IMG/VR virus record: IMGVR_UViG_3300033144_002778 | Location: 1-37,970 of that record | Reading direction: 5' to 3' (one strand) | Length of the DNA stretch: 37,970 bases | DNA from: a virus | Shown here: positions 1 to 37,970 of the stretch, piece by piece | Numbering within the stretch: position 1 is the stretch's first letter | Layout of the letters: each line of letters starts with the position of its first letter | Position numbers and translations under genes: made by a program | Notes under the pieces: model-generated | Told to the model about the DNA's origin: nothing | The model's input: only the letters and a program-made list of their open reading frames with translations | The model's database searches: none

Positions 1-1
1 T

Positions 2-187
2 GATCACCCTTCAAATTCTCCTTGCATTAAAGAGTATTACGGGTATATTTGGGATGGAAACGCAGCGAAGAAAGGCGAGGACAAGCCGAAAAAAGAAGGT
101 GATCATACTAAAGACGATGAAAGGTATGCATTACAAACGGAATACGGGAATGATTCACTAGATTTGAATTTATTAACCATGATGTAG
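2..187 (+). CDS. Terminase large subunit, C-terminal end (partial)
   Basis: The reading frame is open from base 2 to TAG at 185-187 (61 codons) and its start lies outside the window. The visible tail is hydrophilic, with a Lys/Glu/Asp-rich stretch in the middle and a short ordered-looking end. The ATPase and nuclease motifs that would prove the identity are not in view. The assignment rests on position: it lies directly before the portal gene, and the last gene of the window looks like a small terminase subunit, so on a circular map this is where the large subunit would end. An unrelated head-packaging protein is possible. Confidence 0.6.
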   Translation, partial: DHPSNSPCIKEYYGYIWDGNAAKKGEDKPKKEGDHTKDDERYALQTEYGNDSLDLNLLTMM

Positions 188-232
188 GATTTAGAAACAC
201 CAGGACTAAAACTTTTAAACGAGGTTCTGGAG

Positions 233-292
233 ATGATGTTTTTATTAATTTTACTTGTAATTTATCTATATTTTTTATTAAGAAGCTTTTAA
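233..292 (+). CDS. Possible tiny membrane peptide (19 aa)
   Basis: ATG at 233 (or 236) follows a GAGG box at 221-224 with 8 nt spacing. It encodes a 19-residue peptide that is almost entirely hydrophobic and ends in Arg-Ser-Phe. It fills the 120-nt gap between the terminase stop and the portal start. The same frame is open right after the terminase TAG, so it may also be part of a decayed or read-through extension. Too short to judge by composition, and function unknown. Confidence 0.2.
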   Translation: MMFLLILLVIYLYFLLRSF

Positions 293-307
293 CAGGGAAA
301 ACCCACA

Positions 308-1684
308 ATGAGTAAGAATAATTTAGAAAGAAATGACGACAGAATAAAGAGCACCTTTCAAAAGGTTACTGATGGATGGGGAAATCTTCTAACGGGTATG
401 GGTATTAAAGGAAGAGACAGCGCCGCATCAAATATGATTGGAAGTTCGGACACACTAACAGAATCACAAAATAGAAATTTATACAGAACTGATTTCGGGG
501 CTAAGATTGTAAATCGTCCCGTCGATGATATGGTTAGAAATTGGTTTGATATTACAAACGACACGGACGGAGACATTAATAAATTTTTATTAAATGACCT
601 TTGCGCTCAAGAGTTTTTCAAAAAGGGCTTGAGTTGGGGTAATGTATTCGGCGGTTCTATTATTGTAATGCTTATAGATGACGGTGCACAAGGCGAGGAT
701 GCTATAGAACAACCTTTAAACGAGACGTCAATAAAAGAAATTAAGGGTTTAAGGGTTTATGATAGACACCAAATAAATTGCAATACGACAGACTTTTACA
801 CAGACGCAAATCATCCAAAATTTGGAACGCCTCAATTTTATCGCATAACGTCCTTAAGTTCAACCCAAACAACACTGTTTAGAGTACACGAAAGCAGAGT
901 ATTAAGATTTGATGGACCGCTTACAGATGAAAAAATAAGGATTACGAATAGAGGTTGGAATGATTCAATTTATCAAAAAGGCTCAAAGGCTTTGGGTGAT
1001 TTAGAGGGTACTTATTCGGCGGCTAGTAGCATAATAAACGATTTTATTCAATCAGTATTGCAAATTGACAACCTTCAAATGATGATTTCGTCTGGACAGG
1101 AGGCCGTTGTTAAAAAGAGAATGAGTATCATGGATTTGAGTAGAAGCGTTCTAGGCATGTTTTTAATAGATTCTAAAGAAACTTATTCTAAAACCGCATC
1201 CTCAGTTGGTGGACTTAATGAACTTATGCAAGAATTCCAGCAAAGAGTCGCAGGGGTTTATAATATTCCAATGACTTTTATGGGCCGTTCTCCAGGTGGA
1301 TTGAGTGCGACAGGGGCCTCAGATATTCAATTGTATTATGATGAAATAAGGAATCAACAACGAATACAAATGTTAAAACAGGTTCAACGATTAGTTAATT
1401 TAACAATGCTTTCTAAATTAGGCCCAACAAACGGCAAAATAATAGAGGATTGGAGTATTTCGTTTAATCCTTTAGAAGAGCCAACAGAAAAAGAAATTGC
1501 AGAGACTAGAAAGTTAAATTCTGAAACTGACATGAATTATATAAATAGCGGAGTCCTAGACCCAAATGAAGTTCGAAAGATTCACTTTGCGGGTTCTGAA
1601 TACTCAAATGATATTTTAGTTGAGGGTGATTTAGATAAACCAGAACCCGAAATTATTGAAAAACCGGCTCCAGTAAAATCATAA
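308..1684 (+). CDS. Portal protein (DUF1073 / Phage_portal_3 family)
   Basis: The 458-residue protein would form the dodecameric ring at the capsid vertex through which DNA is pumped and to which the tail is joined. Length and motifs fit the DUF1073 portal family: an N-terminal part ending in a conserved Val-Asp-Asp-Met region near residue 70, Gly-rich segments near 110-120, and the typical region 'NIPMTFMGRSPGGLSATG' at about residues 318-335, followed by a long helix rich in Gln and Arg. The C-terminal 40 residues are acidic and Pro-rich. The gene lies between the terminase end and the gpF-like head gene, the standard head order, with one base separating it from the next ATG. The upstream AGGGAAA box supports the ATG at 308. 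Confidence 0.9.
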   Translation: MSKNNLERNDDRIKSTFQKVTDGWGNLLTGMGIKGRDSAASNMIGSSDTLTESQNRNLYRTDFGAKIVNRPVDDMVRNWFDITNDTDGDINKFLLNDLCAQEFFKKGLSWGNVFGGSIIVMLIDDGAQGEDAIEQPLNETSIKEIKGLRVYDRHQINCNTTDFYTDANHPKFGTPQFYRITSLSSTQTTLFRVHESRVLRFDGPLTDEKIRITNRGWNDSIYQKGSKALGDLEGTYSAASSIINDFIQSVLQIDNLQMMISSGQEAVVKKRMSIMDLSRSVLGMFLIDSKETYSKTASSVGGLNELMQEFQQRVAGVYNIPMTFMGRSPGGLSATGASDIQLYYDEIRNQQRIQMLKQVQRLVNLTMLSKLGPTNGKIIEDWSISFNPLEEPTEKEIAETRKLNSETDMNYINSGVLDPNEVRKIHFAGSEYSNDILVEGDLDKPEPEIIEKPAPVKS

Positions 1685-1685
1685 T

Positions 1686-2588
1686 ATGGAAACATTAAAG
1701 ATAAATCAAGATGATGACAAAGCCTCACTAGGGGCTAATACTGTCATGCTATTATCTGTTAACAAAGAGCAGGTAAAAAAGAAACCGCCTAAGAGGTTGC
1801 CTGTTTGGTTGTATCCATGGACAGCAGAACGAGAGTATACAAGAATTCTCGTTAAGCATATGGATAATATAGGAAACATGGCTTTAGAGGTTTATTTGCC
1901 ACACTTAGAGACATTAACACAGCAAAGGGATTTATTGAATCCAGGCCTAGTTCAGAAAGCAGATGATTATTCAGACGATGCGAAAAAACTAGAGGAATCT
2001 TTAGAATTAAATCTAAAAAATGCGCCAAGAAGAATGATTAAAAAAACGGTAGCAATGAGCACGGCGGTCGAGGTTGACGTTTGGAACTCTAAGGAATGGC
2101 AAAAGCAACTAAGGGCCTCATTTGGTGTTAATGTGTTTAATAGAGAACCTTTTGTTAATTCCGCTTTAAATTCTTTTACGATTGAGAATGTGGCATTAAT
2201 AACAAACATGGAAACCACGGCATTAAATCAATTCTCAAGCGTTGTTCAAAAAGGGCTGAGGACTGGAGAATCATCTAAGGCAATAGCAAAGAGTATTCAA
2301 AAAAGAATTGATGTTTCAAAATCTAGGGCAAAGTTTATCGCCAGGGATCAGGTTGCTAAATTAAACGGACAACTCACAGGATTAAGGCAAACTAATCTAG
2401 GGGTGACGACTTATGTCTGGAGAACTTCACAGGATGAGAGAGTTAGACCTACACACAGAGCGCACAACGGCAGAAAATACAAATGGGATAGTCCACCAAG
2501 TAACACGGGCGCACCTGGACAAGATTATCAATGTCGCTGTTATGCAGAGGCCAACTTTGACGATATATTCAAGGAGATAAATGCATAA
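1686..2588 (+). CDS. Minor head protein, Mu gpF / SPP1 gp7-like
   Basis: The 300-residue protein belongs to the phage head morphogenesis family (Phage_Mu_F). These are minor capsid proteins made next to the portal, packaged in small numbers and thought to help assembly or DNA ejection. Diagnostic is the C-terminal block from about residue 250: 'DERVRPTHRAHNGRKYKW', then a Pro/Gly segment and the closing 'YQCRCYAEANF' near 280-292 with its paired cysteines. The middle is helical, with an 'ARDQVAKLNGQ' segment typical of the family. The N-terminal 40 residues look disordered and basic. Gene order after the portal is standard. Its last 8 nt overlap the start of the next small gene. Confidence 0.9.
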   Translation: METLKINQDDDKASLGANTVMLLSVNKEQVKKKPPKRLPVWLYPWTAEREYTRILVKHMDNIGNMALEVYLPHLETLTQQRDLLNPGLVQKADDYSDDAKKLEESLELNLKNAPRRMIKKTVAMSTAVEVDVWNSKEWQKQLRASFGVNVFNREPFVNSALNSFTIENVALITNMETTALNQFSSVVQKGLRTGESSKAIAKSIQKRIDVSKSRAKFIARDQVAKLNGQLTGLRQTNLGVTTYVWRTSQDERVRPTHRAHNGRKYKWDSPPSNTGAPGQDYQCRCYAEANFDDIFKEINA

Positions 2589-2748
2589 CACACCAATCAA
2601 AGCAGAGCTACTAGAAGTATTTAAAAACATTGAATTATCTATGAGCACAAAGTTTACAGGTAAAATCTCGTTTGCCATCAATATGAACCAGGGTGGTATA
2701 GGTCAAATATCTATGAAAAGTGAGCAGAATTTAAAGAAACCGTTGTGA
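2581..2748 (+). CDS. Small protein (55 aa), unknown, end of portal operon
   Basis: ATG at 2581 sits 6 nt after AAGGAG (2571-2576) inside the end of the gpF-like gene, and the frame runs to TGA at 2746-2748. The protein has a predicted amphipathic helix (residues 5-18) followed by a likely beta-hairpin, 'GKISFAINMNQGGIGQISMK'. The helix-hairpin layout resembles small YezD/DUF2292-type proteins, but I would not assign it. It is the last gene before a strong terminator, so it belongs to the terminase-portal transcript. Confidence 0.6.
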   Translation: MHNTPIKAELLEVFKNIELSMSTKFTGKISFAINMNQGGIGQISMKSEQNLKKPL

Positions 2749-2764
2749 AATAATATATATTATC

Positions 2765-2809
2765 ATTTCAACCCTTAACTGTTGAAGGTTTAGGCAGGGT
2801 TATTGAAAT
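2765..2809 (+). other. RNA hairpin just upstream of the terminator
   Basis: ATTTCAACCCT (2765-2775) can pair with AGGGTTATTGAAAT (2796-2809), leaving a 3-nt bulge. The enclosed 20 nt contains GTTGAAGG, which could pair alternatively with the left arm (TTCAAC). It lies only 7 nt before the terminator stem. The pair could be one structured 3' end, or an antiterminator/terminator switch, although no protein-coding gene follows immediately. Confidence 0.35.
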
Positions 2810-2815
2810 ACAACT

Positions 2816-2848
2816 AAGCTCAATCTGTGCAAAGATTGAGCTTTTTTT
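2816..2848 (+). terminator. Rho-independent terminator of the portal operon
   Basis: AAGCTCAATCT (2816-2826) and AGATTGAGCTT (2833-2843) form a perfect 11-bp stem with a 6-nt loop (GTGCAA), followed by a run of seven T (2842-2848). It would end the terminase-portal-gpF transcript before the fibre and capsid genes. Confidence 0.9.
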
Positions 2849-3009
2849 GTGTCCAAAATTAAATGTCCGTTCGTTTGTTCTATTAGGGTACTTTTGGGAC
2901 ACTATTCTTTTCCTGGGATATAATTAGGATATGATTAGGATATAGTCTTAAAAATTTGCTGCGTATTATCCGGGTATTTGAAGGGTATTTCGGGGGTATT
3001 ATCCGAGAA
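2849..3009 (+). repeat. Non-coding control region with short direct repeats
   Basis: The stretch 2749-3172 holds no convincing gene. Its first half carries direct repeats: GATATAATTAG / GATATGATTAG / GATATAG between 2918 and 2945, and several copies of GGGTATT (about 2972, 2983 and 2994) plus AGGGTA at 2885. TATTATCCG occurs at 2964 and again at about 2998. Regularly spaced G-rich units between a terminator and a palindrome suggest protein-binding sites. I recognise no known element. Confidence 0.4.
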
Positions 3010-3048
3010 CATGGTTAGTTTTGGTTAAATTAACCAAGATTAACCATG
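3010..3048 (+). promoter_or_regulatory. 39-bp near-perfect palindrome (candidate operator)
   Basis: CATGGTTA (3010-3017) and TTGGTTA (3021-3027) mirror TAACCAA (3031-3037) and TAACCATG (3041-3048). The 3-nt inner spacers pair with G-U wobbles, so RNA could form an 18-bp hairpin with a 3-nt loop. As DNA it offers four GGTTA half-sites. Only TTTT follows, which makes it a poor terminator. It lies just upstream of TTGACA (3056-3061) and candidate promoter boxes, so an operator for the head-fibre transcript is more likely. Confidence 0.55.
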
Positions 3049-3079
3049 TTTTAACTTGACAAATAAAAAATCTTTCCAT

Positions 3080-3107
3080 TTGCTTTAATAACCCAAATAA
3101 CTATATT
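3080..3107 (+). promoter_or_regulatory. Candidate promoter for the fibre/capsid operon
   Basis: TTGCTT (3080-3085) and TATATT (3102-3107) are separated by 16 nt. An alternative is the extended -10 box TGCTTTAAT (3081-3089). A perfect TTGACA at 3056-3061 exists, but no good -10 box lies 16-18 nt after it. A promoter is needed here because a strong terminator lies upstream and a long gene run follows. Confidence 0.35.
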
Positions 3108-3122
3108 TATATACGGTTACCG

Positions 3123-3172
3123 AATAGTCTCACCCTGAGACACTATTAGGCCCTTTATTTTAATAAGGGCTT
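3123..3172 (+). promoter_or_regulatory. Two adjacent leader hairpins abutting the next ATG
   Basis: AATAG-TCTCA (3123-3132) pairs with TGAGA-(CA)-CTATT (3136-3147) around a CCC loop. Then 3148-3155 (AGGCCCTT) pairs with 3165-3172 (AAGGGCTT) around a 9-nt AT loop. The second stem ends on the base before the ATG at 3173 and buries the AAGGG that would serve as its ribosome binding site. This suggests translational control or RNA protection. Confidence 0.45.
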
Positions 3173-3307
3173 ATGCAAAATCAAAAAAAACATTGCTTTT
3201 CTAAAAAACACCAGGATAAATCTGTCTTAGTTTCTAAGCCTGTTATCAATAAGGCAAGGCTGAATTTCAATAATCTGTCTAATGGCGGCTTAAGGACTAA
3301 AATATAA
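3173..3307 (+). CDS. Small basic protein (44 aa), unknown
   Basis: The frame runs from ATG at 3173 to TAA at 3305-3307 and overlaps the next ATG by one base (TAATG), which suggests translational coupling. The peptide is basic and polar, with Lys/His/Gln in its first half and Asn-rich segments later. Its only Shine-Dalgarno-like sequence, AAGGGC, lies inside the stem of the leader hairpin. It may be a real small protein or a leader ORF that feeds ribosomes to the next gene. Confidence 0.4.
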   Translation: MQNQKKHCFSKKHQDKSVLVSKPVINKARLNFNNLSNGGLRTKI

Positions 3308-3579
3308 TGGCTAAAAATGCGTTACCACTAGCAAATAAACGGGTCGATTCTGGAAAGATAAACGCAAATCTAATTCCCAATGTCGAAAAGATGTATACGG
3401 GGATTACTAAACTCATTTCATTAATGAATATACACAAAGATTATATTGAAAGGGCAACAGAGATAAGCGGCCCTATATATAACAAGGCCGACGTTGATGA
3501 AATGAAAGAACAATACAATACTTTGATTTCTGATTATGCGACCCTTTCAGCTTCTTTCACCCCGTATGTGATTACCTAA
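3307..3579 (+). CDS. Small helical protein (90 aa), unknown, head-fibre module
   Basis: The protein is mostly helical by composition, with repeated Ile/Leu/Met spacing through residues 25-80 and an ordered-looking Thr/Pro/Tyr end. It starts at the TAATG overlap with the upstream small ORF and ends one base before the start of the large fibre gene. This tight coupling suggests it works with that protein, for instance as a trimeric coiled-coil base or an assembly aid. I recognise no family. Confidence 0.65.
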   Translation: MAKNALPLANKRVDSGKINANLIPNVEKMYTGITKLISLMNIHKDYIERATEISGPIYNKADVDEMKEQYNTLISDYATLSASFTPYVIT

Positions 3580-3580
3580 T

Positions 3581-5863
3581 TTGGGACTAATTGAACAGGG
3601 CTGGGATCGACAGATTCAACAAACCAGCTACCCTACAAATGTTGACGCCGCACAATTAGGATACATTCTAAGAGTTAAAGGTCAATGGATGAGAAACGGG
3701 GGCGCAGCTTATTTCCCTTTGCAAAATCAAGGCGGAGCATTTAGAGCGACAACAGACGCCGAGGGATTAAATCGAATACCTTGCTTTTCAGCCCTATCAA
3801 GTGCTACCGATTACGGCGGCTTTTTCTACGGTTATATTAGGGTTCCTTCGCTTAGTGATATTTCATTTACAAGCGTTTATATATGGTGCGGAAACCAAAC
3901 TGCAACGGCCCCTGCTGCAAGTAGTGATTTTGGAAAAGATAATACATTTGCCGATCATTTATGTTTCTTACCTTTTAATGAAGGCACCAGCCCATTTATT
4001 GATTTATCAGCGAACGGGGTATCATGGGCGCCTAATGGCGGAGGAACTGAGCCGTTTGTAGGAACGGCAGACGAATTCTTTCAATACACTTATTACGATA
4101 CAACCAGACGCTTACAGGCCGACGCTCAAATAGTTACCGATACTTTTCATATTGGCTTTTATATGCGTTCAACTCAGGTTGCAACGGGTACCGGTGATTG
4201 GCAAAACGGCCACGCTCTTATTGATGCAGATATGGCAGCGGCTAACAGTGCCGATTGGGGTGTTTCCCTTATGAATGGCGGCGCTATAGCTTTTGGAACT
4301 GGTGATACTGTTGGGGCAGATATAACAATAATAACCGATACCGTAGACCCTGTTAATGTGGGTGGATGGTTTAGAATAGATATAAATTGGAATTCTATTA
4401 CCGGCGCTGTTGAAATATTTATCAATGGTGTATTAAGAGGTTCGGGAACTGGTAACACAGGAAACCGAAATTCAACTAACCCAATTATAGGGAATAATTA
4501 CGATTTTACCCGTGTTTATGTTGGGGATATGTCAGAGTTAGAATTCACAGACGAGGAAATCGTTGTTTCCTATGCCAAGATAAAAACTGAATTTTGGAAT
4601 GATGCCGCAAATAATCAAGCACTAGGAACCGTTCAATATGTGGCGCCGCTTGATTTTAATTCTAGTATTATAGATGGAACGGTCACGGGTCCAAGTGGTA
4701 ATTTTTACACAGACCCAGGAGAAACCAGGATACCAGTTGCCGCCGTGGTAACGGTAAATAGAACCTCAAACCCCGGGGGTTTAGCGGGTGCGGCCCAGTG
4801 TATCTCTTATGTCACGGGTGATGAAATATTATTTAATAATAATGGACACAATGACGGAACAACGGCAGGTCAAAACGTTTCAGGCACAACCTCGGTCGTC
4901 TATTTAACCGATGGTAGTGCAACAATCCATACAGGGATGAGTTTTTTAACTTTCGTTCCAGGTGGTATACACATTTGGTGTTGGACTTTTACGGCTGCAA
5001 TATCTGTAAATATTAAATTGATTTATGGTGTCCCTGTTTTTCTTGATGTCTTTTCGGCGGCTGGCGAAACCAACTATAACGCAATACCATTTAGGGCGAA
5101 TTATATTGAAACATTAAACTTTAGAGATGTTTACAATGCTGGCGCTGGTATATGGTATATATCAAAAGGGTTTGCAACTCCAAATAATCAAGGGTCTATT
5201 TCTGTTTATAAAGTTGACGGAACGGATGTTTTAAATACAGTTATACGAAATGATGCAATCACACAGGGCTTTGATGAATTCGCCGTACCTAATGCGACCG
5301 TAGAGGTCACAGGATGGAATGAAAGCACAATTGATTTGACAATTGTCGGAACAATGTCAACTAATACAGTGATGCCAGCCTTGATTATGAGATTGCCAGA
5401 TGGAAATGTACAGGTCGGTTTCTTTGATAATCAGACAAGCACCGGAGAACATACTATACCAATAGGGTTTAAGCCTTCTCACATGGATATTATGACTTCA
5501 CCGGCGACGGCTTATAATACGACAAATTTATCTGATCCCAAAGCGGGAACTATTAGCTTTGGCTCTCATAACGTAGATGTTTCAGATACCTATAGCACAG
5601 CCTTAAAATCCGATGGTGCAAGCAATGTAGATTCTAGTTCCATTTCTGGTTCAGGTCTCACAACGGTAGACAGTACTGGCGCCGTCATTGCACAGGCAAA
5701 TATTGTTGAGTTTTATAATGAAGGCGCAAAAATTAATTGGACCGTTTCAGATGCCACAGCCTCAAAGGGAATCTTTGCAGCATTTAAACAGGGTGGACCT
5801 GGTGACGAAAAAAGTAATCTAAACGGAAATTTAAATATTAGGCTCCTTGGAGGGTTCCAATAA
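3581..5863 (+). CDS. Large fibre/decoration protein with DUF2341-LamG-like module
   Basis: The 760-residue protein probably lies on the virion surface and binds glycans. Residues 30-110 resemble DUF2341 modules, ending in the strand pattern around 'IWCGNQTATAPA'. Residues about 125-330 look like a concanavalin A-like/LamG lectin fold with beta strands such as 'FHIGFYMRSTQ' and 'GAVEIFINGVLRGSG'. The remaining 430 residues are beta-rich and Gly/Asn/Thr-rich with no helix or coiled coil. The start is TTG at 3581, two bases after the previous stop and without its own Shine-Dalgarno, so translation is probably coupled; the next in-frame ATG would cut into conserved-looking sequence. Its place between portal and protease genes points to a head fibre, but a tail role is possible. 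Confidence 0.7.
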   Translation: MGLIEQGWDRQIQQTSYPTNVDAAQLGYILRVKGQWMRNGGAAYFPLQNQGGAFRATTDAEGLNRIPCFSALSSATDYGGFFYGYIRVPSLSDISFTSVYIWCGNQTATAPAASSDFGKDNTFADHLCFLPFNEGTSPFIDLSANGVSWAPNGGGTEPFVGTADEFFQYTYYDTTRRLQADAQIVTDTFHIGFYMRSTQVATGTGDWQNGHALIDADMAAANSADWGVSLMNGGAIAFGTGDTVGADITIITDTVDPVNVGGWFRIDINWNSITGAVEIFINGVLRGSGTGNTGNRNSTNPIIGNNYDFTRVYVGDMSELEFTDEEIVVSYAKIKTEFWNDAANNQALGTVQYVAPLDFNSSIIDGTVTGPSGNFYTDPGETRIPVAAVVTVNRTSNPGGLAGAAQCISYVTGDEILFNNNGHNDGTTAGQNVSGTTSVVYLTDGSATIHTGMSFLTFVPGGIHIWCWTFTAAISVNIKLIYGVPVFLDVFSAAGETNYNAIPFRANYIETLNFRDVYNAGAGIWYISKGFATPNNQGSISVYKVDGTDVLNTVIRNDAITQGFDEFAVPNATVEVTGWNESTIDLTIVGTMSTNTVMPALIMRLPDGNVQVGFFDNQTSTGEHTIPIGFKPSHMDIMTSPATAYNTTNLSDPKAGTISFGSHNVDVSDTYSTALKSDGASNVDSSSISGSGLTTVDSTGAVIAQANIVEFYNEGAKINWTVSDATASKGIFAAFKQGGPGDEKSNLNGNLNIRLLGGFQ

Positions 5864-8827
5864 ATGGCAGACAATATAATTCCAGGTTCTACAAATATTT
5901 CAGTAGAGTTTAGAGTACCAACGATTGTAGATATAACGACTATGCGAATAGGTTCAATGAGATGGACTGAAGGCGACGGAACAAGCTTTGCAGAAATAGC
6001 GGCAGGTTCTAATCTAACCGCTTTGGGTACTATTACTACGGCTCACACTGACAACGCAGGTATTTATTTAAGCGTAAATACACTAGTCGGGAATCAATAT
6101 TTAGTACGAGCAGATTTCCCAGATGCACATTTTGCAAGCGGAAAAGATAGAGTTATTTGTACTTTATACGATGGTGATTTAAATATTGCCGCTAAAGAAT
6201 ACACGCTAGAGGCGGCACCGGCTACCCTGGCTAATCAAATAAATATTGAATCTAAAATAGATGATGTCCCAACAGTTTCGGAATTCAACGCCCGAACATT
6301 GACAGCGGCCTCATATGGAACCGCAACAAACCAAACAAACATTGAAACTAAAGTTGATGATGTCCCGACTAATTCAGAGTTTAATGCTAGAACTTTGGTT
6401 GCATCTGGTTATGGCACAGCAACAAATCAAACTAATATTGAAAACACAGTAAACGACATACCAAACACAGCGGAAATTGCAGCCCGAACTTTAACGGCTG
6501 GAACTTATGCGACTTTAACCAAACAAAACGACCAATACACATTGACATCTAATCTATTGGGCGCACCTTATCTATTAGCCGATGGCTCTACTACTTCGGA
6601 TATTACAGCTATGATTTCCGAGATGGCAGAACAAATTGCCGCAGGTGGAACATTCAGCAGAGGGGATCATTCCTTAGAAGCATTGGCAAGCAAACTAGAT
6701 AACGTAGGTTTAATGAGTACTGCAATAAATAAAGCGGCGACCTCTCTAACGCTAACCACTGGCTCTGTAGGGTCAGGAATAATTGATAACACACAAACCA
6801 TAGATGGCGTGTACCAAATATTAAATGATGCCGCAGGATCGCTAGAAGGTTATTACGAGTTTAATATAGGTGGTAACGGAATACCTGTAGGTGGTACTTG
6901 GATTGGGTATCTTCAAAGCAACAATGATGACGCTATCCTTCAAGGCTATCATTGGGGCGACACAGCCTTTAAACAAATTGCAGCAATATCGGGTCAAGCT
7001 GGTACAGGAAATAGCACGATACCATTTACACTATTCCCTGAGAATGTAGGAACAGGTGTAAATATTGGTAAGGTTAGAATTGGAATTTCGGGTACTGGGA
7101 TGACTTCTGCAAATTTCGCAACAGATCAGATCTTTGTGTCCTTTGGTTTAAATAATCAATCTGGTGGATATGAAGGTGGAAAAGTTTGGGTGAAAGCTGG
7201 TGGTGTGAATGGTACCGAATTAAGTGTGAATGGGACGGTTGACAATCCTGTAGGTAGTTGGGCAGATGCTCAAACTATAGCAACGAATAAAAATCTAAGT
7301 AGGTTTGATATAGCCAATGGAACGACTATTGTATTAGATCAAGATTTGTTATTTACAACGGTTGAGGGCGATGCTTTTAATGTAGACCTAAATGGATGGA
7401 ACATTGAAGGTTCTAAGTTTGAAGGGGCCGCCTCTATAACAGGAGAGGGTCTTGGTGGCGTTCTTCCTCCTACTTTTTTTGGGTGTGGAATGGGTACCGT
7501 AACGCTTCCACCTAGTGCAGGTTTTCAATGTGGATTCTTTGGCACTTTTACAATGGGTTCAGAGGGTCATTATACTTGGGGCGGTTCTGCAACTGTATTG
7601 CCTAGCGTAATCCCCGCTGTTTTTGATTTTGGTTTGGGTTTAAATGCCTCTACTTTTATTATTCATTCATGGGGCGGCGGTCATTTAGAAATTAAAAACG
7701 CTGGCGCTGGAACGGGAAGCTATTCTTTTGAGATGGCTGGATTTGGTCATTTAATTGTAAATGCTAATTGTTCGGCGACTACTTTGGTCACTATTTCAGG
7801 TGTGATTGATTTAACTGATAATGGAACGGGGATCACCTTTGACTTAGGCGCTCAATCAATACCAACTTCTATTGATAACGAATTAACCGCACAACATGAC
7901 GCTGGTTCCTGGGCGCCTGGCGGCGGTGGTGGTAGTGCTACAGAAGCAAACCAATTAGCTATGATTGCAACTTTAGGTACTCCGGCTAATATTGACGGCG
8001 GTGGTGCTACTATTGCAGATAATATTAAAAAGCTTGCCGATGATGGCGGCGGTTTAAATTTTGATGCAACCACAGACTCACAAGAAGCAATTAGAAATAG
8101 GGGTGATTCTGATTGGGTTACTGGCGGCGGTGGTGGTGGTGACGCAACACTAGCCAATCAAAATATTATTTTGGCTAATCAGGCTACTATTGAAACAAAA
8201 ATAGATGACAAGCCAAGCACGGCAGCAGTAGAAGCCCGAACGCTAACTAGTGGAACATATGCCACACTACAAAAACAAAATGACCAGTACACATTAACCG
8301 ATGGCATTCCAAATACAGCCGAAATAAACGCAAGAACATTACTTACCGCATCATATGGGACGGCTGCCAATCAAACCACAATTTTATCAAATCAAAGCGA
8401 TATTGAAACAAAAGTTGATGATGTTAAACTAGACACAGCCGCAATTTTGACGAATACGGGAACAACTATACCAGGATTAATTAGTGTATTAAATGATTTA
8501 TCTGATGCCGAGGTTTGGGCTTTTGCGGTTCGAACTTTAACGGCTGGTACTAACCTAAATGATTTATCGGCTTCACAAGTAAATACCGAAGTCGCTGACG
8601 TTATCAAAACAGATACAACGGGCGAACCTGGACAGGGTAAACCGCCAGAGGTTACAAGCCTACAAGAAAAAATTGATTATCTCTATAAGTTTGCCATTAA
8701 TAAAATGGATCAGGATGCCGACACTAAACAAGTTTATAACCGTGCTGGGACAGTAGTAGACCATAAATCAACGGTCGATTATACAAGCCCAACATTTACA
8801 GATGGGGAGATGAACGCCGGACCATGA
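5864..8827 (+). CDS. Giant repeat-containing fibre protein (987 aa)
   Basis: This is the largest protein in the window. Residues 1-115 form a beta-rich domain. Residues about 121-225 carry imperfect repeats with 'NIETKVDDVP' and 'FNARTL' units, and related units return at about 755-880 ('NIILANQATIETKIDDKP', 'EINARTL'), as in trimeric shaft segments. Between them lies a beta-rich body including a segment near residues 440-510 with the 'NPVGSWADAQTIA' pattern seen at the start of beta-helix fibres, followed by Gly-rich strands. Poly-Gly linkers flank the second repeat block. The C-terminus 'LQEKIDYLYKFAINKMDQD' looks like a short coiled coil. It follows the previous gene directly and overlaps the next by ATGA. 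A head fibre or adsorption structure is inferred from position. Confidence 0.7.
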   Translation: MADNIIPGSTNISVEFRVPTIVDITTMRIGSMRWTEGDGTSFAEIAAGSNLTALGTITTAHTDNAGIYLSVNTLVGNQYLVRADFPDAHFASGKDRVICTLYDGDLNIAAKEYTLEAAPATLANQINIESKIDDVPTVSEFNARTLTAASYGTATNQTNIETKVDDVPTNSEFNARTLVASGYGTATNQTNIENTVNDIPNTAEIAARTLTAGTYATLTKQNDQYTLTSNLLGAPYLLADGSTTSDITAMISEMAEQIAAGGTFSRGDHSLEALASKLDNVGLMSTAINKAATSLTLTTGSVGSGIIDNTQTIDGVYQILNDAAGSLEGYYEFNIGGNGIPVGGTWIGYLQSNNDDAILQGYHWGDTAFKQIAAISGQAGTGNSTIPFTLFPENVGTGVNIGKVRIGISGTGMTSANFATDQIFVSFGLNNQSGGYEGGKVWVKAGGVNGTELSVNGTVDNPVGSWADAQTIATNKNLSRFDIANGTTIVLDQDLLFTTVEGDAFNVDLNGWNIEGSKFEGAASITGEGLGGVLPPTFFGCGMGTVTLPPSAGFQCGFFGTFTMGSEGHYTWGGSATVLPSVIPAVFDFGLGLNASTFIIHSWGGGHLEIKNAGAGTGSYSFEMAGFGHLIVNANCSATTLVTISGVIDLTDNGTGITFDLGAQSIPTSIDNELTAQHDAGSWAPGGGGGSATEANQLAMIATLGTPANIDGGGATIADNIKKLADDGGGLNFDATTDSQEAIRNRGDSDWVTGGGGGGDATLANQNIILANQATIETKIDDKPSTAAVEARTLTSGTYATLQKQNDQYTLTDGIPNTAEINARTLLTASYGTAANQTTILSNQSDIETKVDDVKLDTAAILTNTGTTIPGLISVLNDLSDAEVWAFAVRTLTAGTNLNDLSASQVNTEVADVIKTDTTGEPGQGKPPEVTSLQEKIDYLYKFAINKMDQDADTKQVYNRAGTVVDHKSTVDYTSPTFTDGEMNAGP

Positions 8828-9111
8828 CTTTAATTGATGTAAGACAGAAATCATCTTCTATAGGGTTTGGAACTCGTAGAAGGTCGTTACCATATCCCGA
8901 CGGTAATTTTATTGATGAATTCGATAAGAAAACTTTGTTGTGGGCTTTTGGTGGTTTAACGTCTGCAATCGGTCGGCCTACTTCAATTTGTACCCATAAC
9001 GTAACAATGCAAACAATAGAAACACAGAATACACCTTTCCAGATTACAGAAACACATGATACACCAATCCAAACGATGATCACAATAAACGATATAACTA
9101 TACCATGCTAG
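8824..9111 (+). CDS. Small protein (95 aa), unknown, fibre module
   Basis: The start overlaps the end of the giant fibre gene by four bases (ATGA). The first 60 residues have a basic 'GTRRRSLPYPDGNF' stretch. The C-terminal third is a low-complexity Thr/Ile/Gln repeat ('QTIETQNTP', 'QITETHDTP', 'QTMITINDI') that could be an extended beta structure, and the last residue is Cys. Its tight coupling suggests it caps or attaches the fibre. I recognise no family. Confidence 0.6.
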   Translation: MTLIDVRQKSSSIGFGTRRRSLPYPDGNFIDEFDKKTLLWAFGGLTSAIGRPTSICTHNVTMQTIETQNTPFQITETHDTPIQTMITINDITIPC

Positions 9112-9125
9112 GAGAATTTTAACAA

Positions 9126-9422
9126 ATGGCTTTATTTGCATCACAGGATTATACGCTAGTACTTGCGGGTACAGGCCAAGACTTATCAACGGCAAGTACT
9201 TTGAAAATAAGATACACAGACCCCGATAGAGTTGAAGGCGAATTGACTGCTTTGTATCAAGGTACGGGCAGCGGTGATGCCTATGTAGATATTCCAGCGA
9301 GTTTAAATACTGTCGTAGGTGGTTGGGAATTTCAAATTGAGGCTATTTTTTCAGGTAGGACATACCTATCAAGTAAGGCTTTAATAAAAATTAATAAACC
9401 ATTAGGAGATCCTACCCCATGA
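9126..9422 (+). CDS. Small beta-sandwich-like protein (98 aa), fibre module
   Basis: The composition is almost all beta: 'YTLVLAGTGQDLSTASTLKI' then 'KIRYTDPDRVEGELTAL' and a Trp-containing strand near residue 70. The pattern resembles N-terminal beta domains of baseplate or fibre adaptors of the BppU type, in which a 'KIRYTDPDG'-like strand is common. It has a good ribosome binding site (TAGGAG at 9110-9115) and overlaps the protease gene by four bases. It may be a virion adaptor for the preceding fibres. This is inference. Confidence 0.6.
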   Translation: MALFASQDYTLVLAGTGQDLSTASTLKIRYTDPDRVEGELTALYQGTGSGDAYVDIPASLNTVVGGWEFQIEAIFSGRTYLSSKALIKINKPLGDPTP

Positions 9423-10564
9423 GCAATAAAACGATAATTAGATATGATAGGGGCGAAGTCAGAAAATCTAAAAAAGATGAGGATGGGTTTTTAATAGTTG
9501 ATGCTGTCGTTACTAGAACAGGTGTGTTTCAGTATATGAATGTAGATGGAACTATTAGAAACGAGCTTAGACACCCCGACGACGTTTTTAAAAGCGACTC
9601 ATTAAAGAGTATGCAAATGTTACCTATTACTTTTTTACACCCACAGAGCCGAGTCGTTAATTCTGACAACAGCAAAGAATTATCGGTAGGGTTCACAGGT
9701 GAAACATTGGTCAATGATGGCAAGTTTATTACAGCTCGTTTGAAAATCACAGACCAGAAAGCAATTGATGCAATTGAAAAAGACAATATAAAAGAATTAA
9801 GCCTCGGTTATTCAGTCATGTTAGACTCACAAAGCGGAACTTTCGAGGGCGAAAGATACGACGCAGTGCAGACAGACATCACCTATAACCACCTAGCTAT
9901 AGTCCCAAAAGGGCGGGCGGGTGCTAAGGCTTCAATAGTTTTGGACTCTGACGATGCTATCCAGCATATAGACGACCAAAAAAAACCAACAAACAACCTT
10001 TCAAAGGAGAAAAGAATGGTGAAACATAACTTGGATGGCATTGAATACGAATGTAGTCCTGAATTAAAAAATCATATCACTAAAAATGATTCTGTAGTGG
10101 AATTACTTAAAAGTGAAAAATCAGAATTGGAAAGCTCTAATTCTAAATTAGAAGCCAAACTCGACGAAGCTAATGAAAAATTAGTAGCAATTGAGAAGGT
10201 GGATCACAAGGCCGAAATTGCAAAAGCAGTTAAAGCACGAACCGAACTCGAAAGAGTAGCCAACGATAGACTTGACGAAGAATTCTTAAAAGAAATCGCC
10301 GTTAAATCTGACGAAGAAATCAAGAAAGCAATCATTCTAAAAGTTAGCCCAGAAGCTAAACTCGACGAAAAAGATTCCGCTTATATTGAAGCCCGTTTCG
10401 ATGGCGCTTTAGAAACGAAAGTTGAAAAAAGCGATTCAGTTAGTGACCAACTTAGCGCTATGAACAAAGAAAATAAAAATGATTCTAGCAAAAAAGTTCT
10501 TACGGCTGACGAAGCAAGAGCAGAATACGTTAAGACTTTAACCAACGCCCACAAAGCGAAATAA
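9419..10564 (+). CDS. Prohead protease with C-terminal scaffold region (DUF2213)
   Basis: The 381-residue protein would cleave head proteins during capsid maturation. Residues 1-175 match the DUF2213 type: 'LPITFLHPQSRVV' near 72-84 with the likely catalytic His, 'LSLGYSVM' near 128, and 'YNHLAIVPKGRAGAKASI' near 157-174, the hallmark end of this protease fold. After a Lys/Asn linker, residues 200-381 form a long charged coiled coil ('ELESSNSKLEAKLDEANEKL') of scaffold type. A strong internal ribosome binding site sits at the domain boundary, so a second product is likely. The start ATGAG overlaps the previous stop. Capsid genes follow. Confidence 0.85.
   Translation: MSNKTIIRYDRGEVRKSKKDEDGFLIVDAVVTRTGVFQYMNVDGTIRNELRHPDDVFKSDSLKSMQMLPITFLHPQSRVVNSDNSKELSVGFTGETLVNDGKFITARLKITDQKAIDAIEKDNIKELSLGYSVMLDSQSGTFEGERYDAVQTDITYNHLAIVPKGRAGAKASIVLDSDDAIQHIDDQKKPTNNLSKEKRMVKHNLDGIEYECSPELKNHITKNDSVVELLKSEKSELESSNSKLEAKLDEANEKLVAIEKVDHKAEIAKAVKARTELERVANDRLDEEFLKEIAVKSDEEIKKAIILKVSPEAKLDEKDSAYIEARFDGALETKVEKSDSVSDQLSAMNKENKNDSSKKVLTADEARAEYVKTLTNAHKAK
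10016..10564 (+). CDS. Scaffold protein from an in-frame internal start (182 aa)
   Basis: ATG at 10016 is in frame with the protease gene at codon 200 and is preceded by AAAGGAG (10003-10009) with 6 nt spacing, one of the best ribosome binding sites in the window. The product would be the coiled-coil half alone, beginning Met-Val-Lys-His-Asn. This mirrors lambda genes C and Nu3, where the scaffold is made from an internal start in the protease gene. The strong Shine-Dalgarno is visible; use of the start is inferred. Confidence 0.65.
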   Translation: MVKHNLDGIEYECSPELKNHITKNDSVVELLKSEKSELESSNSKLEAKLDEANEKLVAIEKVDHKAEIAKAVKARTELERVANDRLDEEFLKEIAVKSDEEIKKAIILKVSPEAKLDEKDSAYIEARFDGALETKVEKSDSVSDQLSAMNKENKNDSSKKVLTADEARAEYVKTLTNAHKAK

Positions 10565-10579
10565 AAAGGAGACACTAAC

Positions 10580-11068
10580 ATGTCACAATTATCATATAGT
10601 GAAAATCAAGGCAGAGCCTTTGTAGGAATGAAGGGCGACGCAAGCCTGGACAGAGTTGAAGTAGGATCGGTTGAAACCGTTGCAGGCTTAGGCTTTGGTT
10701 TATTCGTTAAACCTGGGACTAATGCAGAAAGTCAAATTAACGCAGTGTCAGCCGCTTCAATTATTAGAGGGGCCACTCTTCATAGACACGTAGAACCGAA
10801 TTCATCTGGTGTAACTTTATACAATGAAACTGATTCCGCTGACGTTTTACGTCAAGGCAAAGTTTGGATGTTAGAAGCCGCAGCCGGTGGAACTCTTGCC
10901 GTTGATGACGCAGTTTATGCAATGGTAGATACTGCCGCACAAGTTGGTCAAGCAACAGACGCAGCTGGTACAAATAATGTTTTGGTTCCTAGTGCTGTTG
11001 TAAGAGCAGTATCCACAGACCCAGAAGGTTTAGTAATTGTTTTAGTTGAAATTAACCTGCCTTCATAG
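10580..11068 (+). CDS. Capsid cement/decoration protein (structural cement Gp24-like)
   Basis: The 162-residue protein is beta-rich and lies directly before the major capsid gene, the place of cement or decoration proteins in phages with DUF2213/DUF2184 heads. Visible features are an N-terminal 'GRAFVGMKGDASLDRVEVGS' segment, an 'IIRGATLHRHV' strand, and a central 'GKVWMLEAAAGGTLAVDDAV' motif of the kind found in such trimeric cement proteins. It is preceded by AAAAGGAGA. It would bind between capsomers of the expanded head. Identity is by context and pattern. Confidence 0.7.
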   Translation: MSQLSYSENQGRAFVGMKGDASLDRVEVGSVETVAGLGFGLFVKPGTNAESQINAVSAASIIRGATLHRHVEPNSSGVTLYNETDSADVLRQGKVWMLEAAAGGTLAVDDAVYAMVDTAAQVGQATDAAGTNNVLVPSAVVRAVSTDPEGLVIVLVEINLPS

Positions 11069-11101
11069 CATTGAGGCAATAACTTAAAAAGGAAAAAAAT
11101 C

Positions 11102-12052
11102 ATGGAAAAATATACAAATCTCGATGCCAATGAATCAGTATTCTTTGGTAGAGAATTAGAATCAATAAAGTCGCAATCATACGACATTAAATACCCGCAG
11201 TTTAAAGCGACTACCTATATTCCAGTTTCTACGGAAGCCGGTGAAGGTGCGGAAACTATAACATATAGACAATTTAACCAGGTTGGAATTGCGAAAATCA
11301 TTTCCAATTATGCTGACGATCTTCCAAGATCTGACGTATTCGGAAAAGAATTTTCTAATGTTGTACGTTCAATTGGTGACTCTTACGGGTACAATATTCA
11401 AGAAATCAAAGCCTCTCAAATGGTTGGTAAATCTCTTGATGTTAGACGTGCGAATTCTGCCCGTAGAGCAAATGACCAAAAGCTTGATAATATAGCTTGG
11501 AATGGCGATGCGGAAAGCGGTTTAATTGGATTGTTAACTAGTCCAAATATTCCAAGTGCCGTTGTTCCGGCTGGAGAGACGTCTACATTTGTTCCTTGGA
11601 TTGGAGCTAATTCAAAAACTCCTTTCGAAATCCTTCAGGATATGAATGATGCGGTTACACGTATTGTTGATAATTCTAACGGTGTTGAAATGCCTAATAC
11701 AATGCTTATGCCTATTGCGCAACTAAGCAAGATTAGAACTACTAAATTGGATACTGGAACAGATACAACTATTCTCCAATTCTTCATGGCCAACCACCCA
11801 GAAATACAAACGGTTGACTTTGTAACTCAGTTGAAAGATGTGTCCCCAGCCCCTTCAGGCGGTGCTGCACCTACTAATATTTTACTTACTTATGATAGAA
11901 GTCCAGACGTAGTAACATTAGAAATCCCATCCCCTTATCAACAGCTTGCACCACAGGCCAAAGGGTTGGAATTTGTAGTTAATGCCACTTCTAGAACTGG
12001 TGGAGTAATCGTTTATTACCCTCTTGCTTTAGATATAGCTGAAGGTATTTAG
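11102..12052 (+). CDS. Major capsid protein (DUF2184-type, HK97 fold expected)
   Basis: The 316-residue protein would build the icosahedral shell. Family traits are an N-terminal region ending in 'YPQFKATTYIPVSTEAGEG', a spine-helix-like segment 'NIQEIKASQMVGKSLDVRR', the Arg-rich 'RRANDQKLDNIAWNGD' near residues 120-135, and a C-terminal beta region with 'LEFVVNATSRTGGVIVYYP'. It has the strong ribosome binding site AAAAAGGAAAA, as expected for an abundant protein, and is followed by a possible terminator. No delta-domain-like N-terminal extension is present, which fits a separate scaffold. Confidence 0.85.
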   Translation: MEKYTNLDANESVFFGRELESIKSQSYDIKYPQFKATTYIPVSTEAGEGAETITYRQFNQVGIAKIISNYADDLPRSDVFGKEFSNVVRSIGDSYGYNIQEIKASQMVGKSLDVRRANSARRANDQKLDNIAWNGDAESGLIGLLTSPNIPSAVVPAGETSTFVPWIGANSKTPFEILQDMNDAVTRIVDNSNGVEMPNTMLMPIAQLSKIRTTKLDTGTDTTILQFFMANHPEIQTVDFVTQLKDVSPAPSGGAAPTNILLTYDRSPDVVTLEIPSPYQQLAPQAKGLEFVVNATSRTGGVIVYYPLALDIAEGI

Positions 12053-12081
12053 TTTCTGCTCTGGTGTGTGGAAAACCTCAC

Positions 12082-12115
12082 TGATATACTGAGGCAAACG
12101 TATATCAATTTTTTT
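12082..12115 (+). terminator. Weak terminator after the capsid gene
   Basis: TGATATAC (12082-12089) and GTATATCA (12100-12107) form a perfect but AT-rich 8-bp stem with a 10-nt loop, followed at once by seven T (12109-12115). CCTCA/TGAGG (12077-12081 with 12090-12094) is a competing hairpin. It probably gives partial termination, lowering neck and tail transcripts relative to capsid. Confidence 0.55.
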
Positions 12116-12140
12116 AATCACCAGAAAAGGAAAATAAATT

Positions 12141-12554
12141 ATGTCAAAAGAATTACCAAAACAATTAATATTAGAGAGAGCCGGAGAAAGGTTGTTTCAT
12201 TTTACAAAATCAGATTGTGCACCTGTAAAAGTATTTCCAGGCGTGAACGTTTATAGTAAACCGGAAGATATTGAGCAGATAATGGGACACCATATCTACC
12301 AAAGTTTGATTGACTCAGGCGCTCACAAGATATTAAACCAGGTTAAAGGCGCAAAAGACGTTAAAACTAAAGTGTTCACAGCAATGAGCATCCCACAATG
12401 TAAAGCGATTATATCCAACATGCTTTCAATTGCGGCTCTTGAAGATTTAAGAGGGCAAGAAATGGCGAAAGATGACCGCAAAAGTGTTCAAAGCGCTATC
12501 GAAGACCAAATTAAAATGTTAAAGAACCCTTCAAACAAGGATTTAACTAAATAA
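12141..12554 (+). CDS. Small head/neck-module protein (137 aa), unknown
   Basis: It lies between the major capsid gene and the DUF4054 connector gene and overlaps the latter by one base (TAATG). The N-terminal 45 residues look beta-like, with 'LFHFTKSDCAPVKVFPGVNV'. The rest is helical, with a Lys-rich surface and a C-terminal 'SVQSAIEDQIKMLKN' helix. It has a good ribosome binding site (AAAAGGAAA). The position suits a minor head or connector-associated protein. I recognise no family. Confidence 0.7.
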   Translation: MSKELPKQLILERAGERLFHFTKSDCAPVKVFPGVNVYSKPEDIEQIMGHHIYQSLIDSGAHKILNQVKGAKDVKTKVFTAMSIPQCKAIISNMLSIAALEDLRGQEMAKDDRKSVQSAIEDQIKMLKNPSNKDLTK

Positions 12555-12937
12555 TGATTACCACAACAGTACGAGATATAGTAGCAACTCTTTGCCCAGG
12601 TAAAGAGGAAGATCCTAGACTTGAAATATTTCTAGAACTAGCGACCGCATTTGTAGCCGAAAGCGCATTTTTGACTAAATACAATTACGCTCTGGCGTTG
12701 GTTGTTTGTCATCAGTTCCAGCTTGAAACTCAAGGCGGAGGTAGTTCTACTATTTCGGGGAATGGTGCTGTTGGTGGTATATCTTCAATCAAAGAGGGGC
12801 AGCTTGAAAAGAAATTCGGAGGCCCTTCAACTAATATGAGTGAAAGTAAGTTGTATTGGGGGCAAACCTCTCATGGCATGTCTTACTTGGCTTTGTGCAA
12901 TGCCTGTATAATGGGCCCAATGAGTGGGATGATTTAA
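12554..12937 (+). CDS. Head completion/adaptor protein (DUF4054-like)
   Basis: The 127-residue protein resembles the DUF4054 group of head-tail adaptors, which bind the portal ring. The N-terminus 'TTTVRDIVATLCPGKEEDPR' and helices near 25-50 ('FLELATAFVAESAFLTKYNY') are followed by the Gly/Ser-rich 'GGISSIKEGQLEKKFGG' loop typical of this family. The C-terminus is 'CNACIMGPMSGMI'. It overlaps genes on both sides by one base, as is usual for co-translated connector proteins. Confidence 0.75.
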   Translation: MITTTVRDIVATLCPGKEEDPRLEIFLELATAFVAESAFLTKYNYALALVVCHQFQLETQGGGSSTISGNGAVGGISSIKEGQLEKKFGGPSTNMSESKLYWGQTSHGMSYLALCNACIMGPMSGMI

Positions 12938-13407
12938 TGTCAGGGGTTAGAGATATAGACAAGGGATGGAAGCAAATCATGCGTGATTTTAATGTTTTGG
13001 ATGATGCCAATACTAAAGTCGGTGTGCAACAGGGAGTCATTCGCCGAGGTTCTGGAAAAGAAGGCTCAAGCGACATGGTTAAAATTGCAGCTATCCAAGA
13101 ATTCGGAGCACCTAAAAAAAACATTCCGTCAAGGCCCGCAATACGACAGGCTTTTGATATGAATGTTGGAAATATCCAAAGGTTCTCTAGAGCAATTGTA
13201 GGGGCTATACTCGACCAAAAACTAACCCCTAAAACGGGACTCGGTTTAATAGGTGAAAATCATGTAAATCAAGTGAAAAAAAGAATCACAGATTTAAGAA
13301 GCCCACCTAATAAACTGAGTACCACTAGACAAAAAGGGAGCACAAACCCCCTAATCGACACCGGACAACTAAGATCCTCAATTACACATGTGGAGTTTGG
13401 AGCATGA
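12937..13407 (+). CDS. Virion morphogenesis / tail completion protein (Mu gpG-like)
   Basis: I place the start at ATG 12937, overlapping the previous stop (TAATG); the frame extends upstream to 12856, but that would need a 27-residue overlap. The 156-residue product shows the key motif of the family, 'IAAIQEFGAPKKNIPSRPAI' at about residues 50-69: a beta strand, then the Glu-Phe-Gly and Pro-Arg-Pro elements found in HK97 gp10/Mu gpG-like tail completion proteins. A C-terminal 'PLIDTGQLRSSITHVEF' is also typical. It would help to close the neck. Confidence 0.8.
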   Translation: MSGVRDIDKGWKQIMRDFNVLDDANTKVGVQQGVIRRGSGKEGSSDMVKIAAIQEFGAPKKNIPSRPAIRQAFDMNVGNIQRFSRAIVGAILDQKLTPKTGLGLIGENHVNQVKKRITDLRSPPNKLSTTRQKGSTNPLIDTGQLRSSITHVEFGA

Positions 13408-13757
13408 GTTTATTTAATACACACTCTTTAGAGGTCACCCGATATGATTCAGTATCTATTGTTAAGGGTCGGCATGTGCCTGGGTCTGATTCTACTACTT
13501 CAATTAATATTACAGCTAGTGTTCAGCCACTCACTGGAAACGAGATATCAACATTACCAGAAAATAGGCGAAGTACTTCTTCATATAAAATTTTCACCGA
13601 GACAGAATTAAAAATTACGAATAGTGCGACAGGATTAAAACCCGACAGAGTAACGCTATTCGGTAATTTATGCGAAATTATACGGGTTCAGGCCTGGCAA
13701 AACGGACTAATCCCGCATTATGAATGCATCGCGAGCGAGATAAATGATAAACCTTAA
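13404..13757 (+). CDS. Head-tail connector / stopper-like protein (117 aa)
   Basis: The protein is mainly beta and follows the gpG-like gene with a four-base ATGA overlap. The strand pattern around 'SVQPLTGNEISTLPENRR' and 'ELKITNSATGLKPDRVTLFG' matches the small beta-barrel stoppers that seal the portal channel in phages of this layout. It overlaps the next gene by 14 bases. Exact fold family cannot be proven by eye. Confidence 0.65.
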   Translation: MSLFNTHSLEVTRYDSVSIVKGRHVPGSDSTTSINITASVQPLTGNEISTLPENRRSTSSYKIFTETELKITNSATGLKPDRVTLFGNLCEIIRVQAWQNGLIPHYECIASEINDKP

Positions 13758-14283
13758 TTCATTAAAAGACTCATTCTATACCTGGGTAACGGACGTTACT
13801 AGTAGAGAATGCGTATTTCAGTTTGAAAATGTGCCTATACCTCAAGGGGTTTACTTCTCTTTGCGTATAGATAATTTAGACCAGATTGGGGACGCCGCAT
13901 ATATGGAACCCGAAAACCCAGCGTTTCCAGGTGATAATAGCCTTGTTACAAATTGGGAAGGAATGCTTCATGTGTTGGGGTTTGGAACTAACATAATGCA
14001 AGACACCCTAATATTAAAAAATTCATTAAATAAAGATGAAATTCACCAGCAATTAAAAAATGAGGGTGTGATAACTTGGAATGGAGAAAATCCGGTCCTT
14101 GATATATCTGGAATAGACAACAGCGAGAATGAACAGCGTACCTCATGGGATAGTAAATTTAGGTTTACTTCTATAAACACAGGTGAGAACGTTGGCCAAA
14201 TCGTCGTTGTTAATTCAGATGGAACATATAAACAACCTGGGAAACCAGATATAAACACAAGTATCAATGTTGATGCGTCATAA
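13744..14283 (+). CDS. Tail terminator / neck protein (LIC_12616 / gp12-like)
   Basis: The 179-residue protein begins with a helix 'INLNSLKDSFYTWVTDVTSR' and continues with alternating strands, as in the neck terminator proteins annotated as LIC_12616 family. It ends in a flexible Asn/Thr-rich tail. It lies immediately before the sheath gene, where the protein that ends the tail tube and joins it to the head is normally coded. The function is known for the family and inferred here. Confidence 0.7.
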   Translation: MINLNSLKDSFYTWVTDVTSRECVFQFENVPIPQGVYFSLRIDNLDQIGDAAYMEPENPAFPGDNSLVTNWEGMLHVLGFGTNIMQDTLILKNSLNKDEIHQQLKNEGVITWNGENPVLDISGIDNSENEQRTSWDSKFRFTSINTGENVGQIVVVNSDGTYKQPGKPDINTSINVDAS

Positions 14284-14295
14284 AAAGGAAACACT

Positions 14296-15597
14296 ATGTC
14301 TATAGATAATATTGTCAACGTTTCGATCTCAAGGGATACCTCCAGTGTTTCCCGTGCTGGATTTGGAACACCCCTAATTTTAGGAACAAACAAAGGTTTT
14401 ACGGCCTTATCAAGTGTGTATGGAAGTTATAACGATGTGTTATTAGATTTTAACGCCAGCGACCCAGAAGCATTAGCAGCAAGCGCCGTATTCTCTCAAA
14501 CGATTACAGTTAAACAATTAATGATAGGTAGAAGAGCCACTAGTGATTTGACGGTTATAACTATAGATACAGTATTACCAAATACAACTTATACCTGTAC
14601 GGTTAACGGGGTTGTTTTTTCATTTGTTTCTGATATATCCCCATTAGATACAGAAATCGCTTTAGGGCTTGCCTCAGCTATTCAAGCGGGTTCGGAACCT
14701 GTAACGGCTTCGGATAATGTAGACGGATCTTTTGACCTGACGGCTGATGTTGCTAGTGTTGTTTATTCTGTTACTGTTGATTCTAAATCATCAATGGCCT
14801 TTGTTGAAACCGATACCGTGGCGAATGATATTTCAAATATTTCACTTGAAAATGATAGCTGGTACGGATTGGTATTAACTTCTAGAGTTGAAGCCGACCA
14901 ATTAGCAGCAGCAGCCTATATCGAAACACAAAGTAAAATATTCTTTGCTGGTTCTGCTGACGCAGATATTGCCGACACTACCAATGCAGCAGATTCAACA
15001 ACAATCGCAGCGGTTTTTAAATCGTTAGGTTATGCACGCTCAGCGGTATTCTATCACCCAGCAGCAGCGACCGAATATATTGAGGCCGCAATGTTTGGCG
15101 TCATCTTACCACTCGATCCAGGTGCTTACACAGCAGCTTTAAAAGACTTATCGGGTATAGCTAAAGATTCAATTACACCTACTCAACGCACTAATATTTT
15201 AGCTAAAAATGCTAATATGTATTCAGAAGTTGGCGGCGTTGGAATTGTTGAATTTGGGACTGTTGGCGAAGGCGAATACATAGACGTTATTATTTTAGTT
15301 GATTGGATTGATGCTAGAATGACAGAAGGCGTTTTTAGCTTACTTGCTAGACTTCCAAAAGTACCTTATACAGATGCGGGCATTGCAGCGGTTGAGGGTG
15401 AAATGAAAAAGGTATTACAGTTAGGTCAATCATTCGGCGGCATAGCCTTAGACCCTTCATTTGTAATCAATGTACCATTGGCGTCTGAAATTTCACAAGC
15501 AGACAAAGCAGCAAGAACCTTAAACGGAGTTTCTTTTTCTGCTACACTAACAGGGGCTATCCACGCAGTTAACATTACTGGAACAGTAACACTTTAA
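14296..15597 (+). CDS. Contractile tail sheath protein (DUF3383)
   Basis: The 433-residue protein would polymerise around the tail tube and contract at infection. The start 'NIVNVSISRDTSSVSRAGFG' is the family signature, with a beta strand followed by Ser-Arg-Ala-Gly-Phe-Gly. An insertion domain rich in Asp/Val/Thr (about 85-170) projects outward, and the C-terminus carries the subunit handshake strand ('AARTLNGVSFSATLTGAI'). An 'LPKVPYTDAGIAAVEGEMKK' helix segment near 350-370 is also typical. The ribosome binding site is AAAAGGAAA. With the tube gene next, it makes this a myovirus-type particle. Confidence 0.9.
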   Translation: MSIDNIVNVSISRDTSSVSRAGFGTPLILGTNKGFTALSSVYGSYNDVLLDFNASDPEALAASAVFSQTITVKQLMIGRRATSDLTVITIDTVLPNTTYTCTVNGVVFSFVSDISPLDTEIALGLASAIQAGSEPVTASDNVDGSFDLTADVASVVYSVTVDSKSSMAFVETDTVANDISNISLENDSWYGLVLTSRVEADQLAAAAYIETQSKIFFAGSADADIADTTNAADSTTIAAVFKSLGYARSAVFYHPAAATEYIEAAMFGVILPLDPGAYTAALKDLSGIAKDSITPTQRTNILAKNANMYSEVGGVGIVEFGTVGEGEYIDVIILVDWIDARMTEGVFSLLARLPKVPYTDAGIAAVEGEMKKVLQLGQSFGGIALDPSFVINVPLASEISQADKAARTLNGVSFSATLTGAIHAVNITGTVTL

Positions 15598-15616
15598 TCA
15601 TTAGGAGAATTAAAAA

Positions 15617-16048
15617 ATGGCAACACATAGTTTTGACCCAAAAGACGTAATTATCATTGTTGGAGGCTTCCCGATGGGTGGGTTTGCTGACGGTGAATTT
15701 ATGAGTTTCGAAAGAAACAATGACGCTTTTACTCAATCGGTTGGCGCCGATGGTGATACAACTAGAGTAAAATCAAATGACCGTTCTGGCTCTTTGACAA
15801 TTACTCTAGACCAAACATCATTAAGCAATGACGTATTAAGCGGAATAGCTCAATTGGATGAAAAAGCGAACGCCGGTCTTGTTCCTATTCTTGTAAAAGA
15901 AAAGAACGGTACTTCAACACTTTTCGCAGGTAATGGCTGGGTGCAAAAAATGCCCGTTATGTCTTTTGGAAAAGAAACAACAACTAGAGTATGGATTATT
16001 GCCATGGCGGAAACTGAAATTTTCGTAGGCGGAAATCTTATAAACTAA
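15617..16048 (+). CDS. Tail tube protein (DUF3277)
   Basis: The 143-residue protein shows the DUF3277 pattern: 'SFDPKDVIIIVGGFPMGGFA' at the start, 'MSFERNNDAFTQSVGADGDT' near 30-49, and 'SGSLTITLDQTSLSNDVLS' near 60-80. These are the beta strands of the inner tube ring. It has a consensus ribosome binding site (TTAGGAGA). It lies between sheath and tail chaperone genes, as expected for the tube subunit of a contractile tail. Confidence 0.9.
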   Translation: MATHSFDPKDVIIIVGGFPMGGFADGEFMSFERNNDAFTQSVGADGDTTRVKSNDRSGSLTITLDQTSLSNDVLSGIAQLDEKANAGLVPILVKEKNGTSTLFAGNGWVQKMPVMSFGKETTTRVWIIAMAETEIFVGGNLIN

Positions 16049-16078
16049 ACTTAACCACACACCAGGCAGGAGAAAAAA

Positions 16079-16567
16079 ATGATACAACACAAAACAAAAG
16101 AAATAGATGGCCTACACGTAGAGGTCACACAATGGAGCGCTCGATTAGCGTTTAAGAATAAATTTTATTTTGCGAGGGTTTTAAAACCTGTGCTGGGTAA
16201 GATTGGCGAGGCCTTGGCATCATTACCTAAAGATATGGATGTAAAAACTATGTCTATAATGGATATTGATGTTTCAATAATGGCTGACGTTATAGGCACG
16301 CTAGGCGAAACCATGCATGATAACGAATTTGATGCTTTTATTTCAAAAATATTTACTCAGACATGGTTTGATCATACGGAATATAAAGAGGGAAATTTTG
16401 ATAACATCTTTAACGATAATATGATGGCATTTTATAAGACCATATTTTTCGTTATGGAGGTGAATTATAAAGGCCTTTTTTTGGCGAAAAACGGTACTGG
16501 AAAGCCCTCGAAAGAAGGCCCGACATTATCGGAAAAAAGACAGAAAAAAGGCTCTCAAAAGAGTTAG
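16079..16567 (+). CDS. Tail assembly chaperone, short form (G-type)
   Basis: The 162-residue protein sits between the tube and tape-measure genes, where most tailed phages code two chaperones sharing an N-terminus through a ribosomal frameshift. The body (1-130) is helical, ending in 'YKTIFFVMEVNYKGLFLAKN'. The C-terminal 30 residues of this frame are low-complexity Lys/Ser, as expected for a read-out tail after the slip site. A canonical slippery heptamer lies at codons 133-135, and the -1 frame is open far beyond this stop. It has the ribosome binding site AGGCAGGAGA. Confidence 0.8.
   Translation: MIQHKTKEIDGLHVEVTQWSARLAFKNKFYFARVLKPVLGKIGEALASLPKDMDVKTMSIMDIDVSIMADVIGTLGETMHDNEFDAFISKIFTQTWFDHTEYKEGNFDNIFNDNMMAFYKTIFFVMEVNYKGLFLAKNGTGKPSKEGPTLSEKRQKKGSQKS
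16477..16483 (+). other. -1 frameshift site T TTT TTG
   Basis: Counting codons from ATG 16079, the bases split as CTT TTT TTG, so T-TTT-TTG (16477-16483) is exactly in the 0-frame register X XXY YYZ needed for simultaneous P- and A-site slippage. The -1 frame then stays open to TGA at 16738-16740. I see no strong stem-loop directly downstream. A second A-rich run (CAG AAA AAA GGC near 16540) has the wrong preceding base. Confidence 0.75.
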
Positions 16568-16740
16568 TCGAGGAGTATTGGGTTTGGAGGTTAACAGTTA
16601 TAAAAAAGGTTTGCACCTTGGAAGAATTGGAAACTCATTGGAGCCTAGACGATGCTGAAAGGGCGATTGCAATCCTTGACATGGATGATTTTGTCAAGGA
16701 AGAACAACAAAAAGAAATGGAAAGAAATAATAAAGGGTGA
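16483..16740 (+). CDS. Tail assembly chaperone, frameshift extension (T-type)
   Basis: This -1 frame segment has no useful start of its own and would be made only by slippage at 16477-16483, giving a fusion of about 220 residues (135 from frame 0 plus 85). Its protein sequence is much more natural than the overlapping frame-0 tail: 'YWKALERRPDII', then 'KELVEEYWVWRLTVIKK' and an acidic helical end 'LDDAERAIAILDMDDFVKEE'. That matches the lambda G/GT arrangement, in which the T-domain recruits the tail tube subunit. Its stop falls just before the next gene. Confidence 0.75.
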   Translation, partial: GEKRYWKALERRPDIIGKKTEKRLSKELVEEYWVWRLTVIKKVCTLEELETHWSLDDAERAIAILDMDDFVKEEQQKEMERNNKG

Positions 16741-16742
16741 AT

Positions 16743-17123
16743 ATGTCAACAATAGGCTCGGTAATTTTGGCAGGTGTTTTGATTGCGGTGTTCACCGCTT
16801 TATTGACTTACTTTGTCACGTCCCTAAGTAACAAGGGGAACACAAGAAAGGTGATTAAGGAAGAATTTAAAACTCATGTCGGAATGTACCACAAAACGGA
16901 TTTAGCCCTTATGATAGAATCAACAAAATTAAAATTAGAGAAAGATTTTAAGGAAGGCGTAAAGGAAAATAAGATTTCAATAATCGACGCTCATAAAAGG
17001 ATCGATGAAACGAAAAAGGATATAAACGAGATTGCTGTTACTTTAGCATCTATTCAAACGGGCCAAACCTATATCATCAAAGCCTTAGATGCAATACAAA
17101 AAGGGATGGGTCATGATAGTTAG
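16743..17123 (+). CDS. Membrane-anchored coiled-coil protein (126 aa)
   Basis: I choose ATG 16743, spaced 5 nt after AAAGGG, over the GTG at 16737. Residues about 5-28 form one hydrophobic membrane segment ('VILAGVLIAVFTALLTYFV'), followed by basic residues and then about 85 residues of charged helix with heptad-like spacing ('HKRIDETKKDINEIAVTL'). An N-terminal membrane anchor with a cytoplasmic or periplasmic coiled coil between chaperone and tape-measure genes is unusual. It could be a holin-like or spanin-like lysis protein, or a tail protein acting at the membrane. No family is recognised. Confidence 0.65.
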   Translation: MSTIGSVILAGVLIAVFTALLTYFVTSLSNKGNTRKVIKEEFKTHVGMYHKTDLALMIESTKLKLEKDFKEGVKENKISIIDAHKRIDETKKDINEIAVTLASIQTGQTYIIKALDAIQKGMGHDS

Positions 17124-18828
17124 AGAACTAACAACCAAACTCGGCTTTGTTACAGACATGGCTAAAATTCGCCAGTTTGATAAAAAGATTGGTGACATTA
17201 GGCAGAATGTGCGGGGCCTATCTGGGAACCTTGGCGAGGTGTCTGCAAAGGTCCGAAACGTTGGCGCCGGAATGTCTCTATTCCTAACTGCCCCGATTGC
17301 TTTATTGGGTAAATCTTTTATTACTGCCGCCAGTGATGCGGAGGAAAGTAGGCAAAAGTTTGGTGTCATATTTAGGGATATAACAGATCAATCAGAAAGG
17401 ACCGCCGATAGTTTAGCAAAAGATTTTGGGTTGGCTGGGACTTCAGCAAGGGAGTTGCTGGGAGACACGGGCGATTTATTAACAGGCTTTGGATTTTCTC
17501 AAGAATCCGCACTAGATTTGTCTAAGCAGGTTAACGAGTTGGCTGTTGATTTAGCATCGTTCACAAATTTTTCCGGTGGTACCGAGGGGGCAAGCAAAGC
17601 CCTTACTAAAGCCTTACTGGGTGAGAGGGAAAGCGTTAAGGGTTTAGGAAAATCTATACAAGAAAAAGACGTAAAGGCGCAAGTATCTTTGAATATATCC
17701 AAAGGCTTAACACACGAAACCGAAAGGCAAGCTAAGGCCGTAGCGACTCTGCAGATATTACAAAGGCAATCGCAAAATGCCTTGGGTGATTATGCTAGAA
17801 CATCAGGCGGTGCTGCTAATCAATTTCGTTTGATGGGTGAACGGATAAAAGATTTAAAAGAAAAATTCGGAAAATTATTATTGCCGATTGCCGTAAAAAT
17901 TACGGGTGTTTTAATAAAAATGGTTGAGTTTTTAGGCGACCTACCGAAGCCAATCAAAATAATGATTCTGGCGTTTCTAGGGCTTGCCGCTGTGGTCGGT
18001 CCGATAATATTAATCATAGGATTACTAGGCCAAGCTATAGCGGGAATTATAGCACTAGGCCCACAAGCTATAGCGGGAATTATAGCACTAGGCCCAATAC
18101 TAGGGGCAATTGGTATCGCTGGACTAGGGGCCTTTCTTTTGTTAGCTGCAAAAATTATTGCAATAGTCGCTGCAATTGGATTTGCTATCCACTTATTAGT
18201 CGATGATTTCAAAGTCTGGAAAAGCGGGGGTGATTCTGTAATAGGCGCCCTTCTTGGAAACTTTGAAAACTTCAGAGATAAAGTGATGACGATATTTAAT
18301 TTTGTGAAAGATTTTATCATGTCGTTTTGGGTTGCTGTTACTGAGGGCGGTTCCGAAAATTGGGATCGTTTTATTAACCTTCTTGTTAAAGGGTTTATTG
18401 GATTTGTTAAATTAATTGGAACTTTAGCAATTGAAATACCAAAGATATTTTTAAAGATTGGGTTCACTGTTTTAAAAATAATGGGGAATCTACTCGGAAA
18501 ATTAGGCGAAATGTTAGGCGGTTTTGCTGGTGCAGTAGTGAAAAAGGTCGCTGGATTTTTAGGAATTAGCGGGGGTGGAACAGCTAACGAAACGGCGAAG
18601 CCAGGCGGAGAATTTTCGACCCCTAGTTTAGGTGGTTTTGTTCCCCCCGCCCCTAGTGGTGGTTCAAATAGTGTTGATGTGAAAGCAAATGTGACCCTAC
18701 AGGTACCACAAGGAACGACGGCAGAGCAGCAAGCATCATTACAAGAAAGTGCGGCGGCGTTATTTGATACAAAATTAAATGATATAGTCGGAAACGCTAT
18801 TTTATCTAATAGGAGGAACGAGCAATAA
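17113..18828 (+). CDS. Tail tape measure protein (571 aa)
   Basis: I choose ATG 17113, which overlaps the previous gene by 11 nt; an in-frame ATG at 17089 would overlap more. Domains: N-terminal coil (1-60), a TP901-type conserved region (70-260) with 'ITDQSERTADSLAKDFGLAG' and 'SFTNFSGGTEGASKALTKAL', hydrophobic segments about 280-370 likely to cross a membrane on ejection, and an Ala/Gly/Pro-rich C-terminus. With the usual 0.15 nm per residue, the tail would be about 85 nm. A perfect 33-bp tandem duplication lies in the hydrophobic part. It is short for a contractile phage. Confidence 0.85.
   Translation: MIVRELTTKLGFVTDMAKIRQFDKKIGDIRQNVRGLSGNLGEVSAKVRNVGAGMSLFLTAPIALLGKSFITAASDAEESRQKFGVIFRDITDQSERTADSLAKDFGLAGTSARELLGDTGDLLTGFGFSQESALDLSKQVNELAVDLASFTNFSGGTEGASKALTKALLGERESVKGLGKSIQEKDVKAQVSLNISKGLTHETERQAKAVATLQILQRQSQNALGDYARTSGGAANQFRLMGERIKDLKEKFGKLLLPIAVKITGVLIKMVEFLGDLPKPIKIMILAFLGLAAVVGPIILIIGLLGQAIAGIIALGPQAIAGIIALGPILGAIGIAGLGAFLLLAAKIIAIVAAIGFAIHLLVDDFKVWKSGGDSVIGALLGNFENFRDKVMTIFNFVKDFIMSFWVAVTEGGSENWDRFINLLVKGFIGFVKLIGTLAIEIPKIFLKIGFTVLKIMGNLLGKLGEMLGGFAGAVVKKVAGFLGISGGGTANETAKPGGEFSTPSLGGFVPPAPSGGSNSVDVKANVTLQVPQGTTAEQQASLQESAAALFDTKLNDIVGNAILSNRRNEQ
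18031..18096 (+). repeat. Perfect 33-bp tandem duplication in the tape measure gene
   Basis: Bases 18031-18063 and 18064-18096 are identical, without a single mismatch even at third codon positions. Each codes for 11 residues of the hydrophobic region (the Gln-Ala-Ile-Ala-Gly-Ile-Ile unit). Identity at synonymous sites indicates a very recent duplication, or a strain-level length variant. The reading frame is kept. Confidence 0.95.
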
Positions 18829-19493
18829 TGGCAACTCAAACACTCACTTTATTATTTAACCGAAAAGCCGCGAAGGTTGGGGAACTACAATTTGATGCGA
18901 CCCTTAGAGAAACACATAAATATATAGCAGAGATAACAGATTTTCCGGTCGAGGAGGGTTTTGATATTAATGATAATATTCGAAAATTACCCGAACGATA
19001 TGAAATGGAAGGGATAGTTACTAACTCCCCTATAAGTGGACTCACTGGTTTTGTAGTTGATGTCGTTAAGGGGACCACCAATGTCAGTGAAGTGTTTTCT
19101 AATTTAAGAGTCGATAAGCAAACCAGGGTAGAGGTTGCCCAAAATCGTTTATTGGCTTTAGCTGGCCGAAAAATAAAAGGTCAAGATAATGATGTCCCTA
19201 AAATATTCTCGATTATTACAGGTCTTAGGGTTTATAATGATATGGCTATTGAAACCTTGGAATTTCCAAGAGATGGAAAAACAGGCGAGGCCTTAAGGGC
19301 AAACATTACTTTTAAAAAAATAGTCAAAACAAAAACAGAAACAATTGCTATCCCAGCCCCGCAAGAAGATGTCAAAGATGACACCCAATCTAATGTAAAA
19401 AAGGGCAAGGTCGAAAAAGTAAAAGCCACCCCAGTCCAAACGGAGAAAGTTTCTATTTTGAAGGGTTCACTTAATACTTTAAAGGGGGGTTGA
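18828..19493 (+). CDS. Baseplate protein, Dit-like (221 aa)
   Basis: It follows the tape measure directly. The N-terminal 150 residues resemble the Dit-like/tail-protein domain found at this place in contractile phages: 'YIAEITDFPVEEGFDINDNI' near residues 32-51, 'PERYEMEGIVTNSPI' near 56-70, and 'RTRVEVAQNRLLAL'-like helical residues after it. The C-terminal 60 residues are a Lys/Thr/Val-rich linker without structure. The distal tail hub joins tube to baseplate. The ribosome binding site AGGAGGAACGA is close to perfect. Confidence 0.75.
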   Translation: MATQTLTLLFNRKAAKVGELQFDATLRETHKYIAEITDFPVEEGFDINDNIRKLPERYEMEGIVTNSPISGLTGFVVDVVKGTTNVSEVFSNLRVDKQTRVEVAQNRLLALAGRKIKGQDNDVPKIFSIITGLRVYNDMAIETLEFPRDGKTGEALRANITFKKIVKTKTETIAIPAPQEDVKDDTQSNVKKGKVEKVKATPVQTEKVSILKGSLNTLKGG

Positions 19494-19494
19494 T

Positions 19495-19827
19495 ATGGCC
19501 TTTAATTTACCAATAGACACAACGGTTTCTAATTTTTCTCAACAAATGGATCTTGATGGTGTTCCATATAATTTAACGTTCTTATATAATACTTCTAGCC
19601 TTCAATGGACCCTTTCTATATCTGATATTGATGACGTTCACATAGTAGACGGGCTTAAGTTGGTGTTAAATTCAAATCTATTTTCTCAGTATCCATCTAT
19701 CGGTTTGCCTCCAGGGGAATTATACTGTATTGATTCAACGGGAAAAGAGTTAGAAATTAACAGAGATAATTTAGGCTCAGTCGTTGAGTTGATTTATGTA
19801 ACAGAGGCCGAAATTGACACAATTTAG
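19495..19827 (+). CDS. Baseplate plug-type protein (110 aa)
   Basis: The 110-residue beta protein has the pattern of phage baseplate plug proteins: 'VPYNLTFLYNTSSLQWTLSI' near 24-43, then 'DIDDVHIVDGLKLVLNSNLF', and a C-terminal strand before 'ELIYVTEAE'. It lies between the Dit-like and hub genes, as in other phages with DUF3277 tubes. It overlaps the next gene start by 14 bases. Confidence 0.75.
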   Translation: MAFNLPIDTTVSNFSQQMDLDGVPYNLTFLYNTSSLQWTLSISDIDDVHIVDGLKLVLNSNLFSQYPSIGLPPGELYCIDSTGKELEINRDNLGSVVELIYVTEAEIDTI

Positions 19828-20680
19828 ACGATCGGCATCATTGACGATAGGCAAGCCGAATGCCCTTAGTGCCATTGTAATAAAAGATTTAAAGATAATT
19901 TTTGAGATTGCCAAGACAGAAGGCAAGGATCCGAACACGGCAAAGGTTGAGGTTTTCAATTTGTCAGCGGCTACTAGAAAGAAAATAGAAACCGAGCAAT
20001 TAGGAGATAATTTAATTGTCTATGCTGGGTATTTAGACGGAGAGGGCGAAGAGCTTATATTTTCCGGTGATATCACCTCGGTAACACATCAAATTATTAG
20101 GCCTAATGTAATAACGACAATAATAGCAAATGATGGGGCGAATGCTTTGTCTAGTTCAAAAATATCCTTGGCAAAAAATAAAGGCATTACGGGGGTTTCT
20201 GTTTTGGAAGAAATATTAAAAACAATCCCTTTGCCTAATAACCTGAAAACAATTTTTCTACCTGTAAGTAAATCCTATACAAACGGGTTTGCTTTTACCG
20301 GAATGTCAAAAGAAGCCTTAACCAAGGTTACAGAATTTTTAGATTTAGAGTGGACTATACAAAATAATGAAATAAGGTTGACCCCATTTGATGGTAACGA
20401 TTCTACACAGGCGGTTTTGCTTAATTCAAATAGTGGTCTTTTAGATTCTCCGAGTAGAATTTTAGATGATACCAAGAAGGCGAAAGGAGTCGCTAAGAAG
20501 ACAAAACCAGGCTGGAAACTGAAGGCTTTATTATCTCCTAAAATAAACCCTAAAGGTCAAATCGGGGTTTCAAGTAGAGACATCCCAAAGAATTCTATAT
20601 TTAATGTACACAGTGTTGTCCACAGAGGCGATACACATGGCCCCGAATGGATTTCTGATATTGAGGTACACGACCAATGA
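19814..20680 (+). CDS. Baseplate hub protein (288 aa)
   Basis: The start is TTG at 19814, preceded by AGAGG with suitable spacing inside the upstream gene; there is no in-frame ATG before conserved-looking sequence. The N-terminus 'LKIIFEIAKTEGKDPNTAKV' and 'EVFNLSAATRKKIE' is the usual opening of gp27/gpD-like hub proteins in this phage type. A tandem of beta domains follows, with 'GFAFTGMSKEALTKVTEFLD' near residue 155. The C-terminus is 'RGDTHGPEWISDIEV', typical of hub proteins. It would form the trimer under the tube that carries the spike. It overlaps the spike gene by four bases. Confidence 0.75.
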   Translation: MTQFRRSASLTIGKPNALSAIVIKDLKIIFEIAKTEGKDPNTAKVEVFNLSAATRKKIETEQLGDNLIVYAGYLDGEGEELIFSGDITSVTHQIIRPNVITTIIANDGANALSSSKISLAKNKGITGVSVLEEILKTIPLPNNLKTIFLPVSKSYTNGFAFTGMSKEALTKVTEFLDLEWTIQNNEIRLTPFDGNDSTQAVLLNSNSGLLDSPSRILDDTKKAKGVAKKTKPGWKLKALLSPKINPKGQIGVSSRDIPKNSIFNVHSVVHRGDTHGPEWISDIEVHDQ

Positions 20681-21312
20681 ACGCTAAAAATTTATTATCT
20701 GAAGCTATAGAAACGACCTTTCAATCAATGACGGAAAATTTTCACACTTGCTTGCCTGGACAGATAAGCACGTTTGATTACAAGACTAATACGGCCACGG
20801 TTCAACCTTTAATTAAAAAAGTGTATATCGATGGGGACGTATTAACGTTAGATATTTTATCAAACGTCCCTGTGATTTTTCCGAGGACCTCAAGGTCTGG
20901 TTTGACTTTCCCACTCCAAGAAGGCGACGGGGTTTTGCTTTGTTTTTCCGAAAGGTCATTAGAGCTTTGGAAAGGAACTAATAAAATTTCCGAACCAGGA
21001 GATAAAAGAAGGTTCGATTTATCAGATGCCGTTTGTATACCTGGATTATTTGGAGTAAAACAAAAAAGCACGGCTTCAAACAATGATGATTTAGAAATTA
21101 CTCATAACGGGTTTAAAATAACTATCACAAAAGCCGGAAAAATCTCTATCAAGGGTAAGAATAATTTAGATTTAGTATCAATAATTGATGAGTGGATGAC
21201 TCAATTACAGGGATCTTTGGTGATTACTGGAATTGGGTTACAACCTTTTGACCCGACCTCTTTGGCTGCAATGGCAAGCATTCAAGCAAAGTTAAAGGAG
21301 ATATTAGTTTAA
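20677..21312 (+). CDS. Baseplate spike, gp138 N-terminal-like (211 aa)
   Basis: The protein has the gp138 spike layout. A short N-terminal helix is followed by an OB-fold-like domain (about 25-115) with 'HTCLPGQISTFDYKTNTATV' and 'GLTFPLQEGDGVLLCFSERS', and then beta-rich residues, presumably the trimeric needle, with 'THNGFKITITKAGKISIKGK' repeats near 145-165. A helical C-terminus ends the protein. The spike would pierce the outer membrane when the sheath contracts. No metal-binding His-x-His tip is visible at the C-terminus. Confidence 0.8.
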   Translation: MNAKNLLSEAIETTFQSMTENFHTCLPGQISTFDYKTNTATVQPLIKKVYIDGDVLTLDILSNVPVIFPRTSRSGLTFPLQEGDGVLLCFSERSLELWKGTNKISEPGDKRRFDLSDAVCIPGLFGVKQKSTASNNDDLEITHNGFKITITKAGKISIKGKNNLDLVSIIDEWMTQLQGSLVITGIGLQPFDPTSLAAMASIQAKLKEILV

Positions 21313-21632
21313 TGGCAATGACAGGCGCAGGAATGGCGAATAAAATAGTTGATGACCTTGTAAGCGCTGGGAAATATGAAGGCCTAAGTGCAGCGGATAT
21401 TACAAAATTAAAAGATAATATGACTATAACATATACTTCAATAGTTGACTATATTATAAGTAATATGGAAATAAGTGGTTTAACAATAAGTGCAACGGGA
21501 GTGATCAACACACCTACCCCACCAGTCCCAGCCCCCACCGATGGAGGCACCGCCATTCTAGCAACTATGATTGCGAATACTGCTACTAAGAGTTTAAGCC
21601 AAAACAATAACGGAACGGGGTTGATATCATGA
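21312..21632 (+). CDS. Small baseplate-module protein (106 aa)
   Basis: It starts on the last base of the spike gene. The first 55 residues are helical ('MANKIVDDLVSAGKYEGLS' and 'IVDYIISNMEISG'), then a Pro/Thr linker ('TPTPPVPAPTDGG') and a short helical end. Proteins like this commonly follow gp138-type spikes, but their role is not established. It may be a tail-tip or assembly helper. Confidence 0.65.
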   Translation: MAMTGAGMANKIVDDLVSAGKYEGLSAADITKLKDNMTITYTSIVDYIISNMEISGLTISATGVINTPTPPVPAPTDGGTAILATMIANTATKSLSQNNNGTGLIS

Positions 21633-21997
21633 GCGTTGATTTAGGTATAGACTTATTAACGGGTGACTTGGCGATTGAAAACAATGATTTGATTTTAGTT
21701 AGCGGCTCGGAACAAATGGCACAAAATTTAAAAATTAGACTTAGGTTTTTTCAAGGCGAATGGTTTTTAGATGTGACCCAGGGTTTACCATTCTATGAAA
21801 GTATTTTAGTGAAGAATCCTAATTTGCCAGATATAGACAATATTATCAAAGCAGAAATAATCGATACTGAAGATATAACGCAATTACTAGAATATAGTTC
21901 GGACTATGATCCGGCTCTAAGAACATACACAATTAGTTTTAAAGTTAGAAGTATTTTCGGTCAATCCGATTTAATTTCTACATCATTCGGGGTTTAA
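21629..21997 (+). CDS. Baseplate wedge protein, gp25/W-like (122 aa)
   Basis: The 122-residue protein has the gp25 lysozyme-like-fold pattern of contractile tails: an N-terminal 'DLLTGDLAIENNDLILVSG', then 'QMAQNLKIRLRFFQGEWFLD' near 32-51 (usual core with Arg, Phe-Phe and Gly-Glu-Trp), 'GLPFYESILVKNPN' near 54-67 and a C-terminal beta end. In T4 and P2, this protein links the wedge to the first sheath ring. It sits directly before the J-like wedge gene, the conserved order. Confidence 0.85.
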   Translation: MSVDLGIDLLTGDLAIENNDLILVSGSEQMAQNLKIRLRFFQGEWFLDVTQGLPFYESILVKNPNLPDIDNIIKAEIIDTEDITQLLEYSSDYDPALRTYTISFKVRSIFGQSDLISTSFGV

Positions 21998-23668
21998 ATG
22001 GCAGGCTTAACAAGTGCGGGTTTTGAAAGAAAAACTCTTGACCAAATTTTAGAAGATTTAAACGACGCTGTTACCGCCGCCTTTGGTGTTTCTAATACCG
22101 GCCCAGATAGCGTTTTTGGACAGTTTAACGGGATAATCTCAGAGATAGCGAGCGACCTCTGGGAACAAAACGAGCTCACTTATCAATCGTCTTACCCATC
22201 AAGCGCAATAGGTGTCGCTTTAGATAACGTTGCGGAGCTTAATAATCTTACTCGTTTACCTGCTACCCCTTCTGTTGGGCAAATAATTTTGCAAGGCACA
22301 GAAGGTACAGTTATTCCCATAGGAACCCAGGTTAGCCAAATAAATACTAATGAAGTTTTTGAAACAACCCTAGCGGTAACTATCACAGATAATGCAGCTT
22401 CAAGGGTTGTTTTATCGGTTAATGATGCTGCAACAACACCCCATATTTTTACCTTAACTAAAAATGCAGTCATTCTAAATTTAACCAGTTCTTTAACTAC
22501 TGAGTTAGGTATTTTGAACGACTTCGCAAATCAATTAAATACTGATACATATGATGCGGCTGTTGATGAAAATAACCTTACTTTATCAATCGAGTCTACC
22601 GACAAAATAGACGCTTTTGAAATAAGCGCTATTTCTGCAACTTTAGATTTAGATGAGATTTGGTCTTCTGTTGTCGCTCAATCATTGAACAATGGCCCAA
22701 TAGAAACGCCGATTAATTCAATTATAAATTTGATTACTTCATTGGCAGGATTGACAGGGGTTGATAATATAATATTGGGTGTGCCTGGATTGGATGCCGA
22801 AACGGATGACGAATTTAGAGTTAGGCGGTCAAATTCTTTGGCCGTTGTAGGTGCTGGTACGGTTCCATCAATTGAGGCTAGAATAGTAAATGATATTGAA
22901 AACGTAACGGCCTGCACTGTGATTGACAATAGAACCGATTCGATAGATATTGAAGGACGTTCGCCCCATTCTTATGAGGTTATTGCAACCTACCCCCTGG
23001 GAGATACTGAAACAGAGCTTTTAATTGCGCAAAAAATACTCGAAGTTGGTGGGGCAGGGATTGAAACACAGGGCGACATAATAAATACGGTAACAGATTC
23101 TAAAAACAATGAGCATGTAATTAGATTTTCAAGGCCGGAGGATAAATATATCTGGGTTGAGATTGACATCACTTTATTTGATGAGGAAATTTTTCCTAGT
23201 ACTGGTATTGTGCAAATACAAGAAAGTATTACAGCTTTCGGGAATTCTTTAGGTGCTGGACAAGATTGTATTATGCAAAGGTTTTTTGATTCTGTTTATA
23301 AGGTTCCAGGCGTTGGGAATATTAATTTGTTTAAATTTGGTGTAACTGAAAATCCTAGTGATACTGTGGCAACGACCTTCTCGGCGCAAACAATTAGTAA
23401 CGAACCAACCCCAGGTGACTACACCTCTACCCCTGGAAATATGGAAATAGACGGGGTGGTTACTGGAATGATTGTTTCAATTAACCCAGGAAATACAGTA
23501 CCCGATTCAGTTTCAGCGGTCAATGATTTAAGGTTTAGGGCAAGAGGTTCTTCTTATTCAATGGGCGATTCTGTAATATTTGGAGGTTTGGCGGAGTCTA
23601 ACATTTCTATTAATGGAAATGCAATTGCTAGGTTTTTAGAATCACGAATAACCGTAACGGGGGTTTAA
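21998..23668 (+). CDS. Baseplate J-like wedge protein (556 aa)
   Basis: This long wedge protein follows the gp25/W-like gene directly. The N-terminus 'GFERKTLDQILEDLNDAVTA' and the later 'GVPGLDAETDDEFRVRRSNS' near residues 260-280 are hallmarks of baseplate J family proteins; the Glu-Thr-Asp-Asp-Glu-Phe-Arg core is nearly invariant. 'HSYEVIATYPLGDTETELLI' near 325-345 belongs to the following domain. The C-terminal 130 residues are beta-rich and more variable. Several copies would form the baseplate ring that triggers contraction. Confidence 0.9.
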   Translation: MAGLTSAGFERKTLDQILEDLNDAVTAAFGVSNTGPDSVFGQFNGIISEIASDLWEQNELTYQSSYPSSAIGVALDNVAELNNLTRLPATPSVGQIILQGTEGTVIPIGTQVSQINTNEVFETTLAVTITDNAASRVVLSVNDAATTPHIFTLTKNAVILNLTSSLTTELGILNDFANQLNTDTYDAAVDENNLTLSIESTDKIDAFEISAISATLDLDEIWSSVVAQSLNNGPIETPINSIINLITSLAGLTGVDNIILGVPGLDAETDDEFRVRRSNSLAVVGAGTVPSIEARIVNDIENVTACTVIDNRTDSIDIEGRSPHSYEVIATYPLGDTETELLIAQKILEVGGAGIETQGDIINTVTDSKNNEHVIRFSRPEDKYIWVEIDITLFDEEIFPSTGIVQIQESITAFGNSLGAGQDCIMQRFFDSVYKVPGVGNINLFKFGVTENPSDTVATTFSAQTISNEPTPGDYTSTPGNMEIDGVVTGMIVSINPGNTVPDSVSAVNDLRFRARGSSYSMGDSVIFGGLAESNISINGNAIARFLESRITVTGV

Positions 23669-23669
23669 A

Positions 23670-25256
23670 ATGGCCTTATATATTGGCGGAACTTATGCGC
23701 TAGCGATGGCAAAATCTAACTCGGTAGCTATAACTGATTTTTTGTTTATGGTTGATTTGTCATTGCTTGATAACGACTGGTGGTCGAGTGCGACCCACTC
23801 AGATGCATCAAAGATGAGGGCTTATAATCACGATTCTGGCGAAGAGTTGGCAATCGATTGTACTGGATTTGATATAACCTTAAAAACTGGTGTTCTTAAA
23901 ATACTATGGTCTGGTACGTTAGATGAAACCCTAGAAAATAAAGTAAGAGTATATCCTCCCAAGAAAAGCAATGATTCAGTAGGGCCAGATGACCCTTTTG
24001 GAAGATATGAATGCTTAAAGAATTTTATTATTGCATCTCCAAGCGGTGGCGCTGAAAATAGATCTGGTTCTGGTGCTGTCTTTTCGGAGCATGGTGGCGT
24101 TGTTAGTGGTGGTATAGATGGGCTGGTTGGAAAAGCAACTCGATATAATGGAACAAGTACTTATTGTGATGCTACATTTTCGACCCAAACCAATGATCGT
24201 GTAACAATGATAACTTCGGTTAAAATAACAGATTTTATTTACTCAAGAATAATGGGGATTGGAAACACGGATGGAGGAATTTCTTCTGCATTACTCATAG
24301 AAATGGATTCAAATGATAGGCTTGGTACGACCCTATATGATGGTGGGTCAAATAGTAGTGCCTCTTTTGGACACACTTCTGGAAGGTGGTATAGATTAGC
24401 TGCAAGAGTGATTCACCCATCTAATCCTGCTGATTATCATGAAATTATTATTGATGGTGCTTCCGGAGCCCAAACAGCCGTTTTTGATCCAGAATTAAAT
24501 TATAACTTTTGCAGATTGGGCTCGAACCCACGTTTTGTCTCACAGTATAGCAAAATCCATATGCAACATGTTTTGATTGCGAATTTTGAAATCTCAATGG
24601 ATTGGTTGGCTTTTGACACCGAACAAGCATTAAATAATGCGTCCTTTTGGGGAGAGTGGGAAACTAGAAATGTCGGCGAAGACTTTTGCGAAAAGGCTAT
24701 TACCAGATTAATTGAACAGTTCGAGCAAAAAACAAATATACAAAAATACCTATGTGCCCTAATTACCCCTTTTGATGAATTAAGAGATGTATTTTTTGAT
24801 CTAAGCCTAGAAAGAAACATAGAAACCGCAATGGGCGCACAGCTTGACGGGTTGGGGGATATCGTAGGATTCGCCAGGGGTGGCTTGAATGACGATGACT
24901 ATAGGGTCCAGATAAGAACCAAAATCGTTATAAATGGGTCTAGCGGTGAAGTCGAGAGCGTTCTTTCAGCAATGGAAGCGTTTTCAGGTGGAACCTTTGT
25001 TAGATATTTGAGTTTGTTCCCTGCTGGATTTATACTTGTTTCAGATGGAGCAATCCCATCAAATATTATTCAGTTATTGGAGCAAGTCGCACAGGCTGGC
25101 GTTAGAATCGAAGTACACGCAACCTATGGGGAACGTTCCTTTTCTTTTGCACCGGACCCTGGACAGCCTGCAAGTGATGGAACTAGGGGGTTTTCAGAAC
25201 CAAATTATGGACCTTATGCGGGCTTAGGTGGCGCACTAACAGAAAAATTTTCATAG
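23670..25256 (+). CDS. Lectin-like domains fused to DUF2612 tail protein (528 aa)
   Basis: Residues 1-110 look like a DUF2341 domain ('FLFMVDLSLLDNDWW', then 'VLKILWSGTLDETLENKVRV'). Residues about 125-325 look like a concanavalin A/LamG jelly roll ('ATRYNGTSTYCDATFS', 'GRWYRLAARVIH'). From about 336 the protein is a DUF2612 baseplate protein: 'RLIEQFEQKTNIQKYLCALI', then 'AMGAQLDGLGDIVGFARGGL' near 390 and 'DDYRVQIRTKI' near 412, ending in a Pro/Gly-rich tail. DUF2612 proteins are usually about 200 residues and take the place of P2 gpI, linking baseplate to fibre. The large N-terminal lectin-like addition is odd. Confidence 0.8.
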   Translation: MALYIGGTYALAMAKSNSVAITDFLFMVDLSLLDNDWWSSATHSDASKMRAYNHDSGEELAIDCTGFDITLKTGVLKILWSGTLDETLENKVRVYPPKKSNDSVGPDDPFGRYECLKNFIIASPSGGAENRSGSGAVFSEHGGVVSGGIDGLVGKATRYNGTSTYCDATFSTQTNDRVTMITSVKITDFIYSRIMGIGNTDGGISSALLIEMDSNDRLGTTLYDGGSNSSASFGHTSGRWYRLAARVIHPSNPADYHEIIIDGASGAQTAVFDPELNYNFCRLGSNPRFVSQYSKIHMQHVLIANFEISMDWLAFDTEQALNNASFWGEWETRNVGEDFCEKAITRLIEQFEQKTNIQKYLCALITPFDELRDVFFDLSLERNIETAMGAQLDGLGDIVGFARGGLNDDDYRVQIRTKIVINGSSGEVESVLSAMEAFSGGTFVRYLSLFPAGFILVSDGAIPSNIIQLLEQVAQAGVRIEVHATYGERSFSFAPDPGQPASDGTRGFSEPNYGPYAGLGGALTEKFS

Positions 25257-25268
25257 GAGAAAAGTAAA

Positions 25269-26711
25269 ATGACAATGTTAAATAAACCAGGAACTAGCCT
25301 AGAATGGTGTAACACTAACCCTACAGACGGAACAACTGGGCAACCTGCTATTATAGACCCCTCAGCGGGCAAAAAGGACACCGGATATTTAGCCCTTGAG
25401 GAACCCTCTAGGCAAGACATGAATTGGTTTCAAAATCTATCTGGATTATGGAATGGGTATTTAGAAACCCTTACAGATGGGGCCGCAATTGTAAACGCAG
25501 CTCACTATGATTTGGATGTCGGAAATACTGGGGTCCAAAATATCACAGCCTTAAGTCTTGCTTTGGTGGCTGGGAAAAAGGTTTTTATTCCCGCTGGGAC
25601 CTATGACGTTTCTGGAAACCCAACACTACCCGATGGTGCCCATATTTTTTCAATACCTGGCAGTGTAATATTCAAGGGCCTCGCTGCCTCGGGTTGGGAT
25701 GTTAAAAACAAAACAGTGACATTTGAGGGAATCAGGTTTGAAGATGATGTATTTGATATACAAATTCTATGTGGTCATTCTAATGACAATGGGTTTACAC
25801 TTTTTGAAAAGTGTACTTTTGACGGGGCGAATATTTTAAATATGGTTCCTGGGGTGGTAGCCGATTCTAGTGGTTTGGTTCAAATAGAAAACTGTATATT
25901 TATTGGGGGCAATGCGGTGAATAATCCTACAGGTGGGACAACTTGTCCTAGAATTATAGCCACAGGCAATGATTTTGGAACATCTAATCTCAATCTTAGA
26001 TCTAGCTCTGGAGCGGTAAGAATATTTAGGGGGAATCGATTTAATGGCGGCAATATTGAGCTAGAGGGTGGAAATGTAATAATTGAAAATAGTTTTTTTG
26101 ATAATACTCCGACAGACCTTTTTTTATATGGGACTTTCAGCGGAATATTTGCGAATAATTACGGGCCCAATATCCCTTTGGGTGTCTCGATTAATCCTTC
26201 TCGATTTACTTATGAAAACAATAGAGATCAGAATGGGGTTTTAGACAATGCGACCGACGCAATTGATGGCGCTTTGTATTATGGTGAAAGCGGAGCCGAT
26301 ACTTTCAGCACTTCAACAACGACAACAATTAATTTTGATGTCAATAGAACCGTTTCGGTGTCTAGAACTGCAAGCTATACGAAAGATGTAGTCGAGAATG
26401 GGGCCGGACAGTTTACTTATTTAGGAATTGGAAAAGGTAGAACTCGAATTAGTTGTTTTTTGATGTTTAGTAATGATCTATTGCTGGCAGATATGAATAT
26501 TTATTTATTAAAGAATGCCGCAGTTACGCAGCAACTAACTAGGAGCCCACACGTTGGGGGTGCGTACACTGTTTTTCAAATAGAGACCACCCTTTCGCTA
26601 GACATAGGAGATACTTTTGAAATTAGTATTGCAATGGCTTCGGCTTCCACGGCGTCGCTAACCTCTGGTTTAAATGGTGTTTTATCTAGAATAGAAGTAG
26701 AAGGGTTCTGA
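25269..26711 (+). CDS. Tail spike/fibre with right-handed beta-helix (480 aa)
   Basis: This is the last gene of the tail operon, where receptor-binding proteins lie. The N-terminal 60 residues, with 'RQDMNWFQNLSGLWNGYLET', probably attach to the baseplate. Residues about 100-320 show beta-helix rungs ('VFIPAGTYDVSGNPTLPDGA', then repeated 'IENCIFIGGN'- and 'IRIFRGNRFNGG'-like turns). The C-terminal 140 residues form a beta-sandwich-like domain with Ser/Thr-rich strands, probably the receptor-binding tip. No catalytic residues for depolymerase activity can be assigned by eye. It has the ribosome binding site ATAGGAGA. No separate fibre chaperone follows. Confidence 0.75.
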   Translation: MTMLNKPGTSLEWCNTNPTDGTTGQPAIIDPSAGKKDTGYLALEEPSRQDMNWFQNLSGLWNGYLETLTDGAAIVNAAHYDLDVGNTGVQNITALSLALVAGKKVFIPAGTYDVSGNPTLPDGAHIFSIPGSVIFKGLAASGWDVKNKTVTFEGIRFEDDVFDIQILCGHSNDNGFTLFEKCTFDGANILNMVPGVVADSSGLVQIENCIFIGGNAVNNPTGGTTCPRIIATGNDFGTSNLNLRSSSGAVRIFRGNRFNGGNIELEGGNVIIENSFFDNTPTDLFLYGTFSGIFANNYGPNIPLGVSINPSRFTYENNRDQNGVLDNATDAIDGALYYGESGADTFSTSTTTTINFDVNRTVSVSRTASYTKDVVENGAGQFTYLGIGKGRTRISCFLMFSNDLLLADMNIYLLKNAAVTQQLTRSPHVGGAYTVFQIETTLSLDIGDTFEISIAMASASTASLTSGLNGVLSRIEVEGF

Positions 26712-26738
26712 AAAAAGCTCACTATTCTCTTGCTTTTT
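26712..26738 (+). terminator. Weak hairpin at the end of the tail operon
   Basis: AAAAAGC (26712-26718) directly follows the spike stop codon and can pair with GCTTTTT (26732-26738) around a 13-nt loop, ending in a T run. The stem is poor in GC. It overlaps the -35 region of the next promoter. It may give partial termination of late transcripts in either direction. Confidence 0.3.
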
Positions 26739-26769
26739 CTATATAGTTTTGTTAAATTAAACTATATAG
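26730..26769 (+). promoter_or_regulatory. Promoter with double CTATATAG operator (recombination operon)
   Basis: TTGCTT (26730-26735) and TAAATT (26753-26758) are separated by 17 nt. CTATATAG lies inside the spacer (26739-26746) and again 23 bp on (26762-26769). The flanks make a wider inverted repeat, TTCTATATAGTTT against AAACTATATAGAA. AAATCAA and the ribosome binding site AAAGGAAT follow before ATG 26789. The same layout recurs at 33962 and 35449, so this is probably a co-regulated promoter set. Confidence 0.65.
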
Positions 26770-26788
26770 AAATCAACAAAGGAATAAA

Positions 26789-27514
26789 ATGAAAAAACAG
26801 GAAAAGAAAAAAACCGGATTAGAATTGTTAAGGGAGCCTTTCCCTTCTAATCAAGTGGGTAAACTACCAAAACCAACAAAATCGCAGACAGATGAAGTTA
26901 AGAAAAATTATAAAGCTGGCGTTAGGTGTGAAATATGCGGGGGCTGGCATCACCCTAAAGTAGTTCATTTGGATTACGTTGGGCATGCAGCATTAACAGA
27001 CAGATTATTAGATGCGGATAAAAATTGGAACTGGGAGCCATTGGCATTTAAGGAGGGTTTACCTGCTTTTGATGCTACCGGTGGATTATGGATTAAACTG
27101 ACGGTTTGTGGTGTTACTAGGCTTGGATATGGAAATGCGGCGAATAGTTCGTTTAAAGAAATCGGTAGTCGAGAAAAAGAAGTGATAGGGGATGCCTTAA
27201 GAAATGCTTCTATGAGATTTGGGGCGGCTCTTGACTTATGGCACAAGGGAGATCTGCACGTAGAGACAGAAGAGGATAAAGAAAAAGCAAAAGCCGAAGC
27301 GCTTGAGGAAGATGTAGACAGGGCAATTATTAATTTTGAGAAAACCAGCGACAAATATAGAACCATTGAGGCTTGGGATTCAGCTATGGGAACATTAAGA
27401 ACAAACACAAATAGAGTCTGCAAGCACCCTAGATTTATAGAATTTACCGAGGGTTTATATAAAAAAATGCAAGAATTAGACCTTAATGAGGGCTTAGGCA
27501 ATGTCGCCGAATAA
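26789..27514 (+). CDS. Rad52/Sak-like single-strand annealing protein
   Basis: The 241-residue protein resembles the phage Rad52-type annealing proteins used for recombination-dependent replication and repair. The core shows 'WNWEPLAFKEGLPAF' near residues 75-90, 'LWIKLTVCGVTRLGYGNA' near 97-114 and the family's helix 'EVIGDALRNASMRFGAALDL' near 131-150, where Ala/Arg-Phe-Gly stacking residues lie. It carries a Cys-x2-Cys-x4-His-His-like element near 46-54 ('CEICGGWHH') that may bind zinc. The C-terminal 80 residues are acidic and helical. It heads an operon under the CTATATAG promoter, with a NinB-like gene after it. Confidence 0.8.
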   Translation: MKKQEKKKTGLELLREPFPSNQVGKLPKPTKSQTDEVKKNYKAGVRCEICGGWHHPKVVHLDYVGHAALTDRLLDADKNWNWEPLAFKEGLPAFDATGGLWIKLTVCGVTRLGYGNAANSSFKEIGSREKEVIGDALRNASMRFGAALDLWHKGDLHVETEEDKEKAKAEALEEDVDRAIINFEKTSDKYRTIEAWDSAMGTLRTNTNRVCKHPRFIEFTEGLYKKMQELDLNEGLGNVAE

Positions 27515-27926
27515 ACATTTTGGTATAGTTTCGGAGGGTTGTCTAATATATCATGACCCGATGAAACTAAAAACCAAAATTGACAAATTAGAGGGGTGTA
27601 GGTTTGAGCTTACCCTTTCTAAAGAAAAAAAAATTCGGTCTAATAAACAAAATAAATACTATTGGTATATTCTTTTGAAACACGTTAAAGAAGCCCTTAC
27701 AGAGTCCCAGGGTGTAGTTTTCACCCTAGACGACGCCCATGATTTTATGAAACACAAATTCATCGGATTTAAAAAAATAAAAGTGGGTCGAACTCACATC
27801 ACCAAAAAGCCAACAACAAAGGATTTATCAACAGTCGAAACGAACCTTTATTATAAAAACATTCGTGATTGGTTGTTTATATATTTTGAAGTTTTAGCCC
27901 CTTTACCAAATGAGGATCTATCTTGA
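27501..27926 (+). CDS. NinB-like recombination protein (141 aa)
   Basis: The protein overlaps the annealing protein gene by 14 bases. Residues about 20-60 show 'CRFELTLSKEKKIRSNKQNK', followed by 'YYWYILLKHVKEAL', the pattern of the NinB/Orf group, in which Arg-Ser-x-x-Gln-Asn-x-Tyr-Tyr-Trp is typical. Lambda Orf binds single-stranded DNA and helps annealing in place of RecFOR. Pairing with a Rad52-like protein supports this role. An alternative start is Met21. Confidence 0.65.
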   Translation: MSPNKHFGIVSEGCLIYHDPMKLKTKIDKLEGCRFELTLSKEKKIRSNKQNKYYWYILLKHVKEALTESQGVVFTLDDAHDFMKHKFIGFKKIKVGRTHITKKPTTKDLSTVETNLYYKNIRDWLFIYFEVLAPLPNEDLS

Positions 27927-28090
27927 CCGAAAAAATGAGAACTCAAATTTTATCAGGGTTTGCTTTAGTCGATGAGGAATGCGACGAAATGCTATTAGAC
28001 CAAAAAAAAACACTAGAGGAAAGGCAACAAGTATATATTATACAGGTAAGAAATCTTAAAATGTGGGTGGAATTAAATAATGAAAAATAA
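27923..28090 (+). CDS. Small protein (55 aa), unknown
   Basis: TTG at 27923 overlaps the previous TGA (TTGA) and follows TGAGGA at good spacing; ATG 27935 is the alternative start (51 aa). The frame ends at TAA 28088-28090 and overlaps the next ATG. The peptide is acidic in the middle ('LVDEECDEMLLDQKK') and helical. Overlaps on both sides and normal codon use support it as a real gene. Confidence 0.55.
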   Translation: MTEKMRTQILSGFALVDEECDEMLLDQKKTLEERQQVYIIQVRNLKMWVELNNEK

Positions 28091-28352
28091 ATCAAAAATG
28101 AAAAGTTTTATTGATTCGTTGATAGATCATACATATGTTTTACACAACGATTGTACAAAACTTAGAGAGTACCAAGAAGCAAAGAAAGATGAAATATGCG
28201 ACCTTAGTTTGGTTGTAATGGAAGGCCCTTACAGTGGACAAAATATTCAGGACATTATTGATATAAACCCTGACTATTTATTGTGGTATCACAGAGAGGG
28301 CGTTTTGAAACTAAGCCCTGGTATTTTAGGAAAGATATTTAATATTTTATAG
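28080..28352 (+). CDS. Small protein with exonuclease X C-terminal-like motif (90 aa)
   Basis: The second half contains 'GPYSGQNIQDIIDINPDYLL' followed by Trp. This resembles the short DUF3820/ExoX C-terminal-like domain, in which a Gly-x-Gly-like turn, Ile-x-x-Ile, Asp-Pro-x-Tyr-Leu and Trp are conserved. The domain is often found alone in phages beside recombination genes and is thought to bind nucleic acid. The first 40 residues are a charged helix. It is the last gene of the recombination operon before a structured RNA. The similarity is by pattern only. Confidence 0.6.
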   Translation: MKNKSKMKSFIDSLIDHTYVLHNDCTKLREYQEAKKDEICDLSLVVMEGPYSGQNIQDIIDINPDYLLWYHREGVLKLSPGILGKIFNIL

Positions 28353-28358
28353 AGTTTT

Positions 28359-28446
28359 GGGAGGCTGGCCATAATAATCATTTTTCATATTCTAAACTAT
28401 GAAAAAGTATTTATCATAAATTGCTAATATCAACGGCCAGCTTCCC
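28359..28446 (+). other. Structured RNA: long closing stem with inner hairpin
   Basis: GGGAGGCTGGCC (28359-28370) and GGCCAGCTTCCC (28435-28446) form a 12-bp GC-rich stem with one G-U pair around a 64-nt AT-rich interior. Inside, TTTTTCATA (28381-28389) and TATGAAAAA (28398-28406) form a perfect 9-bp hairpin. No T run follows, so it is not a normal terminator. It ends about 10 nt before the ribosome binding site of the lipoprotein gene. It could be a leader switch, processing signal or small RNA. Confidence 0.55.
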
Positions 28447-28466
28447 GATTTAACAAAAGGAAAAAA

Positions 28467-28754
28467 ATGAAAAAATATTTATTATTATTATTGTTAACGG
28501 GGTGCATTATAAACCAGGATGATGTTGAAACAAATTCTTGGAATAAAGAGCCGCCCAAAATAACCCAAGAGGTTGTACATGATACCGTTATCGTTATCAT
28601 ACCAGAGTGTAGAGAAAAGAGGCTTGATTATTGCCTTTTGACCCCAGATAATAAAACCTTTTGCCAATTCTTACAGGGTGGGTGCCATGCGTTTTTAATG
28701 GGTGCCCCTGGTCACTCGTGTGTAAAATATAAAATTGTAGATTGCTATGAATAA
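28467..28754 (+). CDS. Cys-rich lipoprotein (95 aa)
   Basis: Residues 1-12 form a lipoprotein signal with lipobox Leu-Leu-Thr-Gly-Cys; Cys12 would be lipidated after cleavage. The mature part has six more cysteines (for example 'PECREKRLDYC', 'GGCHAFL', 'HSCVKYKIVDC'), fitting a disulfide-bonded periplasmic or surface domain. Phage lipoproteins of this size may act as outer-membrane spanin partners, superinfection exclusion proteins or receptor blockers. Spanins are usually Pro-rich rather than Cys-rich. It has the ribosome binding site AAAAGGAAAA and follows the structured RNA. Confidence 0.75.
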   Translation: MKKYLLLLLLTGCIINQDDVETNSWNKEPPKITQEVVHDTVIVIIPECREKRLDYCLLTPDNKTFCQFLQGGCHAFLMGAPGHSCVKYKIVDCYE

Positions 28755-28971
28755 ACCAAGAGATTTAACCGAGCTACTAACTAAGGGCCCCTTAATACAG
28801 GCCGCCGAAGTAATTTGTAAAGAAAATAAATTATTATATGTTGAGGCTGAATTTTGGGAAAGAAAATATGATGAACTTAAAATTAAATTTGATATTCTTA
28901 GCCTTTCTATTGGCGACGATAAACCTACAGTCGCTAACTACGAAACAGTTAAACATAAAAGTAATAGTTAA
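28747..28971 (+). CDS. Small helical protein (74 aa), unknown
   Basis: It overlaps the end of the lipoprotein gene by 8 bases. The sequence is hydrophilic and helical, with 'LYVEAEFWERKYDELKIKFD' near residues 32-51 as a probable coiled coil. No membrane segment is seen. Another ORF with a signal peptide begins inside it in another frame, so the 3' half of this gene is double-coding. Unknown function. Confidence 0.55.
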   Translation: MNKPRDLTELLTKGPLIQAAEVICKENKLLYVEAEFWERKYDELKIKFDILSLSIGDDKPTVANYETVKHKSNS

Positions 28972-29071
28972 AAGAGCTTGGCAACCTTACCCCGCCCCTG
29001 GTATATGCTTTGAGGTTGAAGGGGTTTATATTAGCGCTAGGTATGATTTAAATAAAAGGTCTTGTTTATGA
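28868..29071 (+). CDS. Small secreted/membrane protein (67 aa) nested in the previous gene
   Basis: ATG at 28868 lies within the upstream gene in another frame. The first 22 residues are a good signal peptide or membrane anchor ('LKLNLIFLAFLLATINLQSL'), followed by a short mature part with two Cys and a Pro-rich turn ('PYPAPGICFEVEG'). The frame ends overlapping the next ATG (ATGA). An exported protein nested in an upstream gene recalls Rz/Rz1-type spanin pairs, but no lipobox is present. Such a role is inference. Confidence 0.5.
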   Translation: MMNLKLNLIFLAFLLATINLQSLTTKQLNIKVIVKRAWQPYPAPGICFEVEGVYISARYDLNKRSCL

Positions 29072-29217
29072 TAGATTTTTTAAAAGTTGGATTATTTGTA
29101 ACTTGCATTATAATGTCTTATAGAGAACACCACTCATATAAAAAAACAAAAGATTTAAATTATCGGGTTTTATCTATGATGTGGATGATTATGGGTTTAC
29201 TTATTAGATGCCAATAG
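29068..29217 (+). CDS. Small two-segment membrane protein (49 aa)
   Basis: ATG at 29068 overlaps the previous stop (ATGA) and the frame runs to TAG at 29215-29217, overlapping the next gene by 10 bases. It has two hydrophobic segments, 'VGLFVTCIIM' near residues 7-16 and 'VLSMMWMIMGLLI' near 34-46, separated by a basic, His-rich loop ('REHHSYKKTK'). Size and hairpin topology suit a small holin or a membrane-depolarising protein. No lysis enzyme lies beside it. Confidence 0.55.
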   Translation: MIDFLKVGLFVTCIIMSYREHHSYKKTKDLNYRVLSMMWMIMGLLIRCQ

Positions 29218-29465
29218 ATTATTATACTACCTGCAAGAGTGCTTTCGAGAGGGCTTCTAATCGTTGTGAATTCTGCAAGGTTAAAAACCATGTGGACCGC
29301 TGGAATGGTGGTAAAATCATTTCCGTTGTGTTATCTATAGTTCACCTAGACTATGACCCCGAAAATTTAGAAGTCGAAGAACACAGGCTTGCCGTACTTT
29401 GTCAAAAATGCTTAACCAAGTATGAGAAAAAAAAGGGTGATAAAAACCAAACAAATTTATTTTAG
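29208..29465 (+). CDS. HNH-like protein with altered last motif (85 aa)
   Basis: The pattern matches small phage HNH proteins: 'RCEFCKVKN' near 19-27, then 'VVLSIVHLDYDPENLEVEEH' near 42-61 and 'LAVLCQKC' near 63-70. The first metal-cysteine pair, the His-Leu-Asp of the active-site strand and the central Asn are present. In relatives the last Cys is followed by His (Cys-x-x-Cys-His), but here that residue is Leu, so the final His of the HNH motif is missing. It may be an inactive DNA-binding form, or His61 may replace it. Confidence 0.65.
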   Translation: MPIDYYTTCKSAFERASNRCEFCKVKNHVDRWNGGKIISVVLSIVHLDYDPENLEVEEHRLAVLCQKCLTKYEKKKGDKNQTNLF

Positions 29466-29483
29466 TTTTTTTTGATTATTTAC

Positions 29484-29511
29484 TTTACAAACACTTGTAA
29501 ATATATAGATT
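29484..29511 (+). promoter_or_regulatory. Candidate promoter with TTTACAA/TTGTAAA dyad
   Basis: TTTACAA (29484-29490), ACAC, TTGTAAA (29495-29501) is a perfect 7-bp dyad. TTTACA can serve as -35 with TAGATT (29506-29511) as -10, 16 nt apart. ATATATAG (29501-29508) echoes the CTATATAG boxes of the other early promoters. Transcription would start near 29518, giving a leader of about 130 nt before the replication gene. Confidence 0.5.
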
Positions 29512-29521
29512 AGTAGAAAGA

Positions 29522-29632
29522 GAAAATTACAACCTGAATTTGCAATTTTCAAAATAACAATATAGCCCTATCCAACTCCTATTTATTTAGGACTGGTTTT
29601 CGTTCAGGTTGGCCTCTCTGGTTGGATAGGGT
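29522..29632 (+). promoter_or_regulatory. Structured leader with potential pseudoknot upstream of replication gene
   Basis: CAACCTGAA (29530-29538) is the perfect complement of TTCAGGTTG (29603-29611), and CCCTATCCAAC (29566-29576) is the perfect complement of GTTGGATAGGG (29621-29631). The arms interleave as A-B-A'-B', which is a pseudoknot. TCCTA/TAGGA (29577-29581 with 29588-29592) adds a small hairpin inside. GAAAATT/AATTTTC (29522-29528 with 29544-29550) would compete with the first helix. The last helix ends 6 nt before AAAAGGAT of the next gene, so it could control translation. I recognise no riboswitch class. Confidence 0.6.
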
Positions 29633-29647
29633 CTAAAAAGGATACAA

Positions 29648-30457
29648 ATGAAAGAGCTTCCTTACTTCAGATTTACTTGCCAGGAATGGGACTCAGGAGA
29701 TATTTCTCTTGAAAGTCATTCCACAAAAGGGCTTTTTATTGACATTTGTTCCTACTATTGGTCGCAGAATTGCGGCTTATCTCTGGACAAACTATCGAAG
29801 AAAGTCGGCAAAATGACGCAGAAGAGCCAGAGAAAGGCCAGAGATAAGCTGCTACTTCTGGCCAAATGCGGGGTTTTAAAGATAACTGGCGACAAGGTGA
29901 ATATAGGTTTTTTGGATGTTCAACTGGCTGAAATCAACAAAAAACACGAGTTTCTTTCTAAAAAAGGAAAGGAAGGAGCTAAGAAAAGAGAGGAAAATAA
30001 ACAAGCCCCCCTTAAGCCCCCCTTAAGCAATAAGATAGATAAGGATAAGGATAAGGATAAGATAGAGATAGATATAAAGAAAAAAAATAAAAAACACAGT
30101 TTTGATAAATCAATAATATTTTGCAAAATCAAATTCAAAGAAAGATTTCCTAATTGGGATTCAGAAATGTTAAACCACTACTACAACGCCGCCCTGGAAT
30201 ACTCAGGCTCAAAGGGTGCAAAATATCTTGATTGGGGTTTAGCAATTTCAAGCTGGCAGAGAAAAGAAAATTTAAAACAGAAGACGATTCAACACAACAG
30301 ACCAAAATCGTTTAAGCAACAGGAAGAAGATGAGGCGATTGCCTACATGGAAAAAATTAACCAATTTACGGAGGATGTGAAAAATGGGAGAATGGAAAAT
30401 ACAGAGGCTCAACTTATTTCGAGCGGAGATAACGAAGATGTATTTGGCGTACAATAA
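29648..30457 (+). CDS. Replication initiator / replisome organizer (269 aa)
   Basis: The N-terminal 110 residues resemble the Lin1244/Lin1753-type replisome organizer domain: 'LPYFRFTCQEWDSGDISLES' at the start, then 'TKGLFIDICSYYWSQNCGLS' near 25-45, a winged-helix DNA-binding unit. A low-complexity Lys/Asp/Ile linker (about 114-151) is encoded by tandem DNA repeats. The C-terminal part (152-225) is helical, with 'WDSEMLNHYYNAALEYSGSK', like DnaD-type or helicase-loading tails. It would melt the origin and recruit host helicase; no polymerase or helicase gene is present in the window. The structured leader suggests tight control. Confidence 0.75.
   Translation: MKELPYFRFTCQEWDSGDISLESHSTKGLFIDICSYYWSQNCGLSLDKLSKKVGKMTQKSQRKARDKLLLLAKCGVLKITGDKVNIGFLDVQLAEINKKHEFLSKKGKEGAKKREENKQAPLKPPLSNKIDKDKDKDKIEIDIKKKNKKHSFDKSIIFCKIKFKERFPNWDSEMLNHYYNAALEYSGSKGAKYLDWGLAISSWQRKENLKQKTIQHNRPKSFKQQEEDEAIAYMEKINQFTEDVKNGRMENTEAQLISSGDNEDVFGVQ
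30006..30092 (+). repeat. Iterons and A-rich stretch inside the initiator gene (candidate origin)
   Basis: CCCCCCTTAAG occurs twice in direct tandem (30006-30016, 30017-30027). It is followed by four tandem GATAAG hexamers (30038-30061), variants GATAGA/GATAGATA, and an A-rich run to about 30092. Iterons next to an A/T-rich segment within the initiator gene are the arrangement of lambda oriO and similar phages. The encoded linker is low-complexity, as if the protein tolerates DNA-level constraints. Confidence 0.6.
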
Positions 30458-30779
30458 GGTGATACAATCGAAAATAATAGACCAAAAAGCCGAATTGATG
30501 GCTGAAACTTTGGAGACTTTAAGCACTTCCAAAATATCAGCATTTTTTAAATATATTCGGGAAACTTGCGAAACACTGCCAGCCGACGGGGTTTTGAAAA
30601 GGATTCTAAAAACCAAGGCAAAAGAATATTCAAAGGCTGCAAAGGTTCTTGATGTCCCACTGATAGCCCCTGAGAGCCTCCCAGATGCCGAATGGCTGGC
30701 GAACTTCTGGGCAGGGTTGAAATTAGTGCAGATGGGAAAGATGACCCCAAAAGACGTTAAAAAGGAGCTAGGGATATAA
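30438..30779 (+). CDS. Protein following the initiator (113 aa), possible helicase-loading partner
   Basis: I choose ATG 30438 (CGGAG box, 20-base overlap with the initiator). An ATG at 30384 in the same frame also has a GGAGG box and would add 18 residues, so the start is uncertain. The protein is helical with 'SAFFKYIRETCETLPADGVL' near 34-53 and 'DAEWLANFWAGLKLVQMGKM' near 84-103. No Walker motif is present, so it is not a DnaC-type ATPase. Its position after the initiator suggests a role with it. No family recognised. Confidence 0.6.
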   Translation: MYLAYNKVIQSKIIDQKAELMAETLETLSTSKISAFFKYIRETCETLPADGVLKRILKTKAKEYSKAAKVLDVPLIAPESLPDAEWLANFWAGLKLVQMGKMTPKDVKKELGI

Positions 30780-31837
30780 TGAATTATAATTGGAGGTTGA
30801 AAGATGGGTACCCAGAAAAAAATGGGTATAAGGTTTTTTCTTGTTTTAGTTGTGGTGGTGGGTCCACAATGGGGTATAAACTAGCAGGGTTTGAGGTAAT
30901 AGGCAATAATGAGATTGACCCCAAAATGAATGAGTGCTATACCACAAACCACAGCCCTAAATATTCATTCTTAGAGCCTATACAGGAGTTTAAAAATAGA
31001 GAGGTATTACCAAAAGAATTGTATAATCTTGATATTCTGGACGGCTCACCGCCCTGTAGTAGTTTCTCAACGGCAGGTAGTAGGGAAAAAGATTGGGGAA
31101 AAGAAAAGAAATTTAGAGAGGGCCAAGCAAAGCAGATTTTAGACACTTTGTTTTTTGATTTTATTGACCTGGCCGAAAGACTACAGCCCAAAATTGTAAT
31201 CGCTGAAAATGTAAAAGGGCTTTTGATTGGTGAGGCAATTCACTATGTAAGAAAAATCAACGAGGCTTTTGAAAAAGCGGGGTATTATATTCAACACCAC
31301 CTTTTAGATGCTTCAAAAATGGGCGTTCCACAAAAAAGAGAAAGGGTGTTTTTTGTAGCCCTTAGAAAAGATTTAACACCACAATTTCAAAATCAAAAAA
31401 CAATGTTCGACCAGGAGCCAGAATTAAAACTCGAGTTTAATGAGAAACCAATTTGTTATGATGAAATAAGGGAAGATGAAGGCAATAAAAGTGCTTACGG
31501 ACTTGGAACTATGATTAGTAAATATTGGAAGATGTGTAAGCCTGGGTTTTCGTTTGACACGGTACACCCAAAAGGCAGTTATTTTAATGAAATGAAGCTG
31601 CACCCAAATAAAACACTACCAACAATACGGGCTAGTGGTCTACCATATGATTATAAAATTGAAAGAAAACTGTTTGATTCCGAAATATGCAAAGCGGGTT
31701 CTTACCCACAAGATTACAATTTTAGTGGGTCAACTCCAAATTACCTGATTGGCATGAGTGTACCCCCGCTAATGACGGCCAAAATAGCAGAACAAATAAA
31801 AACACAATGGTTAGATGAATTAGAGGTAGCCTTATGA
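30779..31837 (+). CDS. C5-cytosine DNA methyltransferase
   Basis: The 352-residue enzyme carries the ordered motifs of Dcm-type methyltransferases: motif I 'FSCGGGSTMGYKLAGFE' near 20-36 (SAM binding), motif IV 'GSPPCSSFS' near 88-96 with the catalytic Cys, motif VI 'ENVKGL' near 142, motif VIII 'QKRERVFFVA' near 184-193, motif IX-like 'TLPTIRASG' near 279-287, and motif X 'YLIGMSVPP' near 321-329. The target-recognition region is about 200-275. It would methylate cytosine in phage DNA and block host restriction. No cognate nuclease is nearby. It overlaps the next gene by four bases. Confidence 0.93.
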   Translation: MNYNWRLKDGYPEKNGYKVFSCFSCGGGSTMGYKLAGFEVIGNNEIDPKMNECYTTNHSPKYSFLEPIQEFKNREVLPKELYNLDILDGSPPCSSFSTAGSREKDWGKEKKFREGQAKQILDTLFFDFIDLAERLQPKIVIAENVKGLLIGEAIHYVRKINEAFEKAGYYIQHHLLDASKMGVPQKRERVFFVALRKDLTPQFQNQKTMFDQEPELKLEFNEKPICYDEIREDEGNKSAYGLGTMISKYWKMCKPGFSFDTVHPKGSYFNEMKLHPNKTLPTIRASGLPYDYKIERKLFDSEICKAGSYPQDYNFSGSTPNYLIGMSVPPLMTAKIAEQIKTQWLDELEVAL

Positions 31838-32040
31838 TCGAATTAGAAGAAATCAAAAAAGGCATTTTGGAGCTATGCAAAAAACACAATTGCTGCTTTC
31901 ACATTGTCCACATAGGCGACAGAGAAACCCCAGTGATAAACGTAATGAACCTGGATTGCAAATCGTTTGATTTTATATTTGCCAAAGAGGGTAAAATGGT
32001 TCCCCTTAATTCTGACAGTAAACAAGTGAGCATGTTTTGA
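31834..32040 (+). CDS. Small protein between the methyltransferases (68 aa)
   Basis: It overlaps both methyltransferase genes by 3-4 bases (ATGA and TTGA). The fold looks alpha-beta: an N-terminal helix 'ELEEIKKGILELCKKHNCCF', then strands 'HIVHIGDRETPVINVMN'. Two adjacent Cys follow the helix. Close coupling suggests a partner or regulator of the modification enzymes, but nothing in the sequence shows it. Confidence 0.65.
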   Translation: MIELEEIKKGILELCKKHNCCFHIVHIGDRETPVINVMNLDCKSFDFIFAKEGKMVPLNSDSKQVSMF

Positions 32041-32678
32041 AACCATATTTCGAAAAAGAAAACTACCGACTATACAACGCCGATTGTATGGAGCTAATGA
32101 AAACCTACCCAGATAATCATTTTGAGCTTGCAATAGTTGATCCTCCTTATGGGATAAATGTAAATAGCAGCATGGGAAGACGAAAGGGAGATACAAAAAG
32201 CAAGTTCAAAAAAGCTTCTTGGGATTCTTGCCCACCCGAAAAAGAATATTTTATTGAATTGGAACGGGTTTCAAAAAATCAAATAATTTGGGGAGCTAAT
32301 CATTTCATGGATTTAATTTCTAAGCGTTCCAGCTGCTGGATAGTTTGGGATAAGCTTTTTTCCGAGGAAGTTTCTTTTGCTTCTTGTGAACTTGCCTTCA
32401 CTAGTTTTGATTCTGTAGTTAAAAGATTTTCATATTCTAGCGCAAGACCAGACGGAATTCACCCAACGCAAAAACCGATTAAATTATACGAATGGCTTTT
32501 AAAAAACTACGCAAAAGAAGGGGACAAAATTCTAGACACCCATTGTGGCAGTGGTTCAATTGCTATAGCTTGCCACTATATGGGGTTTGACCTAACAGCT
32601 AGTGAATTAGATGCAGACTATTGCAAGGCCTCAGTTGAACGGTACAAGAAAGAAACGGCTCAGATTTCAATGTTTTAA
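32037..32678 (+). CDS. N6-adenine DNA methyltransferase (beta class)
   Basis: The 213-residue enzyme starts at TTG 32037, overlapping the previous TGA. Motif IV 'IVDPPYGINV' near 32-41 (catalytic Asp-Pro-Pro-Tyr) precedes 'HPTQKPIKLYEWLL' near 141-154 and motif I 'ILDTHCGSGSIAIA' near 164-177, the order of beta-class enzymes. The target domain between motifs is short. It would methylate adenine in phage DNA. With the cytosine enzyme, it gives the phage two kinds of base methylation. The specificity cannot be read from sequence. Confidence 0.92.
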   Translation: MKPYFEKENYRLYNADCMELMKTYPDNHFELAIVDPPYGINVNSSMGRRKGDTKSKFKKASWDSCPPEKEYFIELERVSKNQIIWGANHFMDLISKRSSCWIVWDKLFSEEVSFASCELAFTSFDSVVKRFSYSSARPDGIHPTQKPIKLYEWLLKNYAKEGDKILDTHCGSGSIAIACHYMGFDLTASELDADYCKASVERYKKETAQISMF

Positions 32679-32696
32679 AATAAAACAACAAATGAC

Positions 32697-32725
32697 TTGT
32701 TAAATCTATATAGAAAGTGTAAATT
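32697..32725 (+). promoter_or_regulatory. Promoter with single CTATATAG box; possible leaderless start
   Basis: TTGTTA (32697-32702) and TAAATT (32720-32725) are 17 nt apart, with CTATATAG (32706-32713) in the spacer, the same arrangement as the promoter at 26730. The predicted start point, about 7 nt after the -10 box, falls on the ATG at 32732, and no Shine-Dalgarno sequence lies upstream of that ATG. Confidence 0.6.
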
Positions 32726-32731
32726 AATATT

Positions 32732-33049
32732 ATGAAAAAAGATATAGAAAAAGAAAAACTTTTAAAAATGAAAAACAAGTTAGAACGGGAATTTGCAAAG
32801 GTTGCTAAATCTAAAAAAGGCAGCAAGATAGATTTCGCTTCCTGGCTTCGCAGTATTGCGGAAAAAGAAAAGAAAATAAAAGCAGAAGTATTAGACGATA
32901 AAAAACTTGTAGAGATGAGTAAGAAATTAAAAAGGGAATTTACAAAAGTTGCTGCACACGAAACCGGAAAAGGCGGGAAGTTTAGCTTTCATCTACGTGA
33001 AATTATGTGGAAAGAAATAGCAAGGTCTAAGAAAAGCAGAAAAAAATAA
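32732..33049 (+). CDS. Small basic protein with internal duplication (105 aa)
   Basis: Two similar halves are visible: residues about 12-48 ('KMKNKLEREFAKVAKSKKG' to 'WLRSIAEKEKK') and 60-97 ('EMSKKLKREFTKVAAHETGK' to 'HLREIMWKEIAR'). Each is a helix with Leu-x-Arg-Glu-Phe-x-Lys-Val-Ala, then a Gly/Lys loop and a second helix. The protein is rich in Lys and ends 'RSKKSRKK', so it may bind nucleic acid. It has its own promoter and lacks a ribosome binding site. The repeats suggest a two-headed binding protein, perhaps the regulator of the CTATATAG sites (speculative). Confidence 0.65.
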   Translation: MKKDIEKEKLLKMKNKLEREFAKVAKSKKGSKIDFASWLRSIAEKEKKIKAEVLDDKKLVEMSKKLKREFTKVAAHETGKGGKFSFHLREIMWKEIARSKKSRKK

Positions 33050-33067
33050 GGTTATATCCCCCACGAG

Positions 33068-33108
33068 GGCGGCAAGGGTTCCTTTTGATTTCATTTCCCC
33101 TTGCCGCC
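33068..33108 (+). other. Perfect GC-rich 11-bp hairpin
   Basis: GGCGGCAAGGG (33068-33078) and CCCTTGCCGCC (33098-33108) pair perfectly around a 19-nt T-rich loop. No T run follows the stem; instead TATAAA starts at once. The loop contains TTGATT, usable as a -35 box. It may end the upstream transcript with help from Rho, or act as a DNA-level cruciform/operator over the promoter. Confidence 0.6.
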
Positions 33109-33114
33109 TATAAA
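33085..33114 (+). promoter_or_regulatory. Candidate promoter overlapping the hairpin
   Basis: TTGATT (33085-33090, within the hairpin loop) and TATAAA (33109-33114) are 18 nt apart. The ATG of the next gene at 33120 lies only 5 nt after the -10 box and has no ribosome binding site, so a leaderless transcript is possible. Confidence 0.45.
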
Positions 33115-33119
33115 ATATT

Positions 33120-33575
33120 ATGACTAAAATATTACCAAAAGATGCATATCTAAAAGATATCCCAGGGGCTTTAGTTAGAACCAAAAAGGGTAAAACTAAA
33201 TTAAGTCCTGCCGGGGTTTCTGAGGAAACAATACAAAATGCCGTAGAGGACTATTTGAATTTTAAGGGTATTAAGTTTATAAGAATCCCCGACTCGATTT
33301 ATAGAATGTGCAGCCCATTTACACGAGAAGGAAGGAACACTAAAATTTGGGTAGCAAAAGAAATAAAAGAATATTTGTCAGGTATACCGGATATTATAGC
33401 CCTAAAAAAGAATGGGGAATTAAGTAACTCTAACTTAGCTTTAGAGCTTAAAAAGAAAAATGCCAAACCCAGGCAAGCACAAATAAATTGGGCCTTGGGG
33501 ATCACGGTACACTATCCAGACACGATAGATAAGGCTATTAATCTTATTGATAGATGGATGAAAGAAGAGGGCTAA
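33120..33575 (+). CDS. VRR-NUC/PD-(D/E)XK-like nuclease (151 aa)
   Basis: The core has the nuclease pattern 'LSGIPDIIALK' near 86-96 (catalytic Asp), 'LALELKKKNAKPRQAQINWA' near 105-124 (Glu-x-Lys, then a conserved Gln and Trp), and an N-terminal 'EETIQNAVEDYLNFKGIKF' helix-strand, as in VRR-NUC and Holliday-junction-resolvase-like proteins. Such phage enzymes process branched DNA before packaging. Residues 1-35 are basic. It lacks a Shine-Dalgarno sequence at its only plausible start. It belongs with the recombination and methylation genes. Confidence 0.8.
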   Translation: MTKILPKDAYLKDIPGALVRTKKGKTKLSPAGVSEETIQNAVEDYLNFKGIKFIRIPDSIYRMCSPFTREGRNTKIWVAKEIKEYLSGIPDIIALKKNGELSNSNLALELKKKNAKPRQAQINWALGITVHYPDTIDKAINLIDRWMKEEG

Positions 33576-33576
33576 A

Positions 33577-33804
33577 ATGCCTAATAAGTTCGAGCGGTTT
33601 GATAAAAACCTCCAAAAACAGTTACTAGAGGCACGAAAAAGAATTAAATTAATTAATCAGATGCTAGTTGATGCCAATATTGTATGTCATAAAATGGATA
33701 CGATGCTAAAAAGAAAAGACGAAGAAATCGAAATGCTAAGAGAAAGAATAAAAATCCCCTTAAAAATGGTAGCAAAACATGATATTAAAAAAATCGGAAG
33801 TTAG
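33577..33804 (+). CDS. Coiled-coil protein (75 aa), unknown
   Basis: It starts one base after the nuclease gene. The sequence is charged and almost wholly helical, with heptad-like Leu/Ile/Met spacing ('LLEARKRIKLINQMLVDANI' near 16-35; 'KDEEIEMLRERIK' near 49-61). No other motif. It may be a DNA-binding or assembly partner of the nuclease. Unknown function. Confidence 0.6.
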   Translation: MPNKFERFDKNLQKQLLEARKRIKLINQMLVDANIVCHKMDTMLKRKDEEIEMLRERIKIPLKMVAKHDIKKIGS

Positions 33805-33955
33805 AATTGAATCCGCTGAATCAGGTTGTTTTTTAGTTATGACAAGAAGACAGTCGGAAATATACGGTATTAAGCCTACGATGCAAAAAAGGATATCCTT
33901 GTATCAAAATACCTTTAATAAAGTCGCAAAAAAACATTTATTATTTAATTCTTAA
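33779..33955 (+). CDS. Small basic protein (58 aa), unknown
   Basis: ATG at 33779 lies in another frame within the end of the coiled-coil gene (26-base overlap), and the frame runs to TAA at 33953-33955. The peptide is basic, with 'ESGCFLVMTRRQSEIYGIKP' and a Lys/His-rich end. No good ribosome binding site is seen, so coupling to the upstream gene is needed. Composition looks like a real protein. Confidence 0.45.
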   Translation: MILKKSEVRIESAESGCFLVMTRRQSEIYGIKPTMQKRISLYQNTFNKVAKKHLLFNS

Positions 33956-33961
33956 TATCGC

Positions 33962-34000
33962 TTGTTTTTCTATATAGTTTTTTGTATTCTTTATATATAG
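33962..34000 (+). promoter_or_regulatory. Promoter with CTATATAG operator (accessory operon 2)
   Basis: TTGTTT (33962-33967) and TATTCT (33985-33990) are 17 nt apart. CTATATAG at 33970-33977 lies in the spacer and ATATATAG follows at 33993-34000, 23 bp away, as at 26739/26762. AAATCAA and AAGGAAAAG come before ATG 34019. Confidence 0.65.
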
Positions 34001-34018
34001 AAATCAATTAAGGAAAAG

Positions 34019-34165
34019 ATGAACAAACCACTAAAAGATTATACTCAAGAAGATTGGGAAAGGGTAGATAGACTACTTAATAAGGTTGGGGTTGAAATGG
34101 ATAACTTCGAAGATTTTATAAAAAACCCCATCGAACATATGAAAAGAAAGCGGGCCGGAAAATGA
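34019..34165 (+). CDS. Small protein (48 aa), unknown
   Basis: It is the first gene after the second CTATATAG promoter, with the ribosome binding site AAGGAAAAG. The 48 residues are charged and helical, with 'TQEDWERVDRLLNKVGVEM' and a basic end 'HMKRKRAGK'. The stop overlaps the next ATG (ATGA). First genes of such phage operons are often anti-host or anti-defence factors, but nothing specific is visible. Confidence 0.6.
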   Translation: MNKPLKDYTQEDWERVDRLLNKVGVEMDNFEDFIKNPIEHMKRKRAGK

Positions 34166-34410
34166 ATTTATATTTAATATCACAAGACATTAATAACGAT
34201 TATGACACCTATGATTCTGCGGTAGTTGCTGCCGAATCTAAAGAGGAAGCAAGGGGTATTCATCCACATGAAGACTTCGGATCTGATGGTTTTGATATTG
34301 ATTTCGATGACTGGGTAAGGCCCATTGATGCATATAAAATAAAAGTGGAATTAATAGGAACAACAGATAAAAAGAAGGGTGTAATATTATCTTCTTATAG
34401 GGCGGGATAA
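34162..34410 (+). CDS. Conserved phage small protein (82 aa)
   Basis: The opening 'LYLISQDINNDYDTYDSAVV' followed by 'AAESKEEARGIHP' recalls a small protein type seen in many phages and prophages, of unknown function. The protein looks alpha-beta, with acidic loops ('DFGSDGFDIDFDDW') and C-terminal strands. Start overlaps the previous gene (ATGA). Confidence 0.7.
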   Translation: MNLYLISQDINNDYDTYDSAVVAAESKEEARGIHPHEDFGSDGFDIDFDDWVRPIDAYKIKVELIGTTDKKKGVILSSYRAG

Positions 34411-34411
34411 A

Positions 34412-34606
34412 ATGATTTGTATTTTGTTAAATATTTTTTTAGGGATGTTGATTGGGTTGTTTTTCCCCTTATTCATCTATTATATATCGGTTCTTAGTGA
34501 TCTTGATTTTGGAGACTACAAAACAAAGAAACAGTTTTTAAAAGATTTAATCCCGTTTTGGGGGTTTTTCCGAAAGAGAAACGATATTTTTAAAAATTTA
34601 GAATAA
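34412..34606 (+). CDS. Small membrane protein (64 aa)
   Basis: Residues about 2-28 form one long or two short hydrophobic segments ('ILLNIFLGMLIGLFFPLFIY'), followed by a soluble, basic C-terminal half ('FRKRNDIFKNLE'). An inner-membrane protein with a cytoplasmic tail is likely. Possible roles include superinfection exclusion or lysis. Unknown. Confidence 0.6.
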   Translation: MICILLNIFLGMLIGLFFPLFIYYISVLSDLDFGDYKTKKQFLKDLIPFWGFFRKRNDIFKNLE

Positions 34607-34614
34607 GGAATAAA

Positions 34615-34746
34615 ATGATTAGCAAGGGATTAGCAATTACAATTGCAGTGGTAATAATAATTGGCTTAGGTGCCTGGGCTGAGAAGCTTTCACCAGGCAG
34701 CAAACCACAGCCAAACTTTTCAACATACTATCCAGGGGGTGAATAG
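34615..34746 (+). CDS. Small exported or membrane-anchored peptide (43 aa)
   Basis: ATG at 34615 follows AATAAGGAATAAA, the leader sequence used at several accessory genes. Residues 4-22 are hydrophobic ('GLAITIAVVIIIGLGAWA'), with Ala-Trp-Ala as a possible signal peptidase site. The rest is Pro/Ser-rich ('SPGSKPQPNFSTYYPGG'). The layout recalls small spanin-like or signal-arrest proteins, without a lipobox. The next gene starts immediately. Confidence 0.55.
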   Translation: MISKGLAITIAVVIIIGLGAWAEKLSPGSKPQPNFSTYYPGGE

Positions 34747-34905
34747 ATGGGACACAGTAAAGACACTAGGGAAGGAATGTTGATTGGTGAAAACTGTAAC
34801 GAGTGCGGATCTTATCTAGACGATGGTGAAGGATTTCCAGTAACCTGTGATACTTGTGAAAATGGCCCCTCTGATGAGGAGAACTGGAGGAGTTTGGAGC
34901 AATGA
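34747..34905 (+). CDS. Small zinc-ribbon protein (52 aa)
   Basis: ATG at 34747 directly follows the previous stop. 'NCNECGSYLDD' and 'VTCDTCENGP' provide two Cys-x2-Cys knuckles, enough for one zinc ribbon. The rest is acidic. The last four bases overlap the next gene (ATGA). It is the first of three consecutive tiny Cys-pair proteins. Confidence 0.6.
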   Translation: MGHSKDTREGMLIGENCNECGSYLDDGEGFPVTCDTCENGPSDEENWRSLEQ

Positions 34906-35069
34906 AAATAAAGTGCAAGAATCCAGAGTGCGAAAGGGATGCTGTTAGAATTTGGTGCTCTAGCAAGTGCAGAGACAAGGCTAGGTATTTTAGTAATACG
35001 GCAAAATTCAAAGTTATAAGGCGATCTATTCCTAAAAATCCAGATGACGTTTACAGGTTTAAGATATGA
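34902..35069 (+). CDS. Small zinc-finger protein A (55 aa)
   Basis: ATG at 34902, stop at 35067-35069. Pattern Cys-x4-Cys ('CKNPEC') and then Cys-x3-Cys ('WCSSKCRDKARYFSN'), an FCS-like treble of metal ligands with a basic helix. The next gene codes for a clear relative with the same spacing. The C-terminus is basic ('FKVIRRSIPKNPDDV'). DNA or RNA binding is likely but unproven. Confidence 0.6.
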   Translation: MKIKCKNPECERDAVRIWCSSKCRDKARYFSNTAKFKVIRRSIPKNPDDVYRFKI

Positions 35070-35203
35070 AACCATGCGAGAATACAGAGTGCAAGGAAGA
35101 ATCCAAATTAAGGTTTTGTTCTAGGAAATGCAGAAATCGGTATCACTATTTAAAACGAGAAATCTGGAAAATGCCAGGAGCGAAGGAAAAAGAAAATGAT
35201 TAA
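35066..35203 (+). CDS. Small zinc-finger protein B (45 aa), paralogue of A
   Basis: ATG at 35066 overlaps the previous stop and the frame ends at TAA 35201-35203. The arrangement 'MKPCENTECKEE' then 'FCSRKCRNRYHYLKREIW' repeats that of the neighbour: Cys-x4-Cys, about ten residues, Phe-Cys-Ser-x-Lys-Cys-Arg and a basic helix. A tandem duplication with strong divergence is likely. Confidence 0.6.
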   Translation: MKPCENTECKEESKLRFCSRKCRNRYHYLKREIWKMPGAKEKEND

Positions 35204-35447
35204 AAAACTATGGAATTTGATTTTCCCTAAAATATACTTTGCTAGTTATGAGGGCAGAGTGCTTAGAGTAAAGTGGACCAACGGAAAGACTAGTATTTAT
35301 CATGGTGAGTGTACTGTTTGGTTTCATTATCCAGAAATAAAAAGGTGTGGTTTTTTTCTTGAGGGACAGCTTTGTGATGTTTGGTCCTATCTCAAGGTAC
35401 ACGGAAACGATTACCCAGACGCTCATTTAAAAAAAGATGATAAATAA
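35196..35447 (+). CDS. Small protein (83 aa), unknown
   Basis: It overlaps zinc-finger gene B by 8 bases and ends the second accessory operon. It seems a compact beta protein rich in aromatic residues ('RVLRVKWTNGKTSIYHGECT', 'CGFFLEGQLCDVWSYLKVHG') with three or four Cys. No family recognised. Confidence 0.6.
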   Translation: MIKKLWNLIFPKIYFASYEGRVLRVKWTNGKTSIYHGECTVWFHYPEIKRCGFFLEGQLCDVWSYLKVHGNDYPDAHLKKDDK

Positions 35448-35448
35448 C

Positions 35449-35487
35449 TTGGATTCTATATAGTTTGTTGTTAGTTTATATATATAG
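35449..35487 (+). promoter_or_regulatory. Promoter with CTATATAG operator (accessory operon 3)
   Basis: TTGGAT (35449-35454), 17 nt, TAGTTT (35472-35477). CTATATAG at 35456-35463 lies in the spacer and ATATATAG at 35480-35487, 24 bp on. AAATCAAAC and the ribosome binding site AAAAGGAAT precede ATG 35509. The -10 box is the weakest of the set. Confidence 0.6.
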
Positions 35488-35508
35488 AAATCAAACAAAA
35501 GGAATACA

Positions 35509-35853
35509 ATGATTATACACACGTTGGCTGTTAAAAATACAGAAGATTGGGGAAATTTTGAAGATTATCAAGTTGGGATTATTCAGGGCGAACTTGACAC
35601 TATGGATATTGAAACCCTTATTGAATTGGAGTCAGACGGTAGTTACACGGCTGAAATTGTAGACTGTGAAGAACAAGAATTAATTATAACTATCATGAGT
35701 GGGAATGTTCAGGAAATTGTTGATTGCTTATCTAGCCAGTTTGAAAGCGAAAGAGAATTAAACGAAATGGTTTCACTAAAGCCGGTATTTACTTTAAAAA
35801 AAATAAGTTTAGCCAAAGCAGTAGTTGAAATTGATTGGGCGGTGGTTGTATGA
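35509..35853 (+). CDS. Very acidic protein (114 aa), possible DNA mimic
   Basis: By my count it has about 24 Asp/Glu against 6-7 Lys/Arg. Acidic residues are spread over the first 90 positions ('DTMDIETLIELESDGS', 'IVDCEEQELIIT', 'SQFESERELNEMV'), while the last 20 are hydrophobic strands. Small phage proteins with this charge pattern often mimic DNA and block restriction or other DNA-binding host proteins. It is the first gene behind the third CTATATAG promoter, which suits early expression. The function is inference from charge. Confidence 0.65.
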   Translation: MIIHTLAVKNTEDWGNFEDYQVGIIQGELDTMDIETLIELESDGSYTAEIVDCEEQELIITIMSGNVQEIVDCLSSQFESERELNEMVSLKPVFTLKKISLAKAVVEIDWAVVV

Positions 35854-36266
35854 GCATAGAGAAAAAACTAGAAAAGGCACTTGTCAAAAAATCATTTCAG
35901 GATGGGGTGATTCAAGGTATTAGGTTATTATCAAATTCAATCCTTGAAAAAGGAATGGAAGTCGATAATTTTGTTTTGGAACGATTAACCGATTTGACGA
36001 TTAAGGAAGTAACCAAAAGATTTAAAGATTTGGAAGTCTCAAAGCAACCACAATATATTTTTGCAGAAAACAGAGGCGCCTATATTGAGCACATAAAGGC
36101 TCGTGAGTGGACCCAGGCATTTTATATCTATTTATACGCGCCTAGCCAATTAAGGGGCATAGCCAACCCTATTATTCATTATGTGGGCAATTACAGCAAT
36201 AACCCCAGCTATGACTCAGTGAGAAGAATGGAACGAGAACGAACTTTTACAAATAAGGTGGAATAA
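35850..36266 (+). CDS. Unknown helical protein (138 aa)
   Basis: I choose ATG 35850, which overlaps the previous TGA (ATGA), rather than TTG 35835. The protein is helical: an N-terminal Lys-rich helix, 'DGVIQGIRLLSNSILEKGME', then 'LTDLTIKEVTKRFKDLE', and a C-terminal basic end 'VRRMERERTFTNKVE'. A central segment has aromatic residues ('YIYLYAPSQLRGI'). No domain recognised. Its coupling to the acidic protein suggests a joint role. Confidence 0.65.
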   Translation: MSIEKKLEKALVKKSFQDGVIQGIRLLSNSILEKGMEVDNFVLERLTDLTIKEVTKRFKDLEVSKQPQYIFAENRGAYIEHIKAREWTQAFYIYLYAPSQLRGIANPIIHYVGNYSNNPSYDSVRRMERERTFTNKVE

Positions 36267-36376
36267 TGGATTTTGCAATGTGTTTTGTTTGTGTTGTTGT
36301 GCTTGTAATTTTGTTTCATGGTGACCCAAGTCTCATGGATGCTTTAATTCAAAATTTAATGTCAAATTCAAAATAA
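36266..36376 (+). CDS. Tiny membrane protein (36 aa)
   Basis: ATG at 36266 shares a base with the previous TAA, and the frame ends at 36374-36376. Residues 3-17 are a hydrophobic segment ('FAMCFVCVVVLVILF'), followed by a polar tail. It looks like a single-span membrane peptide. Overlap and operon position support it; function unknown. Confidence 0.45.
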   Translation: MDFAMCFVCVVVLVILFHGDPSLMDALIQNLMSNSK

Positions 36377-36384
36377 GGAATAAA

Positions 36385-36663
36385 ATGTTTATACCAGGAA
36401 CCAATATACTAGCAACCTATGAAGACTTAGAAAACGAAGTAAGGGCAGGGCGTCGCTCAATGCAAATTATGGGCTTAAGAACACAGCTTTTAGGTTGTGA
36501 ACTTCAAAAGGTGGACAAAGGTAACGAGATTTTTGATTATAAAGAGGGCGTAATTGATAAGCCTATGCTTATTGCAATTAGGCAATTAATCAAGGATGGA
36601 AACTATGATAAATTTAGAGATGGCGCCAGGATTAACGTTAGAAGCCAGAATTTAACAGGGTAG
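36385..36663 (+). CDS. Small protein (92 aa), unknown
   Basis: It has the leader AAATAAGGAATAAAATG shared with other accessory genes. The protein looks alpha-helical with 'YEDLENEVRAGRRSMQIMGL' near residues 12-31 and a basic C-terminus ('KFRDGARINVRSQN'). It is the last coding gene before the structured RNA cluster. No family recognised. Confidence 0.6.
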   Translation: MFIPGTNILATYEDLENEVRAGRRSMQIMGLRTQLLGCELQKVDKGNEIFDYKEGVIDKPMLIAIRQLIKDGNYDKFRDGARINVRSQNLTG

Positions 36664-36669
36664 AAATTA

Positions 36670-36790
36670 GATGATTAGGTTTGCCCTTGCCAAAGAAATT
36701 TGGTTTATAAATAGGCCAGGTTCAAGTCCTTGGCAATCATCTATAGGGTGTGGTCGCCATCCTGAAGGGGTTTAAATCCCCAGTGGCCTA
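36670..36790 (+). ncRNA. Structured RNA region with two overlapping tRNA-like folds
   Basis: Fold 1: GATGATT (36670-36676) pairs perfectly with AATCATC (36735-36741), enclosing CCAAA-GAAA-TTTGG and GCCAGG-TTCAAGT-CCTTGGC, the latter like a T-arm with its TTCAA loop. Fold 2: TAGGCCA (36712-36718) pairs perfectly with TGGCCTA (36784-36790), enclosing GGGTG-TGGTCGC-CATCC (5-bp stem, 7-nt loop with GTC at the anticodon place) and GGGG-TTTAAAT-CCCC. Both have tRNA size and arms, but T33 and other fixed bases are missing and they overlap. Degenerate tRNA genes or another structured RNA are both possible. Confidence 0.4.
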
Positions 36791-36816
36791 AATTTTAAAC
36801 AGAGGTTGCGTGAGTA

Positions 36817-36895
36817 AGTGGTGGTTTGGAAACCTGAGAGACAGAAAAGCTGGGCGGTACTAAAGGTCCTATCTTTCGCCTACCAGAGGCCCACT
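36817..36895 (+). ncRNA. Structured RNA, third element of the cluster
   Basis: AGTGG (36817-36821) pairs with CCACT (36891-36895). Inside are GGTT-TGGA-AACC (36823-36834) and a stem CTGG-GCG (36850-36856) with CGC (36877-36879), 3-nt bulge, CCAG (36883-36886), capped by AAAG-GTCCTAT-CTTT (36862-36876). This is a 79-nt branched fold without an ORF. No match to a known RNA by eye. Confidence 0.4.
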
Positions 36896-36918
36896 AAAAT
36901 AACCGAAATAGGTAAAAA

Positions 36919-37140
36919 ATGAACTTTATTAAAAAATATTATCAATTATTCCTTTTTTGGATGGACCTATTAACAAAGGTTAAGTTTTCAGATAGACCGG
37001 AACGACCCTATACACAAGATTATCTCAATGATTACCCTCGATTATTAAAGAAAACCCTTACCTATAGAAAATGGGTTTTAAAAAGAAAGATTCTATTGAT
37101 GAAAATAAGCTATAAGAAAGCATTGAGGCGGTCTAAATGA
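36919..37140 (+). CDS. Small basic protein (73 aa), unknown
   Basis: It lies between the structured RNA elements and has the weak ribosome binding site ATAGGT. The N-terminal 20 residues are aromatic and hydrophobic ('FIKKYYQLFLFWMDLLTKV'), possibly a membrane-associated helix, and the C-terminus is strongly basic ('RKWVLKRKILLMKISYKKAL'). It overlaps the next gene by four bases. Confidence 0.55.
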   Translation: MNFIKKYYQLFLFWMDLLTKVKFSDRPERPYTQDYLNDYPRLLKKTLTYRKWVLKRKILLMKISYKKALRRSK

Positions 37141-37478
37141 ATCATAACGAAATAGAAGCATTGGCAAAGCTAAGATTAGACGACCTTCGATATTTTGGGT
37201 TTAAATCAAGCCTACTTAAGCATGTTGAAGACCTAGCAGACAAAAACGAAATGTACGAGCCTATCAATATTCAATTTGTTCCAGATGCTTACACAATAGA
37301 CAAAGAGAACAAAGCCTGTGTGATTTACGAGGTCGAGAACACGCACAAAATATCAATTGAAAAGCTAAGACATATTCACAAAGTGGCCTGGGATCTTGAT
37401 TATTACCATTGGGATCTAAAACTAATAGCAGTGAGCCACAGAGGGGCAGCAATTGAAATCGAACTGAATTTTAAATAG
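37137..37478 (+). CDS. PD-(D/E)XK-like small protein (113 aa)
   Basis: The pattern 'QFVPDAYTIDKENKACVIYE' at about 46-65, followed by 'VENTHKISIEKLRHIHKVA', gives Pro-Asp on one strand and Tyr-Glu-Val-Glu on the next, with a helix carrying Lys after it. This is the core of restriction-endonuclease-like folds, and similar short proteins occur in many phages. The second acidic element is Glu-Val-Glu rather than Glu-x-Lys, so activity is uncertain. The stop codon TAG overlaps the first bases of the following RNA element. Confidence 0.65.
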   Translation: MNHNEIEALAKLRLDDLRYFGFKSSLLKHVEDLADKNEMYEPINIQFVPDAYTIDKENKACVIYEVENTHKISIEKLRHIHKVAWDLDYYHWDLKLIAVSHRGAAIEIELNFK

Positions 37479-37630
37479 GTGGTGGCGGAATAGGTATACG
37501 CAGTAAATAGGAGATACGGATAAACGACTATCATAGAAACTGTTTATCATGCGGGGTGACTATACGAGTTACCACCCCTCCTGAAAAGGGGAACGGCAAT
37601 AGTTCTCGTCAAATCCCCGCCCACCTTTTT
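37477..37630 (+). ncRNA. Structured RNA of 150 nt with tRNA-Leu-like D-arm and T-run end
   Basis: AGGTGG (37477-37482) pairs with CCACCT (37621-37626), followed by TTTTT. TGGCGGAATAGGTATACGC (37483-37501) is close to a tRNA-Leu D-arm. GATAAAC (37519-37525) pairs with GTTTATC (37542-37548). CGGGG (37552-37556) pairs with CCCCG (37615-37619), next to TCAAAT, which would make a normal T-arm if about 51 nt between them were absent. The insert holds GTGACT-ATACG-AGTTAC and GGGAAC-GGCAATA-GTTCTC hairpins. It is too long for a tRNA. It could be a tRNA-like element with an insert or a novel RNA, ended by the T run. Confidence 0.5.
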
Positions 37631-37640
37631 AAATTTCCAT

Positions 37641-37669
37641 TTGGAATAAACAACTTTTAAACATAGACT
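37641..37669 (+). promoter_or_regulatory. Promoter of the terminase genes; possible leaderless start
   Basis: TTGGAA (37641-37646) and TAGACT (37664-37669) are 17 nt apart. CTATATAG (37668-37675) overlaps and follows the -10 box. The expected start point is the A of the ATG at 37677 or the base before it. No ribosome binding site lies upstream of this ATG, so the transcript may be leaderless, with the CTATATAG box at the start point as an operator. Confidence 0.5.
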
Positions 37670-37676
37670 ATATAGA

Positions 37677-37970
37677 ATGGCAGTAAAAAAGAAAACGATT
37701 AAAAAGAAACCCAAAAAACCCAAAACTCCAGGTAGACCTGAAGCGGTTATAGATTGGGATAGGGTGATAGCCTATTTACACGCTGGTTGCAATGGTACAC
37801 AGATTGCAGACCTTATAGGCATACACCCAGATACTTTATACCTGGCTTGTCAAAGAGTTCATAATATGGGTTTTTCGGAGTTTTCACGCCAAAAGAAGGA
37901 ATCAGGGGTCGCACTCATAAAAGAAAGTCATTATAAGCTCGCAATAGAGGGCAACGTTTCAGCACAAATA
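37677..37970 (+). CDS. Terminase small subunit (partial, 5' end)
   Basis: The frame is open from ATG 37677 to the window end (98 codons). After a very basic Lys-rich start, 'TPGRPEAVIDWDRVIAYLHA' near residues 17-36 and 'GCNGTQIADLIGIHPDTLYL' near 37-56 form a helix-turn-helix typical of small terminases, which bind the packaging site on phage DNA. 'ESHYKLAIEGNVSAQI' at the visible end is also typical (a following Thr-Ala-x-Ile-Trp-x-x-Lys segment would be expected outside the window). The first gene of the window looks like the end of the large subunit, so the map probably closes here. Confidence 0.8.
   Translation, partial: MAVKKKTIKKKPKKPKTPGRPEAVIDWDRVIAYLHAGCNGTQIADLIGIHPDTLYLACQRVHNMGFSEFSRQKKESGVALIKESHYKLAIEGNVSAQI

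Follow-up and report, generated by a model that had tools for sequence, protein, structure and literature searches.

Repeated operators on phage promoters are a well-known kind of system. The operators of the lambda repressor (OR/OL) are 17 bp long, form part of the lysogeny switch and have a spacing similar to the 23-24 bp found here. In the Cluster A mycobacteriophage L5, the operators/stoperators are asymmetric 13-bp sites that are oriented with transcription and also occur outside promoters (PMC9283540). The T4-type PeSLs (cited in PMC4503421) are promoter/stem-loop cassettes, in which early-promoter modules are repeated before small variable genes. The locus described here resembles each of these systems in part. 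As in lambda OR/OL, short palindromic sites 23-24 bp apart centre to centre overlap predicted sigma-70 promoters (P1-P5). Unlike in lambda, the palindrome is 8 bp, the five promoters extend over 11 kb, and the window has no recognised repressor or integrase gene. As in L5, many copies of one site occur across the phage genome, some of them in promoters; the sites here, however, are palindromic 8-bp sequences and all exact copies are in promoters. As in the PeSLs, repeated promoter modules precede small variable genes, but no convincing terminator stem-loop was seen before P1-P4, where the weak AT stems have z-scores of -1.94 to 0.04. To our knowledge, PeSLs have no floating palindromic box.

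The phage, IMGVR_UViG_3300033144_002778 (G000), is a 37,970-base IMG/VR virus record, the whole of which is referred to as the window. It is an uncultivated contractile-tailed phage with a structural region followed by an early-type region, which encodes the annealing protein, a NinB-like protein, two DNA methyltransferases and a VRR-nuclease-like protein and ends with the terminase small subunit (Table 1). Intergenic DNA makes up about 1.9 kb of the 38 kb, roughly 5%. The first bases of the record, as read from the sequence, resemble the C-terminus of the terminase large subunit of a relative, L129 (IMGVR_UViG_3300027856_000388), and this suggests a circular map from which roughly 1.3 kb of terminase is absent. 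In L129 itself, the terminase large subunit appears to be interrupted near its C-terminus by an intein-like insertion (3100-5180), which by eye follows KKEGDH, begins CLVGETL and ends HNFSVNGGLIVANS; in the window copy this position is uninterrupted. The window gene for the cytosine-type DNA methyltransferase (30779-31837) is 78.8% identical over 398 bases at the nucleotide level to Rhodobacteraceae phage LS06-2018-MD05. Since no other window gene matches that phage, a recent exchange is suggested.

Table 1. Coordinates of genes and predicted promoter elements in the window
Feature	Position	Strand	Details
Portal	308		structural region
Box-free promoter	3080..3175	+	TTGCTT-16-TATATT at 3080; leader with two inverted repeats; ATG 3173
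Capsid	11102		structural region
Sheath	14296		structural region
Baseplate	21998		structural region
P1	26730..26791	+	TTGCTT 26730; box 1 CTATATAG 26739; -10 TAAATT 26753; box 2 CTATATAG 26762
P1 leader		+	AAATCAA, AAAGGA, then ATG 26789 (annealing protein)
Single-strand annealing protein	ATG 26789	+	start of early-type region, downstream of P1
Two DNA methyltransferase genes	30779 and 32037		
P4	32697..32734	+	TTGTTA 32697; one box CTATATAG 32706 in spacer; -10 TAAATT 32720; ATG 32732
Basic, internally duplicated 105-aa protein	32732..33049	+	behind P4
P2	33962..34021	+	TTGTTT 33962; box 1 CTATATAG 33970; -10 TATTCT 33985; box 2 ATATATAG 33993
P2 leader		+	AAATCAA, AAGGA, then ATG 34019 of 48-aa ORF
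P3	35449..35511	+	TTGGAT 35449; box 1 CTATATAG 35456; -10 TAGTTT 35472; box 2 ATATATAG 35480
P3 leader		+	AAATCAA, AAAGGA, then ATG 35509
P5	37641..37679	+	TTGGAA 37641; -10 TAGACT 37664; one box CTATATAG 37668 overlapping -10; ATG 37677
Terminase small subunit	ATG 37677	+	downstream of P5

The box CTATATAG is an 8-bp palindrome. Six exact copies are present in the window, whereas 100 dinucleotide-preserving shuffles gave 0.49 on average and never more than 3, and 6/6 are intergenic, where about 0.03 would be expected. With one mismatch allowed, 17 matches were found against 16.6 expected, which is chance level, so the exact box alone is informative. A variant, ATATATAG, accompanies the exact box in P2 and P3 and occurs once more at 29501. 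All nine positions had been given by an earlier sequence-only reading and were confirmed, as was the distance within the three pairs, put there at 23-24 bp and measured here as 23, 23 and 24 bp. The variant at 29501..29508 (+), which that reading had entertained as a possible sixth member, was rejected; it has no TTG-17-TANNNT, and the next gene is 140 nt away.

At all five loci with an exact box, exactly 17 nt separate a TTG-containing -35 from a TANNNT -10, as in sigma-70 promoters (TTG-N20-TANNNT when written from the TTG, which puts the -10 at a constant distance of 23). This pattern occurs 11 times on the + strand of the window, and the five intergenic occurrences are exactly the five exact-box loci, which bears out the -35 and -10 elements assigned in the earlier reading. 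Spacers of 14-16 or 18-21 nt gave 0-3 intergenic sites each, none of them at a box. When the flanks were shuffled with the boxes held, 5/5 was reached in 0 of 20,000 trials and 4/5 once, nominal odds that overstate the case because the rule, although independent of the boxes and canonical in its terms, was stated after the sites had been seen, and because P1-P3 are possibly of common ancestry and not fully independent. The boxes and promoters are clearly not due to chance, and the repeated palindromic sites overlap the promoters beyond chance expectation. The five loci are most likely ordinary-looking sigma-70-type promoters, with weak hexamers such as TTGGAT/TAGTTT in P3.

As had been described for P1-P3, box 1 falls between the -35 and the -10, here within a spacer of 17 nt, and box 2 comes shortly behind the -10 and is followed by AAATCAA and the ribosome site. 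Box 1 begins 9, 8, 7 and 9 bp from the TTG and 14, 15, 16 and 14 bp from the -10 in P1, P2, P3 and P4, respectively; it floats by up to 2 bp inside the spacer while the hexamer distance stays constant. Such floating against fixed hexamers fits an occluding operator and not a polymerase contact. In P1-P3, box 2 coincides with the expected start site, its first base being 8-9 bp downstream of the first base of the -10. P4 has box 1 only, and the single box of P5 overlaps the end of the -10, out of register at +4 from the first -10 base versus +8/+9 elsewhere. From these observations we infer, with somewhat better than even confidence, that the boxes are operators of a phage repressor acting on the five promoters. 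The regulator, probably a phage-made repressor, would be a dimer that binds the 8-bp palindrome and, at box 1 between the -35 and the -10 and/or at box 2 on the start site, would exclude RNA polymerase. Repression would be tighter at P1-P3, with two boxes, than at P4 and P5, with one. The paired boxes had been placed on about the same helix face; this is not the case, as 23-24 bp correspond to 2.2-2.3 turns of B-DNA and set the paired sites about 70-100 degrees apart. This offset speaks against operators, as do the register of P5, the lack of a recognised regulator and the lack of the boxes in any relative or other contig searched.

The pair might itself be read as the -35 and -10 (23-24 bp start to start) of promoters for an alternative or phage-modified polymerase. 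In favour of this reading, each pair would enclose a spacer of 17-18 nt, TATATA could pass as a -10 of fair quality, and the leader length of P1-P3 would fit. Against it, box 2 is lacking in P4 and box 1 in P5, and a start site set by the P5 box would fall inside the gene. The TTG-17-TANNNT found at 5/5 loci would be left unexplained, and no polymerase or sigma gene was recognised among the scanned window proteins. We consider this reading very improbable. The weak hexamers, as found in activator-dependent promoters, and the two DNA methyltransferases encoded by the phage would suit boxes that bind an activator or are targets of these enzymes, with the promoters timed as a middle class. However, a protein at box 1, between the hexamers, or at box 2, on the start site, would be in a blocking position, whereas activators usually bind at or upstream of the -35. 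MerR-type promoters differ in their spacer, which here has the normal 17 nt. We regard activation or methylation as highly unlikely.

The origin of the promoters bears on whether the boxes are operators. In pairwise local alignments, the upstream regions of P1-P3 reach 32-34, as compared with 17 for the next best gene pair. Their likeness is concentrated in TTG, CTATATAGTTT, TATATAGAAATCAA and AAGGA; the boxes, TTT, GAAATCAA and the ribosome site are shared, while the spacers and hexamer cores differ. P1-P3 could derive from one duplicated promoter module copied without any regulator, the boxes persisting either as a piece of the module or because AT-rich sequence in the spacer and at the start site favours promoter melting. 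The failure to find a regulator agrees with such copying, and so does G005 (L068; IMGVR_UViG_3300035138_000061), a phage of the same lineage by capsid (51% identity). G005 has its own repeated promoter at 38701 and 39114, TTGACTTTATGAGGATTT..TATAAT with the common leader TAAGGTAATTAACA, which resembles that of the window in standing before small genes with spacer and leader conserved. Unlike in G000, the hexamers are near-consensus (TTGACT/TATAAT), the spacer is different and CTATATAG is absent. A repeated cassette with another spacer makes module copying plausible in this lineage, in which repeated promoter modules may be common. In P1-P3, however, divergence including indels has affected the second half of the -35, the remainder of the spacer and the -10 core but has spared the boxes, a pattern expected of operators. 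Exact boxes also occur in P4 and P5, which are otherwise different promoters and not copies, and box 1 floats relative to the hexamers. Boxes that are fixed in diverged spacers and exact in P4 and P5 favour selection on the boxes rather than recent copying, and we regard copying without a regulator as possible, though rather unlikely.

The boxed set was also compared with the promoter at 3080, which together with its leader is conserved in L126 and G002 (three genomes including the window) and has no box. Upstream of it, in 2749-3172, there is a terminator-like stem GCTCAATC..GATTGAGC followed by TTTTTTT (about 2818-2848). A conserved promoter without a box indicates that the boxes are not a basal promoter part, that one or more promoters of the structural genes lie beyond the proposed regulon, and that the boxed set is not genome-wide.

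Several other structures were observed. Two inverted repeats in the leader at 3100-3173, GTCTCA..TGAGAC and GCCCTT..AAGGGC, are likewise conserved in L126 and G002 and may form a translational control element; 2 nt separate the end of the second from the ATG. Long GC-rich stems (12-14 pairs) lie between genes of the early cassette at 28357-28450, 29562-29630 and 33066-33110, with z-scores of -5.8, -3.0 and -3.2, respectively. Before the 29648 gene, at 29530-29630, the inverted repeats CAACCTGAA/TTCAGGTTG and CCCTATCCAAC/GTTGGATAGGG are interleaved and could form alternative structures or a pseudoknot. tRNA-like fragments are present at 36662-36790 and 37478-37627, GGTGGTGGCGGAATAGGTATACGC ... 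CTCGTCAAATCCCCGCCCACC being similar to a leucine tRNA that carries an insertion and AGGTTCAAGTCCTTGG to a T-arm; neither Rfam nor ARAGORN at normal settings gave anything convincing around 36.7 and 37.5 kb.

Weak matches of flavobacterial phages to early proteins of the window prompted a trial of the Bacteroidota promoter model (TTG / TAnnTTTG, with TTG about 19-20 nt upstream), which did not fit. By eye, TAGTTTTG, the Bacteroidota-type TAnnTTTG, occurs in P1 only and has no correctly spaced TTG. AGGA/AGGAG-type ribosome sites precede most window genes and the promoters resemble the sigma-70 type, whereas Bacteroidota members are without Shine-Dalgarno sequences (PMC6847099). Bacterial assemblies with capsid relatives are scattered over several phyla.

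The boxes were then sought outside the window. The capsid relatives G001 and G002 (79%) cover structural genes only. The portal relatives L126, L127 and L129 (65-70%) and the more distant G004 and G005 have no boxes, but their early genes also differ from those of the window. Upstream, L126 and L129 extend into small ORFs without a match to any window early gene, and the capsid/portal and early-gene searches found no relative with the window early genes. Relatives of the annealing protein were distant, mostly GC-richer and without boxes, the nuclease query found none, and the 29648 query returned three distant loci without boxes. Across 2.9 million viral contigs, a strict two-box DNA pattern gave 0 matches and a relaxed one gave 15, one per contig, without the promoter-leader-ribosome-site layout of P1-P3. 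TATATAGAAATCAA with a ribosome site gave 30 matches in viral contigs, never twice in a fetched locus and many of them in groups of near-identical loci. No contig with the box set emerged from these pattern scans, and a literature search for CTATATAG with phage found no relevant report among the papers listed.

That no obvious repressor gene is seen had been noted before and still applies: among the scanned window proteins, with about 1.3 kb of the genome absent, no repressor-like protein was recognised. Many small proteins of the phage have no assigned function. The protein at 32732 is a candidate regulator by position and charge only. It had no significant match among solved structures, and its single-sequence fold (four helices, pLDDT 55) was too poor to use. 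At 34747-35200, three adjacent small ORFs each have paired cysteine motifs and are zinc-finger-like, with only weak Pfam matches. A weak helix-turn-helix match in the terminase small subunit is usual for its family. A more specific form of the regulator reading, which we regard as decidedly unlikely, is that one of the unassigned small phage proteins, such as the duplicated 32732 protein, itself behind the one-box and predicted leaderless P4, or a zinc-finger-like protein, reads the palindrome and grades the promoters by box number. Such a protein would represent an undescribed family with a box code, in which two boxes would mark leadered early genes and one box leaderless genes, including the terminase.

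The genes behind the promoters had been described as recombination, nuclease, anti-host and packaging genes under one phage regulator. Several unrelated genes are indeed joined, but the anti-host label is not borne out, as the genes after 33970 and 35456 have no recognised function. The two promoter forms differ in their leaders. Whereas P1-P3 have box 2, AAATCAA and an AAGGA-type site before the ATG, the -10 is followed by the ATG after 6 nt in P4 and 7 nt in P5, neither of which has a ribosome site. Leaderless mRNAs are therefore predicted for the 32732 gene and the terminase small subunit. In Deinococcus, TANNNT directly before an ORF is a documented mark of leaderless mRNA (PMC12340547).

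If the boxes are operators, the phage would have a compact native promoter set whose control is readable from sequence, with one- and two-box forms to compare. The predicted leaderless terminase message offers a second testable point. The box itself would serve as a defined DNA bait for finding a regulator among the unassigned small phage genes.
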